NCBI RefSeq assembly: GCF_032598905.1 | Contig: NZ_CP122458.1 | Coordinates: forward strand, 5,481,001-5,545,000 | Length of the DNA stretch: 64,000 nucleotides | Direction of reading: 5' to 3' | DNA from: Streptomyces sp. 11x1 | GTDB lineage: Bacteria > Actinomycetota > Actinomycetes > Streptomycetales > Streptomycetaceae | Part shown: positions 1-64,000 of the stretch, in pieces | How positions within the stretch are numbered: the first letter of the stretch is position 1 | Layout: each line of letters starts with the position of its first letter | The notes under the pieces: model-generated | Databases searched by the model: none | What the model was told of the DNA's origin: nothing | Seen by the model: only the letters and a program-made list of their open reading frames with translations | Translations under genes and position numbers: made by a program

Positions 1-1
1 C

Positions 2-463
2 ATGCACGGGCTCACGGAGGAGCAGGTCCGGGAGATCTACGAGGGCCTGGAGGCCTTCGACACGCACCACGCCTACCTCGCGGTGCGCGACGGCGAGCCC
101 GTCGGGCTGCTGCAGACGTACGAGCCCGAGGCCGACCGGGTCGGCGAGTGCTACGACGTCCAGCCCGGGGACATCGGCGTCCATGTGCTGCTGGCGCCCG
201 CCGGGGAGGCGGGAGCGCGGCCGGGGTGGTCGTCCGCGGTGCTGGCGGCCTTCACGTCGTACGTGTTCGTCGCGCTGGACCGGCGGCGGGTGGTCGTCGA
301 CCCCGACGAGCGGAACGAGAAGGCGATCGCGCGGTTCACCCGGCAGGGGTTCGAGTCCGGGCCGGCCGTCGTACTGCCGGAGATCGATCTGCCGGAGGTG
401 CATCTGCCCGAGAAGCGGTCCCGGTTGGCCTTCCTGCGGCGGGAGACCGTGCTCGGTCAGTAG
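2..463 (+). CDS. GNAT N-acetyltransferase, siderophore IucB/RhbD type (5' partial)
   Basis: The reading frame is open to the left edge, so the true N-terminus is probably outside the window; 153 residues are visible against about 190 for the family. The visible part has the GNAT C-terminal pattern: a hydrophobic strand followed by V-V-D-P-D-x-R-N-E-K-A and then F-x-x-x-G-F, ending in a short PEKRSRLAFLRRE tail. That tail is typical of acyl-CoA transferases acting on N6-hydroxylysine or related amines in hydroxamate siderophore synthesis. The family call is from motif resemblance only; no siderophore partner genes are visible here. It could be another GNAT enzyme. Confidence 0.6.
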   Translation: MHGLTEEQVREIYEGLEAFDTHHAYLAVRDGEPVGLLQTYEPEADRVGECYDVQPGDIGVHVLLAPAGEAGARPGWSSAVLAAFTSYVFVALDRRRVVVDPDERNEKAIARFTRQGFESGPAVVLPEIDLPEVHLPEKRSRLAFLRRETVLGQ

Positions 464-491
464 TTCGGGTGGTGGGCGTAGCCTCGGGCGG

Positions 492-974
492 ATGACTCCC
501 GAAGACCTCATAGCGCACTACGAGTTGGAGCCCATACCGCGCGAGGGCGGACGTTTCCGTCAGACGTGGGCCGGGCCCGAGCGGGGTGACGGGCGGCCCG
601 AGGGGACCGCGATCGTCGCCCTGCTCACCACCGAACCCGGCGACTACTCCGCCCTGCACCGGTTGCCCGGCGACGAGATCTGGCACTACCACCTCGGCGA
701 TCCGCTGCGGATGCTGCTGCTCGCCCCGGACGGGTCCTCGCGGATCGTCGTCCTCGGGCCGGACGTGCTCGACGGACAGCACGTGCAGTACGTCGTGCCT
801 GCGGGGACCTGGATGGGGGCGCGGGTGCTGGGCGGTGGTGGGGGCTGGACCTTGTTCGGGTGCACGATGGCGCCGGGGTTCACCTACGAGGGGTACGAGC
901 ACGGGGACGCCGCGGAGCTGGCTCGGCTGTACCCGGACCGGGCCGCGGAGATAGGGGAACTGGGGCGGGCGTAG
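492..974 (+). CDS. Cupin-fold DUF985 protein
   Basis: A 160-residue protein starting MTPEDLIAHYELEPIPREGG, the usual N-terminus of the DUF985 cupin family. A P-G-D-Y-S-A-L-H-R strand, D-E-I-W-H-Y-H-L-G-D (candidate metal ligands Glu, His, His) and a later V-P-A-G-T-W-M-G-A turn mark the double-stranded beta-helix. The substrate is unknown; relatives are often described as putative sugar epimerase-like cupins. The ATG at 492 is chosen because the family N-terminus begins there; the frame extends upstream into the preceding gene without family similarity. Confidence 0.8.
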   Translation: MTPEDLIAHYELEPIPREGGRFRQTWAGPERGDGRPEGTAIVALLTTEPGDYSALHRLPGDEIWHYHLGDPLRMLLLAPDGSSRIVVLGPDVLDGQHVQYVVPAGTWMGARVLGGGGGWTLFGCTMAPGFTYEGYEHGDAAELARLYPDRAAEIGELGRA

Positions 975-1252
975 GGGCTGGACGTGTGGCGGGACGTGGC
1001 GTGACGTCGTCGGGGCTGGAGCGGAGGGTACGGATCGCGTTGAACGCGGCGTTCGCGGTGTGCGTACCTGTTCGAGGAGTCCGAGAGCCGGCGACCGTGG
1101 ATCCGGAGCACTACGTGGACCGAGGCAGGTACAGCGACCCCGTCGACGACAGGGCCAGGGGCCGGGACGAAGGCCGTACCCGAACCCAGGAATGGGAAGG
1201 GGACTGGGCGCGGGAACGGCAACGGGTCGAGACCGGCGGCGAGGACAGAGGC

Positions 1253-3445
1253 GTGAGGCGACATGACGGAACCGGCGGGGCCACCGGCGGATCCGGAGGC
1301 CGGACGGCGACCTCCCTCGGGGGTCGGGTCGGAGGCCGGGGCGCCGGATGGCCGGTCGGTCGGCGGGCCCGAGGGGTTCAGCGCCTGGTGCTGCTGGGCA
1401 CCGTGCTGGTCCTGTTCCTCCTCGGCGGGGCGGGTACCGCGTCCGCGCACGCCGCCCTCAAGGGAAGCGATCCCGTCGACGGCAGCGTCCTCGACGCCGC
1501 TCCCCGGGACATCACCCTCCGCTTCACCGAGTCGGTAAGCCTCCTGGAGGACTCCCTCCGCGTCGTCGACCCGGAGAACCGGGCGGTCGACACGGGCAAG
1601 CCGGGGCGCGCGGGCGGCCGGGCCGACACGGCTCGGGTCACCCTCCCCACCGGCCTCGGCGACGGCACGTACACGATCGCCTGGCGGGTGGTCTCCGCCG
1701 ACAGCCACCCCATCTCGGGCGCCCTGATCTTCTCCATCGGCGAGCCCTCCGCGACCGCCGCGGCCCTCCCCGCCGACCTCACCGAGAACCCGCTCACCTC
1801 GTCCCTCTACGACATCACCCGCTACTTCGCGTACGGCGCCCTCGCCCTGCTCATCGGCGTGACCTTCTTCCTGGCGGTCGTGCTCGGCGGGCCGAGCGAG
1901 GCGCTGCGCAAGCTGCTGCTGTCCGGCTGGCTGGCCCTGCTGCTGGCCTCGGCGGCCCTGCTGCTGCTCCGTGGACCGTACGAGCGGGGCAGCGGGATCG
2001 GGGCCGCGCTCGACCTCTCCCTGCTGCGCGACACGCTGGTCAGCCGGCCGGGACTCGCGCTGCTGGCCCGGCTCGGCCTGCTCGCGGTGGCCGCCTTCCT
2101 CCTCGTACGCGTACGTCGTCAGGGGGACCGGCAGGAGTGGGGGAAGGGCGCGCTCGTCTGCGGTGCGCTGCTCTGCGTCGGTCTCGCCGGGACCTGGGCG
2201 GCCGCGGAGCATGCCTCCGCCGGTATCCAGGTGCCGGTCGCGATGACCTCCTCCGTGCTGCATCTGCTCGCGATGGCCGTCTGGTTGGGCGGGCTGACCG
2301 CACTGCTGACCGTCCTGTACCGCGCGCCGAGGACGCTGACGGCCGCCGTGGTCCACCGGTTCTCCCGGCTCGCCTTCGCCTCGGTGGTCGTCCTGGTCGT
2401 CACCGGCGTCTACCAGTCCTGGCGCGGCCTCGGCTCCTGGTCCGCCTTCACCTCCACGGCGTACGGGGAGGTCCTCGTCGCCAAGCTGGTCGCGGTGCTG
2501 CTTCTGCTGGCGGCGGCGGGGTTCTCACGGCGCTGGACGGGCCGGGTGGGGGCGGCCGAAGAGCGGGAGCAGGGAGAGGTTCGTGAGCGGGGTGAGGCCC
2601 GTGAGCAGGGAGAAGTGCGTGAGTCGGGCGAGGTTCCTGAGCAGACTGGCGCGGCCGTGCCGGCGGCGGTCTCGGCGGCTGTGGCGGTCTCGGCGGCGGT
2701 GAAGGTGACGGCGGGGGTGTCCGAGCGGGTGCCTGAGCGGGTGCCCGAGCGGGTCGGAGCCGGCGAGGCGGCCGACGCTGCCGACCGGGCTTCGGGTGGT
2801 GCGGGCGATCAGGGGGAGGGCGAGGGCTCGTCGAATGAGGCGAGGCCGGTGAGTGCGGCGAACTCTTCCGACACGTCGGTCTCCTCCGGCTCCTCCACCC
2901 CCACCTCCTCCGGCTCCTCCACCTCACCGTCGCCCGAGGATTCCCCCGGCGATCTGCCCCGCCAGGGGCTCAGGCGTTCCGTGCTCGCGGAGTTCACCGT
3001 CGCGGTCGTCGTGCTGGTCATCACCACCGTGTTGACGGGGACCCTGCCGGGGCGGGCGGCGGCGGAGATCGCCGACGAGAGGGCGGGGCAGGCGGCCGGC
3101 GGGGTCACGGCCTCCTCGTCGACGGTCCCCTTCGACGTCGGCACCCCGAACGGCCACGGCAAGGTCCAGATCGACCTCGGTCCGGGGCGGGTGGGCAAGA
3201 ACTCCGTGCAGGCCGTGGTCTTCGGCCCCGACGACGGCATCGCCACCGTTCCGGAACTGCGTCTCACGTTCACCCTGAAGTCCCAGAAGATCGGCCCGAT
3301 CGACGCGAAGCTCACCGACCGCGGCGGCTACTGGGCTACGGACACCCTCCAACTCCCCCTGCCCGGCAAGTGGACGATGAAGCTCACGGTCCGCACGACG
3401 GACATCGACCAGGTCACGGTGGAGAAGTCGGTACGGGTGAGCTAG
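1253..3445 (+). CDS. CopC-CopD fusion copper resistance membrane protein
   Basis: A membrane protein of about 730 residues, likely for copper uptake or resistance. From the GTG at 1253 a signal/anchor helix (about 43-62) ends in A-S-A-H-A, placing the conserved CopC copper-ligand His near residue 66. A CopC immunoglobulin-like domain follows, then a multi-helix CopD domain (from Y-D-I-T-R-Y-F-A-Y-G). Next comes a low-complexity linker of roughly 120 residues (bases 2560-2940) with repeated E-x-G-E-V-R-E and P-E-R-V units and a Ser/Thr/Pro stretch, one more helix, and a beta-rich C-terminal domain. The start is uncertain: 1253 has a purine-rich GAGGACAG upstream, but the frame is open further left and GTG 1388 is possible. 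Confidence 0.8.
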   Translation: MRRHDGTGGATGGSGGRTATSLGGRVGGRGAGWPVGRRARGVQRLVLLGTVLVLFLLGGAGTASAHAALKGSDPVDGSVLDAAPRDITLRFTESVSLLEDSLRVVDPENRAVDTGKPGRAGGRADTARVTLPTGLGDGTYTIAWRVVSADSHPISGALIFSIGEPSATAAALPADLTENPLTSSLYDITRYFAYGALALLIGVTFFLAVVLGGPSEALRKLLLSGWLALLLASAALLLLRGPYERGSGIGAALDLSLLRDTLVSRPGLALLARLGLLAVAAFLLVRVRRQGDRQEWGKGALVCGALLCVGLAGTWAAAEHASAGIQVPVAMTSSVLHLLAMAVWLGGLTALLTVLYRAPRTLTAAVVHRFSRLAFASVVVLVVTGVYQSWRGLGSWSAFTSTAYGEVLVAKLVAVLLLLAAAGFSRRWTGRVGAAEEREQGEVRERGEAREQGEVRESGEVPEQTGAAVPAAVSAAVAVSAAVKVTAGVSERVPERVPERVGAGEAADAADRASGGAGDQGEGEGSSNEARPVSAANSSDTSVSSGSSTPTSSGSSTSPSPEDSPGDLPRQGLRRSVLAEFTVAVVVLVITTVLTGTLPGRAAAEIADERAGQAAGGVTASSSTVPFDVGTPNGHGKVQIDLGPGRVGKNSVQAVVFGPDDGIATVPELRLTFTLKSQKIGPIDAKLTDRGGYWATDTLQLPLPGKWTMKLTVRTTDIDQVTVEKSVRVS

Positions 3446-3534
3446 GACCTGACCGGTGGGCTCTCCATGGCCCCTCCGTGGCCCCTCGGCGGCCTGTCCC
3501 GCCGCGCTCGGTGGCCTTTCCGGTGGCGGAGGGG

Positions 3535-4563
3535 TCACGTCGTGTCCAGCACCCGGCGCATCGTCTCCGCCGCCCTGACGGCCGCGTCGGCGCAGCAGTT
3601 GTTGAAGAGGACGTGCAGTTCGGCGACCTGTTCGGCGGCCCCCCGCAACCGGGGTGCCCACGCGCGCAGTTCGGCCTCGGAGTACGCGTACCGGAAGCGG
3701 TCCTCCTTGCTGCCGGTGCCCCAGGCCGGGCTGCGGCCGTGGAACCGTACGACGGCGAGGTCCCGGGAGGTGACGGGGACGAAGGGCGGCACGGAGGACT
3801 CCAGGCCCTGGGCCATGTCGACCCCCACGGCGACGAAGCCGAGCCGGGCGAGTAACGCCGCCGTACGGTCGGCCTGTTCGCCCTGCCACCACGCCGGGTG
3901 CCGGAACTCGACCGAGACGGGCCAGCCGGCCGTACGCTGCGCACACTCCTCCAGCGTCTGTTCCGGAGTCCTCTCGGCGAGCCTCCCGGAAGCCTCCACC
4001 GATGTGGTCCCGGAAGCCCGGACCGGCGTGGTCCCGGAAGCCCGCGCAGACGCGCTCCGAGAAGTCTTCACCGACGTGCTGAGGGCAGCGGCCCTCCTCG
4101 CCCCATGCCCGTTCGCCCCCTCCGGCCCTCGGCCCGGCGCGAACCACGGCGGGAACTGGAACAGCACCGCTCCCAGCTTCCCCGCCGCCCGCAACGGCTC
4201 GATGGCGTGGGCGAACCGCTCCCAGACCCGGTCCAGTACGGCGCCGGGGGCCCCGCGGCGCGGCTCGGCCCCCGGGGACTCCCGCAGGTCCGCGGGGAGG
4301 GCCACCGGGCGGGTCGGGTGGCCGGTGAGAAGGGAGAACGCCTTGACGTCGAAACGGAATTCGGGCGGGGTCCGCTCGGCCCACAGCAGGCTGTTGCGAC
4401 GGCTGGGCAGGGCGTAATACCCGGAATCCATCTCGACGACCGGGAACTGCTCGGCGTAGTAACGGAGTCGGGGCTCGGGGTCGCGATGGCCGCGTGGGTA
4501 CCAGCCGCTGGCCAGCAGCGCGCGGTCGGTCCAGGAGCAGGTTCCGACGAGTACATCACCCAT
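3535..4563 (-). CDS. DUF72 (YecE-like) TIM-barrel protein
   Basis: A 342-residue protein beginning MGDVLVGTCSWTD, the signature start of DUF72, followed by conserved Y-Y-A-E-Q-F and V-E-x-D-S-x-Y-Y-A-L-P. The biochemical role of the family is not established. Between about residues 145 and 200 it carries an insertion rich in Ala/Ser/Thr with a repeated R-A-S-G-T-T motif (bases about 3975-4100) that is not part of the family core and looks like a recently expanded repeat. The gene faces a separate plus-strand gene, with about 90 bp between the two stop codons. Confidence 0.82.
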   Translation of the reverse strand: MGDVLVGTCSWTDRALLASGWYPRGHRDPEPRLRYYAEQFPVVEMDSGYYALPSRRNSLLWAERTPPEFRFDVKAFSLLTGHPTRPVALPADLRESPGAEPRRGAPGAVLDRVWERFAHAIEPLRAAGKLGAVLFQFPPWFAPGRGPEGANGHGARRAAALSTSVKTSRSASARASGTTPVRASGTTSVEASGRLAERTPEQTLEECAQRTAGWPVSVEFRHPAWWQGEQADRTAALLARLGFVAVGVDMAQGLESSVPPFVPVTSRDLAVVRFHGRSPAWGTGSKEDRFRYAYSEAELRAWAPRLRGAAEQVAELHVLFNNCCADAAVRAAETMRRVLDTT

Positions 4564-4662
4564 GCGGTGCCGGTTACCCGAAATCCGGTCCTGACCACGC
4601 CCCGACCGACGACCGCGCGGAACGGGCCGACTCGCCTGCGGCGGGCCACGCGGCCTCCGTCG

Positions 4663-5661
4663 CTACTCGCTCCGGTCGTGCAGCGGTGCGCCGCAGAGGG
4701 ACGTGGACGGGGTGCCGTCCACGCCGACCGGCGGGTCCCCGGCGACCATGACCCGGTGCATGATGCGCGGGAAGTCCAGGTGGGCGGTGTCGTTGGGGGC
4801 GAGGTGGACGGTGGCGCGGTTGTCCCAGAGGGCCACTGACCCCGGTTCCCAGCGGAAGCGGACCGTGTATTCGGGGCGGGTGATCTGCTCGACGAACAGT
4901 TCGAGGAGCAGCCGGCTCTCGGCCCGGGTGACGTCGACGATGTTCTCGACGTAGTACGGGTTGACGTAGAGGATCCGTTCGCCGGTCTCGGGATGGACGC
5001 GCACGACCGGGTGGACGGACGCGACCTGGTGGTCCTGGAGGTGGCGGAGATAGGGGTCCGGGCCGGAACGGGCGAGGTAGCCGACGCCGAGCCGGTGCTC
5101 GGCGCGCAGCCCGTCGGCGAACCGGCGTACCGGCTCGGACAGGCCCGCGTAGGCGGTCGCGAGGTTCGACCAGGTGGTGTCACCGCCGTACGGGGGCACG
5201 CGTTCGGCGCGGAGCAGGGTCAGCGCGGGCGGGTCGATGCGCGCGGTGTGGTCGGCGTGCCAGCCCCGGAGGGTCGAGTGGCGGCGGCGCTCCAGCCATT
5301 CGGCCTGGTCCATGCCGTGCTTGCGGCCCAGTTCCTGACGGTCGGCGGTGGTCTCGATCTCGGGGTGCCCGACGGGGGAGACCGAGCCCCGCGACCGCAG
5401 CCGGATCGGCTCCCCGAAGCGGCGCGCGAACGCGATCTGCGCGGCGTGGTCCAGCCGCTGCCCCCGGAAGAACACGACCTTCCAGCGGAGCAGCGCCGCG
5501 CGGATGCCGGCGACCGTCTCGTCGTCGAGCGGGGCGGCGAGGTCGACGCCGTGGATGGCGGCGCCGATGTACCCGGAGGCCGGTCGTACGTCCAGACCGC
5601 CGCCGGTGGGCCCCGTCGAGGACCTGTTCGTGTCGATGCTCACGTGGCCCGGTCTTCCCAC
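4663..5661 (-). CDS. TauD/TfdA-family 2-oxoglutarate dioxygenase
   Basis: Fe(II)/2-oxoglutarate-dependent dioxygenase of the taurine/alkylsulfonate type, 332 residues. Iron ligands are visible as H135-A-D137 (G-W-H-A-D-H) and distal H286 in R-A-T-V-H-L-A, with R303 as the probable 2-oxoglutarate-binding Arg. The D-N-R-A-T-V-H and early A-x-I-x-G-V-D-L-A motifs are typical. Start GTG 5661 is assumed; GTG 5643, giving MSIDTNRSS, is also possible. No sulfonate transporter is adjacent, so the substrate cannot be assigned. Confidence 0.85.
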   Translation of the reverse strand: MGRPGHVSIDTNRSSTGPTGGGLDVRPASGYIGAAIHGVDLAAPLDDETVAGIRAALLRWKVVFFRGQRLDHAAQIAFARRFGEPIRLRSRGSVSPVGHPEIETTADRQELGRKHGMDQAEWLERRRHSTLRGWHADHTARIDPPALTLLRAERVPPYGGDTTWSNLATAYAGLSEPVRRFADGLRAEHRLGVGYLARSGPDPYLRHLQDHQVASVHPVVRVHPETGERILYVNPYYVENIVDVTRAESRLLLELFVEQITRPEYTVRFRWEPGSVALWDNRATVHLAPNDTAHLDFPRIMHRVMVAGDPPVGVDGTPSTSLCGAPLHDRSE

Positions 5662-5849
5662 GCCACCGCCCGCGCATGCGGCCCGGCCGCGAGCTGACCT
5701 GATCCCTCAACCCGTCGGGTTCTGACGTCCCTCGCGTTCAGGTATCCGCCGTGTCCGTCAAGTGACTCCCACCCGGTGTCGTAGCGGCCTCCATCCCGCC
5801 CCGAGCTGCGAAACTGCCAACGCACTGTACGCGGCAGGAAGTTGGCGTC

Positions 5850-6779
5850 ATGACTGACAAGCTCACCGTAAGCGTCCTGGGTACCGGCATCATGGGGGCC
5901 GCGATGGCCCGCAACCTGGTCCGCGCCGGTCACACCGTACGGGTGTGGAACCGCACCCCGCAGAAGGCCGAGGCCCTCGCCGCGGACGGTGCGCAGGTCG
6001 CCGGAACCCCGGCGGAGGCCGTACGCGGTGCCGACGTGGTGCTCACCGTGCTGTACGACGGGGCAGCTGCCAGGGACGTGATGCGGGAGGCGGGGTCCGC
6101 GCTGAGCCCCGGCACGGCCTGGGTCCAGTCCACCACCGCCGGACTGGAGGCCGTCGCCGAACTGGCCGCACTGGCCGACGAACACGGACTGCTCTTCTAC
6201 GACGCCCCGGTCCTCGGCACACGGCAGCCGGCCGAGGCGGGGCAGCTGACGGTGCTGGCGGCGGGGCCGGTCGCGGGCCGGGAGACGGTGACCCCGGTGT
6301 TCGACGCCGTTGGCGCGCGTACGGTCTGGACCGGCGAGGACGGCGCGGCGGGCACCGCGACCCGGCTCAAACTGGTGGCCAACAGCTGGGTGCTGGCCGC
6401 CACCAACGCGGCCGGAGAGGTCCTCGCCCTGTCCAAGGCCCTGGATGTCGACCCGCACTCCTTCTTCGCGATCATCGAGGGCGGCCCGCTCGACATGGGC
6501 TATCTGCGCGCCAAGTCCGCGCTGATCCTCGACGGTGGCCTGTCCCCGGCGTCCTTCGCGGTCTCGACCGCCGCCAAGGACGCCCGCCTGATCGTCGAGG
6601 CCGGGGAGCGGTACGGCGTACGCCTCGACGTGGCCGCCGCCGGCGCCGAACGCCTGGCTCGCGCCGCCGCACAGGGCCACGCGGACGAGGACATGGCGGC
6701 CGCGTACTTCGCGAGCTTCGCGGAGGGAGAGAACGAGGGGGAGGGCGAAGGCGAGGGAACAGGTGCTTCCGCAGGGTGA
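5850..6779 (+). CDS. NAD(P)-dependent beta-hydroxyacid dehydrogenase (HIBADH-like)
   Basis: A 309-residue member of the 3-hydroxyisobutyrate/6-phosphogluconate dehydrogenase superfamily. It has the N-terminal Rossmann motif V-L-G-T-G-I-M-G-x-A-M-A and W-N-R-T (dinucleotide 2'-phosphate region, suggesting NADP use). The catalytic Lys is in L-K-L-V-A-N-S-W. The C-terminus carries an E-G-E-x-E-G-E-G low-complexity tail. Substrate unknown; related proteins are often annotated as imine reductase-like or HIBADH. It starts about 190 bp from the divergently oriented dioxygenase gene, so the two probably have separate promoters. Confidence 0.85.
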   Translation: MTDKLTVSVLGTGIMGAAMARNLVRAGHTVRVWNRTPQKAEALAADGAQVAGTPAEAVRGADVVLTVLYDGAAARDVMREAGSALSPGTAWVQSTTAGLEAVAELAALADEHGLLFYDAPVLGTRQPAEAGQLTVLAAGPVAGRETVTPVFDAVGARTVWTGEDGAAGTATRLKLVANSWVLAATNAAGEVLALSKALDVDPHSFFAIIEGGPLDMGYLRAKSALILDGGLSPASFAVSTAAKDARLIVEAGERYGVRLDVAAAGAERLARAAAQGHADEDMAAAYFASFAEGENEGEGEGEGTGASAG

Positions 6780-6865
6780 CGTGGCTGACGCTCCCGCCTC
6801 CGGCACCGGAACTCACGCGGGCCGGGCCGGGCCGGGCATGCCCTCCTGCCTCAGCCCGCGCGCGG

Positions 6866-8233
6866 TCACCTGTCGGCCGACACCCCGTCACCCAGTTCGG
6901 CCGACACCCCGTCACCTGGTGCGGCCGACGGGCGATCACCTGGCCCGGCCGATGCTGGTTCACCTGGCCCGGTCGGCAGTCCTTCCGCCGCGGCCGGCCC
7001 GCGCCCACCCCATCGGTCGGTGACCCACATCGCCACCGGCTCCGTCCACCGGGCGGTCAGCGGGCCGACGATCACCAGGATGAGGACGTACGCCGTGGCC
7101 AGCGGGCCGAGGGACGGTTCGATGCCGGCGGTGACGGCGAGCCCGGCGATGACGATCGAGAACTCGCCGCGCGCGACGAGCGTGCCGCCCGCCCGCCACC
7201 GCCCCTTGGTGGAGATACCGGCCCGGCGCGTGGCCCAGTACCCGGTGGCGATCTTCGTGACGGCGGTGACGAGGGCGAGGGCGAGCGCGGGCAGCAGTAC
7301 CGGCGGGATGCTGGCGGGGTCGGTGTGCAGCCCGAAGAAGACGAAGAACACGGCGGCGAACAGGTCCCGCAGCGGCGCCAGCAGACTGTGCGCGCCCTCG
7401 GCGACCTCACCGGAGAGCGCGATGCCCACCAGGAACGCGCCCACCGCCGCCGACACCTGCAACTGCTGCGCGAGCCCGGCGACGACGAGCGTCACCCCCA
7501 GCACGACGAGCAGCAGTTTCTCGGGATCGTCGCTGGAGACGAACCGCGAGATGTGCCGGCCGTAGCGCACGGCCACCACCAGCACGAGCCCGGCGGTACC
7601 GAGCGCGATGGCCAGGGTCGCGCTGCCCGCCACGAGCCCTGCCCCGGCCAGGAGCGCGGTGAGGATGGGGAGGTAGACGGCCATGGAGAGGTCTTCGAGG
7701 ACCAGGATGCTGAGGATGACGGGGGTTTCGCGGTTGCCGAGGCGTCCTAGGTCGCCGAGGACCTTGGCGATGACGCCGGAGGAGGAGATCCAGGTGACGC
7801 CGGCGAGGACGACGGCGGCGACGGGTCCCCAGCCGAGCAGGAGTGCCATGGCGGCGCCGGGCAGGGCGTTGAGGGCGGCGTCGACGAGTCCGGCGGGGTA
7901 CTGGGTCTTGAGGTTGGAGACGAGGTCGCTGGCGGTGTATTCCAGGCCGAGCATGAGCAGCAGCAGGATCACGCCGATCTCGGCGCCGATCGCCACGAAC
8001 TCCTCGCTGGTCCCGAGCGGCAGCAACCCGCCCTTCCCGAAGGCGAGTCCGGCCAGCAGATACAACGGGATCGGCGAGAGCCGGAACCGCCCGGCGAACC
8101 GTCCCAGCAGCCCGAGCCCGAGGATGATCGCGCCGAACTCGATCAGGAAGACGGCGGAGGAGTGCCCGGAGGACGACGACTGGGCGAGAAGGAGTGCGGC
8201 GGGCTGATCGGTGACGTGGACAGAGAGGTGCAT
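6866..8233 (-). CDS. CPA2-family cation:proton antiporter
   Basis: A KefB-like monovalent cation/H+ antiporter of 455 residues with about 12 hydrophobic segments, beginning MHLSVHVTDQ. Typical stretches are F-L-I-E-F-G-A-I-I-L-G-L-G and a L-L-L-L-M-L-G-L-E-Y half-membrane region. It starts 7 bases after the stop of the upstream TrkA-C gene, so the two are probably translated together as antiporter plus regulatory subunit, the arrangement of actinobacterial KhtTU-like K+ exporters. The C-terminal tail carries a repeated P-G-D-x-x-S-A motif encoded by imperfect direct repeats (6880-6960). Confidence 0.88.
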   Translation of the reverse strand: MHLSVHVTDQPAALLLAQSSSSGHSSAVFLIEFGAIILGLGLLGRFAGRFRLSPIPLYLLAGLAFGKGGLLPLGTSEEFVAIGAEIGVILLLLMLGLEYTASDLVSNLKTQYPAGLVDAALNALPGAAMALLLGWGPVAAVVLAGVTWISSSGVIAKVLGDLGRLGNRETPVILSILVLEDLSMAVYLPILTALLAGAGLVAGSATLAIALGTAGLVLVVAVRYGRHISRFVSSDDPEKLLLVVLGVTLVVAGLAQQLQVSAAVGAFLVGIALSGEVAEGAHSLLAPLRDLFAAVFFVFFGLHTDPASIPPVLLPALALALVTAVTKIATGYWATRRAGISTKGRWRAGGTLVARGEFSIVIAGLAVTAGIEPSLGPLATAYVLILVIVGPLTARWTEPVAMWVTDRWGGRGPAAAEGLPTGPGEPASAGPGDRPSAAPGDGVSAELGDGVSADR

Positions 8234-8240
8234 GAGGGGC

Positions 8241-8726
8241 TCACGTCCGCCCGAGTATCGCGGCGGCGGTGTCCACACCCTCCCGGGTGCCGATCACGAT
8301 GAGCGTGTCACCGCCGGCCAGCCGGAAGTCCGGCGTCGGCGACGGAATCGCCTCGGCCCGCCGCAGTACGGCCACGATCGACGCGCCCGTCTCGGTCCGC
8401 ATTCGGGTGTCGCCCAGGACCCGCCCGTTCCAGTGTGAGGTCGACGCCAGTTCGATCCGCTCCGCGACGAGCCCCAACTCCGTGGTGGACAGCAGGCTCG
8501 GGCTGTGGTGGTCCGGCGCCAGCGCGTCGACGAGGGCGGTCGCCTCGCCCGAGGTGAGCCGTACCGACAGCGCACACGCGTCCGGATCGTCCTGCCGGTA
8601 CGCGCTCAACGTCCGCGCACCGTCCCGATGAGCGACCACCGACATCCGTCGCTGCTCCCTGGTCGTGAGGTCGTAACGGACACCGATCCCCGGCAACGGC
8701 GTACTGCTGAGGCGCGGAGCACCCAC
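8241..8726 (-). CDS. TrkA-C domain regulatory subunit of cation:proton antiporter
   Basis: A 161-residue cytosolic protein. The N-terminal part (L-P-G-I-G-V-R-Y-D-L) is followed by a RCK_C/TrkA-C domain (about 85-160) with G-x-x-L-G-D-T-R and G-D-T-L-I-V-I-G-T. It probably senses ligand or pH and gates the antiporter encoded immediately downstream. GTG 8726 is chosen because it has an AGGAGG ribosome site six bases upstream; the frame can be extended to TTG 8765, which lacks one. Confidence 0.85.
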   Translation of the reverse strand: MGAPRLSSTPLPGIGVRYDLTTREQRRMSVVAHRDGARTLSAYRQDDPDACALSVRLTSGEATALVDALAPDHHSPSLLSTTELGLVAERIELASTSHWNGRVLGDTRMRTETGASIVAVLRRAEAIPSPTPDFRLAGGDTLIVIGTREGVDTAAAILGRT

Positions 8727-8903
8727 GGCTGGCCTCCTGTCTGATTCGGATATGTCATCGGACAACCGACGGTGCCACCCTAACGAGACCCCGAGAACCG
8801 GCCTCCGGCCGCCAGGTCGGCCCTCCGATGGAACAATCCCCCTTCACCCCCGGGACCGGCCCACCCACCCGGTTGCGAGGGTTGACCGAAAGGAACCAGC
8901 ACC

Positions 8904-9080
8904 ATGACCCCCACGGGTGTCCCCACACCCCGCACAGCGGGCACCCCGACGGCACACGCCACGGCCCCTCGGACCGCCACCCCACGACCGGCTCACGCGA
9001 GAAGCCGGACGAGGGGCCCCCACACCGCGCGGACACCCTCCTCTGCCAAAGCTCTCCAGACCCCCGGAGCGTGCCCGTGA
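8904..9080 (+). CDS. Small Pro/Thr/Arg-rich protein (58 aa), unknown
   Basis: A short reading frame starting MTPTGVPTPRTAG with a good ribosome site (GAAAGGAACC) about 8 bases before the ATG. Its TGA overlaps the GTG of the next gene (GTGA at 9077-9080), which supports translational coupling. Composition is Pro/Thr/Ala/Arg-rich with no recognisable domain. It could be a leader peptide for the downstream membrane protein rather than a functional product. Confidence 0.5.
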   Translation: MTPTGVPTPRTAGTPTAHATAPRTATPRPAHARSRTRGPHTARTPSSAKALQTPGACP

Positions 9081-9520
9081 TCCAGTGGGTGTCCCTGGGG
9101 AGCGGCCCGCGCCCCGTCCCCCGACCCGTGGCGACCCCTTTGGTGTGGGCGACGGCCTTCGGGGGCGCGATGGCGCTGGTGGCCCTCCTGAACGCACTGG
9201 TCGGCACGGACCGCCCCGGCCTCGCCCTGGCGGCCCTGTCCCTGCTCGCCGCACTGCTCGGCGGCTGCGCCCGCTTCATCGCGGCCCCCGGTACGGCCGC
9301 CCTGTGCTGGCTCTTCCTCAACGGCTTCGCCATCCCACCCGCAGGTGTCCTGACCTGGGCCAACCCCCGCGACACCTTTTGGCTGGTCTGCCTCCTCACC
9401 GCCGCCCTCACTGGCACGACCCTGGCCCGCCTCCTCCAGGCCCGCGCCGCCTACCGCCGCCTCACCACGGCACACGCCCCACCCACCCTTGAGCCGCCGG
9501 ACTGGCCGCACACCCACTGA
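9077..9520 (+). CDS. Small membrane protein, DUF4118-like
   Basis: About 147 residues with four hydrophobic segments (from L-V-W-A-T-A-F-G-G-A to L-T-G-T-T-L-A). The pattern resembles the DUF4118 sensor transmembrane region found in KdpD-type kinases, without any kinase domain. The GTG at 9077 is chosen for the 4-base overlap with the preceding small gene. The C-terminus is a Pro/His-rich tail. Function unknown. Confidence 0.6.
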   Translation: MIQWVSLGSGPRPVPRPVATPLVWATAFGGAMALVALLNALVGTDRPGLALAALSLLAALLGGCARFIAAPGTAALCWLFLNGFAIPPAGVLTWANPRDTFWLVCLLTAALTGTTLARLLQARAAYRRLTTAHAPPTLEPPDWPHTH

Positions 9521-9630
9521 CCATGACCGCGACGCCCGCGACGGCGACCGCGACAACATTCCCTGGTGGACAACATTCCCTGGTGCGCGGGACGTAGGGA
9601 CCGGCCCCCCGCTCCTCGTACCCTGTCCCC

Positions 9631-10590
9631 GTGCCGTCGTCCCCCCGCCTGCACCGCGTCGCCGTCCTGGTGCTCGTGGGTGCGAAGCCGCTCGATGTCG
9701 GCATCCCCGCGCAGGTGTTCACGACCCGCGCGAGCATGCCGTACGAGGTGCGCGTGTGCGGGGCGACCCCCGGTCTCGTGACCGGCGGCGACGGCCTGTC
9801 GTACTACGTCGCCCACGGCCTCGACGCGCTCGCCTGGGCCGACATCGTCTTCATCCCCGGGTACCGGTTCCCGGACCGCGACGACCCGCCGCGGGCCGTC
9901 GTAGAGGCGCTGATCGAAGCCCACACCCGCGGCACGCGGCTCGCCGCCATCTCGACGGGCGCCTTCGCGCTCGCCGCGACGGGCCTGCTCGACGGCAGAC
10001 GCGCCACGACGCACTGGCACTACGCACGGGCGCTGGCGGCGAAGCATCCGCTGGTCCGGGTCGACGAGAACGTGCTGTTCGTCGACGAGGGCAGCGTGCT
10101 GACATCGGCGGGCGCCGCCTCGGGCATCGACCTGTGCCTGCACATCTTGCGCGGCGACCTCGGAGTGGCCGCGTCGAACCACGCGGCCCGGCGCCTGGTC
10201 GCGGCCCCGTACCGCAGCGGCGGCCAGGCGCAGTACGTACCGCGCAGCGTGCCCGAGCCGCTCGGGGAGCGGTTCGCCGCCACCCGTGAATGGGCGCTGC
10301 ACCGGCTCGGTGAGCCCCTGACCCTGGACATTCTCGCCGGGCACGCGGCGGTCTCGCCACGCACGTTCTCGCGGCGCTTCGTCGAGGACACGGGGTACAC
10401 GCCGATGCAGTGGGTCATGCGGGCCCGTATCGACGTGGCGCGTGAACTGCTGGAGCGCTCGCAGCGGAGCGTGGAGCAGATCGCCGCCGACGTCGGGTTG
10501 GGCACGGGCGCGAATCTGCGGCTGCACTTCCAGCGGGTCCTGGGCACCACACCGAGCGAGTACCGGCGCACCTTCACCCAGGGCGAGTAG
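9631..10590 (+). CDS. GlxA-family (DJ-1/PfpI + AraC HTH) transcriptional regulator
   Basis: A 319-residue regulator with an N-terminal DJ-1/PfpI-like domain (about 5-175) and a C-terminal AraC/XylS double helix-turn-helix (about 220-315; A-V-S-P-R-T-F-S-R-R-F and G-T-G-A-N-L-R-L-H-F-Q-R). At the nucleophile-elbow position it reads I-S-T-G-A-F rather than the Cys-containing version, as expected for a ligand-binding rather than catalytic domain. A perfect 17-bp tandem duplication lies just upstream (9552-9585), and repeated 12-mers lie between its stop and the next gene; both are candidate binding sites. Confidence 0.88.
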   Translation: MPSSPRLHRVAVLVLVGAKPLDVGIPAQVFTTRASMPYEVRVCGATPGLVTGGDGLSYYVAHGLDALAWADIVFIPGYRFPDRDDPPRAVVEALIEAHTRGTRLAAISTGAFALAATGLLDGRRATTHWHYARALAAKHPLVRVDENVLFVDEGSVLTSAGAASGIDLCLHILRGDLGVAASNHAARRLVAAPYRSGGQAQYVPRSVPEPLGERFAATREWALHRLGEPLTLDILAGHAAVSPRTFSRRFVEDTGYTPMQWVMRARIDVARELLERSQRSVEQIAADVGLGTGANLRLHFQRVLGTTPSEYRRTFTQGE

Positions 10591-10730
10591 CCCGCCCGCC
10601 ACCATGTGGCGCGATCCGCCGCCCCGCGGCCACGTGGCGCGATCCTTGTGAACCGTGGCGATCACGCCGCTGTCCCGCCGGTGTGCCGCGCGCGACGCTG
10701 GAGGCGAATCGAAGGGACAGGACACCACTC

Positions 10731-11783
10731 ATGACTCGCATCGCGATCAACGGATTCGGCCGCATCGGACGCAACGTGCTGCGCGCACTGCTCGAACGCG
10801 ACAGCACCAGCGGCAACGGCAAGGGCAGCGGCAAGGGCAGTGACCGCGCTCTCGACGGCGATCTCGAAATCGTCGCCGTCAACGACCTCACGGAGCCCGC
10901 CACCCTCGCCAGGCTTCTCGCCTACGACAGCACGGCCGGCCGTCTCGGGCGCCCGGTGACCGTCGACGGGAACACGCTGGTCGTCGACGGCCGCCGGATC
11001 ACGGTGCTGGCCGAGCGTGAGCCCGCGCAGCTGCCGTGGGGCGAACTCGGCGTCGACATCGTCCTGGAAGCCACCGGCCGCTTCACCTCGGCGAAGGCAG
11101 CCCGGGCCCACCTCGACGCGGGCGCGAGGAAGGTGCTCGTCAGCGCACCCTCCGACGGCGCGGACGTCACGCTCGCGTACGGCGTCAACACCGACGCGTA
11201 CGACCCGGACGTGCACACGATCGTCTCGAACGCGTCGTGCACGACCAACGCGCTCGCGCCGCTGGCCGCGGTCCTCGACGAACTCGCCGGCATCGAGCAC
11301 GGCTTCATGACGACGGTGCACGCCTACACGCAGGAGCAGAACCTCCAGGACGGCCCGCACCGCGACGCCCGCCGCGCCCGCGCCGCCGCCGTCAACATCG
11401 TGCCGACCACGACGGGCGCCGCCAAGGCGATCGGCCTGGTCCTGCCGAACCTGGACGGCAAGCTGTCCGGCGACTCGATCCGGGTCCCGGTCCCGGTCGG
11501 CTCGATCGTGGAACTCAACACGACCGTGGCCCGGGACGTGACGCGTGACGAGGTCCTGGCGGCGTACCGCGCGGCGGCGGAGGGCCCGCTCGCCGGCGTC
11601 CTCGAGTACTCGGAAGACCCGCTGGTCTCCGCCGACATCACGGGCAACCCGGCTTCGTCGATCTTCGACTCGGCCCTCACCCGCGTCGACGGCCGCCACA
11701 TCAAGGTGGTCGCCTGGTACGACAACGAGTGGGGCTTCTCGAACCGAGTCATAGACACCCTCACCCTCCTGGCCACCCCCTGA
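10731..11783 (+). CDS. Glyceraldehyde-3-phosphate dehydrogenase (secondary type)
   Basis: A 350-residue GAPDH converting glyceraldehyde 3-phosphate to 1,3-bisphosphoglycerate. NAD-binding I-N-G-F-G-R-I-G-R-N and active-site S-N-A-S-C-T-T-N with the nucleophilic Cys are intact, and the C-terminal W-Y-D-N-E-W-G-F-S-N-R is present. The N-terminal domain contains an unusual Ser/Gly/Lys insertion (about residues 24-36, G-K-G-S-G-K-G-S) in the loop after the first helix. Streptomyces usually have several gap genes; lying behind a GlxA-type regulator, this is probably a conditionally used copy. Confidence 0.92.
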   Translation: MTRIAINGFGRIGRNVLRALLERDSTSGNGKGSGKGSDRALDGDLEIVAVNDLTEPATLARLLAYDSTAGRLGRPVTVDGNTLVVDGRRITVLAEREPAQLPWGELGVDIVLEATGRFTSAKAARAHLDAGARKVLVSAPSDGADVTLAYGVNTDAYDPDVHTIVSNASCTTNALAPLAAVLDELAGIEHGFMTTVHAYTQEQNLQDGPHRDARRARAAAVNIVPTTTGAAKAIGLVLPNLDGKLSGDSIRVPVPVGSIVELNTTVARDVTRDEVLAAYRAAAEGPLAGVLEYSEDPLVSADITGNPASSIFDSALTRVDGRHIKVVAWYDNEWGFSNRVIDTLTLLATP

Positions 11784-11873
11784 CGACACCCGACCCCGAG
11801 AACGCGTGATGTGACCCCAGACACGTCACCCACCCGCTGTGGACAAAAGCCAGGACAACGAAGGCTGAGACAC

Positions 11874-11911
11874 GTCGAAGGGCCCCACCGCGAACGGTGG
11901 GGCCCTTCGAC
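11874..11911. terminator. Hairpin terminator, probably the original tRNA-Ser terminator
   Basis: A perfect 17-bp inverted repeat around a CGAA tetraloop. It lies 21 bp beyond the displaced tRNA-Ser 3' fragment, on the side where the tRNA transcript would once have ended. It can also end transcription of the GAPDH gene from the other side. Confidence 0.8.
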
Positions 11912-11932
11912 ATCGTGCCCGGTGAGGCACTG

Positions 11933-11986
11933 GCGGAGGATACGAGATTCGAACTCGTGAGGGGTTGCCCCCAACACGCTTTCCAA
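11933..11986 (-). repeat. att direct repeat: displaced 3' end of tRNA-Ser
   Basis: 54 bases identical to 18879-18932, covering the tRNA-Ser(GGA) from its 3' end back into the anticodon loop. The anticodon 5' arm, D arm and 5' acceptor strand are absent here and the flanking sequence diverges at once. This is the classic scar of site-specific integration at a tRNA 3' end: the intact tRNA is at the other border and this is the chromosomal copy left behind. Confidence 0.92.
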
Positions 11987-12080
11987 ATGTTCGTCTGGGG
12001 GTTCGGGATTGATCAGCGGCGTCCTGACCTGCGACGGAATGCGGCTGAGGGCAGGCGGTGGACGGTGCTGAACGGCAGTG

Positions 12081-12100
12081 AATGCAACCAGAACTGCAAC
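12081..12100 (+). repeat. Internal 20-bp border repeat (left), candidate integrase arm site
   Basis: Reads AATGCAACCAGAACTGCAAC, identical and in the same orientation as 18793-18812. It lies 95 bp inside the left att core and contains two TGCAAC half-units. The role as a recombinase arm site is inferred from position and symmetry. Confidence 0.55.
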
Positions 12101-12117
12101 TAGAGATCAGTTCCTGC

Positions 12118-13539
12118 TCACACTCTGCGCCAAGCGCTGAGCAGTTCCTCAGGGCCGTACACCGCCTGAAGGCCGGAACAACCGATCCCGCTGCGGGAGA
12201 CCGCCACGAGCGGTACCGGCTCGTCGGTGATCGCTGCCCGGTGCTTCTGCAGCGCGGCCAGGTCGTGGCTGTCGAACGGGGAGTTCTCCAGCCACTTGAC
12301 CGAGCCGAGAAAGACCAACTGCTTGGCCACCGGCTGTCGGTCGGCGCCCACCAAGTCGATTTCGACGTCGTTGCTGCGGGTCCAGTACCCGCCGATCGCC
12401 GGGGCAGCCGGCAGGAGCCCGTCCGGCAGGAGGCGGGCGAGGGATTCCCGGACCAGGGGCTCGATCGCGCGGCCGCGCCAGCTCGTCCACTGCTCCTTGA
12501 TCCGGCTCAATGTGAGATCTCCCCGCATCCGCTCGATCTCCGCCATGTGCGGATCCAGAAACGCGAGCCAGAACCGCAGGTAGGGGTCGGCCACGCGGTA
12601 GCGGCGTTCCTTCGACGGCCGCAGTGAGAGCGGCAGCTCGGCGGCTACGACCCGTTTCTCGGTCAGGACGTCAGTGGCTCGGGTGAGAGTCGTGTGGGCG
12701 ATGCCGCCGGCCGCGCGCGCGATGTTGGTGAAGGTCCGCTCCCCGGATCCGATGGCCCGCAGCACCTCCCTGCTCATCGCCTGTGGTGGGAACTCCGCGG
12801 CCAGAGAGCGCTCGGCGGAGACCAGCAGTGCCGAGATCGGGTTGTCCAGCGAGTCGCGGAGAAACTCCCAGACATCCGCTCCCGTCCGCCACTCGGCGCA
12901 GATCAGGGGGAGACCCCCCGTGATCAGGGCGGCGTCGAACGCGGCCGCCGGAGACAGGCCGAGCATCTCGCCGATGTCGGCCGGGTTCAGGGGCCCCACG
13001 ACCATTTCCCGGCCCCGCTGGTGAAAGGGGCGGTCGTAGCTGTTCAGCGCCTCCATCATCGACAGATCGGACCCGACCAGGAGGAGAAGCGCCGGCTTGC
13101 GGCTGAGCAGGCGGTCCCATGCCCGCTGGAGCATGCCCTCGAAGGCGTCGATGCGGTCCATGAGATAGGGAACTTCGTCGATGACGATCACGCTCGGGCT
13201 GTCGTCGGGAAGGATCTCCGCAAGCAGCCTGAACGCCGCGTTCCACTGTTCTGGAGCCTCCTCCGTGAACAGTTCCCGTCCCGGGAGGGTGGATCTGGCG
13301 ACGGCGTCGAGCAGTTCCGTCAGCTCGTCCTCCGCGGTGCCGCCCGCCGCGGTGAAGAAGAGGTACGGCACCTCGGTGCGCCGAAGGAACTCTTCGACGA
13401 GGCTGGACTTGCCGACCCGCCGTCTTCCCCGCATGAGGACGCACTGCCCCGGTTTCGCCGTCCCGACGGCATCGTGAACCACCTGCAAGGCGTTGCCGAG
13501 CACGTTCAGCTCGCGGTCCCGCCCGATGAAGCGATGCAT
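12118..13539 (-). CDS. AAA ATPase with DUF234-type C-terminal domain
   Basis: A 473-residue protein. The N-terminal archaeal-ATPase (ATPase_2) domain has Walker A around 38-46 (G-R-R-R-V-G-K-S-S) and Walker B near 117-122 (V-I-V-I-D-E). A winged-helix-like middle part follows (about 265-310), then a DUF234 C-terminal domain. DUF234 is related to PD-(D/E)xK nucleases; here E-I-D-L-V-G is present, but the later acidic-x-Lys pair reads S-V-K, so catalysis may be lost. Ribosome site GGGAGG lies 7 bases before the ATG. It is cargo of the tRNA-Ser element; a perfect 8-bp inverted repeat 20 bases upstream suggests its own operator. Confidence 0.85.
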   Translation of the reverse strand: MHRFIGRDRELNVLGNALQVVHDAVGTAKPGQCVLMRGRRRVGKSSLVEEFLRRTEVPYLFFTAAGGTAEDELTELLDAVARSTLPGRELFTEEAPEQWNAAFRLLAEILPDDSPSVIVIDEVPYLMDRIDAFEGMLQRAWDRLLSRKPALLLLVGSDLSMMEALNSYDRPFHQRGREMVVGPLNPADIGEMLGLSPAAAFDAALITGGLPLICAEWRTGADVWEFLRDSLDNPISALLVSAERSLAAEFPPQAMSREVLRAIGSGERTFTNIARAAGGIAHTTLTRATDVLTEKRVVAAELPLSLRPSKERRYRVADPYLRFWLAFLDPHMAEIERMRGDLTLSRIKEQWTSWRGRAIEPLVRESLARLLPDGLLPAAPAIGGYWTRSNDVEIDLVGADRQPVAKQLVFLGSVKWLENSPFDSHDLAALQKHRAAITDEPVPLVAVSRSGIGCSGLQAVYGPEELLSAWRRV

Positions 13540-13558
13540 GGCAAGCCTCCCGATGGCA

Positions 13559-13580
13559 ATAGTATCGGCAGGGATACTAT
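13559..13580. promoter_or_regulatory. Inverted-repeat operator upstream of the ATPase gene
   Basis: ATAGTATC, six bases, then GATACTAT: a perfect 8-bp inverted repeat 20 bases before the ATG at 13539, in an AT-rich patch. A further GATACCAT half-like site follows at about 13587. Position suits repression of the ATPase gene, possibly autoregulation. Confidence 0.5.
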
Positions 13581-13678
13581 CTCCATCGATACCATCTATC
13601 TCCTTATCGGTGCAGTTCGCTCATGACGCTGTGGATGCGGGAGAGAGTGAAGACGCGCTCGGCGTCCCGACGATGGCA

Positions 13679-13794
13679 TCAGGCTCCGAGGCAGGGCAGG
13701 TCGAGCACGAGGCGGCTAAGGCTGCGTACGGGCCGGTTGCCGGAGGCGGCGATGTACTCGACCGTGATGGCCGCACTGGTGGCGATGGCGTGTG
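13679..13794 (-). pseudogene. Out-of-frame C-terminal remnant following the helicase-associated gene
   Basis: Downstream of the stop at 13795 another minus-strand frame reads T-H-A-I-A-T-S-A-A-I-T-V-E-Y-I-A-A-S-G-N and then S-R-L-V-L-D-L-P. This resembles the strand-rich C-terminal continuation of helicase-associated/WYL-like proteins. It suggests the preceding gene once continued and was cut by a frameshift. Weak similarity judged by eye. Confidence 0.35.
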
Positions 13795-15111
13795 TCAGCC
13801 GACGGGGTAGCCCTGGGCGAGGGCGGACTTGCGGAAGGCGGAGAGCTTGTCGAGGGGGATGGCGAGGTGTCGTTCGCCGAGACGGGTGCAGTGGGTACGG
13901 GTGCGGCGGTCGGTGGCGAGGAGGGCCGCGACGGCGGGGTCCGCGCACTCGACGAGGTGCACCGGCCCGGTGTCACGGATCTGGCCGACGCGGCGGGCGG
14001 CGTCGTCCAGCGGGGAGGTGACCGTCTGCGGGAGCGGAGCGGCGCCGGCCTCCAGATGGTGACGGAGTTCGGCGAGGTCGCGGCCCGAGCCGACGGCGGC
14101 GAGCAGCGAGGCGGAGGTCAGGGCCCACACGCGGTCGCCGGTGCGCTCGGCGAAGGCGTCGAGGAGGAGGGTCTCGGCGAGGGTGAGTCCGTCGAGGGCC
14201 ACCACGTCGTGGTTGGGGAGCACCTTCAGACCGCCGGAACCCTTCGGGACGGTGTCGGCCGGTGCGGGGGCGGGGAGGTAGGTGGCGGCCTGCCCGGTGG
14301 CGTAGGCGCCGAGCGGGTTGAGGCGGAGGGCGAGGAGGCCGTCGTAGCGGCTGATGCAGTCGGTCCAGTCGGCGCCCCAGTTGTCGCGGTAGTCGTCGCG
14401 GGCGCCCACTGGCGGCCGGTAGTCCACATCGATCAGGCCGAGGACGGCGGCGTACTCGAAGAGCACGGCGAGGGTGTAGCGGCCCTGGAGGAGTTCCCAG
14501 TTGTGGAACCCGTCGTAGCCGAGGCTGCCGTACTCGGGGTCCTCCAGGTAGAGCTTCCACAGGGCGCGCTCGGTGCGGGCGATCCCGGGATCGTGACCAG
14601 CCTTGCGCATGGTGCGGAAGAGTGTGTCGACATCGGTCCACTCACCGGATGCGCAGGCGGCCAGGGCCTTGCCGACCTGGGCCCGGCGCGGCTTGACGGC
14701 GGTGAGGACGTTCGCCGCGCGTTGGCCCTTGATCGCCTCGACGCGGGAGAACTCGTCGATCACACCGTGGCTGAGCCAGCGCCGCCACAGCAGGGCGAGC
14801 GTGTCGTGGGCCGGTTTGGTCAGCGCCGCCCTGCCGCGTGCGGTCAGTGCGAGTTTGCCGGAAGCGAGTTCGGCGAGTCCGCCGGCCTGGAGCAGCAGCG
14901 GCCAGGCGAAGGACGCGATCGGTTCCTCGGCGTAGAAGTCGCCGCTGCTGAGCGCTTCCGCGACCGTCCTGACCGTCGCCGCGGACGGGCGGAGTGTCTT
15001 CTCGCTGCAGCGCAGTCGGCCCACCGCGCACAACTGGAGCACCGCCCGCAGATTGGCCTGTGCCTCGTGCTCGGTCGTGCGCACCTGACGCTCGTCGTGG
15101 TCGCCGGTCAC
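13795..15111 (-). CDS. Helicase-associated (XPB/Ssl2-like, Helicase_C_3) protein without motor
   Basis: A 438-residue protein. Its last 100 residues (G-P-V-H-L-V-E-C-A-D-P, then L-L-A-T-D-R-R-T and C-T-R-L-G-E-R-H-L-A-I-P) resemble the Helicase_C_3 helicase-associated domain seen in actinobacterial XPB-like proteins. No Walker A or DEAH motor is present. The GTG start overlaps the stop of the upstream gene by 4 bases (GTGA), so the two are coupled. The middle contains repeated aromatic and Trp-rich helices. A likely frameshift just after its stop may have shortened it. Role unknown; nucleic-acid or protein-complex binding is plausible. Confidence 0.6.
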   Translation of the reverse strand: MTGDHDERQVRTTEHEAQANLRAVLQLCAVGRLRCSEKTLRPSAATVRTVAEALSSGDFYAEEPIASFAWPLLLQAGGLAELASGKLALTARGRAALTKPAHDTLALLWRRWLSHGVIDEFSRVEAIKGQRAANVLTAVKPRRAQVGKALAACASGEWTDVDTLFRTMRKAGHDPGIARTERALWKLYLEDPEYGSLGYDGFHNWELLQGRYTLAVLFEYAAVLGLIDVDYRPPVGARDDYRDNWGADWTDCISRYDGLLALRLNPLGAYATGQAATYLPAPAPADTVPKGSGGLKVLPNHDVVALDGLTLAETLLLDAFAERTGDRVWALTSASLLAAVGSGRDLAELRHHLEAGAAPLPQTVTSPLDDAARRVGQIRDTGPVHLVECADPAVAALLATDRRTRTHCTRLGERHLAIPLDKLSAFRKSALAQGYPVG

Positions 15112-15836
15112 AGCGGCCCCGCACCCACGACGTAGTCGTAGTTCCCGGCGCCGCAGGTGCGCTCCAGCGTCCGTACGATCTTCCGGGCGTCGTCGCGTGG
15201 GCCGTTGATGTAGAGCGGCTTGCCCTGGCGGCCGAAGCCGACCTGCGGGGCCGCCGGGCCGGGCTCACCGAGGTGTACGGAGACCTGCGCGAAGTCCGGC
15301 GCGGGCTCGAAGCCGAGGGCGCGCGCGTAGGCCACCCCACCGTGCACGATGCTCTGCGCCTGCTCCAGGCCGATCCGCAGCGGAGGTCGGTCGAACGCCC
15401 GGTAGTAGTCGCGTACGTAGGCGTCCAGTGATCCTCCGCCCATCACCTGCGGGCCGACGGTGTCCTTGACGCCGAGGCAGTAGACGTCGACGAGGAACCC
15501 GCAGACGGTGACCCGGCTGGCCCGCTCCTGGCGGGCGATCAGGACCTGGGCGAAACCGGCGACCCCGGGATCCCCAGCGACCTCGTCGTCCGCGCGCGCC
15601 CAGTCGGGGGCCGCGGACAGCTCCAGGTCCGTGCTCCAGCCGGCGCTCACCCAGCAGCCCACCACCGGGCGCGCGGCCGGTGCGGCCGTGCTCTGCTGTT
15701 CGTGGGCCACCTGGCGCACCAGCGCGCCGGCCCGGGCCGGCTTCAGCCCGAGGGCCCGTGCGATCTGCTTCGGTCCGCTCCCCTTCTCCCGCAGCGACCG
15801 TACCTGGGACAGAAGTTGAGCATCGTCGTCGTTCAC
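15108..15836 (-). CDS. HTH-containing conserved hypothetical protein
   Basis: A 242-residue protein from GTG 15836. Residues 5-45 form a helix-turn-helix-like segment (G-P-K-Q-I-A-R-A-L-G-L-K-P-A-R-A-G). The rest is a conserved globular domain with V-C-G-F-L-V-D-V-Y-C-L-G-V-K-D, Y-A-R-A-L-G-F-E-P-A-P-D-F and G-K-P-L-Y-I-N-G-P motifs. I have seen that architecture in uncharacterised bacterial proteins but cannot name a function for it. Its stop overlaps the next start by 4 bases. It is divergent from the 2OG oxygenase gene across about 230 bp. Confidence 0.65.
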   Translation of the reverse strand: MNDDDAQLLSQVRSLREKGSGPKQIARALGLKPARAGALVRQVAHEQQSTAAPAARPVVGCWVSAGWSTDLELSAAPDWARADDEVAGDPGVAGFAQVLIARQERASRVTVCGFLVDVYCLGVKDTVGPQVMGGGSLDAYVRDYYRAFDRPPLRIGLEQAQSIVHGGVAYARALGFEPAPDFAQVSVHLGEPGPAAPQVGFGRQGKPLYINGPRDDARKIVRTLERTCGAGNYDYVVGAGPL

Positions 15837-16065
15837 GGGGCCATTGTTCCGCAGCGCCGGGGCGCTAGGTGCGGGAGTCGGCTGTTCCCGTTGTCCCCGG
15901 ATGGGGGACGTACGTGGGCACGCAGGTCCGAGCCGGCGTATCCCGACCCCGTCCGTCCGTGCAGGGCAAGGCGTTCCCGTACGGGTGAGACGGCCACCCG
16001 CGGTTCCGATGCTCCATAGAGTCGGGGCGAGGCGGCACGGCCGTGGGAACAGGGAGGACGGAGTG

Positions 16066-18402
16066 ATGGCCAAGAGCGCGAGGGAGCGGCTGGGCGTGCT
16101 CCTCGGCGGTGCGAAGGCGACGGAGTTCAGCGCCCGGCTCGACGCACCGGCGGACGGCGTCCGCCTTGAGGTGGCCGGGGTCGGACCGGTGCGTCTGCCG
16201 CTGCGCGCGCCGCAGGTGAAGAAGCTGATCGCGGTGGCTCGTCCGGCACTGTTCGGCCGGGGGGAGGCCACCCTGAGCGACAGCAGTGTGCGCGACACCT
16301 GGCAGATCCCGCCGGACCAGGTCACGCTGGGCGGCCCGGCCTGGCCGACACTGCTCGACGGCGCGCTGGAGTACTTCCGGGACGAACTCGGGTTCCCCGC
16401 GTCGGCCAGGCTGAGGGCCGAGCCGCACGCGCTCCTCGTATACGGCAAGGGGCAGTTCTTCCTCCCCCACCAGGACTCGGAGAAGGACGACGCCATGGTG
16501 GGCACGCTGGTGCTGTCGCTGCCCTCGGCCCACACCGGCGGCGAGCTGGTCATCGGGCACGCCGGGCAGAGCCGGACCTACCGTGCGTCGAGGACGGAGC
16601 TGGGCCTGGTGGCCTTCTACGCCGACTGCCCGCACAAGGTGACACCGGTCAGGACCGGCTACCGGGTGACCCTCACGCTCAACCTGCTGGCCGAGCGGGC
16701 CGCCCCGGAGCAGGAGTCCGGCCCGCTCGACGACCTGGCGCACTGCCTGGAACAGCACTTCGACACACCGGCCAGGCCGCGCTACGGCGGCCCGTACTCC
16801 GATCCGCCCCGTCGTCTCGTCTACCTGCTCGATCACGAGTACACGCAGCGGGGTCTCGGCTGGGGCCGGCTCAAGGGCGCCGACGCGGAGCGTGCCGCGC
16901 TGCTGCGCGCCGCGGCGGCCCAGGCGGGGTGCGAGACGGTACTCGCCCTCGCAGAGGTGAAGGAGACCTGGGACGCCACTCCGGCCGGATACGACCCCTG
17001 GGACGACTACGGCTACGACGAGGAGGAGGACGGAGAGGAAGAGGGGGAGGAAGCAGCCGCGGTCGACGGCGCGGGTGCCGACGAGGACTACGAGCTGGGC
17101 GAGCTGATCGACGACGAGATCACCCTCGGCTGGTGGACCGGTCCGGACGGCGCCGACGGCGAGGAGATCTCGCTCTACGTCCGCGACTACGAGAGCTGCG
17201 CCAGTACCCCGAGTACGGACCTGAAGCCCTATGACTCCCAGTACGAGGGCTACATGGGCAACTACGGCAACACACTGGACCGCTGGTACCGGCGGGCCGC
17301 GGTCGTGGTGTGGCCACGGGAGCGGGCCTTCGCGGCGCGCGGCGAGGCCGGATCACGGTGGGCACTGGAGGAACTGCAGGCCCGTATCACCACGGGTGAC
17401 CGGGACGGCGCACGTGCCGCGGCCGAGTCCCTCGCGCCGTTCTGGAAGGGCAGTGGTGTACAGCCCGGGCAGCTGGGGAGCGCGCTGCGGGTGGCCGAGG
17501 GCCTTCGGGCGCCCGGGACCGCCGCGATGCTCCTTGAGCCGTTCCGGATCGACGCGCTCACTCCGGAACACGCGGACGACCTGGCCGCGGTGGCGAAGCG
17601 GTACGGCGTCCCGTGGCTGGGCCAGGTCACCGAGGGCTGGTTCGGCGCGCGGAACCGCTTCGAGGAACACCGGTACGACTGGACCGAGCGGCTTCCCCAG
17701 CTGTGCGCGGCGCTGTGCTCCGCCCGGAGTCCGGCGGTGGCCCAGCTGCTGTTGACCGGCGCCTGGACCCAGGTGGACGGTGAGCTGCGGCTGTGGGCCG
17801 CAACCGGGCCGGCCGAGATCCGCCGCGCGCGGTTGGACCGGCTGAGCCTGCCGCTGCTGCGCATCCTGGAAGCGGCTGATGCTCAGCTGCGCGGCCGGAT
17901 CATGGCGGCGTTGCGTTCCTGCCAGGACACGGTCCTGGAGTGCCTGCTGCCGATGCTGCGTCACGCGGCGCGGGAACAGACGGAGGGCGAGCTTCGGTCG
18001 GCGGGGCTCGGAGCGGTGGCGCGGGAGTGCGGGGACCGGCTCGGCGCGCTCGCGCGACGGGCGCCGCGCGCCGCGGACGACTGGTCGGTGGCGTGGACCG
18101 GGTGCGGCTGTGAATTGTGCGGCGGCCTGGGCGAGTTTCTCGGCTCCCGGTCGCGGCGGACGCTGGAGTGGCCGCTGGCGAAGGACGGGCGGCGGCACGT
18201 GCACAGCAGGATCGACACGGCCGAGCTGCCCGTAAGCCATGTGACCAGGAGGCAGGGACGCCCGTACACGCTGGTGCTGACGAAGACCGAGGAGCTGTTC
18301 ACGCGCGAGCGGGCGACCCGCCGTCAGGCCGGAGCTGACCTGGCCTGGCTGGCCTCGACATGGGACCTTTCCGGCGAGGCCGGAGTCGACACGAGGCTGT
18401 GA
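16066..18402 (+). CDS. Large 2OG-Fe(II) oxygenase superfamily protein
   Basis: A 778-residue protein. The N-terminal prolyl-4-hydroxylase-like domain has iron ligands H135-Q-D137 and H190 and a 2-oxoglutarate Arg at about 200 (G-Y-R-V-T-L-T-L-N). A long C-terminal region follows with an acidic stretch (about 305-330), the conserved Y-E-G-Y-M-G-N-Y-G-N-T-L-D-R-W-Y-R-R-A-A block, helical repeats and a late C-x-C-x-x-C (G-C-G-C-E-L-C) possible zinc site. The AGGGAGG ribosome site supports the start at GTG 16063 or ATG 16066. Target unknown; family members hydroxylate proteins or nucleic acids. Cargo of the tRNA-Ser element. Confidence 0.82.
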   Translation: MAKSARERLGVLLGGAKATEFSARLDAPADGVRLEVAGVGPVRLPLRAPQVKKLIAVARPALFGRGEATLSDSSVRDTWQIPPDQVTLGGPAWPTLLDGALEYFRDELGFPASARLRAEPHALLVYGKGQFFLPHQDSEKDDAMVGTLVLSLPSAHTGGELVIGHAGQSRTYRASRTELGLVAFYADCPHKVTPVRTGYRVTLTLNLLAERAAPEQESGPLDDLAHCLEQHFDTPARPRYGGPYSDPPRRLVYLLDHEYTQRGLGWGRLKGADAERAALLRAAAAQAGCETVLALAEVKETWDATPAGYDPWDDYGYDEEEDGEEEGEEAAAVDGAGADEDYELGELIDDEITLGWWTGPDGADGEEISLYVRDYESCASTPSTDLKPYDSQYEGYMGNYGNTLDRWYRRAAVVVWPRERAFAARGEAGSRWALEELQARITTGDRDGARAAAESLAPFWKGSGVQPGQLGSALRVAEGLRAPGTAAMLLEPFRIDALTPEHADDLAAVAKRYGVPWLGQVTEGWFGARNRFEEHRYDWTERLPQLCAALCSARSPAVAQLLLTGAWTQVDGELRLWAATGPAEIRRARLDRLSLPLLRILEAADAQLRGRIMAALRSCQDTVLECLLPMLRHAAREQTEGELRSAGLGAVARECGDRLGALARRAPRAADDWSVAWTGCGCELCGGLGEFLGSRSRRTLEWPLAKDGRRHVHSRIDTAELPVSHVTRRQGRPYTLVLTKTEELFTRERATRRQAGADLAWLASTWDLSGEAGVDTRL

Positions 18403-18435
18403 CACGAGACACGAGACACGAGACACGAGACACGG
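18402..18435 (+). repeat. Tandem 7-bp repeat at end of oxygenase gene
   Basis: About five head-to-tail copies of ACACGAG beginning at the last base of the oxygenase stop codon. A simple-sequence expansion at the junction between cargo and IS remnant. Confidence 0.8.
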
Positions 18436-18439
18436 GCGC

Positions 18440-18735
18440 GACGCCGGCGAAGGCCGCAAGGAACTCCCCGCCCAGGGTGGCGCCGATGCCGGGGACGCCC
18501 TGGACTGTCAGCGAGTTCGTGTTCGCGAAACCGGCCTTCGACGAGTTCGTCCAAATCGGCGATCTGCTCGTTGAGGGCCATCACGTCCCTGACCGGGGCC
18601 GGCGACCGCCGCGTTGTCTGCCCCGCTGAGGATCGTCAGTTGATCGTGTCGGTCCTGACCGTCGGCAATCGCCGGGACGTCCACAGCCAAGTTCCATAGG
18701 ACCTCTGCAGCGCAAGTCGGTGCCGACCGCCTGCC
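18440..18735 (-). pseudogene. IS110-family transposase remnant
   Basis: On the minus strand A-L-N-E-Q-I-A-D-L-D-E-L-V-E-G-R-F-R-E-H is followed, after a frame change, by G-V-P-G-I-G-A-T-L-G-G-E-F-L-A-A-F-A-G. This matches the IS110 transposase segment just before and within its C-terminal Transposase_20 domain. Neither end of an IS nor a complete frame is present, so it is a decayed fragment inside the integrated element. Confidence 0.6.
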
Positions 18736-18792
18736 GGGAGTCGCGGGACGTACGCCTGCCTGTCGGTTGATATGTTCCGAATGTCGCCTATA

Positions 18793-18812
18793 AATGCAAC
18801 CAGAACTGCAAC
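18793..18812 (+). repeat. Internal 20-bp border repeat (right), candidate integrase arm site
   Basis: Identical to 12081-12100 and in the same orientation, 67 bp inside the right att core. Lies between the IS110 remnant and the tRNA terminator. Confidence 0.55.
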
Positions 18813-18822
18813 CAACGTACAA

Positions 18823-18858
18823 CGAGGAGCCGAGCCGCAATTGCGGCTCGGCTCCTCG
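18823..18858. terminator. Perfect 36-bp palindrome terminator after tRNA-Ser
   Basis: An 18-bp perfect inverted repeat with no unpaired centre (AATT middle), 21 bp downstream of the tRNA-Ser 3' end on the minus strand. It differs from the terminator at 11874-11911, consistent with the element having supplied a replacement terminator with the replacement tRNA end. Confidence 0.8.
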
Positions 18859-18878
18859 TTTCGCCTGGTCAGGCGACT

Positions 18879-18932
18879 GCGGAGGATACGAGATTCGAAC
18901 TCGTGAGGGGTTGCCCCCAACACGCTTTCCAA
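18879..18932 (-). repeat. att direct repeat within intact tRNA-Ser
   Basis: The 54 bases shared with 11933-11986, ending in the anticodon loop. This copy completes the functional tRNA gene. Confidence 0.92.
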
Positions 18933-18964
18933 GCGTGCGCCCTAGGCCTCTAGGCGAATCCTCC
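18880..18964 (-). tRNA. tRNA-Ser(GGA)
   Basis: An 85-nt class II tRNA with acceptor GGAGGAT/ATCCTCC, anticodon stem CACGC/GCGTG around TTGGAAA (anticodon GGA), a long variable arm and T loop TTCGAAT. CCA is not encoded. It is the integration target of the adjacent element. Confidence 0.95.
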
Positions 18965-19080
18965 GCCGGAAACATTACATGACGGCGGAGGGTGCTTGCG
19001 AACTCGTTCGACGGCCGGTGATCAAGGTGGGAGCGAGGGGTGGGGAGGCGGGTCGGTGGTCCCCGGGGATCGGGTAGGCT

Positions 19081-19177
19081 GGGGTCAGCCCCTCACGCGG
19101 CGCTATCTGACTGAACTCCCCCAGGGCCGGAAGGCAGCAAGGGTAGGTTGGCTCTGGCGGGTGCGTGAGGGGTCTTC
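19081..19177 (+). ncRNA. ffs: Signal recognition particle RNA (small bacterial type)
   Basis: Contains the diagnostic SRP domain IV core GGCCGGAAGGCAGCAAGGGTA-like segment near 19124-19145 (GGAA tetraloop, asymmetric AGCA/C loop). Long complementary ends (CCCCTCACGC with GCGTGAGGGG) enclose it. It binds Ffh for co-translational targeting. Located directly upstream of dnaX, as in other Streptomyces. Confidence 0.93.
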
Positions 19178-19225
19178 GCCGTCTCGGGCGCCGGGTTGTC
19201 AGTGGGCGCCTATAACCTCGTAAGC

Positions 19226-21760
19226 GTGTCGTCTCTCGCGCTGTACCGCCGATATCGCCCGGAGTCGTTCGCCGAGGTCATCGGGCAGGAGCATGTCACC
19301 GACCCGCTGCAGCAGGCGTTGCGAAACAACCGGGTCAATCACGCGTACCTGTTCAGTGGGCCGCGCGGGTGCGGGAAGACGACCAGCGCGCGCATCCTGG
19401 CCCGCTGTCTGAACTGCGAGCAGGGCCCCACCCCCACGCCGTGCGGTGAGTGCCAGTCCTGCCAGGACCTCGCCCGCAACGGACCGGGGTCGATCGACGT
19501 CATCGAGATCGACGCCGCCTCGCACGGTGGCGTGGACGACGCCCGTGAGCTGCGGGAGAAAGCCTTCTTCGGACCCGCGAGCAGCCGGTACAAGATCTAC
19601 ATCATCGACGAGGCCCACATGGTCACGTCGGCCGGTTTCAACGCGCTGCTGAAGGTCGTCGAGGAGCCGCCGGAGCACCTCAAGTTCATCTTCGCGACCA
19701 CCGAGCCCGAGAAGGTCATCGGGACCATCCGGTCGCGCACCCACCACTATCCGTTCCGGCTCGTCCCGCCCGGCACGCTCCGCGAGTACCTCGGCGAGGT
19801 CTGCGGCAAGGAGAAGATCCCGGTCGAGGAGGGTGTCCTCCCCCTGGTCGTGCGCGCCGGAGCCGGCTCCGTGCGTGACTCGATGTCCGTCATGGACCAA
19901 CTCCTGGCGGGCGCGACGGACGAGGGCGTGACCTACGCCATGGCCACATCGCTGCTCGGCTACACGGACGGGTCGTTGCTCGACTCGGTCGTCGAGGCCT
20001 TCGCCGCCGGGGACGGGGCCGCGGCCTTCGAGGTCGTCGACCACGTCATCGAGGGTGGCAACGATCCGCGGCGGTTCGTCGCCGACCTGCTGGAGCGGCT
20101 GCGGGACCTGGTGATCCTCGCCGCCGTGCCGGACGCCATCGACAAGGGCCTCATCGACGCTCCGGCCGAGGTCCTGGAGCGGATGCGGGCCCAGGCCGGC
20201 GTCTTCGGCGCCGCCGAGCTCAGCCGCGCCGCCGACCTCGTCAACGAGGGCCTCACCGAGATGCGCGGCGCCAACTCGCCCCGCCTCCAGCTCGAACTGA
20301 TCTGCGCCCGGGTACTCCTCCCCGCCACCTACGGCGACGAACGGTCCGTCATGGCCCGCCTGGACCGCCTGGAACGAGGGGTGAACTTCTCCGGCGGCGG
20401 CTCGGCGCCGGCCATGGGTTACCTGCCCGGGCCCGCCGCGCACGGGGGAGCGGCCCAGCCCATGGGCATGGCTGCGCATCCGCAGGCCCCCTCGGCTCCG
20501 CACGGCGCCCAGGCTCCGGCTGCCGCGCAGGTTCCGCCGGGCGGTGGGCCCGCGGCGGCTCGGGCCGCGGTTCGCGGTGCGGGGGCCGGGTCCACTCCCG
20601 GCTCCGGTCACGGCGGCGGAGCACAGGGCGCGCAGGGTCCCGGCGCCGGCCACGGCCCCGTTCCCGGCTCGGGTTCGAATTCGGGTTCGGACGGGTACGG
20701 CTCCGGCGGCGCCGCCGGAGCACCGGCAGCCGGCCCGGCCGGGAACGGCCCGGCCGCACCCCACGAGGGTGCGCCCGTCGCCCCGGCCGCCGCCGCGGGC
20801 GGTACCCCTGCCGGGCCCCCCACCACTCCCGCGCACGCCCAGCCGAGCGCGGGTTCCCCACCCCCCGCCCACCCCAACGCGACGGGCGCACCCGGTGGCG
20901 CCGCTCCCGGCTCCTGGCCCACCCCGGCCGCCGCGGGCAGCGGCCGCCGACCCGGCGGATGGCCGACCGCCGCGCCCGCCGGTGGCGGCTCCGCGCCCGG
21001 CGCCCAGTCCGCGCCCACCCCCGGCCCGGCCGCACCCGCACCCGCGCCCCCGGCGTACGCCCAGCCCGCTCCTCCCGCGGCGAGCCCGACCCCGGCCACT
21101 TCCTACAACCCGGCCCCCGGCGGACCCGACCCCCGCACCCTCTGGCCCAACATCCTGGAGACGGTGAAGAACCGCCGCCGCTTCACCTGGATCCTCCTCA
21201 GCCAGAACGCCCACGTGGCCGGCTTCGACGGCACCACCCTGCAGATCGGCTTCGTCAACGCGGGCGCCCGCGACAACTTCGCGAGCAGCGGCAGCGAGGA
21301 CGTCCTGCGCGCGGCCCTGGCCGAGCAGTTCAACGTGCACTGGAAGATCGAGGCCGTCATCGACACCTCGGGCGGCTCGGCCCCAGCGGCCACCCCCGGC
21401 GGATACGGCGCTCCCGCCCCGGCCGCAGGCGGTTACGGAGGCGGCGGCTACGGCGGTGGCGCGGGCGCCGGTGGCTACGGCGGCTCCCCGGCCCCGTCCT
21501 CCCGCCCCGGCCCGCCCCAGGCGTCGGCCCCCTCCTCCCGCCCGGCATCCCCTGGTACGGCCGCGCCCCACCAGTCGGCCCCGGCCGCTCAGCCCGTCGC
21601 CCCCGTGGCGCCCCCGGCTCCCGAGCCCCCGCCCGTCTCCCCCGAGGACGACATCCCCGAGGACGACGATCCCGACCTCGACGAGACAGCCCTCTCCGGC
21701 CACGACCTGATCGTGCGCGAGCTGGGCGCGACGGTGATCGAGGAGATCGCGAACGAATAG
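19226..21760 (+). CDS. dnaX: DNA polymerase III subunit gamma/tau
   Basis: An 844-residue clamp-loader ATPase. Walker A is G-P-R-G-C-G-K-T-T (45-53), a zinc-binding C-L-N-C-x8-C-x-x-C-x-x-C cluster follows (about 61-79), then D-E-A-H and the S-R-T-H sensor region. About 250 residues of Pro/Ala/Gly-rich linker (from about 390) precede a C-terminal tau-like domain (N-I-L-E-T-V-K-N-R-R-R-F), followed by a second Gly/Tyr- and Pro-rich stretch and an acidic D-D-I-P-E-D-D-D-P tail. GTG 19226 is the family start; TATAAC at 19210 lies so close that a very short leader is possible. Confidence 0.95.
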   Translation: MSSLALYRRYRPESFAEVIGQEHVTDPLQQALRNNRVNHAYLFSGPRGCGKTTSARILARCLNCEQGPTPTPCGECQSCQDLARNGPGSIDVIEIDAASHGGVDDARELREKAFFGPASSRYKIYIIDEAHMVTSAGFNALLKVVEEPPEHLKFIFATTEPEKVIGTIRSRTHHYPFRLVPPGTLREYLGEVCGKEKIPVEEGVLPLVVRAGAGSVRDSMSVMDQLLAGATDEGVTYAMATSLLGYTDGSLLDSVVEAFAAGDGAAAFEVVDHVIEGGNDPRRFVADLLERLRDLVILAAVPDAIDKGLIDAPAEVLERMRAQAGVFGAAELSRAADLVNEGLTEMRGANSPRLQLELICARVLLPATYGDERSVMARLDRLERGVNFSGGGSAPAMGYLPGPAAHGGAAQPMGMAAHPQAPSAPHGAQAPAAAQVPPGGGPAAARAAVRGAGAGSTPGSGHGGGAQGAQGPGAGHGPVPGSGSNSGSDGYGSGGAAGAPAAGPAGNGPAAPHEGAPVAPAAAAGGTPAGPPTTPAHAQPSAGSPPPAHPNATGAPGGAAPGSWPTPAAAGSGRRPGGWPTAAPAGGGSAPGAQSAPTPGPAAPAPAPPAYAQPAPPAASPTPATSYNPAPGGPDPRTLWPNILETVKNRRRFTWILLSQNAHVAGFDGTTLQIGFVNAGARDNFASSGSEDVLRAALAEQFNVHWKIEAVIDTSGGSAPAATPGGYGAPAPAAGGYGGGGYGGGAGAGGYGGSPAPSSRPGPPQASAPSSRPASPGTAAPHQSAPAAQPVAPVAPPAPEPPPVSPEDDIPEDDDPDLDETALSGHDLIVRELGATVIEEIANE

Positions 21761-21889
21761 TGAAACGAATAGCGAAACAAGTAGCGAGGGGGCGCCTCGC
21801 CACGAGTCGTACGATCCGACAAGCCCTCGCCGTCCCACCTTTCGGAAGCCCCCACAAAGCCCCCCGCCCCCTCCGGCTAGGCTGACCCC

Positions 21890-23143
21890 GTGAAGGTCCT
21901 CGTCATTGGTACCGGTGCTCGTGAGCACGCGCTGTGCCGTTCGCTGTCCCTCGACCCCGATGTCACCGCACTCCACTGTGCCCCCGGCAACGCGGGCACC
22001 GCGGAGGTGGCCGAGTCGCACTCGGTCGACGCGCTGGACGGCGCCGCCGTGGCCGCGCTGGCCACGCGGCTGGAGGCCGACCTGGTCGTCGTGGGCCCGG
22101 AGGCCCCGCTGGTCGCGGGTGTCGCCGACGCCGTGCGCGAGGCGGGCATCCCGGTGTTCGGTCCGTCCGGCGAGGCCGCGCAGCTGGAGGGCTCCAAGGC
22201 CTTCGCCAAGGAGGTCATGGCAGGGGCCGGCGTACCCACCGCCCGGTCGTACGTCTGTACGACGGCCGAGGAGATCGACGAGGCGCTGGACGCCTTCGGC
22301 GCGCCGTACGTCGTGAAGGACGACGGGCTCGCGGCCGGCAAGGGCGTCGTCGTGACGGCGGACCTCACCCAGGCCCGCGAGCACGCGCTCGCCTGCGGCC
22401 GGGTCGTCATCGAGGAGTTCCTGGACGGCCCCGAGGTCTCCCTCTTCGCGATCACCGACGGCGTGACCGTCGTCCCCCTCCAGCCCGCGCAGGACTTCAA
22501 GCGCGCGCTCGACGGCGACGAGGGCCCCAACACCGGCGGCATGGGCGCGTACTCGCCGCTCCCGTGGGCCGATCCGAAGCTGGTCGACGAGGTTCTGGAG
22601 ACCGTGCTCCAGCCGACCGTCGACGAGATGCGGCGCCGTGGCACCCCGTTCTCCGGCCTGCTCTACGCGGGGCTGGCGATCACCAGTCGAGGCGTACGGG
22701 TGATCGAGTTCAACGCCCGGTTCGGGGACCCGGAGACCCAGGTCGTCCTCGCCCGTCTCAAGACCCCGCTGGCCGGTGTCCTGCTCGCCGCCGCCAACGG
22801 CACCCTCGGCGACATCGAACCCCTGCGGTGGAGCGCCGACGCGGCCGTCACCGTGGTCGTGGCCTCGCACAACTACCCCGGCACGCCGCGCACCGGTGAC
22901 CCCATCACCGGCCTCGACGAGGTCGCCGCGGTGGACGCCCCGCACGCGTACGTCCTGCACGCCGGCACCAAGCGCGCCGGTGACGACGTCGTCAGCGCCG
23001 GCGGTCGCGTCCTCTCCGTCACGGCCACCGGCAAGGACCTCACCCAGGCCCGCGACCGCGCCTACACCGCCGTGGCCCGCATCGGCCTGGAGGGCTCCCA
23101 GCACCGCTCGGACATTGCGGCGAAGGCAGCGGCCGAGGCGTGA
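21890..23143 (+). CDS. purD: Phosphoribosylamine-glycine ligase (GAR synthetase)
   Basis: Second step of IMP synthesis, joining glycine to phosphoribosylamine with ATP. 417 residues from [15 protein letters not shown] (family N-terminus), with the ATP-grasp segment [12 protein letters not shown] and the [10 protein letters not shown] signature. Complete. It follows dnaX by about 130 bp and is followed by a short tandem-repeat array. Confidence 0.96.
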
Positions 23144-23242
23144 CCGGCCGAGCCGTCACAGGCCGAGCCGTCACAGGCTGAGCCGGTCACAGGCTGAGCC
23201 GGTCACAGGCTGAGCCGGTCACAGGCTGAGCCGGTCACTGGC
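23144..23242 (+). repeat. Tandem repeat array downstream of purD
   Basis: Five to six head-to-tail units of 15-16 bp with core GTCACAGGCTGAGCCG; the first two units carry GGCCGA instead of GGCTGA and are one base shorter. It begins immediately at the purD stop. The rest of the gap to 23680 holds no convincing gene; TAGGGT near 23503 could be a -10 element for the next gene. Confidence 0.85.
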
Positions 23243-23680
23243 TTGAAGGGCGCGCCTGCGACTTGCGCCGCTCCCCCCGCACACACAACCGAACACATCC
23301 GCCCCCTTCGCGACATCCGCATGCGAAGCATCACCAACGGGTACGAACCCCAGGCCCCGGCGCCCCTCGGAGACCCCCAGGAACCCCTGGAAAATTCCTC
23401 GGAATCCGGGGCCCGGTTCTTGCCCGGCGTCATTCACCTCTCCCCAAAGCCATTCCATCGAGTGAGCGATGGTCCATCCGGCTGACGGCGGCCGGGCCCC
23501 CAACTAGGGTGCGGCGCAAGCGTTCCGGCACTTGGCCCACCGGCATTGCGATGTCAGTGGTGGGTGCCACAGTGGGGGAGTGAGCAACGTCAGGGCATTC
23601 GGCGGCGACCACTTCGACGAGCAGTCGTCGCAGTCGTCGCGGTGTGCGCCACACGGGACAGCAGGGGGTGACGTCGGGTC

Positions 23681-25717
23681 GTGACCGGTATGGCAGATGG
23701 TGAGGAGGCGGGCGCGCAGGCCGCGCGCTCCCGGGCCCTCGCCGTGCTGCGGGTCCGCAGCAGGGCGCTGGCCGTGGCATTGCTGCCCGCGGCGGCCGCC
23801 GTCGTCCTGCTGGCCGGCAGATCGACCGGCCATCTGACCGGCCCGGGCTGGGCCATGGCGAGCTGGATGGTCTCCGGCCTCGCCGTCGTCGTGCTCCTCG
23901 CCGCCGTCGGTATCGCGCTCGTCGTCGCCCGCGCCCGGCCCGCCGTGAGCCCCACGGTCTCGATCACCGAGCAGGCGGCCCCTGATCTCTACCGCCTGGT
24001 CCGGGACCTGGCGGACCGTCTGAACGTCCCGCACCCCTCAGCGATAGCGCTCACCCCGGACTGCGACAGCTGGCTGGAGGACCGCACCCACCCGTCCCAC
24101 AGTACGCCCGCGACCCGCGCGGGGACCGCCGGGCCCGAGTCGGCCGAGCGGGGCACCGGCGGCGCGGGCACCGACCGGGCCGACGAGATGACGGACGCCC
24201 GCGGATCCGCACCCGGCCTGCGCTCAGATCTGAACTCGGGGCTGAACTCGGGCCCGCGTCCAGGTGTGGAGCCCGGACCCTCCTCCCCCCGCCGACACCG
24301 CCCACCCACCGCCCCGGTGCTCGTCATCGGCTCACCCTTCCTGTGGTGGATGCGGGTCGGGGAGCTACGAGCGGTGCTGGCCCCGGTCGTCGCCGGTACG
24401 GGGCCCTCGGCGCACCCGGACATAGCCGCGGCCCGCCGTTTCGTACGCGGACTGGACGCGGCCGTGGCCGTCACCTCGTCGCCGGCGCACGGCCCGCTCG
24501 TACGGTCGGTGCTGGCGGGGGTCGGCTGGGTCACCCGGCTGCTCCTGCGCGGCTGCCGGGGGCACGCGGCGGAGATGGAGCGCGGGGTCGCCGCCGCGGC
24601 GGCCGAGCGTGCACAGGCGGTGGACTACGGTCTGCGGATCGTCGCCCAGGAGCAGGTCGGCCTGGCCTACGCGGGCTGGGACCGCCTCCTCACCCGGGTC
24701 GCGCTGCCCGCCTGGCGGATGGGGCGCTGGCCGTCCCGTCTGGACGCGGGCGTCGTCGCCGCGCTCACGGAGCTGTCCCGCCGCGACCGCCTGGCCGAGG
24801 GCTTCGCCTCCCGGCTCGGCGAGCGCCCCGCCTGCGACCTCCTCGAAGAGCCCGGCACGGTCGACGAGGCCGCGTCCCTCCTCGCGGCCCGCCTCTTCCA
24901 CGGCGGCCCCGCCGAGTCCGGCGCCGACTGGTCCCCGGTCGACTGGCACGAGTACCCGGACGAGGTCGTGGACCGCAAGTGGCGCACCGACGCGGCCCGC
25001 CTCCACCGCGTCCTCGACACCCTGGGCGTCAGCCACACCGCGAGCGCCCCGAGCCCGGACCCCACCGGCCCGGCCCCGGGCGGCCCCACTCTCTCCCGGG
25101 TCCTGAACCACCTGACGACCCTGACGCGCCCCACCCCGACTCCGGCCCCCGACCCGGCGCGCGAACACAACCCCGCCCAGGAACCGAACCGGCACCACAT
25201 ATCCCACCTCGGTGACGACGGCCACGGCCACGACGGCGCAGGCACCGATGCTGACCACGGCCACGGCGAGCTCGGTGAGGACGACGACGAACCCGGTCTC
25301 GCCAACGCCCGGTCCGCAGGCCTCGCCGCCGCGCTGACCGCCGAGTTGGCGCGGGAGGAGGCCTCGGCCCCGGCTCCCGCGGCCCCCGCGGGAGCCGGGG
25401 CCGAGGCGCAGGGACCGGATCGGGCGCTGTGGGACGACGAACTGCTGCCGCTGTTCCCGATGCAGCCACCCCGCACGGGCCGTGAGCTGTTGGCGGAGCA
25501 CGTCACCGCGATGGTCTGCTGCGCGGCGATGGACACAGCGGGCGCGACCCCGGGCCTGGACTGGCTGGACGGCCCCTCGCTCCTGGTCGGCGGCGAACGA
25601 GCGGCCGACCTCGCCCCCAAGGTGCTGACCCTCGTGGAGGACGGCGACCCCGTCCCCCTCCGCGACTGGCTCCGCCGCCTCGGCGTCCGACCGGAGAAAC
25701 CGGTCCGCCTGGTCTGA
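23681..25717 (+). CDS. Membrane protein resembling a degenerate M48 peptidase
   Basis: A 678-residue protein with two N-terminal helices (about 30-46 and 57-84). A segment like HtpX/M48 enzymes follows: D-L-A-D-R-L-N-V-P-H-P-S-A-I-A-L-T-P, then V-L-V-I-G-S-P-F-L-W-W and E-L-R-A-V-L-A. Where M48 peptidases carry H-E-x-x-H the protein reads P-V-V-A-G-T, so it cannot be an active zinc peptidase of that type. Long low-complexity inserts (about 135-215; 445-560, His/Asp/Gly-rich) interrupt it. Possible start GTG 23681 or ATG 23690. Function unknown; the family link is inferred by eye. Confidence 0.6.
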   Translation: MTGMADGEEAGAQAARSRALAVLRVRSRALAVALLPAAAAVVLLAGRSTGHLTGPGWAMASWMVSGLAVVVLLAAVGIALVVARARPAVSPTVSITEQAAPDLYRLVRDLADRLNVPHPSAIALTPDCDSWLEDRTHPSHSTPATRAGTAGPESAERGTGGAGTDRADEMTDARGSAPGLRSDLNSGLNSGPRPGVEPGPSSPRRHRPPTAPVLVIGSPFLWWMRVGELRAVLAPVVAGTGPSAHPDIAAARRFVRGLDAAVAVTSSPAHGPLVRSVLAGVGWVTRLLLRGCRGHAAEMERGVAAAAAERAQAVDYGLRIVAQEQVGLAYAGWDRLLTRVALPAWRMGRWPSRLDAGVVAALTELSRRDRLAEGFASRLGERPACDLLEEPGTVDEAASLLAARLFHGGPAESGADWSPVDWHEYPDEVVDRKWRTDAARLHRVLDTLGVSHTASAPSPDPTGPAPGGPTLSRVLNHLTTLTRPTPTPAPDPAREHNPAQEPNRHHISHLGDDGHGHDGAGTDADHGHGELGEDDDEPGLANARSAGLAAALTAELAREEASAPAPAAPAGAGAEAQGPDRALWDDELLPLFPMQPPRTGRELLAEHVTAMVCCAAMDTAGATPGLDWLDGPSLLVGGERAADLAPKVLTLVEDGDPVPLRDWLRRLGVRPEKPVRLV

Positions 25718-25972
25718 GGCATGGGATGGCTGATGCGCGGGATGGTCTGCAGCACGGGATGGTCTGGCGAACGGCCGAACCACCCCGGCCGCCCACACCC
25801 CGCCGACCCGACCCAACTCCCCACCCTGAGCCACCTGTTCCACTCTCGCCATACTGCCGCCAATTAGCAACGAACGGTGACGGAGCGCGTGCGTAATGTG
25901 ATGTGCTGGGACCGATCGCGTACATAGCAAGGGCTTGCGAAAGCTCACGGGGTACGAGGGAGGGGACCATTC

Positions 25973-27496
25973 ATGGGCTCGGAGCACCACATCCGCCGTT
26001 GGGAGTCGGGCGCACTCGCCCACGCCGTGACGGACCCCTTCGGCCAGGGCCCCGTTCCCTGGCTACGGGGCAATGTGACGTACTTCGACGACACGGGCCA
26101 AGTCGTCCCCTGGTACGTGGAGCCGGGCCCGCCGGAGACCGACGCCCCGGCCAAAGGCGGCCGCACCCGCCCGCCCGCCCGCGTCCCCGCTCCCCGTACC
26201 GCACCGGGCGGCCCCCGCTCCGCCGACGACGTGCGCCGCCAGATCAAGGGCTTCACCGCGACCGGCGCCGCCGCCCCCGGTGAATCCATCGACTTCCACA
26301 TCACGGTCGACCCGCCCCAGGAATTCGGCGTCGACATCTATCGCATCGGCCACTACAGCGGCGACGGCGCCGCGAAGATCACCACCAGCCCCCGCCTCTC
26401 CGGCATCGTCCAGCCCCCGCCCCTCACGGCCGACCGTACCGTCTCCTGCCATCACTGGTGGCTCTCCTGGCGGCTGCAGATCCCGAGCTACTGGAACACC
26501 GGCGCGTACGTGGCGGTGCTGACCACCGCCGACGGCTACCGCTCCCACGTGCCGTTCACCGTCCGCGACGACCGCCCGGCCGACCTGCTGCTCCTGCTCC
26601 CGGACATCACCTGGCAGGCGTACAACCTGTATCCGGAGGACGGCCGTACGGGCGCCAGCCTCTACCACGCCTGGGACGAGGAAGGCCGGCTGCTCGGTGA
26701 GTCCGACGCCGCGACGACCGTCTCCTTCGACCGCCCGTACGCCGGCGCCGGCCTCCCCCTGCACGTCGGCCACGCCTACGACTTCATCCGCTGGGCCGAG
26801 CGCTACGGCTACGACCTGGCCTACGCCGACGCCCGCGACGTGCACTCCGGCCGCGTGGACCCGGCCCGCTACCGGGGCCTGGTGTTCCCGGGCCACGACG
26901 AGTACTGGTCGCCGCAGATGCGCCGCACCGCCGAACTCGCCCGGGACGGCGGCACCTCGCTCGTCTTCCTCTCCTCCAACACCATGTACTGGCAGGTGGA
27001 GCTGGGCCCGTCCCCGTCCGGGGCCCCCGACCGTCTCCTCACCTGCCGAAAACGCCGGGGTCCCGGCAAACCCGCACTGTGGCGCGAAATCGACCGCCCC
27101 GAGCAGCAGTTGATGGGGATCCAGTACGAGGGCCGGGTCCCCGACCCCCACCCCCTGATCGTGCGCAACGCCGACCACTGGCTCTGGGACGCGACCGGCG
27201 CCCACGAGAACGACGAGCTGGAGGGCATGGTCGCCGGTGAGGCCGACCGCTACTTCCCGCGCACGCCGCTCCCCGAGCACCAGGGCCGCATCCTCCTCGC
27301 CCACTCCCCGTACCGGGTCGCCGACGACGTCGTCCGCCACCAGGAGACCTCCCTCTACCGAGCCCCCTCCGGTGCCTGGGTCTTCGCGTCCGGGACGTTC
27401 GCATGGTCCCCCGCCCTGGACCGACCGGGCCACGTCGACACCCGGGTCCAGCGAGCCACCGCGAACCTCCTGGACCGCATCTGCAAACGTGACTGA
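25973..27496 (+). CDS. N,N-dimethylformamidase beta-subunit-like protein
   Basis: 507 residues, with start ATG 25973 preceded by GGGAGGGG. The N-terminal beta-sandwich part (F-T-A-T-G-x-x-x-P-G-E-S-I-D-F-H, V-D-I-Y-R-I-G-H-Y) is followed by a domain with L-L-P-D-I-T-W-Q-A-Y-N, F-P-G-H-D-E-Y-W and S-S-N-T-M-Y-W-Q-V. This is the arrangement of the DMFase large-subunit family. No small subunit is encoded nearby, so an amidase role is uncertain; homologues in actinomycetes are uncharacterised. Confidence 0.75.
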   Translation: MGSEHHIRRWESGALAHAVTDPFGQGPVPWLRGNVTYFDDTGQVVPWYVEPGPPETDAPAKGGRTRPPARVPAPRTAPGGPRSADDVRRQIKGFTATGAAAPGESIDFHITVDPPQEFGVDIYRIGHYSGDGAAKITTSPRLSGIVQPPPLTADRTVSCHHWWLSWRLQIPSYWNTGAYVAVLTTADGYRSHVPFTVRDDRPADLLLLLPDITWQAYNLYPEDGRTGASLYHAWDEEGRLLGESDAATTVSFDRPYAGAGLPLHVGHAYDFIRWAERYGYDLAYADARDVHSGRVDPARYRGLVFPGHDEYWSPQMRRTAELARDGGTSLVFLSSNTMYWQVELGPSPSGAPDRLLTCRKRRGPGKPALWREIDRPEQQLMGIQYEGRVPDPHPLIVRNADHWLWDATGAHENDELEGMVAGEADRYFPRTPLPEHQGRILLAHSPYRVADDVVRHQETSLYRAPSGAWVFASGTFAWSPALDRPGHVDTRVQRATANLLDRICKRD

Positions 27497-27616
27497 GTCC
27501 CGTACCGGGTCCACTGCCAGGTCCCGTGCCGACTCTCTGCGAGGCAACCCCGGGCAGGACCGGTCGCCCTCATACGGGAGAATCGAGCCACTTGGACATC
27601 ACCACGGGGAGGAACC

Positions 27617-28516
27617 GTGTCCGGATTCGTAGAAAAGCCCGAGCCGATCCAGGTTCCGGGCCTGGTGCACCTGCACACCGGCAAGGTGCGCGAGCTGTAC
27701 CAGAACGAGGCGGGCGACCTCGTGATGGTCGCCAGCGATCGAACGTCCGCGTTCGACTGGGTACTGCCGACGGAGATCCCCGACAAGGGCCGGGTCCTGA
27801 CGCAGCTGTCCCTCTGGTGGTTCGACCAGCTCGCCGACCTGGTCCCGAACCACGTCCTGAGCACCGAGCTCCCGCCGGGCGCCCCCGCCGACTGGGCGGG
27901 CCGCACCCTCATCTGCAAGTCGCTCACGATGGTCCCGGTCGAGGCCGTCGCCCGCGGCTATCTCACCGGCTCGGGCCTGGTGGAGTACAACGACTCCCGC
28001 ACGGTCTGCGGTCTCGCCCTCCCCGAGGGCCTGGTCGACGGCTCGGAGCTGCCGGCGCCGATCTTCACCCCGGCCACCAAGGCCGCCGTCGGCGAGCACG
28101 ACGAGAACGTGTCGTACGAGGAGGTCGCCCGCCAGGTCGGCGCCGAGACCGCCGCACAGCTGCGCCAGACGACGCTCGCCGTGTACAGCCGGGCCCGCGA
28201 CATCGCCCGTGACCGGGGGATCATCCTGGCCGACACCAAGTTCGAGTTCGGCTACGAGGGCGACTCCCTCGTCCTCGCCGACGAGGTGCTCACCCCGGAC
28301 TCCTCCCGCTTCTGGCCGGCGGACCTCTGGGAGCCGGGCCACGCCCAGCCGTCCTTCGACAAGCAGTTCGTCCGGGACTGGCTGACCTCGGAGGCCTCGG
28401 GCTGGGACCGCAAGAGCGAGCAGCCCCCGCCGCCGCTGCCGGAGGAGATCGTCGCCGCGACCCGAGCCAAGTACGTGGAAGCGTACGAGCGCCTGACGGG
28501 CACGAGCTGGAGCTAG
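27617..28516 (+). CDS. purC: SAICAR synthetase
   Basis: Phosphoribosylaminoimidazole-succinocarboxamide synthase, 299 residues, adding aspartate to CAIR. Motifs: T-G-K-V-R-E-L-Y, A-S-D-R-T-S-A-F-D, V-E-A-V-A-R-G-Y-L-T-G-S-G and D-T-K-F-E-F-G. The GTG start has GGGGAGGAACC upstream. Complete; followed by a terminator hairpin at 28540. Confidence 0.96.
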   Translation: MSGFVEKPEPIQVPGLVHLHTGKVRELYQNEAGDLVMVASDRTSAFDWVLPTEIPDKGRVLTQLSLWWFDQLADLVPNHVLSTELPPGAPADWAGRTLICKSLTMVPVEAVARGYLTGSGLVEYNDSRTVCGLALPEGLVDGSELPAPIFTPATKAAVGEHDENVSYEEVARQVGAETAAQLRQTTLAVYSRARDIARDRGIILADTKFEFGYEGDSLVLADEVLTPDSSRFWPADLWEPGHAQPSFDKQFVRDWLTSEASGWDRKSEQPPPPLPEEIVAATRAKYVEAYERLTGTSWS

Positions 28517-28539
28517 CGCACAGCATGCCGGACACGAAG

Positions 28540-28568
28540 AAGACCCCGGTCCACTGGACCGGGGTCTT
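28540..28568. terminator. Terminator between purC and tRNA-Gly
   Basis: A 14-bp stem AAGACCCCGGTCCA/TGGACCGGGGTCTT around a single base, usable on either strand. Nearly identical to 32785-32813. Confidence 0.85.
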
Positions 28569-28576
28569 CTCTGCCG

Positions 28577-28649
28577 AGCGGACGACCAGGTTCGAACTGG
28601 CGACCTCAACCTTGGCAAGGTTGCGCTCTACCAACTGAGCTACGTCCGC
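28577..28649 (-). tRNA. tRNA-Gly(GCC), copy 1
   Basis: 73 nt, acceptor GCGGACG/CGTCCGC, anticodon stem CAACC/GGTTG around TTGCCAA (anticodon GCC), T arm GCCAG/CTGGT. It differs from the copy at 32823 by a compensatory T-stem change and a T-loop base. Confidence 0.95.
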
Positions 28650-28672
28650 GCTGCGCCGTGGCGCGAGGCCTA

Positions 28673-29305
28673 CTATACCCAACCTCGCTCCCGGGCGAGC
28701 CGCACCGCCGCATGCCGGTTCTCCACGCCGAGCTTGGAGACGGCCGACGACAGATAGTTCCGGACGGTCCCCTGGGACAGCGCGGCCCGGTCGGCGATCT
28801 CCGCGACGGGCGCACCGTCGGCGGCGAATTCGAGCACCTCGGCCTCCCGCGCGGTCAGCGGCGAGTCCCCGGAGGAGATCGCGTCGGCCGCCAACTCCGG
28901 GTCCACATAACGGTTCCCCGCGTGCACGGTCCGGATGATCTCCGCCAGCCGCTGCGCGCTGACGGTCTTGGGGACGAAACCGCGCACACCCGCTTCAAGC
29001 GCCCGCTTCAGATGTCCCGGCCGGCCATGACCGGTCACGATCAGCACGCGGCAGTCCGGCAGTTCGGCCCGCAGCGATGTGGCGACCCTCACACCGTCCG
29101 CGCCCGGCATCTGCAGGTCCAGGACCGCGACATCCGGTTCGTGGGCCCGCGCCATCGCCAACGCCTCCGGCCCGCTCGCCGCCTCCGCGACCACCACCAG
29201 GTCGTCCTCCAACCCCAGCAGCGCGGCCAGCGCCCCCCGGATCAGATGTTCGTCGTCGGCCAGCAGCAGCCGCACCCGCCGCCCCGCCTCCGTCACGTCG
29301 GTCAT
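28673..29305 (-). CDS. NarL/LuxR-family response regulator
   Basis: 210 residues: receiver domain with acidic pair D17-D18, phospho-acceptor D63 (V-L-D-L-Q-M-P-G) and Lys in V-P-K-T; LuxR helix-turn-helix at about 145-205 (L-T-A-R-E-A-E-V-L, G-T-V-R-N-Y-L-S). The start overlaps the end of the kinase gene (ATGA), indicating coupled translation. Last gene of the ABC-permease-kinase-regulator operon. Confidence 0.93.
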   Translation of the reverse strand: MTDVTEAGRRVRLLLADDEHLIRGALAALLGLEDDLVVVAEAASGPEALAMARAHEPDVAVLDLQMPGADGVRVATSLRAELPDCRVLIVTGHGRPGHLKRALEAGVRGFVPKTVSAQRLAEIIRTVHAGNRYVDPELAADAISSGDSPLTAREAEVLEFAADGAPVAEIADRAALSQGTVRNYLSSAVSKLGVENRHAAVRLARERGWV

Positions 29306-30690
29306 GAAGTGCTCTCCCGTACCGCAGCCGACCCGACGACTGCCCCCGCACCCCGCGCCGCCGCGCCTGCTTCCTGCGCCTGCGCTTTCGCCTTCGCCGA
29401 GTCGGCAGTCTCCGCCGAATCCGTCGAGTACGCCGCCCCAGTAGCCCCAGTAGCCCTAGTAGCCTCCGTAGTCCTCAGCGGCACCCGGGCCACCACCCGG
29501 AACGCCTCGCCGCCCACCGGACCTGCCTCCAGCGTCCCGTCCACGACCGCCAGCCGCTCCCGCAGCCCGGCGAGCCCCGATCCGGCGCGGGAACCGGACC
29601 CCACCTCCTCCTGGCCGCCGCCCACCTGGAACCCGTCGTTCTCCACGGTCAGCACCACCTGCCCCTCTCCCACCCGCAGCGCCACAGCGCACTGACCGGC
29701 GTTCCCGTGCCGCAGCACGTTCGTCGTCGCCTCCCGCACCACCCAGGCGAGCGCGGACTGCACCTCGCCGGGCAGCCCGGCGGTGTCCGCCCCGTCGACC
29801 GAGCAGTCGATGCCGGCTGCCGCCAACACACCCTGTGCACCGGAGAGTTCGACGCCGAGGTCGGCCTCCCGATACCCCCGTACGACCTCCCGCACCTCGC
29901 GCTGCGACTCATGGGCGATCCGCTGAACCTCGATCATCTGCTCGATGGCCTCGGGCCGTTCCCGGCGGGCCAGTTGGACGGCCAGCTCGCTCTTCAGCGC
30001 GATGACCGCGAGGTTGCGGCCCATCACGTCGTGCAGGTCGCGCCCGAAGCGCAACCGCTCCTCGGCGACGGCGAGACGGGTGCGGGTGTCGCGGGCGTCG
30101 TCGAGTTCGTAGACCGCCCTGAGGAGCCAGACGGAGAAGACGGCGGTGAAGGCGAAGAACGCGGTGCTGACCAGCACCAGAACCGTCGCGGCCAGCGCGT
30201 CGCCCGCGTCCGAGCCCAGGGCGAGGGCCAGTGCTCCGGAGCCGCCCGCGAAGCCCGCGATCAGGTGGAGCACGCGCTGCCGCTCGCGGATGCCGAGCGT
30301 GATGAGGCCGAGGCCGAACATCAGCACCCCGCCGAACATCGAGCCCAGCACGGTGGCCGTGGCATCGTCCTTCTCACGGTCGCCGAGAGCGAACGCGAGG
30401 CCGCCGAGCACCACGCTGACCACGCCGAGGGCCCACATGAGCCGCAACGGCTGCTCGCGGGTGCCCCGCACCCAGTCGAGTGCGTGCGCCGCGGTCGCCG
30501 CGCCGAGTGCCGCGTGCACGCCGACCAGCACGAACAGCCAGCTCGACTGCGACAGCGGAGCCTTGCTCAGCAGGGGCAGTCCGAACGCGACGATCTCGAA
30601 CACCGCGAACGAGTGGAACGACCACCGCGTGTACGTCTCCACCTTGGCCGGTGTGCTCTTCGCCCGCCACCAGGCCCCCGGCCCCCGCAT
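29302..30690 (-). CDS. NarL-type sensor histidine kinase
   Basis: 462 residues. Five to six membrane helices in the first 190 residues, then HisKA_3 with the phospho-acceptor His at about 220 (R-F-G-R-D-L-H-D-V-M-G-R-N-L), an ATPase domain with N-box V-R-E-A-T-T-N-V-L-R-H and G-box G-S-G-L-A-G-L-R-E-R. No large extracellular sensor, as in kinases that sense membrane-active compounds through a partner transporter. It starts 13 bases after the permease stop. Confidence 0.92.
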   Translation of the reverse strand: MRGPGAWWRAKSTPAKVETYTRWSFHSFAVFEIVAFGLPLLSKAPLSQSSWLFVLVGVHAALGAATAAHALDWVRGTREQPLRLMWALGVVSVVLGGLAFALGDREKDDATATVLGSMFGGVLMFGLGLITLGIRERQRVLHLIAGFAGGSGALALALGSDAGDALAATVLVLVSTAFFAFTAVFSVWLLRAVYELDDARDTRTRLAVAEERLRFGRDLHDVMGRNLAVIALKSELAVQLARRERPEAIEQMIEVQRIAHESQREVREVVRGYREADLGVELSGAQGVLAAAGIDCSVDGADTAGLPGEVQSALAWVVREATTNVLRHGNAGQCAVALRVGEGQVVLTVENDGFQVGGGQEEVGSGSRAGSGLAGLRERLAVVDGTLEAGPVGGEAFRVVARVPLRTTEATRATGATGAAYSTDSAETADSAKAKAQAQEAGAAARGAGAVVGSAAVRESTS

Positions 30691-30703
30691 GACTCAACTC
30701 CCC

Positions 30704-31579
30704 TCATCGGCGCGGTTCCCAGCGGAACCACCGCCGTACAGCAAACACCGCGAGCACGGTCCAGGCCAGTGCGGTGGCGACGGCGCCCAGGGCGTCGTAC
30801 GCGGACAGGTCGCCGGTCCAGCCGCCGCGCACCAGCGTGATGACGGGGCTGAGCGGCAGCAGTTCGCAGACGGACGCCACACGGTCGGGCAGCACTTCGA
30901 GCGGCACGGTGATGCCCGACCCCAGCAGGGAGACGAACATCAGCGGCAGGCTGGTGACCTGGGCGCTCTCTGCGGTACGGCTGATGCTCGCGGTGACCGC
31001 CGCCAGCGCCACGCACATCACGACACCGAGCAGCACACCCAGGACGGCCAGGTGCGGCGCGGGCGGCGCTTGGAGGTCGAGCAGGACCGTGCAGCCGATC
31101 GCGAGGAGCAGGCACTGCACGAGGGCGATGCCGACGGCGGGCAGTGCGGCCCCGACCAGGATCTCCGGATCGCGCAGCTCACCGGTCCGCAGCCGCTTGA
31201 GGACGAGTTCCTCGCGGCGTACGACGTAGATGTTGGTGAGGGCGGTGTAGATCGCGAAGAGCAGCGAGAAGCCGACGGCGGCGGGGAGGATGACCATCCC
31301 GACGCTCAGGCCCGCCTCCGCCAGGTCCATCTGGTCGGTCGCCGACCGGACGCTGAGCGGTAGCAGGAGCGGGACGAACAGCGCCGAGATCAGCGTGGCC
31401 CGGCTGCGCCCCAGCAGCGTCAGCTCGGCTCGGGCGAGCGCGGTCATCCGGCCCCGCAGGGTCGTGGTCCCGGCGGTGACGACAGCCCTCGCACCCGTCG
31501 TGCCCGCGCCCGCACCCGTCGTGCCCGCGCCCGCACCGGTGGTGCCCGCGGTCGTGGCCTTGCCTGTGGTCGTGCTCAT
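30704..31579 (-). CDS. ABC-2 type transporter permease
   Basis: 291 residues with six hydrophobic segments and a G-R-M-T-A-L-A-R-A-E-L start of the membrane domain. ATG 31579 is chosen because it overlaps the stop of the ATPase gene (ATGA). The N-terminal 35 residues are an A-G-T-T-G-A-G repeat from three near-identical 21-bp direct repeats (about 31490-31550), an expansion unrelated to the family core. Partner of the upstream ATPase in an exporter. Confidence 0.9.
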   Translation of the reverse strand: MSTTTGKATTAGTTGAGAGTTGAGAGTTGARAVVTAGTTTLRGRMTALARAELTLLGRSRATLISALFVPLLLPLSVRSATDQMDLAEAGLSVGMVILPAAVGFSLLFAIYTALTNIYVVRREELVLKRLRTGELRDPEILVGAALPAVGIALVQCLLLAIGCTVLLDLQAPPAPHLAVLGVLLGVVMCVALAAVTASISRTAESAQVTSLPLMFVSLLGSGITVPLEVLPDRVASVCELLPLSPVITLVRGGWTGDLSAYDALGAVATALAWTVLAVFAVRRWFRWEPRR

Positions 31580-32676
31580 GCCCTCGTCCCGCCCTTGCGC
31601 GATCCCATGCCCGAAAGGAGCCCCGAGCCCGTACGCGATCCGGTTCCCGCCCCGGCGCCCGGACCCCTCCCCTGTCCCTTGCCGGTCCCGGGCCCACCGC
31701 CGGACTCCGCATCCGCGCCCGCACCCGCACGCGCGGCCCCCGCCGCCTCCGCCGTCTCCCGCGCGATCCGCAGGAACGCCTCTTCCAGCGAGGCGGACCG
31801 CACCTCCAGCCGGCGCAGTTCGACCCGGGACCGCTCGGCCCACAGCAGCAGCCCGGTGGCCGCCCTCTGGAGTTCGTTCGTGCGCAGCACGACCACGCGA
31901 TCGTGCTCCTCGTGCCCGGTGACACCGAGTTCGCCGAGCGGTGGCAGGTCGCCGAGGAAGTACCCGGTGGGCAGTTCGAAGGAGATGCGGGACGGCTGGG
32001 ACGCGGTCACCTCGGCCGGGGTGCCGGTCGCGGCGACGACGCCCTCGTGGAGGATGGCGAGCCGGTCGGCCAGGTCCTCCGCCTCTTCCAGGTAGTGCGT
32101 GGTGAGCAGCACGGTCGTCCCCGCGTCGCGCAGCTCCCGCACCAGTTCCCAGGTGTCCTGGCGGCCCTCCGCGTCCAGTCCGGTGGTGGGCTCGTCCAGG
32201 AACAGGACCTCGGGGCGCCCGAGGAGCGCGAGCGCCAGGTCGAGGCGCCGCTTCTCACCCCCGGACAACTGCTTGACCCGTACGCCGGCCCGCCGCCCGA
32301 GCCCGACGATGTCCAGGGCCTCGCCGACCGGCCGCGCCCCGCTGGTGCAGCCGGCCCACATCCGTACCGTCTCCGCGACGGTCAGCTCCGAGGGGAAGCC
32401 GCCTTCCTGGAGCATCACGCCGATCCGGGGGCGCACGGCCGCGCGTTCCCCGTGGGGGTCGTGCCCGAGGACCCGCACCCGGCCGCCGGACGGCGGTGCG
32501 AGGCCCTCCAGCAGTTCGACCGTCGATGTCTTCCCCGCGCCGTTGGTGCCGAGCAGCGCGAAGAGTTCTCCCCGGGCGACGGAGAAGGTGATCCCCCGTA
32601 CGGCCTCGAAACCGCCCCCGTACACGCGCCGCAGGTCGGTGACCTCGATCACGTCCTCGTGCCCGTTCGTTTTCAT
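31576..32676 (-). CDS. ABC transporter ATP-binding protein
   Basis: 366 residues of the antibiotic/drug-export class: Walker A G-T-N-G-A-G-K-T-S (43-51), signature L-S-G-G-E-K-R-R, Walker B V-L-F-L-D-E-P-T-T-G-L-D, and H-loop T-T-H-Y-L-E-E-A. The C-terminal extension ends in a Gly/Ala/Arg-rich low-complexity tail. First gene of the operon with the permease and two-component system. Confidence 0.93.
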   Translation of the reverse strand: MKTNGHEDVIEVTDLRRVYGGGFEAVRGITFSVARGELFALLGTNGAGKTSTVELLEGLAPPSGGRVRVLGHDPHGERAAVRPRIGVMLQEGGFPSELTVAETVRMWAGCTSGARPVGEALDIVGLGRRAGVRVKQLSGGEKRRLDLALALLGRPEVLFLDEPTTGLDAEGRQDTWELVRELRDAGTTVLLTTHYLEEAEDLADRLAILHEGVVAATGTPAEVTASQPSRISFELPTGYFLGDLPPLGELGVTGHEEHDRVVVLRTNELQRAATGLLLWAERSRVELRRLEVRSASLEEAFLRIARETAEAAGAARAGAGADAESGGGPGTGKGQGRGPGAGAGTGSRTGSGLLSGMGSRKGGTRA

Positions 32677-32784
32677 GTCTCCAGCGTCCCGGCGGCACAG
32701 GACGGTAGGCAGTGCGCGGTGTCATCACTCGACATGACAAATGTCAGACGAAAGATCAGCAGCTCTACGGTGGGGAACACAAAG

Positions 32785-32813
32785 AAGACCCCGGTCCAGT
32801 GGACCGGGGTCTT
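32785..32813. terminator. Terminator after tRNA-Gly copy 2
   Basis: A 14-bp stem AAGACCCCGGTCCA/TGGACCGGGGTCTT with a one-base centre; differs from 28540-28568 only at that centre. Confidence 0.85.
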
Positions 32814-32822
32814 GCTTTCCAG

Positions 32823-32895
32823 AGCGGACGACGAGGCTCGAACTCGCGACCTCAACCTTGGCAAGGTTGCGCTCTACCAACTGAGCTACGTCCGC
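32823..32895 (-). tRNA. tRNA-Gly(GCC), copy 2
   Basis: 73 nt, same acceptor, D and anticodon arms as copy 1 (anticodon GCC); T stem GCGAG/CTCGT instead of GCCAG/CTGGT. Confidence 0.95.
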
Positions 32896-32973
32896 ATTGC
32901 CTCCGACCGGCTCCCACCGATCGGCGCGAAGACCACATTACCTGATCCACTGGAGTGGTTGGTAAGTGATCAG

Positions 32974-33045
32974 AGCGGGTGACAGGAATTGCACACTGCG
33001 CCTTCCCCCTGGAAGGGGGATGTTCTACTACTGAACTACACCCGC
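32974..33045 (-). tRNA. tRNA-Gly(UCC)
   Basis: 72 nt, acceptor GCGGGTG/CACCCGC, anticodon stem TCCCC/GGGGA around CTTCCAG (anticodon TCC). Lies 78 bp upstream of tRNA-Gly copy 2 in the direction of transcription. Confidence 0.94.
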
Positions 33046-33203
33046 GTGACTCCGGTGAGCCGGGCCTTTCGGCCTTGCCCCTCGGCGTGCTCCAGACTCT
33101 ATCTGATCCGCCGGGGGGCAACGCAAGTCGGTTGTCCCCGGGGTCCAAGTCGGCCGCCCCCGGGGCCCGCTGACGGGCCCTGAGGGCGGCAGGCGCCGGG
33201 CGG

Positions 33204-33521
33204 CTACTGCGCCTCGGCGAACGCCTCGTAGACCTTCTTGGGGATCCGGCCGCGCGCGGGGACCTCCAGCTTGTTGGCCTGGGCCCAGGCGCGCACGGCC
33301 GCCGGGTCCGGGGCGACCTGGGTCTGCTTGTACGCCTTGCCCGACTTCGACCGCTTGCGGCCGGCCTCGACGTAGGGCGCGAGCGCCTTACGCAGTTTCT
33401 TGGCATTGGCTTCGTTCAGGTCGATCTCGTACGACTTGCCGTCGAGTCCGAAGGCGATCGTCTCCGCCGCTTCCGAGCCGTCGATGTCGTCGGAGAGAGT
33501 GACCACGACACGCTGCGCCAC
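33204..33521 (-). CDS. lsr2: Lsr2 nucleoid-associated xenogeneic silencer
   Basis: 105 residues: N-terminal dimerisation domain (V-V-V-T-L-S-D-D-I-D-G), linker, and C-terminal DNA-binding domain with the AT-hook-like R-G-R-I-P and V-R-A-W-A-Q-A-N. Binds AT-rich DNA and represses acquired genes. A nested palindrome lies about 40 bp before the start (33541-33584), a candidate operator. Confidence 0.96.
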   Translation of the reverse strand: MAQRVVVTLSDDIDGSEAAETIAFGLDGKSYEIDLNEANAKKLRKALAPYVEAGRKRSKSGKAYKQTQVAPDPAAVRAWAQANKLEVPARGRIPKKVYEAFAEAQ

Positions 33522-33540
33522 GAATATCGGTCCCTTCGTG

Positions 33541-33584
33541 CGACATCTCTCCGGTTGACGTGCCCTGACGTCAGGAAGATGTCG
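33541..33584. promoter_or_regulatory. Nested inverted repeats upstream of lsr2
   Basis: The perfect palindrome CCTGACGTCAGG (33564-33575) sits inside an outer 8-bp inverted repeat CGACATCT/AGATGTCG (33541-33548 and 33577-33584). Between lsr2 and purS (353 bp) the DNA is AT-richer than its surroundings and holds no other gene. Confidence 0.5.
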
Positions 33585-33795
33585 GCTGTCCGGCTGTTAA
33601 TTGGGCAAAGTATCGGCTATTGCCAATTCATTTGTACAGTGCCCGGCATTGCAATGTGAAGACAGACTTAATCTGCCCGCGTGTCCCTCGCGCAATAGGG
33701 TTCCGGGATCTTTCCCGGAAGTTTTCGTCAGGGTGATCGTCCGATACCTGATCGTGACCGCCATCACCGGCAATCCCTGTAGTTTCCTACGAATC

Positions 33796-33822
33796 TACCC
33801 GCGTAGAAATTTCGTACGGGTA
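33796..33822. promoter_or_regulatory. Quasi-palindrome in the purS promoter region
   Basis: TACCCG and CGGGTA arms flank a near-symmetric GTAGAAATTTCGTA centre; TAGTCT at its right edge could be a -10 element about 50 bp before purS. Likely operator for the purSQL operon; the binding protein is unknown. Confidence 0.45.
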
Positions 33823-33874
33823 GTCTGAAGGCACCTGTAGGAACCTGCTCAGCACCACAACACCGGGAGTGCCA

Positions 33875-34138
33875 GTGGCACGCGTCGTAGTCGACGTCAT
33901 GCTCAAGCCGGAGATCCTCGACCCCCAGGGCCAGGCGGTGCAGCGCGCGCTGCCGCGCCTCGGTTTCGAGGGCGTCTCCGACGTACGTCAGGGAAAGCGA
34001 TTCGAACTGGAAGTTGACGGACCGGTGGACGACGCCGCGCTCGCCCGCATCCATGAGCTGGCGGAATCCTTCCTCGCCAACACCGTGATCGAGGACTTCA
34101 CCGTCAAGGTGGAGGAAGTCGCGGAGGTCGGAAAGTGA
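33875..34138 (+). CDS. purS: FGAM synthase subunit PurS
   Basis: 87 residues starting [19 protein letters not shown], the small subunit of the three-part FGAM synthase. GTG 33875 has GGGAG six bases upstream and matches the family start; GTG 33869 is in frame. The stop overlaps purQ by 4 bases. Confidence 0.95.
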
Positions 34139-34815
34139 CCGCACGTATTGGTGTCGTCACTTTTCCCGGCAGCCTCGACGACCGGGACACCCAGCGTGCG
34201 ATCAGGCTCGCCGGTGCCGAACCCGTCGCTCTCTGGCACAAGGACAAGGACCTCCACCAGGTCGACGCCGTGGTGCTGTGCGGCGGGTTTTCCTACGGTG
34301 ACTATCTGCGTGCCGGAGCCATCGCGCGCTTCTCGCCGGTGATGGAGACGCTCATCGAGCAGGCGAAGGCCGGACTGCCGGTCCTCGGCATCTGCAACGG
34401 CTTCCAGATCCTCACCGAGGCGCACCTCCTGCCGGGCACGATGCTGCGCAACGACCACCTGCACTTCATCTGCCGCGACCAGAAGCTGCGGGTGGAGAAC
34501 GCCGAGACCGCCTGGACGACCGACTACACGGCCGGCCAGGAGATCCACATCCCGCTGAAGAACAACGACGGCCAGTACGTCGCCGACGCGTACACGCTCG
34601 ACAAGCTGGAGGCGGAGGGCCGTGTCGCCTTCCGGTACCTCGACTTCAACCCCAACGGCTCCCAGCGGGACATCGCCGGCGTCACCAACGAGGCCGGGAA
34701 CGTCGTGGGCCTCATGCCGCACCCGGAGCACGCCGTGGAGCCGCTGATCGGCACCGGCCGCACCGACGGCCTCCCCTTCTTCACCTCGATCCTCAAGAAG
34801 CTGGTCAACGTATGA
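34135..34815 (+). CDS. purQ: FGAM synthase subunit I (glutaminase) PurQ
   Basis: 226-residue class I glutamine amidotransferase supplying ammonia to PurL. Nucleophile C87 (V-L-G-I-C-N-G-F-Q), catalytic His/Glu in [12 protein letters not shown] start overlaps purS; its stop overlaps purL (ATGA). Confidence 0.96.
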
Positions 34816-37070
34816 GCCGGACGCCTCTGGACACGGTCGAGCACGCGGCCGCGACCCCCGACGTCGAGCTGCCCTGGGCCGAACTGGGCCTGAAGAAGGA
34901 CGAGTACGAGCGCGTCGTCGAGATCCTCGGCCGCCGGCCCACCGGTGCCGAGCTCGCCATGTACTCGGTCATGTGGTCCGAGCACTGCTCGTACAAGTCG
35001 TCGAAGGTGCACCTGCGCCAGTTCGGCGAGAAGGCGCCCCAGTCCGACGCCCTGCTCGTCGGCATCGGCGAGAACGCGGGCGTGGTCGACGTCGGCCAGG
35101 GCTACGCGGTCACCTTCAAGGTCGAGTCGCACAACCACCCCTCCTACGTCGAGCCCTACCAGGGCGCGGCCACGGGTGTCGGCGGCATCGTGCGCGACAT
35201 CATCGCGATGGGCGCCCGCCCGGTCGCCGTCGTCGACCCGCTGCGCTTCGGCGCGGCGGACCACCCCGACACCAAGCGCGTCCTCCCGGGTGTCGTCGCC
35301 GGCATCGGAGGCTACGGCAACTGCCTGGGCCTGCCGAACATCGGCGGTGAGGTCGTCTTCGACGCCTGCTACCAGGGCAACCCGCTGGTCAACGCCGGTG
35401 CCATCGGCGTCATGCGGCACGAGGACATCCACCTCGCGAAGGCCTCCGGCGCCGGCAACAAGGTCATCCTCTACGGGGCCCGCACGGGCGGCGACGGCAT
35501 CGGCGGCGCCTCGATCCTGGCGAGCGAGACCTTCGACGACGCCAAGCCGTCGAAGCGCCCCGCCGTCCAGGTCGGCGACCCCTTCCAGGAGAAGCTCCTC
35601 ATCGAGTGCACCCTGGAGGCCTTCCAGGAGAAGCTGGTCGTCGGCATCCAGGACCTCGGCGCGGCGGGCCTGTCCTGCGCGACGAGCGAGCTGGCGTCCA
35701 ACGGCTCCGGCGGCATGCGCGTCACCCTCGACGACGTGCCCCTGCGCGACTCGACCCTCTCGCCCGAGGAAATCCTCATGAGCGAGTCGCAGGAACGCAT
35801 GTGCGCGGTCGTGGAGCCCGAGAAGGTCGACCGCTTCCTCGCGATCTGCGACAAGTGGGATGTCATCGCCACGGTCATCGGCGAGGTCACCGACGGCGAC
35901 CGCCTGGAGATCTACTGGCACGGCGGCAAGATCGTCGACGTCGACCCGCGCACGGTCGCGCACGACGGCCCGGTCTACGAGCGCCCGTACGCCCGCCCGT
36001 CCTGGCAGGACGAGCTCCAGGCGGACGACGCGAACAAGCTGCCGCGTCCGGCGACGAGCGGGGAGCTGCGGGAGCAGGTCCTGAAGCTGGTGGCCTCCCC
36101 GAACCAGGCCTCCAAGTCCTGGATCACCAGCCAGTACGACCACTTCGTGCAGGGCAACACGGTCCTCGCCCAGCCCGAGGACTCCGGCATGATCCGCGTC
36201 GACGAGGAGAGCGGCCTCGGTGTCGCCATCGCGACCGACGGCAACGGCCGCTACGCCAAGCTGGACCCGTACCACGGTGCCCAGCTGGCCCTGGCGGAGG
36301 CGTACCGCAACGTGGCCACCACCGGCGCCAAGCCGCTGGCTGTCTCCGACTGCCTGAACTTCGGCTCGCCGGAGGACCCGGCGGTCATGTGGCAGTTCGC
36401 CGAGGCCGTACGCGGTCTGGCGGACGCCTGCCAGCAGCTGGGCACCCCGGTGACCGGCGGCAACGTCTCCCTCTACAACCAGACGGGCGAGGTGGCCATC
36501 CACCCCACCCCGGTCGTCGCCGTCCTGGGCGTCATCGACGACGTGGCCCGGCGCACGCCGGTCGCCTTCCAGGAGGAGGGCCAGCTGCTCTACCTGCTCG
36601 GCGACACCCGTGAGGAGTTCGGCGGCTCGGCCTGGTCCCAGGTCGTCCACGACCACCTCGGCGGACTGCCCCCGCAGGTCGACCTGGAGCGCGAGCGTCT
36701 GCTGGCCGAGATCCTGATCTCCGCCTCCCGTGACGGCATGATCGACTCCGCGCACGACCTCTCCGACGGCGGCCTGATCCAGGCGGTCGTGGAGTCGGCG
36801 CTGCTCGGCGGCAAGGGCGCGCGCCTGATCGTCCCGGACGGCCTGGACGCGTTCACCTTCCTCCTGTCGGAGTCGGCCGGACGGGCCGTCGTGGCCGTCC
36901 CCCGCTCCGAGGAGGTCCGCTTCAACGACATGTGCGGCGCCCGGGGGCTCCCGGTCACGCGCATCGGTGTCGTGGACGGTGACACGGTCGAGATCCAGGG
37001 CGAGTTCACGCTCACGCTGGAGGAGCTGCGGGTCGCCCACGAGGGCACGATCCCGGCGCTGCTCGCGTAG
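34812..37070 (+). CDS. purL: FGAM synthase subunit II PurL (small form)
   Basis: 752 residues, the ATP-dependent synthase subunit making FGAM from FGAR. The family start ([10 protein letters not shown]) with catalytic His, [10 protein letters not shown], and the later D-L-S-D-G-G-L are all present. Translation is coupled to purQ. Terminated by a 42-bp palindrome. Confidence 0.96.
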
Positions 37071-37082
37071 GTCTTCGTACGA

Positions 37083-37124
37083 CGGTGACGGCCCCGCCGG
37101 ATGCATCCGGCGGGGCCGTCACCG
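37083..37124. terminator. Bidirectional terminator after purL
   Basis: A perfect 42-bp palindrome (CGGTGACGGCCCCGCCGGAT and complement around ATGCAT) between the convergent purL and Uma2 genes. Confidence 0.88.
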
Positions 37125-37134
37125 CGTCTTGGGG

Positions 37135-37719
37135 TCAGCGGACGTAGTTCCTGAGGATCTCCGTGTCTAGTTCGATCCCGACCGGATCGGGAACGGACAC
37201 CTTCTCGCCGAACTTCGCGGTGCGCACGTCGCGGTAACCGCCGACCAGCCGGTCCGGGCTGCTGTGCACGGTGACGGTGCACGAGTCCCTGTCGATCAGC
37301 AGGTACAGAGGGATTCCGGACTGCCCGTACGCGGCCGGCTTCTCGTGCCGGTCCCGCCGGTCGGTGTCGGAGTCGTACGAGGTGACCTCGACGACCATGA
37401 GGGCACCGTCGGGGTCGGCCCACTCGCCGTGTCCCGCGAAGTGGGCTTCGGGAGTGATCACCGCATCCGGTTTCGCTCTGCCCTGTCGGTAGGACTCGAC
37501 CCTGAGCCCTCGGCCCTGATACAGGTCCAGGTCGGGCCTGGCCTGCATACAGCGCCGCGCAAGCCACGTCACGATCGTGTCGTGGTCTCCGTCCGCCACC
37601 TTCTTGACCCCGATCTGTCCGTTGATGAACTCCAACGTGACGGTCTCGGGAGCAGCGGACGCGATCGTTTCGAACTCCTCCACCGACATCTGAGACGTGC
37701 GCTCGGCCATAACCGTCAT
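37135..37719 (-). CDS. Uma2-family (DUF820) PD-(D/E)xK-fold protein
   Basis: 194 residues. Uma2 pattern: L-E-F-I-N-G-Q-I, K-P-D-A-V-I-T-P-E, and V-V-E-V-T-S-Y-D-S-D-T-D-R-R-D-R-H-E-K, giving the putative nuclease Asp/Glu/Lys set. ATG 37719 overlaps the upstream stop (ATGA) and has AGGGGGG upstream. Uma2 proteins are abundant in Streptomyces; their role is unsettled. Confidence 0.85.
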   Translation of the reverse strand: MTVMAERTSQMSVEEFETIASAAPETVTLEFINGQIGVKKVADGDHDTIVTWLARRCMQARPDLDLYQGRGLRVESYRQGRAKPDAVITPEAHFAGHGEWADPDGALMVVEVTSYDSDTDRRDRHEKPAAYGQSGIPLYLLIDRDSCTVTVHSSPDRLVGGYRDVRTAKFGEKVSVPDPVGIELDTEILRNYVR

Positions 37720-38059
37720 GTTGCCCCCCTTTCCAGGCGAAGGCCAGTGTCGCCAGCGGGCGTCGGAGCCGGGCCCACTTCGCCTTCGATCACACCTTCG
37801 GGTGACCACCCGCCCCAGTCCGCGCAGTCCCGGCACGCGTACTCCGTACGTCCTGGCCCCGAGCCCCCGTGGACGAAGGCCACGGGGACCGGCTTCTCGG
37901 CCGGGCACTGGCAGCGCGAACAGAGCCGGGTTCGGCGGAGGCAGTCGGCGCACATCCGTCCCGTGCGCTCCAGGGTGCCGTAGCGCAGGAAGGGGCGCGG
38001 CCGGTGCCGCAGATCGTGCACAGGAGTTCGGGGCTCATTCCCTCAGCAGCGGCAGGCAT
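37716..38059 (-). pseudogene. Zinc-finger-type small protein, probable frameshift near 37995
   Basis: From ATG 38059 (AAAGGGGC upstream) one frame reads M-S-P-E-L-L-C-T-I-C-G-T-G. The continuation F-L-R-Y-G-T-L-E-R-T-G-R-M-C-A-D-C and C-S-R-C-Q-C, later C-R-D-C, is in another frame ending at 37716. Together they give a coherent protein with four Cys pairs; adding one base in the GGCCGCG run near 37997-38003 would restore it. Either a real frameshift or a sequence error. If translation starts inside the second frame, the product is about 100 residues. Confidence 0.5.
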
Positions 38060-38201
38060 GATCGCCCCTTTGCTCACTGCTCGTGGCCGGGTGGGGCCCG
38101 GACACGCCCCAGCCCAACAGCGGCGCCGACGGCTCTGGTTGTACGACGCGCACCGGCCGCCGCCGCACCAGCCGCCCGAGCCTCCGCAGCAGCGCCCTCA
38201 C
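38043..38201 (-). CDS. Small Arg-rich protein (52 aa)
   Basis: The GTG start overlaps the previous stop by 4 bases (GTGA) and the frame runs 52 codons beginning M-R-A-L-L-R-R-L-G-R-L-V-R-R-R-P, overlapping the start of the next gene. Position in a tightly packed minus-strand run supports translation; no domain is recognised. Confidence 0.4.
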   Translation of the reverse strand: MRALLRRLGRLVRRRPVRVVQPEPSAPLLGWGVSGPHPATSSEQRGDHACRC

Positions 38202-38437
38202 GGCTGGCCTTCCCCGGCGAGGAGTTCCGTCTCCTCGACGAGCGACTGCCGCTCGGTGCAGTCGTCCAGCCGTGACCAGAGATACGGCCGCTCGTCCACA
38301 TCGACCTGTCCATAGCCGGACCCGACCTGCACGACGACCCCCTCGAACGGTTCGGGCCGCTCACGGCGGAGGAGATCGGGCGGGACGTACGTGACACCGC
38401 GCACGCGGTCACCGACGCGGAAGCGGGAGGTGGGCAT
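38198..38437 (-). CDS. Conserved small hypothetical protein (79 aa)
   Basis: Starts M-P-T-S-R-F-R-V-G-D-R-V-R-G-V-T-Y and ends in an acidic E-E-T-E-L-L-A-G-E. F-x-V-G-D-R-V and V-V-V-Q-V-G-S-G-Y-G-Q-V suggest a small beta-barrel (SH3-like). First gene of the minus-strand run through the zinc-finger protein and Uma2. Divergent from the DUF5753 regulator; such genes are often found beside these regulators in Streptomyces. Confidence 0.6.
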   Translation of the reverse strand: MPTSRFRVGDRVRGVTYVPPDLLRRERPEPFEGVVVQVGSGYGQVDVDERPYLWSRLDDCTERQSLVEETELLAGEGQP

Positions 38438-38654
38438 GGGGTTTGCCGCCTTTCGGGTGGGGTGTCCTGGGACCACTGTTAGGCGGCGGGAGTCCGACGG
38501 CAATCGAACGTGGGAATCCCTGATTAAGTGGTATATGCCGGAAGGTAGGCAAGAGCATGCGGGGCAGGGGCACCGCATGCCAGACTGGCGACACCCATAG
38601 CAATCAGCCCAACACGAGGCGTAATTGGCGGGTAGGAGTGCTCAGCCGGTGGGC

Positions 38655-39572
38655 ATGACCGACCAGAGGGAGGGCACGGTGGCTGCGAAGACGGGGCCGA
38701 CGATCCGGCGCTTGCAACTCGGCCAGGAGCTACGGCGACTGCGCGAGCGGACGGACAGCGGAGACGGCACGGGGCGGGGGCTGACCAGGGCCCAGGCGGT
38801 CAAGGGGACCAGTGTCACCGAGTCCCAACTGCACCGGGTGGAGAAGGGGATGACCAGCCTTCCCAAGGTGCAGGAGCTGAAAGAACTGCTGGACCGCTAC
38901 GGGGTGACGGACCCGGACGACGTGGAGTTCCTGCTGGACGTCCACAAGAACTCGTTGAACCGGGGGTGGTGGTCGCCGTATCGCACGTTCATGCCGTCGG
39001 GGTTCAACGTCAGCGTGGGACTGGAAGGCGATGCCAAGGTCCTTCGCGTCTATCAACCGGATGTGGTGTTCGGGCTCTTCCAGACGGCCGGATACGCGCG
39101 CGCCATGTTCGAGGGGGCCAAGCCTGTCGATGAGCGGAATACCGAGTTCGTCGAGCGCAACATTGAGATCCGGATGAGGCGGAAGGCAGCCATCACCCGC
39201 AGCGAGCGACCGGTCGAGATTCACGCGATCCTCGATGAGGCCGTGCTGCGACGGGTCTACGGTGGCCCCGAGGTCATGAAGGAGCAGTACGAGCACTTGG
39301 CGGAACTGGCCGCCTTGGACCATGTCACCGTGCAGATTCTGCCGATGGGGCAGCCTGTCTACCGATGCCACCAGAACTTCATCGTCATGGAGTTCGAACA
39401 ACCGCTGCCTACGGTTGTAAGCATCGATAGCTTCACCTCGGTGAGCGTCACGGACAAGGACACCGAGATCTGGGCGTACCGACGCCGGTACGACGCCATG
39501 CGGGCCGAGGCCGGCGGACCCAGGGAGACGTACGATTTCCTCAAACGAGCCGCACGGGAGTTGGAGTCATGA
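38655..39572 (+). CDS. XRE-family regulator with DUF5753
   Basis: 305 residues: N-terminal helix-turn-helix (L-G-Q-E-L-R-R-L-R-E, T-E-S-Q-L-H-R-V-E-K-G) and a C-terminal DUF5753 domain (Y-Q-P-D-V-V-F-G-L-F-Q-T-A-G-Y-A-R and Q-I-L-P-M-G). Paired with a DUF397 gene by a 4-base overlap, the WhiJ-like module repeated many times in Streptomyces. Confidence 0.9.
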   Translation: MTDQREGTVAAKTGPTIRRLQLGQELRRLRERTDSGDGTGRGLTRAQAVKGTSVTESQLHRVEKGMTSLPKVQELKELLDRYGVTDPDDVEFLLDVHKNSLNRGWWSPYRTFMPSGFNVSVGLEGDAKVLRVYQPDVVFGLFQTAGYARAMFEGAKPVDERNTEFVERNIEIRMRRKAAITRSERPVEIHAILDEAVLRRVYGGPEVMKEQYEHLAELAALDHVTVQILPMGQPVYRCHQNFIVMEFEQPLPTVVSIDSFTSVSVTDKDTEIWAYRRRYDAMRAEAGGPRETYDFLKRAARELES

Positions 39573-39790
39573 GCACAGACCGCACGACACCCGAACTGGC
39601 GGGCGGCGGAGCTTGGTTCAAGTCCTCGTACAGTGACCAGACAGGCGCCAGCTGCCTCGAAGTCGCCGACCTCATACCCACCCGCAACCTCGTCGCCCTC
39701 CGCGACTCCAAGAACCCCACCGGCCCCACCCTCACCCTCTCCCCGGACGCCTTCACCACCTTCGTCGACTCGGTGAAGACACAGCCGTAA
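39569..39790 (+). CDS. DUF397 small protein
   Basis: 73 residues with W-F-K-S-S-Y-S, C-L-E-V-A-D and V-A-L-R-D-S-K-N-P-x-G-P hallmarks. ATGA overlap with the regulator gene. DUF397 partners are thought to modulate the adjacent XRE protein. Confidence 0.92.
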   Translation: MSTDRTTPELAGGGAWFKSSYSDQTGASCLEVADLIPTRNLVALRDSKNPTGPTLTLSPDAFTTFVDSVKTQP

Positions 39791-40170
39791 CCGCGACCGA
39801 GGCAGTCGGCCCAGCGAAAGGGGCTGCCCCGGCCAAATGCGGAGGACCCGGGGCCAGAGGAAGCCGCCGCCTCTTGCCCGGCGCAGGATGTCGCGTTCCC
39901 GACCGGCCTGGGGGCGAGCGAGTCCTCGTGGTCGATGACGATGGTGGCGTCGGCTTTCGGTGTGACCTGAGTCCTGTAAGCGTCCGTTCCCTTCTCCGGA
40001 ACGGCGCCCGATTGTCATGCGGGCCAACTCTGAATCGGGTAGTGCACCGCACCCTCTGCCATCGCGGGCACGAACAAGCAGCCTGACCAAGCCCACACCC
40101 CTTGACCGAAGAGATAGAAGAACCCTGTGGAGTGGGTCTGACAGCTTCAAACAGGTTCAGGTCGAACGCG
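39791..40170. other. Gene-free stretch
   Basis: About 380 bp between the DUF397 gene and the terminator at 40171. Several overlapping frames are open but none has a ribosome site or family motif. I see no RNA or repeat in it. Confidence 0.5.
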
Positions 40171-40213
40171 GCAGTACCGGCCTCGGGTTTCACCACCCCG
40201 AGGCCGGTACTGC
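40171..40213. terminator. Terminator 3' of the interrupted lipoprotein gene
   Basis: A 17-bp stem GCAGTACCGGCCTCGGG with its complement and an 8-9-base loop, followed on the plus strand by CTTCTTTCT. Lies between convergent transcription units. Confidence 0.85.
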
Positions 40214-40221
40214 CCTTCTTT

Positions 40222-40776
40222 CTACTTTCCTGTCAGTTCCACTTCGCAATCCAGTGTCTGGGTGAACTCGCGATCGCCCTGGCGGTATTCGAACTTGCAG
40301 TAGCGAGCGCTCTTCTTCGGAAGGCTGGTGATCTTCAGTCTTGCCAGGTAGTAGATGTCGCTGGATTGGTGCGGAGCTACCTTCACGGGCTTGTCTGAGT
40401 AGTCTCGAAGTTCCGCGAACCGTGGAGTGAGCTTGCTGCCCTCTTTCACCAGGAGAGCTAGCCCTTCGGTGTCCTCAAGGCTGTAGGCACCGTACTTCAG
40501 TACCTTCATCCCTTTGGGTACCTGCACGATGGACACTCCGGTGATTTCGACAGGCTCCGCGGACTTGTTGGTGGGCAGGGGGAGAGCGAACCATCATGTC
40601 TCCCCGACCTTCACGTTTTCGCTTCCAACAGTTCCGTTCTCCTGAGTCCCACCGTCCAGCGCGCTTCCCTGAGAAAGCTCCTGTGAGGAGCACGCTGTCA
40701 TGAGTAGTGCGATTATTGCTGCGGGGGCGACTCTAGTAAGAGTAGAAGACGCCAGGTTTGCCCGATACGGGACCAT
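40222..40776 (-). pseudogene. Lipoprotein gene with single in-frame TGA at 40594-40596
   Basis: From ATG 40776 the frame has a lipoprotein signal ending A-L-L-M-T-A-C-S-S, runs to a TGA at 40594-40596, and continues in the same frame from W-F-A-L-P-L-P-T-N-K-S-A-E-P-V-E-I-T-G-V to 40222. The part after the stop is coherent (a DUF4352/immunoglobulin-like pattern). 184 codons without the stop. Overlaps the upstream gene by 44 bp, implying an operon. Lower GC than its neighbours. Confidence 0.7.
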
Positions 40777-43006
40777 TCTTGCCCCAGATGTAGTGTCGAT
40801 CCGAGGTTTTATTCCCGGCTGTAATGCGCTGCTTGTGCTCGCGGTCGAGTTGGGTCGAAGCGCCGACTGCGAGTCCGTCCAGTGTCACCGCCGCCGAAAA
40901 TTTGACGCTGCGCCCCCTGGACAGTTGGAAGTATGAGCCCGGCTCCACGAAGGCGCGATTCTTTTCGGGCGACAAGCTATATCTACTGCCACCGTCTTTT
41001 TTGCGGACGTCCTTACCGTACTTCCCGGTCGCCCCTCCGGCCGGCACCTTGTACTTGCTTGCCCTGATCTCCTTGTGGGAGACGGACTTGCCGCCGCATA
41101 TGAGGGTTACCTTGACCTTCTTGTACTCGATCGGAACTTTCCACTGCTTGGCGAAGAACGGCCCCTGGTTTGTGTATCCGGTCGAGTGACCAAAGGAGTT
41201 TCCGACGTTCACTGATCCGGATATCTTATATCCGCCAGGTGTGGAGTAGGCGACCTCGATGTTGGTTGCAACTTTTTCGTCGTAATCCACAGATGCCTTC
41301 GTGTCCCAGAAGGTATGCCCTTCGGCCACCGTAGTGTACTTAATGTATTTCTTGAGCGTCTTGCTCTTTCTTTCGCAGCCACCCAAATATGGTGTGACCT
41401 TCAAGCCGCTTACGTCGGTTCCGTTCACCAGGTACGGGTTGTATCCCGAGAGTGGGGCGCCGGTCGGGCTCTGCCATTCCGGCAGTGGATCACTCCCCAT
41501 GGTGTCAACCGAGTGCTTGTCCTGAATCGAAGCCCAACTCTGGGCTGTAGCAAACTCCGACGGCTCCAGCTCGTTCGGGTTGTCAGGAGCCTGAGGCAGA
41601 AGCGGGGTTGGCTTCGCCGCCTCCTCGGATGCTGCTTCTGCGACAGAGGCTTGCAGAGTCGACGGAGCTGATTCCGGAGCTGCGGTCGTGAACTCGGAAG
41701 CCGACATGATGACCCCGCTGGAGGTGACGCCGGTGGCAGTAGCCGTGACGTTCAGGGCGCCACCGTTTCCTTGCACGACTTCCTGAACTGCGGTAGGGAG
41801 AGTCCCAGGAATAGAGAAGGACCATGAGCCGTCTTCACGGGTGGTGGTTTTCCCGAGAATGGGTACGGTGGCAGTCGCTCCTTCTTCGTCTGGAGCGAGA
41901 TCGCCGGCTTCGACAACTACTTCGAAGCCAGCGGCTGGCTGGCCGTCGCCTCGTACAAAACGACCGCTGACGGTGTTGGCATCCTGCGGTTCGGGTTCCG
42001 AATCGGCTTCGGGTACCGCCGCAGGTACATCCGGATCATCGAGCGGTGTGCCGAAGTAGGGGCGCTCGCCTGTTGCATCCGCCAGGCAATCGGCAGTGTC
42101 GGCGAAGATCTGGCCGTATATACCGGTCCCGATCTCCGCGTTGGCGAGGGCCAGGCTGTCCGTTCCGGTGTAGCCCTTAACAATGCCGGAGTAGTCCCTG
42201 GAGCCCGTGCTCGTATTGACGGTCCCCGGGCCTGGACTCCATGCCTGGACAGCATCTGTAAGGCCCGTGGCTATGACCTTCGGTGTGCCGAGTCCCACTC
42301 TCGTCACCCTGGGCGGGGAGCTCATGGTCTCGCTCACTGTATAGGGCCATGCCTGTATTTGACCGTCTGTCAGGGTGAAGATGCTTTTTCCTGCTGCCCA
42401 TACGTCGTCGGCGCCCTTGATGGCGACCGCCCCTGCGCTCGTCGCGGGGATCTTGGCCGTCAGTTCGGAGATCGTTCCGGCGCCCGTCGAGGGATCACTC
42501 TGCGAGTACACGGTGATCTCACCGCTCTCTGCCTGCCCGAACAGCAGCTTGCCGATTGCCCAAACCTTCTGGAAAATTCTCCAGTTCACGTCGTAGGTCT
42601 TTCCGGGCGTCAGCAACGAGCCACCTGAAGCAGTCTTATCCTTGTAGGACTTGAGAGTTCCCGAGCCGGTGATTTCGTAAATCACTCCACTGCCGGCTGA
42701 AAAGAGCCTGCTGTCGCCCGGTACGGTTGTGACCTGCTCCGTGTCGAAGATGATGCCGTTGGCGTTCCCGCTCTTCGGCTCCCAGTCGAGGTACTAGCGC
42801 AGGGTGCGAGGCGTACTCTTGGCGGGAAGCACAGGTCCCGGTGGTACCTCAAGAACGTAGGTAGCTACACTTGACGGACATTCGGCCGCGATTGCAGGCG
42901 CGGAGCCGAGCACGGAGGGCGCGGTGAGAGCGCCGCCCAACAAGAATGCTGCGCACAGCACTCGGGAGGCCTTTTCGCTGCTTCTGCTTTTAGCCCGTCT
43001 TGGCAT
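40733..43006 (-). pseudogene. Secreted tachylectin-like multidomain protein with in-frame TAG at 42794-42796
   Basis: ATG 43006 (GAGGA six bases upstream) gives a signal peptide ending P-A-I-A-A, then about 43 residues to a TAG. The same frame resumes Y-L-D-W-E-P-K-S-G-N-A and stays open for 687 more codons. Regions: tachylectin-type beta-propeller (R-L-F-S-A-G-S-G-V-I-Y-E-I-T, D-V-W-A-A-G-K-S-I-F), a carboxypeptidase-regulatory/Big-like domain (V-S-G-R-F-V-R-G-D-G-Q-P-A-A-G) and a C-terminal region with alternating beta-hairpin pattern. GTG 42685 could start a shorter product lacking the signal peptide. Confidence 0.65.
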
Positions 43007-43320
43007 TAATTTCCTCAGGTTGAATGTGGGGAGGGGTGCCCTTGAAAAGCCCGTGGTGCAGAACCAGAAAATACTTGCAAGTAATCCACTTGAGTCACCA
43101 GCATGCTGGCGTGGCATCACTTGTGTGAAAGATGTGCGTGCGAGAGTGGCTGGCGATCACAGAATCTACTCCGGAGAGCTGCACATCAACAGGCTGTTGA
43201 GCAAATCCTGAGCTATCGATGAGCCGTCAACATGTCGGTGAACATGGCGAGTTCAGCAGCGTTTGACGCTTGGGGCGCGTGCACTGAGAGGCTGAGCTCA
43301 TGGGAAGTAGGCTCGCCACC
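43007..43320. other. AT-richer divergent intergenic region
   Basis: 314 bp between the secreted-protein gene and the divergent DinB-fold enzyme gene, with visibly lower GC than the flanks. It presumably carries both promoters. No gene or RNA recognised. Confidence 0.5.
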
Positions 43321-44118
43321 ATGCCCCCCGCCAGGAAACGCCCCCGCGCCTACGACCCCGTCAAGACCCGCAAGGCCGTCCTGGCCCAGTTCGGGCACGT
43401 GCGGGAAGCCGTGGGCGGCCTCTCCGCGGAGCGGCTGGCGGCGCCGACCCGGCTCGGGGAGTGGACGGTCCGGGACCTGGCCGCGCACATCACCATGGCC
43501 GTGGAGAGCGTCCCCCGTGCCCTGGCGCGCCCCGAGCCCCCGAAGGCCGAGCTGAACCCCCTCGACTACGCCTCCGTGACCGCCGCCCACGCCGCCGCCA
43601 TCGCCGAGGGCAGCCACGGTCTGGCCGAGACGAACCCGGACCTGGTCGCCCTCTACGCGGGCGTGGAGCAGCAGATCACCGACGCCCTTGCGGCCACCCC
43701 GCCGGGCCGGATCATCGACACCCGGGCCGGCGGCATGCTGCTCGACGACTACCTGCTCGCCCGCACCATCGAGCTCGTGGTCCACACCGACGACCTGAAC
43801 GCGGCCGTCCCCGGCCTGGACGTCCCGTACGACCGGCACGCCCTCGCCACCTGTGTCCGGCTGCTCGCGGACACCCTTGCCGCGCGGGCGCCCGGCGGCT
43901 CGACGGAGGTGCGGATCCCGCCCTACGCCGTGGTGCAGTGCGTGGAGGGGCCCCGGCACACCCGGGGCACGCCGCCGAACGTCGTCGAGACCGATCCGCT
44001 GACCTGGATCCGGCTCGCGACCGGACGGGTGGAGTGGGCCGCCGCCCTGGACGCGGCCAAGGTCAGCGCGAGCGGCGAGCGGGCGGACCTGAGCGGGCTG
44101 CTGCCCTTGATGCGCTGA
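43321..44118 (+). CDS. Mycothiol-dependent maleylpyruvate isomerase-family protein
   Basis: 265 residues of the DinB/MDMPI four-helix fold: G-E-W-T-V-R-D-L-A-A-H-I-T (first metal His), D-D-Y-L-L-A-R-T-I-E-L-V-V-H-T-D-D-L (second metal His region), and an SCP2-like C-terminal part (R-I-P-P-Y-A-V-V-Q). ATG 43321 is preferred; ATG 43300 is in frame. Substrate unknown. Confidence 0.85.
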   Translation: MPPARKRPRAYDPVKTRKAVLAQFGHVREAVGGLSAERLAAPTRLGEWTVRDLAAHITMAVESVPRALARPEPPKAELNPLDYASVTAAHAAAIAEGSHGLAETNPDLVALYAGVEQQITDALAATPPGRIIDTRAGGMLLDDYLLARTIELVVHTDDLNAAVPGLDVPYDRHALATCVRLLADTLAARAPGGSTEVRIPPYAVVQCVEGPRHTRGTPPNVVETDPLTWIRLATGRVEWAAALDAAKVSASGERADLSGLLPLMR

Positions 44119-44216
44119 GGCCGCCGGACCCGGTGACCTGGGCCCGCCGGACCCATGACCTGGGCCCGCCGGACAACTGGGTGGAACCACCCACGCACCC
44201 CACCCGTCCCACCGCC

Positions 44217-45032
44217 ATGGACAAGCGACTGACCCTCACCGCCCTGGCACTGCTCCCGCTCCCGCTGCTCGCGGCCTGCGGCACCGAGTCCGGCGACTCC
44301 GGCAGCGGCAACGTCGGCTCGGCCGCCACGAAGTCCGCGGTCACCGGAGTCCGCTGGAAGGTCGACAGCCTCACCGTCGGCGACAAGACGGAACAGGCCC
44401 CCGACGGCGCCTGGCTCAGGATCGCCGACAACGGCGAGGTCGACGGCAACTACGGCTGCAACACCTTCGGCTCCACCGCCGCCTTCAAGGACGACGGCAT
44501 CGACTTCGAGACCGCCCGGTCCACCGAGATGGCCTGCGGCGAGGCCCCGATGAAGTTCGAGGAGAGCTTCGCCCGCACCCTCGACACCGAGAAGTTCACG
44601 GCCGAGACCACCGACGGCGGCAAGCTCACCCTCACCACGGGGGACGGCGACACCGTGAAGCTGAGCGAGGAGAAGCCCGCGGAGCTGTACGGCACGAAGT
44701 GGCGGATCGATTCGCTGCTCGACCACGACGTGGCCACGACCCTCCCCGAGGCCGCCCAGGGCAAGGCCTGGTTCACCCTCGACAAGAAGGCGGGCACCCT
44801 CAGCGGCAGCGTCGGCTGCAACGAGATCTCCGCGAAGGCCACGGTGAGCGAGGACGAGATCACCCTCGGCAATCCGCGGACCACCCGCAAGATGTGCTCC
44901 GACTCACTCATGGCCGCCGAACGCAGCCTCCTGGAGCTCTTCAAGGGCACGGTGAAGTATCAGATCGATCACCGCAGTATCACGCTGACCAGCGAAAACA
45001 ACGCGGGTGTCGGAGCCGTCGCCGACAAGTGA
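44217..45032 (+). CDS. META-domain lipoprotein (two META domains)
   Basis: 271 residues. Signal peptide with lipobox L-L-A-A-C-G; two META (HslJ-like) domains at about 40-145 and 160-270, each with G-x-x-W, G-C-N and a late C (M-A-C-G-E; K-M-C-S-D). Exported and lipid-anchored; function unknown, possibly stress or antibiotic-related as for HslJ. A 17-bp direct repeat lies just upstream (44130-44176). Confidence 0.9.
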   Translation: MDKRLTLTALALLPLPLLAACGTESGDSGSGNVGSAATKSAVTGVRWKVDSLTVGDKTEQAPDGAWLRIADNGEVDGNYGCNTFGSTAAFKDDGIDFETARSTEMACGEAPMKFEESFARTLDTEKFTAETTDGGKLTLTTGDGDTVKLSEEKPAELYGTKWRIDSLLDHDVATTLPEAAQGKAWFTLDKKAGTLSGSVGCNEISAKATVSEDEITLGNPRTTRKMCSDSLMAAERSLLELFKGTVKYQIDHRSITLTSENNAGVGAVADK

Positions 45033-45116
45033 CGTGCGAAGGCCCGCAGTCGGGGACCGGGTCGGGCGAGATCACCGGATTCGGACCGGTGCGCGATCTC
45101 GCCTACACTCGGTGGC

Positions 45117-46643
45117 GTGCCACGTGGTGACGGACGACTCAACCACGACCTTCTCCCCGGCGAGAAAGGCCCCCAGGACGCGTGTGGCGTCTTCGGTGTC
45201 TGGGCCCCGGGTGAAGAGGTCGCGAAGCTCACTTACTTCGGGCTCTACGCCCTCCAGCATCGGGGCCAGGAATCCGCGGGTATCGCGGTCAGCAACGGCT
45301 CCCAGATCCTCGTCTTCAAGGACATGGGCCTCGTTTCCCAGGTCTTCGACGAGACCTCGCTCGGTTCCCTCCAAGGTCACATCGCGGTCGGTCACGCCCG
45401 CTACTCGACCACCGGTGCCTCCGTGTGGGAGAACGCCCAGCCGACGTTCCGTGCCACCGCGCACGGCTCCATCGCGCTCGGCCACAACGGCAACCTGGTC
45501 AACACGGCGCAGCTCGCCGAGATGGTCGCCGACCTGCCCAAGCAGGAGGGCCGTACGCCGCGTGTCGCGGCCACCAACGACACCGACCTGCTCACCGCGC
45601 TCCTCGCGGCCCAGGTCGACGAGGACGGCAAGCCGCTGACCATCGAGGAGGCCGCCCACACGGTCCTCCCGCAGGTGCGCGGTGCCTTCTCCCTCGTCTT
45701 CATGGACGAGCACACCCTCTACGCCGCCCGTGACCCGCAGGGCATCCGCCCGCTGGTCCTCGGCCGGCTGGAGCGCGGCTGGGTGGTCGCCTCCGAGTCC
45801 GCCGCCCTCGACATCTGCGGCGCGGCGTACGTCCGCGAGATCGAGCCGGGCGAGTTCATCGCCATCGACGAGAACGGTCTGCGCAGCTCCCGATTCGCGG
45901 AAGCGAAGCCCAAGGGCTGTGTCTTCGAGTATGTGTACCTGGCCCGCCCGGACACCGACATCGCCGGCCGGAACGTGTACCTCTCCCGAGTGGAGATGGG
46001 CCGCAAGCTGGCCAAGGAAGCCCCGGTCGAGGCCGACCTGGTCATAGCGACCCCGGAGTCCGGCACCCCGGCCGCCATCGGCTACGCGGAGGCCTCGGGC
46101 ATCCCGTTCGGTGCGGGTCTGGTGAAGAACGCGTACGTCGGACGTACGTTCATCCAGCCCTCCCAGACGATCCGCCAGCTCGGTATCCGGCTGAAGCTGA
46201 ATCCGCTCAAGGAAGTCATCAAGGGCAAGCGCCTCGTGGTCGTCGACGACTCGATCGTCCGCGGCAACACCCAGCGCGCCCTGGTCCGGATGCTCCGCGA
46301 GGCGGGCGCGGCGGAGGTCCACATCCGGATCTCCTCGCCCCCGGTGAAGTGGCCCTGCTTCTTCGGCATCGACTTCGCCACCCGCGCCGAGCTCATCGCC
46401 AACGGCATGACCATCGACGAGATCGGCACCTCCCTGGGCGCCGACTCCCTGGCCTACATCTCCATCGACGGCATGATCGAGGCGACCACCATCGCCAAGC
46501 CGAACCTCTGCCGGGCCTGCTTCGACGGCGAGTACCCGATGGAGCTGCCGGACCCCGAGCTGCTCGGCAAGCAGCTCCTGGAGACCGAGCTGGCGGCAGG
46601 TCCCGCCGCCACCGCCGCGGCCGACGCGATCCGTCGCCCGTAA
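45117..46643 (+). CDS. purF: Amidophosphoribosyltransferase
   Basis: 508 residues, first committed step of purine synthesis (PRPP to phosphoribosylamine). A 22-residue leader precedes the N-terminal nucleophile C23 (D-A-C-G-V-F-G). PRTase motif V-V-V-D-D-S-I-V-R-G-N-T is present, with Cys residues (C-F-F-G-I-D and C-R-A-C-F) suiting an Fe-S cluster. GTG start. Confidence 0.97.
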   Translation: MPRGDGRLNHDLLPGEKGPQDACGVFGVWAPGEEVAKLTYFGLYALQHRGQESAGIAVSNGSQILVFKDMGLVSQVFDETSLGSLQGHIAVGHARYSTTGASVWENAQPTFRATAHGSIALGHNGNLVNTAQLAEMVADLPKQEGRTPRVAATNDTDLLTALLAAQVDEDGKPLTIEEAAHTVLPQVRGAFSLVFMDEHTLYAARDPQGIRPLVLGRLERGWVVASESAALDICGAAYVREIEPGEFIAIDENGLRSSRFAEAKPKGCVFEYVYLARPDTDIAGRNVYLSRVEMGRKLAKEAPVEADLVIATPESGTPAAIGYAEASGIPFGAGLVKNAYVGRTFIQPSQTIRQLGIRLKLNPLKEVIKGKRLVVVDDSIVRGNTQRALVRMLREAGAAEVHIRISSPPVKWPCFFGIDFATRAELIANGMTIDEIGTSLGADSLAYISIDGMIEATTIAKPNLCRACFDGEYPMELPDPELLGKQLLETELAAGPAATAAADAIRRP

Positions 46644-46710
46644 GCCTGCCCGTAGACGGCCGGTGACACCTGCTCGCCGGCCGCCGTACGACACGAAAGT
46701 TCTCACCGTC

Positions 46711-47781
46711 ATGTCTGAGACAACTGGTGCCAGCTACGCAGCAGCGGGCGTCGACATCGAGGCGGGCGACCGCGCCGTAGAGCTGATGAAGGAGTGGGTG
46801 AAGAAGACCCAGCGCCCCGAGGTCCTCGGCGGCCTGGGCGGCTTCGCCGGCCTCTTCGACGCCTCCGCCCTCAAGCGCTACGAGCGGCCGCTGCTCGCCT
46901 CCGCCACGGACGGCGTCGGCACGAAGGTCGACATCGCGCGTCAGCTGGGCGTCTACGACACCATCGGCCACGACCTGGTCGCCATGGTGATGGACGACAT
47001 CGTGGTCTGCGGCGCCGAACCGCTGTTCATGACCGACTACATCTGCGTCGGCAAGGTCCACCCCGAGCGGGTCGCCGCCATCGTCAAGGGCATCGCCGAG
47101 GGCTGTGTCCTCGCGGGCTGCGCCCTGGTCGGCGGCGAGACGGCCGAGCACCCGGGTCTGCTCGGCCCGGACGACTTCGACGTCGCCGGCGCCGGCACGG
47201 GCGCGGTCGAGGCCGATCGCCTGCTCGGCCCGGATCGCATCCGTACGGGTGACGCCGTGATCGCTATGGCGGCCTCGGGCCTTCACTCGAACGGGTACTC
47301 GCTCGTCCGGCACGTCCTGCTCAACCAGGCCGGTCTCTCCCTGGACGCCGAGATCGCCGAACTCGGCCGCCCCCTCGGCGCGGAGCTGCTGGAACCCACC
47401 AAGATCTACTCGCTGGACTGCCTGGCGCTCACCCGCACCACCGAGGTCCATGCCTTCAGCCACGTCACCGGCGGCGGCCTCGCCGCCAACCTGGCGCGGG
47501 TGATCCCCGACACCCTCCACGCCACGGTCGACCGCTCCACCTGGACCCCTGCCCCGATCTTCGACCTGGTCGGCAGGACGGGCCAGGTCGAGCGCCTGGA
47601 GCTGGAGAAGACCCTGAACATGGGCGTGGGCATGATCGCCATCGTCCCCCAGGAGTCGGCGGACGTGGCCCTGACCACCCTGGCGGACCGCGGCGTCGAG
47701 GCCTGGGTCGCGGGCGAGATCACCGACCGCGCCGACCACACCACGGGCGCGGAACTGGTGGGCGACTACGCACGAGGCTGA
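46711..47781 (+). CDS. purM: AIR synthetase
   Basis: 356 residues, phosphoribosylformylglycinamidine cyclo-ligase. Motifs: Y-A-A-A-G-V-D-I-E-A-G, S-A-T-D-G-V-G-T-K, V-V-C-G-A-E-P-L-F, and H-V-T-G-G-G-L-A-A-N-L. 67 bp after purF, probably co-transcribed; terminator at 47792. Confidence 0.97.
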   Translation: MSETTGASYAAAGVDIEAGDRAVELMKEWVKKTQRPEVLGGLGGFAGLFDASALKRYERPLLASATDGVGTKVDIARQLGVYDTIGHDLVAMVMDDIVVCGAEPLFMTDYICVGKVHPERVAAIVKGIAEGCVLAGCALVGGETAEHPGLLGPDDFDVAGAGTGAVEADRLLGPDRIRTGDAVIAMAASGLHSNGYSLVRHVLLNQAGLSLDAEIAELGRPLGAELLEPTKIYSLDCLALTRTTEVHAFSHVTGGGLAANLARVIPDTLHATVDRSTWTPAPIFDLVGRTGQVERLELEKTLNMGVGMIAIVPQESADVALTTLADRGVEAWVAGEITDRADHTTGAELVGDYARG

Positions 47782-47791
47782 ACAGCAGTAA

Positions 47792-47828
47792 GCCCCTGAT
47801 GGAGGCCGAAGGCCCAACCATCAGGGGC
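47792..47828 (+). terminator. purM terminator
   Basis: An 11-bp stem GCCCCTGATGG/CCATCAGGGGC with an inner AGGCC-GAA-GGCC hairpin. Its right arm runs into a dispersed repeat. Confidence 0.75.
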
Positions 47829-47880
47829 GCGGGGAACTGCGCGAGCAACCACACGCGACCCGCAGTCGCCGAAGTGCGGT
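47823..47880 (+). repeat. Dispersed Streptomyces intergenic repeat, copy 1
   Basis: Begins GGGGCGCGGGGAACTGCGCG and continues AGCAACCACACGCGACCCGC. The first 20 bases recur in reverse orientation at 59430-59460. I recognise this as a common intergenic element of Streptomyces chromosomes. Confidence 0.65.
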
Positions 47881-47983
47881 GGACCCGAGCTATGCGGCGC
47901 CCCAGCCCCGAGCGGAGCGGGACCGCACAAAACCCGGTCCGGGGGAGTAACCCGCCCGGACCGGGTGAAGCGCGGCTGGATCG

Positions 47984-48241
47984 TCAAGCGCCGCGACGAT
48001 GAGAGGCGGGACCGGACTGCTCGTCCTCGTCGTCCTCATCGTCGACGTTGTAAAGATCCGCGTACTGGGCGTACGGGTCGTCGTCGTCTTCGTCGTCCTC
48101 GAACGGTTCGCCGTTCGGAGGTTGGCTCGAAGTCGATGCGCCCAGCTCGCTGGCCAGACGCGACAGGTCAGTCCCGCCGCTGTTGTACTTCAGCTGGCGG
48201 GCGACCTTCGTCTGCTTGGCCTTGGCCCGGCCGCGCCCCAT
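47984..48241 (-). CDS. DUF3073 protein
   Basis: 85 residues from M-G-R-G-R-A-K-A-K-Q-T-K-V-A-R-Q-L-K-Y, the DUF3073 signature, then a strongly acidic middle (E-D-D-E-D-D-D-D-P-Y-A-Q-Y-A-D). Small actinobacterial protein of unknown role; basic N-terminus and acidic tail suggest nucleic-acid or ribosome contact. Confidence 0.92.
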   Translation of the reverse strand: MGRGRAKAKQTKVARQLKYNSGGTDLSRLASELGASTSSQPPNGEPFEDDEDDDDPYAQYADLYNVDDEDDEDEQSGPASHRRGA

Positions 48242-48552
48242 GGCTCGACCCCCTCGGTGACGGGGCTCGACGGCCCCAGAGTCTTGACACGCGTTCATGA
48301 TCTGGAACGGGCTCTCCGTGGAGAGACCGGTCCGTAGGGCTTCCACGGTACCTGAGCCCACGCCCATACGGTACGTCGCCCGCAGGACGTGCCCGTGCCC
48401 AGAACCTGCGAGGAGCCCTTTCCCCGCTGGTCAACGGTGATTTTAACCGTTTCTGGACGGGCGACCCGCCGACGGAAGTGAGAGTTGTCTCTAAAGCCGC
48501 CGACGGGTACCGCCGACGCCGCGCGCAAGCCGCCCGGCGCCTGCCCGGGGGC

Positions 48553-49647
48553 TCAGCGACCGCGTGCCGAGGCCGCCTCGTGCATCCGCTGCTCGGCGAT
48601 CCGGTCGGCCGCGGCGGCCGGCGGAATACCGTCCAACTTCGCACGTGCGAAGATCGCCAGAGTGGTGTCGAAGATCTGCGCGGCCTTCGCCCTGCACCGC
48701 TCGAAGTCGAAACCGTGGAGCTCGTCGGCGACCTGGATGACTCCGCCCGCGTTCACCACGTAGTCCGGCGCGTAGAGGATCCCGCGGTCGGCGAGGTCCT
48801 TCTCGACGCCGGGGTGCGCGAGCTGGTTGTTGGCCGCGCCGCACACCACCTTCGCGGTCAGGACGGGCACGGAGTCGTCGTCGAGTGCCCCGCCGAGCGC
48901 GCAGGGCGCGTAGATGTCGAGCCCCTCGGTCCGGATGAGCGCGTCGGTGTGCGCGACGGCGGTGACCCCCTCCGGGTGCCGGTCGAGGATCCGCCGTACG
49001 GCGTCCTCGCGCACGTCGGTGATCACGACCTCGGCGCCTTCCGCCCGCAGATGTTCCACGAGGTGGTGGCCGACCTTGCCGACGCCCGCGATACCGACCC
49101 TGCGGTCGCGCAGCGACGGATCGCCCCACACGTGCTGGGCGGAGGCTCGCATGCCCTGGTAGACGCCGAAGGCGGTGAGCACGGACGAGTCCCCGGCGCC
49201 GCCGTTCTCGGGGGAGCGGCCGGTCGTCCAGCGGCACTCGCGCGCCACGACGTCCATGTCGGCGACGTAGGTGCCGACGTCGCACGCGGTGACGTAGCGG
49301 CCGCCGAGGGAAGCCACGAAGCGTCCGTAGGCGAGCAGCAGCTCCTCGCTCTTGATCCGCTCGGGGTCGCCGATGATCACGGCTTTGCCGCCGCCGTGGT
49401 CGAGACCGGCCATGGCGTTCTTGTACGACATGCCGCGCGCGAGGTTCAGGGCGTCGGCGACGGCCTCCGCCTCGGTCGCGTACGGGTAGAAGCGCGTCCC
49501 GCCCAGTGCGGGGCCGAGCGCGGTGGAGTGAAGGGCGATGACGGCCTTGAGGCCGCTGGCCCGGTCCTGGCAGAGCACGACTTGCTCGTGACCGCCCTGG
49601 TCCGAGTGGAACAGGGTGTGCAGGACGCCGTCAGATACTTCGGTCAC
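48553..49647 (-). CDS. vdh: Valine (branched-chain/Phe) dehydrogenase
   Basis: 364 residues, NAD-dependent oxidative deamination of branched-chain amino acids. Catalytic Lys in [11 protein letters not shown] (K88) and K76; Rossmann [11 protein letters not shown]. In Streptomyces Vdh feeds acyl-CoA precursors for polyketides and fatty acids. GTG start adjacent to another GTG; family N-terminus fits. Confidence 0.92.
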
Positions 49648-49870
49648 TGTGGTGACTCCTGGGTAAGAAGCGGCGGTTGGTGACAGGCTCCCGTACGGGT
49701 GGCGGGGTCTGTGAGCATGAGATTAGAGCCTTCGACCGCCGTACAGCGGCGCAGCTTCAGGATCACCCCCCGGCCGGAGTACGGATGTGGTGCGATCCGC
49801 ACAGTTTTCCGGCCCGCCCGTGTGCGGGTTCCGCAGGTTTCCCCGGTGGCAGCCGGGGGAGGGAGCAGGC

Positions 49871-50728
49871 GTGCCCAAGGTGTCCTCGGTGATCGTCCCG
49901 TACGCGTCCTACCTCCGCGTGTACGAGCCGCTGGCGGTCTTCCCCGAGCCCGAGCGCGGCCACTGGGCCCGCTACGCCCGGCGCCCCGACCGCCCCTCGT
50001 ACCAGGACGAGCTGCGCCGCTCGCTGGCCGACCTGCTGCCGACCCCGCCGGTGCCGGTGCCGGTGCACGAGAGCGACGACGCCTTCGTGCTGGAGGTCGA
50101 CGGGGTGGTCTGTGTCTGCCCCTGGCGGACCCGGCTGCGGGGCTGGCAGGCGCTCGGCGACCTGGCCGAGGAGCTGCCCGCCCCCGTCCTGGACGCGGTG
50201 CTGCCGCCGCTGGTGCGCCACCAGGCGAGCCAGGACTACGAGCGCTGGATGGCCGGCAACCCCGACGCCCGGCCGTGGATCCGCACCGCGACCTGGCAGG
50301 TGCCGCTGAACTGGTTCGTCCTCGTCTCGGACGAGGAGCGGACGTACGAGAAGGGGTCGGGCGAGAAGGGATCCGGCGAGATCTCGCCGGTGCTTCGCTA
50401 TCGCACTCCCATGGTGCAGGCCCGCCGACGCGTGGCGCGGGGGCTGCGGACCCTGCGGGACACCATCGACGAGGGCCCGCTCATCGACGGCCTGATCGAC
50501 GTGGGGCGCTGGCTGGAGGAGTTCCACCCGCGTTCGCTGGTCGAGCTGGACTACGGCGGCCTCGTGCACGTCCTGCCCGCCGCCGAACTGGACGGGGACC
50601 ACTCCGCCGCCGACGTCGCCGAGGGCATCGAGGCCCTGCGCGGCGGGGACGGCCTCGCCGCCGGGGAGGCCTACGGGCGCCTGGTCGAGCGCTGGCGGGC
50701 GGTACGGGACCGGCGCTCGGCGAACTGA
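49871..50728 (+). CDS. Conserved Streptomyces hypothetical protein
   Basis: 285 residues, GTG 49871 with a GGGGGAGGGAG ribosome site. Contains R-V-Y-E-P-L-A-V-F-P-E-P-E-R-G-H-W, W-R-T-R-L-R-G-W-Q-A-L and V-P-L-N-W-F-V-L-V. A short E-K-G-S-G repeat near residue 160 is a local duplication. Position beside vdh and bldC is conserved as I recall. Function unknown. Confidence 0.8.
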   Translation: MPKVSSVIVPYASYLRVYEPLAVFPEPERGHWARYARRPDRPSYQDELRRSLADLLPTPPVPVPVHESDDAFVLEVDGVVCVCPWRTRLRGWQALGDLAEELPAPVLDAVLPPLVRHQASQDYERWMAGNPDARPWIRTATWQVPLNWFVLVSDEERTYEKGSGEKGSGEISPVLRYRTPMVQARRRVARGLRTLRDTIDEGPLIDGLIDVGRWLEEFHPRSLVELDYGGLVHVLPAAELDGDHSAADVAEGIEALRGGDGLAAGEAYGRLVERWRAVRDRRSAN

Positions 50729-51236
50729 ACCGGGCCGAACCGGTTGAACCGGCTCAACGTCGCGTCCGTACTTGTGACTTGTGGGGCCGATGGGAAAAGG
50801 CTTTCCACGAAAGCCGAACCATGGTGAACTGTCCACCCTTGACCCAAGCTTGACGCAGCGCACTGACCTGCGCTTGTCATCGTGGGACGTAGGTCCCCGT
50901 ACCGGGCTTTTGTGTCAAGAAGCCGCCAAGCGTGACGGATTGCACTTACGCGGGCCTTGCCTCTTACGCACCTCCTCGTGTCAAAATAGGACAAGGAGCC
51001 CGGGGGAGGCTCCTTCTGCCCACGTATGGGTGGAATCTCAGCATTGCACGCTATTGGGGGGTCTCGTGACTCCTGCGCGCCACTGTGACTGATCGTCACA
51101 GTGGCGTGACTGTCCGCTATGGCATGGTCCATCGGCATCCGTCGCTGATGAACACCTGGGAGGGCAATTCCATCGGTTTGGCCGACGCGGCTGGACGGAT
51201 GGTGTAGTTGTAGTGCCGAGGACAAGCCGTTCGTCC
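50729..51236. other. Intergenic region between hypothetical gene and bldC promoter
   Basis: Contains an 8-bp-stem hairpin at 50993-51015 (AAGGAGCC/GGCTCCTT), a perfect 12-bp inverted repeat at 51078-51106 and a 33-codon open frame 51106-51207. No standard gene identified. Confidence 0.6.
51078..51106. promoter_or_regulatory. Perfect 12-bp inverted repeat upstream of bldC
   Basis: CGCCACTGTGAC, TGATC, GTCACAGTGGCG. It is neither followed by a T-run nor at a gene end, so an operator is more likely than a terminator. Confidence 0.6.
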
Positions 51237-51324
51237 TATAACCGACTCGACTCGCGTCCGCCATTTCGGGCAACGCGGGTCAAGGTGCAGAATTTAGAGG
51301 AAAGAACCGAGAAGGTTCGGTTCT
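51237..51324 (+). promoter_or_regulatory. Probable bldC promoter and leader hairpin
   Basis: TATAAC at 51237-51242 suits a -10 box about 100 bp before bldC. The leader then contains an 8-bp inverted repeat AGAACCGA/TCGGTTCT (51303-51324) directly before the GAGGAGG ribosome site, so the leader RNA could form a hairpin beside it. Confidence 0.4.
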
Positions 51325-51340
51325 CCCGAGGAGGCCGCTC

Positions 51341-51547
51341 ATGACCGCTCGCACCCCTGATGCCGAGCCGCTGCTGACCCCGGCTGAGGTCGCCACCATG
51401 TTCCGCGTCGACCCCAAGACGGTCACGCGGTGGGCGAAGGCCGGCAAGCTCACGTCCATCCGCACGCTCGGCGGACACCGCCGTTACCGCGAGGCTGAGG
51501 TCCGCGCGCTGCTCGCGGGCATTCCGCAGCAGCGCAGCGAGGCCTGA
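51341..51547 (+). CDS. bldC: BldC developmental regulator
   Basis: 68 residues: M-T-A-R-T-P-D-A-E-P-L-L-T-P-A-E-V-A-T-M-F then a MerR-like winged helix (T-V-T-R-W-A-K-A-G-K-L, T-L-G-G-H-R-R-Y-R). BldC binds DNA cooperatively at direct repeats and delays sporulation. Ribosome site GAGGAGG. Confidence 0.97.
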   Translation: MTARTPDAEPLLTPAEVATMFRVDPKTVTRWAKAGKLTSIRTLGGHRRYREAEVRALLAGIPQQRSEA

Positions 51548-51730
51548 ACCACCGTATGACAGGGCATTTCGGCTGGTCCCCCAATCGGCCGGAAGCCTGA
51601 AAGCACCGCTCAGCAGCTTCAAACGACGCGGGTTCTGCCCCAACAGATCCCACGCCCGAGCCACACAGAGCTTTCCGGGAGGCCCAGGCTTCCCGGGTAT
51701 TCGTCAGGCAAGCACCAAGGGTGCGTCGTA

Positions 51731-51770
51731 GATCGCGCTGGACTCCGCCGGGTCCAGCGCGATCTTTTTT
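51731..51770 (+). terminator. Strong intrinsic terminator downstream of bldC
   Basis: A 12-bp stem GATCGCGCTGGA/TCCAGCGCGATC followed by six T. A classic U-run terminator is unusual in this genome. It lies 180 bp after bldC. Confidence 0.9.
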
Positions 51771-51895
51771 GTGCGCGGACCGGGGCCAGGAGCAGCCGTA
51801 TCGGTGGTTCCGGGTCCGGAAGCGGCGGGTTGTGAGCGGGCTTGTCGGACTCTGGGGAGGGGTGTCGGATCTCCTGTGCAGGACTCCGGTGACTG

Positions 51896-52003
51896 GTGCA
51901 ATTGCACATATTAAATTGACTAGTTGTAGGGGACTGGTAAGAACCGGCGTTCCGAAAACTCGTTCAGTGACACCCGTCACACACCGGGCTGCTTGTTGCC
52001 CGG
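51896..52003 (+). ncRNA. Candidate promoter and small RNA
   Basis: An AT-rich patch with the perfect palindrome GTGCAATTGCAC (51896-51907), TTGACT (51916-51921), 16-bp spacing and TAAGAA (51938-51943), followed by two hairpins: GTGAC/GTCAC (51967-51980) and CCGGGC/GCCCGG (51984-52003). No reading frame fits. Could equally be an upstream signal for something unrecognised. The rest of 51548-52078 apart from the terminator holds no gene that I can see. Confidence 0.35.
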
Positions 52004-52078
52004 GCGACATCTGCGGTAAGGGGGGCGGGAGTTGAGCGTGGCAGGCCCTCGCCGAGTGTGTTCCCTGCGGGACGCGTC

Positions 52079-52270
52079 TCACGCCTTGGCGGGCGCCTCG
52101 CCCTCCGTCGGGCCGTCGGCGCCGTCCTCGCCGCCCGTGGGGTGCTCCGTCGCCAGCCGCAGCAGGCGGTGGCAGATCGGGCAGTGGCGGGTGAGGTGAC
52201 GGTACGAGGAGGCGGCCGACAGGTGAGCACGGAGCAATGCGCGGGTCTCGTGCCGAACGGACGCCGCCAT
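52079..52270 (-). CDS. DUF6274-type small protein
   Basis: 63 residues: M-A-A-S-V-R-H-E-T-R-A-L-L-R-A-H-L-S-A-A-S-S-Y-R-H-L-T-R-H-C with C-P-I-C-H, a possible zinc site, and an acidic Gly-rich tail. A conserved Streptomyces family of unknown function; the ribosome site is GGAGG. Confidence 0.8.
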   Translation of the reverse strand: MAASVRHETRALLRAHLSAASSYRHLTRHCPICHRLLRLATEHPTGGEDGADGPTEGEAPAKA

Positions 52271-52473
52271 ACGCCACCTCCGGGGGTCTCTGAGCCCTGA
52301 ATTCTGAGGTACCGGCGGAATGTGACGCCGTCAACCCCCGCGGCGTCGCGGGAGGGGCCGCAGACTCCCTCCAGGGGTGTGGGGAACTTCGCGACAGCCC
52401 CATGGGACCCGCACCCGCTCAACAGCCTCAGTGTCCCGAGCTCTTGGGTGATCGGCCGCCGCCGCACACGGAA

Positions 52474-52504
52474 GAGGCCCGCATCCTCATCAGATGCGGG
52501 CCTC
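52474..52504 (-). terminator. Terminator after tRNA-Asp copy 1
   Basis: A 12-bp stem GAGGCCCGCATC/GATGCGGGCCTC with a 7-base loop, immediately downstream of the tRNA on the minus strand. Confidence 0.85.
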
Positions 52505-52515
52505 TCACGATCGTG

Positions 52516-52590
52516 CGGTCCTGACGGGATTTGAACCCGCGGCCTCCACCTTGACAGGGTGGCGAGCACTCCAAACTGCTCCACAGGACC
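52516..52590 (-). tRNA. tRNA-Asp(GUC), copy 1
   Basis: 75 nt, acceptor GGTCCTG/CAGGACC, anticodon stem CCACC/GGTGG around CTGTCAA (anticodon GTC). Identical in sequence to 56908-56982. Confidence 0.95.
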
Positions 52591-52690
52591 AGGTTTCGCA
52601 GTCCGCGCCTTGTTGCCGCGCTGGCCTGCGAGAAGAGACTGTACAGGAGCGGTGGCCCCGCGGTCGAACTCACCCGGTGCGCATGGCCGA

Positions 52691-55600
52691 TTACGGAACC
52701 GCCGCGTCGATCGCCTTCACGATCCGCTTGTCGGAGACGGGGTAGGCCGTGCCCAGGGCGTGCGCGAAATAGCTGACCCGCAGCTCCTCGATCATCCAGC
52801 GGATCTCCGTCACCGAGGAGGGCACGGGCCGCCCCTGGGGCAGCTGTTCCAGCAGCCAGGCGTACTCGTCGCGCATCTCGTGGACCTTCTCCATCCGGGA
52901 GGTGTCCCGCTGGACGCCGGTCGGCATCTGCTGCAGCCGGCGGTCGGCCGCCACCAGGTAGCGCATCAGGTCCGGCAGCCGCCGCAGCCCCGCCTCCGTG
53001 ACGAACCCGGGCTTCACGAGGGCGTCCAGCTGCCCCCGTACGTCCGTGAGGTTGGCGAGGAGGGCCGGACTGCGGGTGGACTTCAGACGGCGTTCACAGG
53101 CCTGCCAGGCGGCCAGCACCTGCTGCACCTGGCCGACCGTGCGGACCGTGGTGTCGACGATCTCCGCGCGCACCTTGTCGTACAGCTTGCGGTACGAGGA
53201 CTCGTCCCACGCCGGCCCGCCGAAGTCGGCGATCAACTTGTCGGCCGCGGCCATCGCGCAGTCGTCGAAGAGTGCCTGGATCGAACCGTGCGGATTGGCG
53301 GACAGTGCCAGCTTCTGTGCGTTGGTGAGCTTTTCGCTCGCGAACTTCGCAGGGTTGACCGGAATGTTTCGGAGGATGAGTCTGCGGGTGCCCTTCCACA
53401 TCGCCTCCGCCTGCTCCGCCTCCGTGTCGAAGAGGCGCACGGAGACGGTGTTCGCCGTCGGGCCGTCGTCCACCAGTGCGGGATAGGCCTTCACGGGCTG
53501 CCCGGCCCTGCGGGTCTCGAAGACCCGGGTGAGCGAGCCGATCGTCCAGTCCGTCAGCCCCGTCCGCTCCACGGACTCGCCGCCCTGGCGCTCGGCGGTG
53601 GCGGCAGCCGCCTGGGAGAGGGCCTGACGTGCCTTCGGCTTCAGCCGCAGTCGCAGCGACTCCAGGTCCTTGTCCTCGGCGAGTTTCCGGCGCCGCTCGT
53701 CGACGATCCGGAAGGTGATCTTCAGGTGGTCGGGGACCCGGGACCAGTCGAAGTCATCGGGGGTCAGCGGCACCCCCACCATGCGCTTGAGCTCGCGGGC
53801 CATCGTCACCGGCAGCGGCTCCTGGAGCGGGACCGCCTGGTCCAGGAAACGCCGGGCGAAGTTCGGCGCCGGCACGTAGTTCCTGCGGATGGGCTTCGGG
53901 AGGGAACGGATCAGCTCCGTCACCACCTCCTCCCGCAGGCCCGGGATCTGCCAGTCGAAGCCCTCGTCGGTGACCTGGTTGAGGACCTGGAGGGGGATGT
54001 GGACGGTCACACCGTCCGCGTCGGCGCCCGGCTCGAACTGGTACGTCACCCGGAACTTCAGCTGCCCCTGGCGCCAGGAGTCCGGATAGTCGGCCTTGGT
54101 GACCGCCTCGGCGGACTCCCGGATGAGCATCTCGCGCTCGAAGTCCAGGAAGTCCGGCTGCTCGTGGCGTTTGTGCTTCCACCAGGAGTCGAAGTGGGCG
54201 CCGGAGACGACATGCTCCGGGACCCGCTGGTCGTAGAAGTCGAAGAGCGTGTCGTCGTCGACCACGATGTCCCGGCGCCGCGCCCGGTGCTCCAACTCCT
54301 CGACCTCGCTGAGGAGCTTGCGGTTGTCGGCGAAGAACTTGTGGTGCGTCCGCCAGTCGCCCTCGACGAGCGCGTTGCGGATGAACAGCTCACGGCTGGC
54401 CTCCGCGTCGATCCGGCCGTAGTTGATCTTCCGCTGGGCGACGATCGGCACGCCGTACAGCGTGACCTTCTCGTACGCCATCACGGCCGCCTGGTCCTTC
54501 TCCCAGTGCGGCTCGCTGTACGTGCGCTTGAGGAGGTGCCCGGCGAGGGGTTCGACCCATTCGGGCTCGATCCTCGCGTTGACGCGGGCCCAGAGGCGAC
54601 TCGTCTCCACCAGCTCGGCGGACATCACGAAGCGCGGGGGCTTCTTGAAGAGGGCCGAGCCCGGGAAGATCGCGAACTTGGCGTTCCGGGCGCCCAGATA
54701 CTCGTTCTTCCCGGTGTTCCGGCCGCCGCTCTCGCTGCCGGCGTCCTTCACGTCCTTCATGCCGATGTGGGAGAGCAGGCCGGCGAGGAGGGAGACATGG
54801 ATGTGCTGTTCCGGGGCGTCGTCCTCGTTGAGATGGATGTCCATCTGCTTGGCGACCGTGCGCAGCTGGCTGTAGATGTCCTGCCACTCACGGATGCGCA
54901 GGAAGTTCAGGTACTCCTGCTTGCACATCCGCCGGAACGACGACGAGCCACGCTCCTTCTGCTGCTCGCGTACGTACCGCCAGAGGTTGAGGAAGGCGAG
55001 GAAGTCGCTGGTCTCGTCCTTGAAGCGGGCGTGCTGCTGGTCCGCCTGGGCCTGCTTGTCGGCGGGGCGTTCACGCGGGTCCTGGATGGAGAGCGCGGCG
55101 GCGATCACCATGACCTCGCGGGCGCAGCCGTTCTTGTCGGCCTCCACGACCATGCGGGCCAGGCGTGGGTCGACGGGCAGCTGGGAGAGATTGCGGCCCA
55201 TCGGGGTGAGGCGCTTGCGTACGTCCTTCTGCGCCGGGTCGAGCGCGCCGAGCTCCTGGAGGAGCTGGACACCGTCGCGGATGTTGCGGTGGTCCGGCGG
55301 GTCGATGAAGGGGAACTTCTCGATGTCGCCGAGGCCGGCCGCGGTCATCTGGAGGATGACGGAGGCGAGGTTCGTCCGGAGGATCTCCGCGTCCGTGAAC
55401 TCGGGGCGGGCCTCGAAGTCCTCCTCGCTGTAGAGCCGGATACAGACACCGTCGGACGTACGGCCGCAGCGGCCCTTGCGCTGGTTGGCGCTGGCCTGGG
55501 AGATCGCCTCGATCGGGAGGCGCTGGACCTTGGTCCGGTGGCTGTAGCGGCTGATGCGGGCGAAGCCGGGGTCGATGACGTACTTGATCCCGGGGACCGT

Positions 55601-56671
55601 CAGGGACGTCTCGGCGACGTTGGTGGCCAGAACGATCCTGCGGCCGGTGTGCGGCTGGAAGACGCGGTGCTGCTCGGCGTGCGAGAGCCGGGCGTAGAGG
55701 GGGAGGACTTCGGTGAAGCGGTAGTTCTTCTTGTTCAGGGCGTCGGCCGTGTCCCGGATCTCGCGCTCACCGGAGAGGAAGACCAGGATGTCGCCCTTGC
55801 CCTCGCCCTGAAGCTCCTCGACCGCGTCGCAGATGGCGGTGATCTGGTCGCGGTCGGCGTCCTCGGAGTCCTCTTCGAGGAGGGGGCGGTAGCGCACCTC
55901 CACGGGGTACGTCCGGCCGCTGACCTCGACGATCGGCGCGTCGCCGAAGTGGCGGGAGAAGCGCTCGGGGTCGATGGTCGCGGAGGTGATGACGACCTTG
56001 AGATCGGGGCGCTTGGGCAGCAGCTGGGCGAGATAGCCCAGCAGGAAGTCGATGTTGAGGGACCGCTCGTGGGCCTCGTCGATGATGATCGTGTCGTAGG
56101 CGCGCAGCTCGCGGTCCGTCTGGATCTCGGCGAGCAGGATGCCGTCCGTCATCAGCTTGACGAAGGTGGCGTCCGGGTTGACCTGGTCGGTGAACCGCAC
56201 CTTCCAGCCGACGGCCTCGCCGAGCGGGGTCCGCAGCTCCTCCGCGACGCGCTCGGCCACCGTACGGGCGGCGATACGGCGGGGCTGGGTGTGCCCGATC
56301 ATGCCGCGTACGCCACGCCCCAGCTCCATACAGATCTTCGGGATCTGGGTCGTCTTGCCGGAGCCGGTCTCGCCCGCGACGATGACGACCTGGTGGTCGC
56401 GGATGGCGGCCGCGATCTCGTCCTTCTTCTGGCTGACGGGCAGCTGCTCGGGGTACGAGACGGCCGGCACGCGTGCGGTGCGCTCGGCCATGCGGGACTC
56501 GCCCTTGGCGACCTCCGCCTCGATCTCGGCGAGAACGGCGGCCCGGGCCTCGGGCTTACGGATCTTGCGCGCGCCTTCGAGTCTGCGGCCGAGCCGGTGC
56601 GCGTCGCGCAGGGACAGCTCGGCCAGACGGGGGGCGAGGGCGCCGAAGGCGGGGGCGAGGTGAGTGGACAT
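52691..56671 (-). CDS. hrpA: ATP-dependent RNA helicase HrpA
   Basis: A 1326-residue DEAH-box helicase: Walker A G-E-T-G-S-G-K-T-T (100-108), D-E-A-H-E-R-S, S-A-T, then Q-R-K-G-R-C-G-R (motif VI), HA2 and OB-fold domains and the long HrpA-specific C-terminal region. Length matches the HrpA family. Role in mRNA processing or ribosome rescue in other bacteria. Starts 139 bp downstream of the tRNA-Phe gene on the same strand, with a terminator between. Confidence 0.95.
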   Translation of the reverse strand: MSTHLAPAFGALAPRLAELSLRDAHRLGRRLEGARKIRKPEARAAVLAEIEAEVAKGESRMAERTARVPAVSYPEQLPVSQKKDEIAAAIRDHQVVIVAGETGSGKTTQIPKICMELGRGVRGMIGHTQPRRIAARTVAERVAEELRTPLGEAVGWKVRFTDQVNPDATFVKLMTDGILLAEIQTDRELRAYDTIIIDEAHERSLNIDFLLGYLAQLLPKRPDLKVVITSATIDPERFSRHFGDAPIVEVSGRTYPVEVRYRPLLEEDSEDADRDQITAICDAVEELQGEGKGDILVFLSGEREIRDTADALNKKNYRFTEVLPLYARLSHAEQHRVFQPHTGRRIVLATNVAETSLTVPGIKYVIDPGFARISRYSHRTKVQRLPIEAISQASANQRKGRCGRTSDGVCIRLYSEEDFEARPEFTDAEILRTNLASVILQMTAAGLGDIEKFPFIDPPDHRNIRDGVQLLQELGALDPAQKDVRKRLTPMGRNLSQLPVDPRLARMVVEADKNGCAREVMVIAAALSIQDPRERPADKQAQADQQHARFKDETSDFLAFLNLWRYVREQQKERGSSSFRRMCKQEYLNFLRIREWQDIYSQLRTVAKQMDIHLNEDDAPEQHIHVSLLAGLLSHIGMKDVKDAGSESGGRNTGKNEYLGARNAKFAIFPGSALFKKPPRFVMSAELVETSRLWARVNARIEPEWVEPLAGHLLKRTYSEPHWEKDQAAVMAYEKVTLYGVPIVAQRKINYGRIDAEASRELFIRNALVEGDWRTHHKFFADNRKLLSEVEELEHRARRRDIVVDDDTLFDFYDQRVPEHVVSGAHFDSWWKHKRHEQPDFLDFEREMLIRESAEAVTKADYPDSWRQGQLKFRVTYQFEPGADADGVTVHIPLQVLNQVTDEGFDWQIPGLREEVVTELIRSLPKPIRRNYVPAPNFARRFLDQAVPLQEPLPVTMARELKRMVGVPLTPDDFDWSRVPDHLKITFRIVDERRRKLAEDKDLESLRLRLKPKARQALSQAAAATAERQGGESVERTGLTDWTIGSLTRVFETRRAGQPVKAYPALVDDGPTANTVSVRLFDTEAEQAEAMWKGTRRLILRNIPVNPAKFASEKLTNAQKLALSANPHGSIQALFDDCAMAAADKLIADFGGPAWDESSYRKLYDKVRAEIVDTTVRTVGQVQQVLAAWQACERRLKSTRSPALLANLTDVRGQLDALVKPGFVTEAGLRRLPDLMRYLVAADRRLQQMPTGVQRDTSRMEKVHEMRDEYAWLLEQLPQGRPVPSSVTEIRWMIEELRVSYFAHALGTAYPVSDKRIVKAIDAAVP

Positions 56672-56766
56672 ACGCGACCCAGGATCTCACCTCCGGGAAA
56701 CGAGGGGCGAACGCTTTTGCGTGGGGCCGTCACGGGGCACCGCGCAGGTGTCCGCCGCCGTACACG

Positions 56767-56802
56767 CGAAGACCCCCTCCGGTTGCCCGGAGGGGGTCTT
56801 CG
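56767..56802. terminator. Terminator after the Glu-Asp-Phe tRNA cluster
   Basis: A 16-bp stem CGAAGACCCCCTCCGG with its complement around TTGC. Confidence 0.88.
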
Positions 56803-56809
56803 TTCGCTG

Positions 56810-56883
56810 TGGCTGGGGCCGGGGTCGAACCGGCGACCTATCGCTTTTCAGGCGATCGCTCGTACCAACTGAGCTACCCAGCC
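56810..56883 (-). tRNA. tRNA-Phe(GAA)
   Basis: 74 nt, acceptor GGCTGGG/CCCAGCC, anticodon stem ATCGC/GCGAT around CTGAAAA (anticodon GAA). Confidence 0.95.
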
Positions 56884-56887
56884 GCGA

Positions 56888-56903
56888 TGTTTCACGTGAA
56901 ACA
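56888..56903. promoter_or_regulatory. parS site (ParB-binding centromere)
   Basis: TGTTTCACGTGAAACA, a perfect 16-bp palindrome identical to the bacterial/Streptomyces parS consensus. It sits in the 24-bp spacer between tRNA-Phe and tRNA-Asp. Streptomyces carry a cluster of such sites around oriC, so this suggests the window lies within a few hundred kb of the origin. Confidence 0.93.
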
Positions 56904-56907
56904 CCAG

Positions 56908-56982
56908 CGGTCCTGACGGGATTTGAACCCGCGGCCTCCACCTTGACAGGGTGGCGAGCACTCCAAACTGCTCCACAGGACC
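56908..56982 (-). tRNA. tRNA-Asp(GUC), copy 2
   Basis: 75 nt, anticodon GTC, identical to 52516-52590. Middle of a Glu-Asp-Phe cluster. Confidence 0.95.
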
Positions 56983-57019
56983 AAGCTTGTGCGGGACTAG
57001 TCTCGCACAGTGTGTTGCG

Positions 57020-57092
57020 TGCCCCCAACGGGATTCGAACCCGTGCTACCGCCTTGAAAGGGCGGCGTCCTGGGCCACTAGACGATGAGGGC
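57020..57092 (-). tRNA. tRNA-Glu(UUC)
   Basis: 73 nt, anticodon stem CCGCC/GGCGG around CTTTCAA (anticodon TTC), T arm with TTCGAAT. First of the cluster in transcription order. Confidence 0.95.
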
Positions 57093-57294
57093 GTACTGCG
57101 CATACTGCTCTGCTTCGTCTGAGCATCCCGGAGAGGACGTGAGAAGCATGTGACTCCGCTTTCCCCCGAAGGGTTCGGCTTCTCCTTCACCTCTTACGAA
57201 GCTTGGGACGGTCAAGCCCTGACCGGTGCCCTTGGGCACGACGAGACTGTACTACGCCGCTTGGACGTGGGCCAAACCGAATAGTCGCGGCCCC

Positions 57295-58881
57295 TCAGGG
57301 CCGGTTCCCTTCGGGCAGGTGGCGGCTGACCTCGGCCGTCGTCAGGCCCAGCCCGCCGAGCTTGATCTCGTCCCAGGCCTGCAGGCGCCGGTTGTCGCGG
57401 TCGAGGTACAGGACCGAGGCCTGGATGGGATCGGGGTACTTGCCCTCCACGGCGCGCAGACCGCTGCCGCCGGTCGAGCCCTCGATGCGCAGGCGGGTGC
57501 CCTGGTCGAGGACCTCCATCTCCGGGTGGTGCACATGTCCGGCGAGCACGAGCGGGACCTGGCCGTCCGTCTCCCGGGCCGCGTCCGGGTTGTGGGCGAT
57601 CGCGATGTCCACGGGACTGCCCGCCGCCCGCTGGGCGCGCAGCGCGTCCGCCAGCTGCCGTCCGGCCACCTCCTCCGAGGGCAGGCCCGCCTTGTCGGTG
57701 GAGCGGTCCGGGGTGAACTGCGGGTCCCCGATCCCCGCGAAGCGCAGCCCGCCGACAGTCACCGCCCTGCCCTCGTCGAGGACGTGCGTGTTGTCGATGC
57801 CCTCCAGATAGCGCTGTGTCTCGCGCGAGTCATGGTTGCCGCGCACCCAGACGTACGGCGCGCCGAGGTCGGCGATCGGGTCCAGGAACGCGTTCTCGGC
57901 GGCGCTGCCGTGGTCCATGGTGTCGCCGGAGTCGACGATGACATTGATCTCGTACTGCTCCACCAGCGAGGCGATGATCTTCCAGCTCGCGGGGTTCAGA
58001 TGGATGTCGGAGACGTGCAGGACGCGGATGGTCGTGGGGTCCGGCTGGTACGCGGGGAGCGTGGACGTGACGTCGTACAGCTTGGTCACGTTCGTCACCA
58101 GGCGGGCCAACTCCTTCTGGTAGATGTCGAATTCCGTGACGATGCTGCGCGCGTTGCCGACCAGGGAGGGTGCGGAGGAGAGCAGGCCCGAGAACTTGGG
58201 TTCCAGGACGGAGTTGGGGTTCCAGGTGGCGGCGGCCGTACCGCCGGCGCCGGCCAGCAGGGCGAGCGCGAGGCCGCCCGCGGCGAGGGCGCGGCGGGGG
58301 CGGCGGAACACGGCGAGGCCGAGCGTGGTGGCCCCGACGACGACGGCGACGCCCGACCGTACGGCCAGGTCGACGGTGCCGTGCTGCACGTCCGAGGCGA
58401 TCTCCTCCTGCAGTCCGGAGATCCGCTCGGGGTGGTCGACCAGGGCCTGGGCGCGTTCCGGGTCGAGTTGGTCGACGTTCACGTCGAGGCGTACGGGGGC
58501 GTTGTGGCTGGCGAGTTCCAGGGCGCCGAGCGGGGAGACGTTGATCTTCGTGCCGCCGGTGAGGGATGGGCGCAGGGTCATCGTCGTGTTCATGGGGCCG
58601 ACGGGGGTGCGGACGTTCCCGACGATCAGCAGGCCCAGCCAGGCGCCGAGCAGCACGACCGCGACGAGGCCCAGCGCGCGTCCCCAGGGATGGGGGTGGT
58701 GGACCAGTTCGAGGGTCGGCTGGGTGCGGCGGGAGCGGTAGTGCCGGGCCAGGGCGCGAGGCGCCCGTGGCATGGCCCGGGAGACGCGGCGCAGAGCGGT
58801 CCGCACAACGGTCCTCATGGCGGTGTCGGGGGTGTCGGCGTCGGTGGTGCGGTGGGCCGGGGCGGCGGGGACGCGTGCCAT
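57295..58881 (-). CDS. Membrane-anchored metallophosphoesterase
   Basis: About 528 residues from ATG 58881 (ATG 58818 also possible). Two N-terminal-half membrane segments (L-G-L-V-A-V-V-L-L-G-A-W-L-G-L-L and one near 250-270), then a calcineurin-like domain: V-S-D-I-H-L-N-P, D-S-G-D-T-M-D-H-G, G-N-H-D-S, A-H-N-P and A-G-H-V-H-H-P-E, all metal ligands present. Probably extracytoplasmic; substrate unknown. Confidence 0.88.
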   Translation of the reverse strand: MARVPAAPAHRTTDADTPDTAMRTVVRTALRRVSRAMPRAPRALARHYRSRRTQPTLELVHHPHPWGRALGLVAVVLLGAWLGLLIVGNVRTPVGPMNTTMTLRPSLTGGTKINVSPLGALELASHNAPVRLDVNVDQLDPERAQALVDHPERISGLQEEIASDVQHGTVDLAVRSGVAVVVGATTLGLAVFRRPRRALAAGGLALALLAGAGGTAAATWNPNSVLEPKFSGLLSSAPSLVGNARSIVTEFDIYQKELARLVTNVTKLYDVTSTLPAYQPDPTTIRVLHVSDIHLNPASWKIIASLVEQYEINVIVDSGDTMDHGSAAENAFLDPIADLGAPYVWVRGNHDSRETQRYLEGIDNTHVLDEGRAVTVGGLRFAGIGDPQFTPDRSTDKAGLPSEEVAGRQLADALRAQRAAGSPVDIAIAHNPDAARETDGQVPLVLAGHVHHPEMEVLDQGTRLRIEGSTGGSGLRAVEGKYPDPIQASVLYLDRDNRRLQAWDEIKLGGLGLTTAEVSRHLPEGNRP

Positions 58882-58955
58882 TGGTCCCGTATGCCCAGGG
58901 GTGAGGACGGATATGCGGGGGGCGGGTGGCGGGGGTCGTGCATGACAATGGCCGT

Positions 58956-59306
58956 GTGCTGGAGATGACGCGCGAGGAGTTCGAGGAACTGGTCGCCGAG
59001 GCGTTGGACCGGATTCCGCCGGAGCTGACACGGCTGATGGACAACGTGGCGGTGTTCGTGGAGGACGAGCCGCCCGCCGACGATCCCGAGCTGCTCGGGC
59101 TGTACGAGGGGACTCCGCTCACGGATCGGGGGGAGTGGTACGCCGGGGTGCTGCCGGACCGGATCACGATCTACCGGGGGCCGACGCTGCGGATGTGCGA
59201 CTCGCGGGAGGACGTGGTCGCGGAGACCGAGGTGACCGTGGTGCACGAGATCGCGCACCACTTCGGGATCGATGACGCGCGGTTGCATGCGCTGGGGTAC
59301 GGATAG
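58956..59306 (+). CDS. Minimal zincin metallopeptidase-like protein (DUF1025 type)
   Basis: 116 residues: M-T-R-E-E-F-E-E-L-V-A-E-A-L-D-R-I-P near the start and V-V-H-E-I-A-H-H-F-G-I-D-D-A-R-L as the zinc site (H-E-x-x-H). Matches the small predicted metallopeptidase family conserved in actinobacteria. GTG 58956 or ATG 58965. Confidence 0.88.
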   Translation: MLEMTREEFEELVAEALDRIPPELTRLMDNVAVFVEDEPPADDPELLGLYEGTPLTDRGEWYAGVLPDRITIYRGPTLRMCDSREDVVAETEVTVVHEIAHHFGIDDARLHALGYG

Positions 59307-59419
59307 TCGCGGTCGCTCAGTCGCTTTCGGCGGCGGGCTGCCGTCTCGGGCGTGCCGGCTGTGTGGGTGCGTCGGCTGCGCGGGTGGGTGGGTCGGCGCT
59401 GTAGGTCCGTGCGGGTGGG

Positions 59420-59460
59420 TGGGGGCTGGTCGCGCAGTTCCCCGCGCCCCTTCGGGGCGC
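59420..59460 (-). repeat. Dispersed Streptomyces intergenic repeat, copy 2
   Basis: Reverse-oriented copy of the element at 47823, here with the fuller GCGCGACCAGCCCCC continuation and a CGCCCC-TTCG-GGGGCG-like hairpin at its end. Confidence 0.65.
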
Positions 59461-59541
59461 TGCCGGTGTGCGCGTGTCCTCTTGTGGGCGGCGGGAGTTG
59501 GGCAGGGGACTCCTCTTTCGCCCCCCTCGGAGGTGGCCGCC

Positions 59542-60099
59542 GTGCGCGCCTTGAACGTATCCGTCCGTCTGGCTGCCACGGTCCTGGCCGTCGCGGCAGC
59601 CGGCGGCTGTATGAGCGTGGGGGACGACGGGCGGAAGCCCGGGCCGTCGCCGTCCGTGGGGCAACCAGGTGGGGAGAAGCCGGACGGGGGCTCCGCAGTG
59701 ACGGGCGGAGGCGGCACGGGGTACCAGTCCGGGCAGGGCAAGCGCCGGGGTTCCGCCTCGCCCGAGCCCTCCGCCGCCGAGTCCGCGTCCGCCTCCGCCT
59801 CCGCGTCCGCCTCCGCGTCGGCGTCCGGGGCGGCGAAGCCGTCCGGCAAGGCGGCGCGGCCCAAGGGGGGCAAGGACAAGGGGAAGGGGGAGCGGCCGGA
59901 GAAGCCCGAGCCGACGAAGGGTGAGCCGACTCCCACGCCGACGGTGGTGCCGCCCGAGCCGGAGCCGACGAAGCCGACGAAGCCGGTGGAGCCCCCGCCG
60001 TCGCCGGAACCCTCGGCCGAGCCGTCCTCGTCCGCGCACGAGCAGGGAGCACAACTGATGGAACGCGAGCCGGCACCCCAGGCGGGCAACACGGCGTAG
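59542..60099 (+). CDS. Ser/Ala- and Pro/Lys-rich lipoprotein
   Basis: 185 residues; GTG 59542 with GGAGG nine bases upstream. Lipobox A-A-A-G-G-C. The mature part is low complexity: an (A-S)n run, a K-x-G-K basic stretch and E-P-x-P-T-P repeats, a wall-spanning composition with no enzymatic domain. Function unknown. Confidence 0.65.
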   Translation: MRALNVSVRLAATVLAVAAAGGCMSVGDDGRKPGPSPSVGQPGGEKPDGGSAVTGGGGTGYQSGQGKRRGSASPEPSAAESASASASASASASASGAAKPSGKAARPKGGKDKGKGERPEKPEPTKGEPTPTPTVVPPEPEPTKPTKPVEPPPSPEPSAEPSSSAHEQGAQLMEREPAPQAGNTA

Positions 60100-60898
60100 G
60101 CCTCCGGCGGTTGAACGGAGGGCGTGTCGTGTGTGGGCGGGGAGAGGGGAGCGCGCGGGCGGGCTCGGCCGGGCTGTCGGGGCGGGCGCGGGGCGGGGTG
60201 CGTCCGGTTGGGGGCGCGGGTGGGGGACGGTGCCGTCCGGTCGGCGGGAGTGTGGGCGGTGGTGGTCGGATGGCGCAGGTGGCGTCCGGTCGGGGCTGGG
60301 GCTGCGCCACGCCCTGGCGGGTCCTCGGTGCGGCCCGCGGCGGGAGCCCGCGCTTTGGGGCCGCCGGTTCTGCGGCGTCCCACCGGCCGCACGGTTGGTC
60401 CTGTCGCGCCCGCCGAAGGCGCCGCCTCGGGCCGCGCCGGTCTTGTCGCGTCGCCACCGTCCGGACGGGTGGTACGGGTGGGTGGTACGGGCGGTCGTGT
60501 GCCACGTCCGCCGGAGGCACAGCGCTTGAGGCCGCCGCTTCTGAGGGCCTGCCCCGCGTCCGCCGCAGACGCTGCGCTCCGGCGCCGCTGGTTCCGTGGC
60601 GTTGTTCACTGTCCACACGGGTCTCGCCGCAGCCCCGCCGGCGTCCCTCCCCCGCGCCCCGTGCCCCCGCTGATCGGTCGCACATCCCTGACCTGCGGCT
60701 ATCTGCTCAGTTTGCCTTGAGGGGTGGTGGGTGCGTATGGTGGTAGATCGTTTGATCCCATTTGCCCGGCGCCACCGCAGAGCGCGCCGTGTGGCGCGTA
60801 CTCTCCCTTGCCGTGGCGGACCGCATAGAGGCGGTCGTGTGCGAATCACGGAGTTGACGGGCGCGTGCCGACGAGACTCCGGAAGGTTTCGCATACGC
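60100..60898. other. GC-rich gap with degenerate repeats and DEAD-helicase leader
   Basis: No convincing gene in about 600 bp. Imperfect copies of a GCGCTT-x-GGCCGCCG-x-TTCTG motif lie near 60351, 60523 and 60573. The last 170 bp before the helicase ATG probably contain its promoter and a long untranslated leader. Confidence 0.5.
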
Positions 60899-63124
60899 AT
60901 GTCCATTTCCAGTACTGATCACGTTGTCGTGCCCGAGAACGGCGAGAACGACTCCGTCGAGACGGCGGCCCCCGAGGTCACCTTCGCGGACCTCGGTCTC
61001 CCCGAGGGCGTCGTGCGCAAGCTCGCGCAGAACGGCGTGACCACCCCCTTCCCGATCCAGGCCGCGACCATCCCGGACGCCCTGGCCGGCAAGGACATCC
61101 TCGGCCGAGGCCGCACCGGCTCCGGCAAGACCCTCTCCTTCGGTCTGCCGACCCTGGCCACGCTGGCCGGCGGCCGCACCGAGAAGCACAAGCCGCGCGC
61201 CGTGATCCTCACCCCGACCCGTGAGCTCGCGATGCAGGTCGCGGACGCGCTCCAGCCGTACGGCGACGTCCTCGGCCTGAAGATGAAGGTCGTCTGCGGC
61301 GGTACGTCGATGGGCAACCAGATCTACGCCCTGGAGCGTGGCGTCGACGTCCTCGTCGCCACCCCCGGCCGTCTCCGCGACATCATCAACCGCGGTGCCT
61401 GCTCGCTGGAGAACGTCCAGATCGCCGTCCTCGACGAGGCCGACCAGATGTCGGACCTGGGCTTCCTGCCCGAGGTCACCGAGCTGCTCGACCAGGTCCC
61501 GGCCGGCGGCCAGCGGATGCTGTTCTCCGCGACCATGGAGAACGAGATCTCCACCCTGGTCAAGCGCTACCTGGTCAACCCGGTCTCGCACGAGGTCGAC
61601 AGCGCCCAGGGCAACGTCACGACCATGTCGCACCACATCCTCATCGTGAAGCCGAAGGACAAGGCGCCGGTCACGGCCGCCATCGCCTCCCGCAAGGGCC
61701 GCACGATCATCTTCGTCCGCACCCAGCTGGGCGCCGACCGCATCGCCGAGCAGCTGCGCGACGCCGGTGTGAAGGCCGACGCGCTGCACGGCGGCATGAC
61801 GCAGGGCGCGCGGACCCGCACGCTGGCCGACTTCAAGGACGGTTACGTCAACGCGCTCGTCGCGACCGACGTCGCCGCCCGAGGCATCCACGTCGACGGC
61901 ATCGACCTCGTCCTCAACGTGGACCCGGCCGGCGACCACAAGGACTACCTGCACCGGGCCGGCCGCACGGCACGTGCCGGGCGTACGGGCACGGTCGTGT
62001 CCCTCTCCCTGCCGCACCAGCGCCGCCAGATCTTCCGGCTGATGGAGGACGCGGGCGTCGACGCCGGGCGTCACATCATCCAGGGCGGCACGACGTTCGA
62101 CCCCGAGGTGGCCGACATCACGGGCGCCCGGTCGATGACCGAGGTCCAGGCCGAGTCCGCCGGCAACGCCGCGCAGCAGGCCGAGCGTGAAGTCGCTCAC
62201 CTCACCAAGGAGTTGGAGCGGGCCACGCGCCGCGCCGGCGAACTGCGCGAGGAGGCCGACCGGCTGACCGCGCGTGCGGCCCGGGAGCGGGGCGAGGACC
62301 CGGAGGCCGCTGTCGCGGCCGCGGCCGCCGAGGCCGCGGAGACCACCGTCGCCGTCGTCGAGGCGGACGGTGCCTCGTCGGTCGAGGCCCCGGCCGCGAT
62401 CGTCGAGCAGCCCGTGCACGAGCGTCCGGCGTACGAGCGTCCCTCGTACGACCAGCCGCGCCAGCGCCGCGAGGAGCGGGGCAACGGCTACGAGCGTCGT
62501 GACAACGACCGCGGCGAGCGCGGCGACCGTGGCGGGTTCCGCCGCGACGGCGAGCGCGGTGGCTTCGACCGCCGTGACGACCGTCGGGACGGCGACCGTG
62601 GCGGGCGTTCCTTCGAGCGTCGTGACAACGACCGTGGTGGCTTCCGCCGTGACAACGACCGTGGCGGCCGTTCCTTCGAGCGCCGCGACGACCGTGGCGG
62701 TTTCCGTCGGGACAACGAGCGCGGTGGGTTCGAGCGTCGTGACGGTGAGCGCGGTGGCCGTTCCTTCGACCGTGACCGCAACGACCGTGGTGGCTTCCGT
62801 CGGGACAACGAGCGCGGTGGGTTCGAGCGCCGTGACGGTGAGCGCGGTGGCCGTTCCTTCGACCGTGACCGCAACGACCGTGGTGGCTTCCGCCGGGACA
62901 ACGAGCGTGGCGGCCGTTCCTTCGAGCGTCGTGACGAGCGCGGTGGGCACCGGGGCAGCGACCGTCCCTTCAACCGCGACCGCCAGGGCGACCGTCCGGG
63001 CTTCCGCTCCGGCGGCCACGAGCGCCCGTACGGCCGTCGTGACGACCACCGCGGCAGCGGCAGCGGCACCGGCTCCTCCTTCGGCCGTCGTGACGACAAG
63101 CCGCGCTGGAAGCGCAACGGCTGA
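60899..63124 (+). CDS. DEAD-box RNA helicase with RGG/RDN repeat tail
   Basis: 741 residues. Q-motif T-P-F-P-I-Q, Walker A G-R-T-G-S-G-K-T, P-T-R-E-L-A, D-E-A-D, S-A-T and H-R-A-G-R-T-A-R-A-G are all present; a coiled-coil Ala/Glu segment (about 420-480) follows, then about 210 residues of F-R-R-D-N-E-R-G-G and S-F-E-R-R-D repeats. DeaD/CsdA-like ribosome assembly or cold-shock helicase; the tail is suited to RNA binding or condensate formation. ATG 60899 gives the family N-terminus. Confidence 0.92.
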   Translation: MSISSTDHVVVPENGENDSVETAAPEVTFADLGLPEGVVRKLAQNGVTTPFPIQAATIPDALAGKDILGRGRTGSGKTLSFGLPTLATLAGGRTEKHKPRAVILTPTRELAMQVADALQPYGDVLGLKMKVVCGGTSMGNQIYALERGVDVLVATPGRLRDIINRGACSLENVQIAVLDEADQMSDLGFLPEVTELLDQVPAGGQRMLFSATMENEISTLVKRYLVNPVSHEVDSAQGNVTTMSHHILIVKPKDKAPVTAAIASRKGRTIIFVRTQLGADRIAEQLRDAGVKADALHGGMTQGARTRTLADFKDGYVNALVATDVAARGIHVDGIDLVLNVDPAGDHKDYLHRAGRTARAGRTGTVVSLSLPHQRRQIFRLMEDAGVDAGRHIIQGGTTFDPEVADITGARSMTEVQAESAGNAAQQAEREVAHLTKELERATRRAGELREEADRLTARAARERGEDPEAAVAAAAAEAAETTVAVVEADGASSVEAPAAIVEQPVHERPAYERPSYDQPRQRREERGNGYERRDNDRGERGDRGGFRRDGERGGFDRRDDRRDGDRGGRSFERRDNDRGGFRRDNDRGGRSFERRDDRGGFRRDNERGGFERRDGERGGRSFDRDRNDRGGFRRDNERGGFERRDGERGGRSFDRDRNDRGGFRRDNERGGRSFERRDERGGHRGSDRPFNRDRQGDRPGFRSGGHERPYGRRDDHRGSGSGTGSSFGRRDDKPRWKRNG
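62500..62950 (+). repeat. Tandem repeats encoding the RGG-like tail
   Basis: Units of roughly 30-45 bp encode G-G-F-R-R-D-N-E-R-G-G and G-G-R-S-F-E-R-R-D; one block of about 108 bp (near 62690-62790) is repeated almost exactly at about 62800-62900, indicating recent duplication. Confidence 0.8.
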
Positions 63125-63140
63125 CGCCGACTGAAACAGA

Positions 63141-63176
63141 GAAGGGCCCGTACGACTTCGGTCGTACGGGCCCTTC
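63141..63176. terminator. Terminator after the DEAD-box helicase gene
   Basis: A 16-bp perfect stem GAAGGGCCCGTACGAC with its complement around TTCG. Confidence 0.9.
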
Positions 63177-63252
63177 GGTTTCCCCTCCCCCCGCCGGTTT
63201 TCGGCCACGGTGTGGCGCATGTCACGTCCCCGGCAAGGGAATTGCTGGGGGC

Positions 63253-64000
63253 ATGACAGATGACGACATAGCCCGTGGGGCAGCCGGGGCTTCGGCTCCG
63301 GACTCTGTGTCGGTCTCGGTGTCCGACGAGGAGCGGTTGGCCCAGCTGGGCTACACGCAGGTCCTCGCCCGCCGTATGTCCGCGTTCTCCAACTACGCGG
63401 TCTCCTTCACGATCATCTCGGTCCTGTCCGGCTGTATGACCCTCTATCTCTTCGGCATGAACACCGGCGGGCCCGCGGTGATCACCTGGGGCTGGGTCGC
63501 GGTCGGTCTGATGACGCTCTTCGTGGGTCTGGCCATGGCCGAGATCTGCTCGGCCTACCCGACCTCCGCCGGCCTGTACTTCTGGGCGCACCGACTGGCG
63601 CCGAAGCGCAGCGCGGCGGCCTGGGCGTGGTTCACGGGCTGGTTCAACGTGCTCGGCCAGGTGGCCGTGACCGCCGGCATCGACTTCGGCGCGGCCTCGT
63701 TCCTGGCGGCGTACCTGAACCTGGAGTTCGGCTTCGAGGTGACCCCGGGCCGGACGATCCTCCTCTTCGCCGCGATCCTGCTGCTGCACGGCCTGCTGAA
63801 CACCTTCGGCGTCCGGATCGTCGGTCTGCTGAACAGCATCAGCGTGTGGTGGCACGTGGTGGGCGTGGTCGTCATCGTCGGCGCGCTCGTCATCGTCCCG
63901 GACAGCCATCAGTCGGCGTCCTTCGTGTTCACCGAGTTCGTCAACGAGACGGGCTGGAGCAGTGGGCTGTATGTGGTGCTGCTGGGGCTGCTGATGGCGC
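63253..64000 (+). CDS. APC-family amino-acid permease (3' partial)
   Basis: The frame is open to the window end: M-T-D-D-D-I-A-R-G then L-A-Q-L-G-Y-T-Q-V-L-A-R-R-M-S-A-F-S-N-Y-A-V-S-F-T-I-I-S-V-L-S-G, typical of the GABA/choline-type amino-acid transporter branch, with six hydrophobic segments so far. A-Y-P-T-S-A-G-L-Y-F-W is the conserved helix-3 motif. Substrate cannot be stated. Confidence 0.9.
   Translation, partial: MTDDDIARGAAGASAPDSVSVSVSDEERLAQLGYTQVLARRMSAFSNYAVSFTIISVLSGCMTLYLFGMNTGGPAVITWGWVAVGLMTLFVGLAMAEICSAYPTSAGLYFWAHRLAPKRSAAAWAWFTGWFNVLGQVAVTAGIDFGAASFLAAYLNLEFGFEVTPGRTILLFAAILLLHGLLNTFGVRIVGLLNSISVWWHVVGVVVIVGALVIVPDSHQSASFVFTEFVNETGWSSGLYVVLLGLLMA

Follow-up and report, generated by a model that had tools for sequence, protein, structure and literature searches.

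RESULTS

A segment bounded by repeats of tRNA-Ser(GGA)

We analyzed a 64-kb stretch of DNA from Streptomyces sp. 11x1, referred to below as the window. It contains a tRNA-Ser(GGA) gene and, adjoining it, a segment with four main genes, encoding an ATPase, a helicase-domain protein, an HTH-like protein, and an oxygenase-domain protein (Table 1). The preliminary description had proposed direct repeats of the tRNA 3′ part as the borders of this segment. This is confirmed: an exact 54-bp duplication lies at both ends with a start-to-start spacing of 6,946 bp, and an extended match of 77 nt is 88% identical. A third copy of this core was not found within the window at up to 10 mismatches.

Table 1. 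Features of the segment and its borders, with positions in the window
Feature	Position	Strand	Basis or remark
Class D arm-like relic outside the left core	11841..11858	+	2 mismatches to class D
Hairpin outside the left core (former tRNA 3′ flank, now displaced)	11876..11909	.	read by eye
Left att core	11933..11986	+	exact 54-bp repeat
Left putative class E arm-type site, TGCAACCAGAACTGCAACTA	12083..12102	+	96 bp inside the core
DUF234 AAA ATPase, 473 aa, PDC-S27-like	12118..13539	-	Pfam, PADLOC
Helicase_C_3 domain protein, 438 aa	13795..15111	-	Pfam
HTH-like protein, about 244 aa, start uncertain	15108..15842	-	Pfam below curated cutoffs; relatives
2OG-Fe(II) oxygenase domain protein, about 778 aa, start uncertain	16066..18402	+	Pfam, PADLOC
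Satellite-type right-end box, two AATGTC-like repeats then TATAAA before the arm	18761..18794	+	PWM
Right putative class E arm-type site, TGCAACCAGAACTGCAACCA	18795..18814	+	84 bp from the core
Perfect 20+20 palindrome, now 3′ of the tRNA gene, terminator-like	18821..18860	.	no T-tract
Right att core (tRNA 3′ part)	18879..18932	+	exact 54-bp repeat
tRNA-Ser(GGA), target gene restored by the element	18879..18964	-	ARAGORN

Beyond the left core, the preliminary description had placed the original terminator of the tRNA gene, and it had regarded the palindrome as the terminator that now serves the restored gene. Both structures are present, and the hairpin has a 15-bp stem and recurs in the same or a similar form at many right ends of relatives. 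They are better called putative terminators, since neither has a T-tract and neither was listed by a terminator scan. A class D arm-like relic precedes the hairpin stretch, which therefore probably stems from an earlier element that accreted here and formed its right end, rather than being the pristine 3′ flank of the tRNA gene.

An empty site joined to the window's own left flank, as envisaged at the outset, was not found in relatives. Among the matches listed for the own genome and 60 relatives, at least six relatives have single-core tRNA-Ser(GGA) sites (G004, G015, G017, G024, G028, and G031; genomes of the genus are cited by such numbers). In other relatives, the same locus carries many different insertions among the matches listed in the DNA search. 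Cargo at this locus without the tRNA duplication, an arrangement that had been named as evidence against a mobile element, is approached in part by two genomes. G013 has the left module and a class E arm and lacks the left core copy, and Streptomyces sp. MNU76 has cargo and no right core copy within the fetched stretch; both look like local decay. The MNU76 sequence matches the left flank of the segment in the window (11678 to 12094, 90%) and then runs into a class A element.

Absence of integrase and mobility genes from the segment

No PF00589 match of the genome at an E value of ≤0.001 lies inside the window, an integrase HMM built from the tRNA-Ser(GGA) hotspot had no match in positions 11001 to 20000, and Pfam detected no recombinase in the four main and four small open reading frames (ORFs) scanned in the segment. 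These searches agree with the preliminary description, which had noted neither a recombinase gene nor a remnant of one. No neighboring integrase element is present within the window. The unassigned gaps in the segment (131, 255, about 220, and 390 bp) seem too small to encode a serine recombinase, and the Pfam scan of the ORFs gave none. The translation at about 18460 to 18700 hinted at an IS110 remnant as the replaced integrase, but this idea was rejected because Pfam was blank for the ORFs there.

By Pfam, the segment has no relaxase and does not contain the AICE gene set (int, xis, rep, tra), and the ORFs scanned include no phage-type integrase, replication, or packaging-interference genes. 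In megablast searches, the DNA of the segment matched none of 50,697 phage records, and a plasmid or phage carrying the entire element was rejected because no record covers 80% of it.

Putative arm-type sites and their classes

Inside both ends of the segment lies a paired-hexamer site (TGCAACCAgAACTGCAAC), positioned like an integrase arm-type site. An exact 20-nt repeat is found inside both ends (12081 to 12100 and 18793 to 18812). With up to 2 mismatches allowed, the last 19 nt of this repeat have no further match in the genome. The hexamer pattern, designated class E, occurs at two places in the 10.7-Mb genome, both within the element. Across the genus, it is present in 66 of 392 genomes at 103 sites, versus 7 sites for a reversed-pattern control. 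In 20 stretches from 15 relatives, most well-preserved ends have the hexamer pair 12 bp apart, and its distance from the core is fairly constant. The genus hotspot has five classes of arm site, namely, A (TGAGACCA), B (TGAGACGG), C (TGAGACTG), D (GGACAA), and E (TGCAACCA). The right arm-to-core spacing is 84 in the window and 82 in six of the nine large intervals with class A/E arms described below; we rejected this difference as a satellite marker because it is not clean, the three other large A/E intervals (G025, G010, and G134) also having 84.

Tyrosine integrases read arm-type sites with their N-terminal domain. Integrases were compared over aligned lengths of at least 250, with fragments and G182 left out. 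Identity was 79 to 100% within class B (6 comparisons), 88% within class C (1 comparison), and 81 to 84% within class D (3 comparisons). The integrases of classes A and E are intermixed, with a pooled identity of 70 to 93% (36 comparisons), and identity between groups was 56 to 69% (104 comparisons). Among 20 integrases with a readable N terminus, two of class B being identical and four of class E being assigned by the right arm only, the motif F..G.DGRWHGYV was found in 9 of the 10 beside class E right arms and in none of the 10 beside arms of class A, B, C, or D. Two positions of the motif are Y and R in all 10 integrases of classes A to D and F and Y in 9 of 10 of class E, the exception being G081, a class E-armed locus with an A-type integrase N terminus. 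This pattern would be expected if the hexamer pairs are arm sites read by the N-terminal domain of Int, and the correlation between motif and arm sequence provides a candidate recognition code.

Interval size and integrase content in the genus

Stretches were fetched from 63 of the 66 genomes with the class E pattern (all but G028, G266, and G391), with the window representing the own genome. Of the resulting 81 composites, 36 with fewer than two core copies were dropped; the other 45 gave 56 core-to-core intervals, with L186 and one further set left out. In this sample, which is non-random because similarity of arms or att sites served to choose the loci and 36 of the 81 composites were discarded, all 14 intervals above 10 kb have an integrase match. 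Nine of these are of class A/E, and all nine have an integrase (the C-terminal part only in G233). Below 10 kb, 33 of 42 intervals have no integrase match. In the nine that have one, it is open and full length in G002 and G021 and partial, split, or a remnant in the others. The 33 integrase-less small intervals consist of 24 with A/E arms at both ends, 8 with no recognizable right arm, and 1 (G023) with a C-like right arm. Viewed by right arm, 26 intervals below 10 kb are of class A/E, and 24 of them are integrase-less, the remaining two having a truncated or remnant integrase. Tandem arrays are common at tRNA-Ser(GGA).

A box at the right ends of small elements

The box that precedes the right arm of the segment was modeled from 18 of 33 arm-preceding right ends, and the 34 bp before right arms were scored with a leave-one-out PWM. 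Of the 24 small A/E intervals without integrase, 19 scored above 12; these are not independent cases, because several share homologous right modules. None of the 23 integrase-bearing intervals did so, the best of them scoring -4.6. The box of the window scored 40.9 by leave-one-out and 46.6 in a rescan with the model that includes it. The five right ends of this group that had no scoring box are those of G169, G228, G380, G354, and G290. Decay clearly happens among the small intervals, since these 5 of 24 right ends have no scoring box and 8 intervals have no right arm. Among the left ends listed, satellites and large elements show no such difference.

In 1.56 Mb of fetched DNA, 33 of the 56 PWM matches above 12 directly precede an arm site. 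Arm-preceding boxes outside the model set include those of G326, G319 C24, G134 C1, and G022 C174, and further boxes were seen by eye in S. dysideae RV15 (L222) and Streptomyces sp. NTH33 (L227). The box could serve as a search key for such islands that needs no gene. The idea that it is a copied helper oriT was not supported: strong matches lie at arm sites or degenerate ends, and only a few weak ones (12 to 14) lie inside integrase-bearing elements.

Candidate helper elements

Gene content was determined for two large A/E elements by Pfam and for a third (G025) by eye. The element of G333 has a relaxase, MobC, a DnaB-like protein, HTH_17, and an integrase; that of G350 has a relaxase, a weak NikA-like match, and HTH_17. 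The preliminary description had suggested a search for tRNA-Ser(GGA)-specific integrases elsewhere in the genome of strain 11x1. No closely related one was found there, the best matches to class E Int being ≤40% identical, and a resident helper was discarded on these grounds. Among 21 satellite-carrier genomes, in a search that also took in G333 and G025, five have an A/E-class integrase at ≥73% (G109, G233 in part, G299, G314, and G377). It is absent from 16 of the 21, and 11 of the 21, the own genome included, have no match at an E value of ≤1e-60.

Cargo genes

In comparisons of the cargo genes, dN/dS was below 1 in 25 of 25 cases (0.09 to 0.76), some of them partial. It is clearly low for the ATPase (0.09 to 0.13) and gives a weaker signal for the Helicase_C_3 (0.31 to 0.54), HTH-like (0.16 to 0.34), and 2OG (0.33 to 0.76) proteins. 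Stops occurred in 2 of the 25 comparisons, both with partial 2OG copies. PADLOC matched the ATPase of the window (PDC-S27), the 2OG protein, and a DpdE/ZorD-like SNF2 protein of G387; it gave no match for the Helicase_C_3 and HTH-like proteins of the window.

The small elements are mosaics that combine a DUF234 ATPase or toxin-antitoxin-like left module with differing right modules, so that different cargos are found within the same end architecture. In other small elements, Pfam detected Helicase_C_3 with WYL (G309 and G029), HNH_2 (G314), and PIN just below the cutoff (G387). The cargo of the window's element is possibly related to defense, and the islands may be a source of candidate anti-phage genes. 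A defense role for all cargo was not supported, as the element of G252 has a histidine kinase and an SDR enzyme (Pfam) and a response-regulator-like gene (by eye).

Distribution of the element among species

Shared element DNA was compared with host purD for element pairs aligned over >250 bp with purD at hand for both genomes; 14 further pairs were left unjudged. Element identity exceeded that of purD in 29 of 36 pairs, with a margin of 1 to 13 points. It fell below purD in 7, by 3 to 12 points (G013-G131, G022-G131, G131-G220, and G152 or G254 versus G277 or G309), the pairs overlapping in genomes and thus not being independent. Three cases are clearest. The right module of the window's element is 93 to 94% identical to those of G022 and G220, compared with 85 to 87% for purD. 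The corresponding values are 93 to 95% versus 82 to 88% for elements with SNF2 (G120, G387, G377, and G397) and 96% versus 83% for G277 and G309. Homologous recombination between arrays could be an alternative source of identity above that of purD.

The 2OG gene has matches in 23 of 392 genomes at an E value of <1e-100. At ≥90% identity, it occurs in the own genome and six others, the copies of G131, G134, and G314 being partial or split. All seven copies at ≥90% adjoin class E ends or cores; homologues at 76 to 78% sit elsewhere. The closest host by purD among 20 compared, G252 (94%), is not among these carriers. It has a class B integrase interval beside the tRNA gene, and its array matches the element of the window in end sequences only. 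The HTH-like gene occurs at 89 to 93% in Streptomyces sp. MNU76, S. dysideae RV15, Streptomyces sp. yr375, S. blattellae TRM63209, Streptomyces sp. F001, and Streptomyces sp. NTH33, and no hotspot-type integrase was found in the fetched loci of these carriers.

DISCUSSION

Islands that sit at tRNA genes without an integrase are readily taken for decayed elements. Our comparisons suggest that the island in the window is not an isolated relic, as it resembles many small islands in the fetched relatives. It has class E arms at both ends, the right-end box, and no integrase, the combination by which we propose to define satellites of class E elements. We consider it rather probable that the segment is a helper-dependent satellite of the tRNA-Ser(GGA) array system in Streptomyces that is now without its helper. 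Such an element would keep only the DNA that the integrase requires, namely, the 54-bp core, one class E arm per side, and the satellite-specific right-end box, and the remaining DNA, with its DUF234 ATPase, Helicase_C_3, HTH-like, and 2OG oxygenase genes, would be cargo. The class E tyrosine integrase of larger elements (24 to 48 kb in the fetched loci), which share core and arm sites with the satellite, would bind the arms in trans and excise and insert the island, which might travel alone as a circle or together with the helper in a tandem.

The preliminary description left the choice between a satellite moved by a helper and the loss of int by internal deletion. Several findings favor the satellite over simple decay, with mobilization in trans as a presumed step: the arm-type sites match, the right end is of a satellite-specific type, relatives without an integrase occur in many species, and larger elements at the same tRNA gene encode a matching integrase. 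The deletion alternative would make the island a CIME, which lost int and its transfer genes, kept its att ends, and moves only in tandem with a functional neighbor. Both attL and attR of the segment are indeed intact, and genes for integration or transfer are absent. Tandem arrays are common at this tRNA gene, the left end resembles those of helpers, and the box-less right ends noted above and integrase remnants in the small intervals of G411, G275, and G254 also fit deletion. There are precedents in Streptomyces, namely, XSAM1 (PMC4891641) and TR1 (PMC8369830). The right end of the window's island, however, is unlike any of the 23 integrase-bearing intervals: its box is absent from all of them, and no sampled helper can therefore have given rise to the island by a recent deletion. 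Nor does an integrase element adjoin it within the window. The spacing of the right arm does not decide between satellite and CIME, because three large A/E intervals share it. We regard a CIME as the main rival reading for the window's island, though a clearly less probable one, and a deletion-derived, cis-mobilized origin is likelier for the minority of small intervals whose right ends have no box.

A dead relic, whose borders persist by chance or by selection on the tRNA gene and whose cargo spreads by homologous recombination via shared array segments, seems very improbable to us. It would agree with the lack of a helper in the own genome, the mosaic left and right modules common to the elements, the decayed neighbors in G013 and G134, and the 7 of 36 pairs that are no more alike than purD. 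Against it stand the dN/dS values below 1 in all cargo comparisons, a left core that is displaced from the tRNA gene and yet identical, two intact arms and an intact box, and the association of different cargos with the same end architecture. The satellite reading can be probed directly, since the arm-site classes tie each island to a specific integrase class, and it is thus directly testable whether such islands are live.

Known systems resemble the island in part. CIMEs in Streptomyces include XSAM1, beside pSAM2 in Streptomyces ambofaciens (PMC4891641), and TR1 of S. scabiei (PMC8369830). CIMEs share intact att ends and the absence of integrase and transfer genes, and those such as XSAM1 and TR1 lie in tandem with functional elements (PMC4891641; PMC8369830, PMC5704250). 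In contrast, the islands described here are about 1 to 9 kb in size and occur in many species, most have a box unseen in the sampled integrase-bearing elements, and 11 of the 21 satellite-carrier genomes are without a class E Int match at an E value of ≤1e-60. At ssrA of Dehalococcoides, 15 islands without an integration module occupy one RNA gene and were suggested to be cis-mobilizable (PMC3146451). The likeness lies in RNA-gene islands devoid of an integration module; the ssrA islands use serine recombinases, and helper-matched arm-site classes are not mentioned in the accessible part of that report. IMEs with a tyrosine integrase at a tRNA gene offer another comparison: the window element has the same core and arms as the large A/E elements but no integrase of its own and, by Pfam, no relaxase. 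Among the titles and opening lines of abstracts listed in searches of open-access literature, from which subscription journals are mostly missing, there was no description of small tRNA-Ser(GGA) satellites, arm-site classes, or the right-end box.

Phage satellites, such as PICI and P4-like elements, are small and helper dependent and often have defense cargo. The window element would resemble them in its small size, its dependence on a helper, and its possible defense cargo, but there is no phage gene among the scanned ORFs, and the apparent helper is a relaxase-bearing element. More tentatively than the satellite reading for the window itself, and at somewhat less than even probability, we raise the possibility of a whole dedicated family of recombinase-free islands that exploits the tyrosine integrase of relaxase-bearing elements in trans, mimics its arm sites, adds a right-end box of its own, and uses one tRNA gene to spread exchangeable defense and toxin-antitoxin modules across Streptomyces. 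The right-end box would then perhaps be the site of an excision factor, and the islands might be likened somewhat to the cassettes of an integron.

Surroundings of the island and att sites away from the tRNA-Ser(GGA) gene

The left att core of the integrase-less island is abutted by a GAPDH-like gene (name assigned by eye), and this junction is common to the window and Streptomyces sp. MNU76. Among the matches listed, relatives possessing both the gene and the tRNA have the 3' end of the gene apart from the tRNA. The left flank of the island may be the cargo of an older element or the product of a rearrangement. Elsewhere in the window, two tRNA-Gly(GCC) genes are spaced 4.2 kb apart.

Related ends were also found away from the tRNA. 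One genome (G134) harbors a relic of the proposed satellite type, with class E arm-type sites and an att core, and its distance of approximately 170 kb from the tRNA-Ser locus of the same genome suggests rearrangement or a secondary site. On two Streptomyces linear plasmids, each of approximately 1 Mb, an att core lies between a right end of class D and a left end of class E, and no tRNA is present near either junction within the 24 to 30 kb fetched. On NZ_CP108633.1, the junction is followed by two small genes, encoding a hypothetical protein and a DNA-binding protein. Both look like an array junction transferred onto a plasmid.

Small intervals with other cargo

Of the small core-to-core intervals that lack an integrase, two are described here. 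The class E/E interval in G252 (3.6 kb) carries a histidine kinase, adjoined by a response regulator-like gene (judged by eye), and an SDR enzyme in place of defense genes. The class A/A interval in G029 (1.1 kb), the smallest of the 56 intervals, contains solely a toxin-antitoxin-like pair of 121 and 137 amino acids (by eye).

Coordinates of the features described
Feature	Sequence	Position	Remark
GAPDH-like gene	window	10683-11783	
tRNA-Gly(GCC), first copy	window	28576-28649	same strand as second copy
tRNA-Gly(GCC), second copy	window	32822-32895	same strand as first copy
Satellite relic	G134, contig C1	2529600-2549500	
Plasmid junction	L232 (NZ_CP108633.1)	around 14944-15205	
Plasmid junction	L233 (NZ_CP109560.1)	around 11932-12193	
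Class E/E interval	L129 (G252)	854-4541	
Class A/A interval	L061 (G029)	2657-3799
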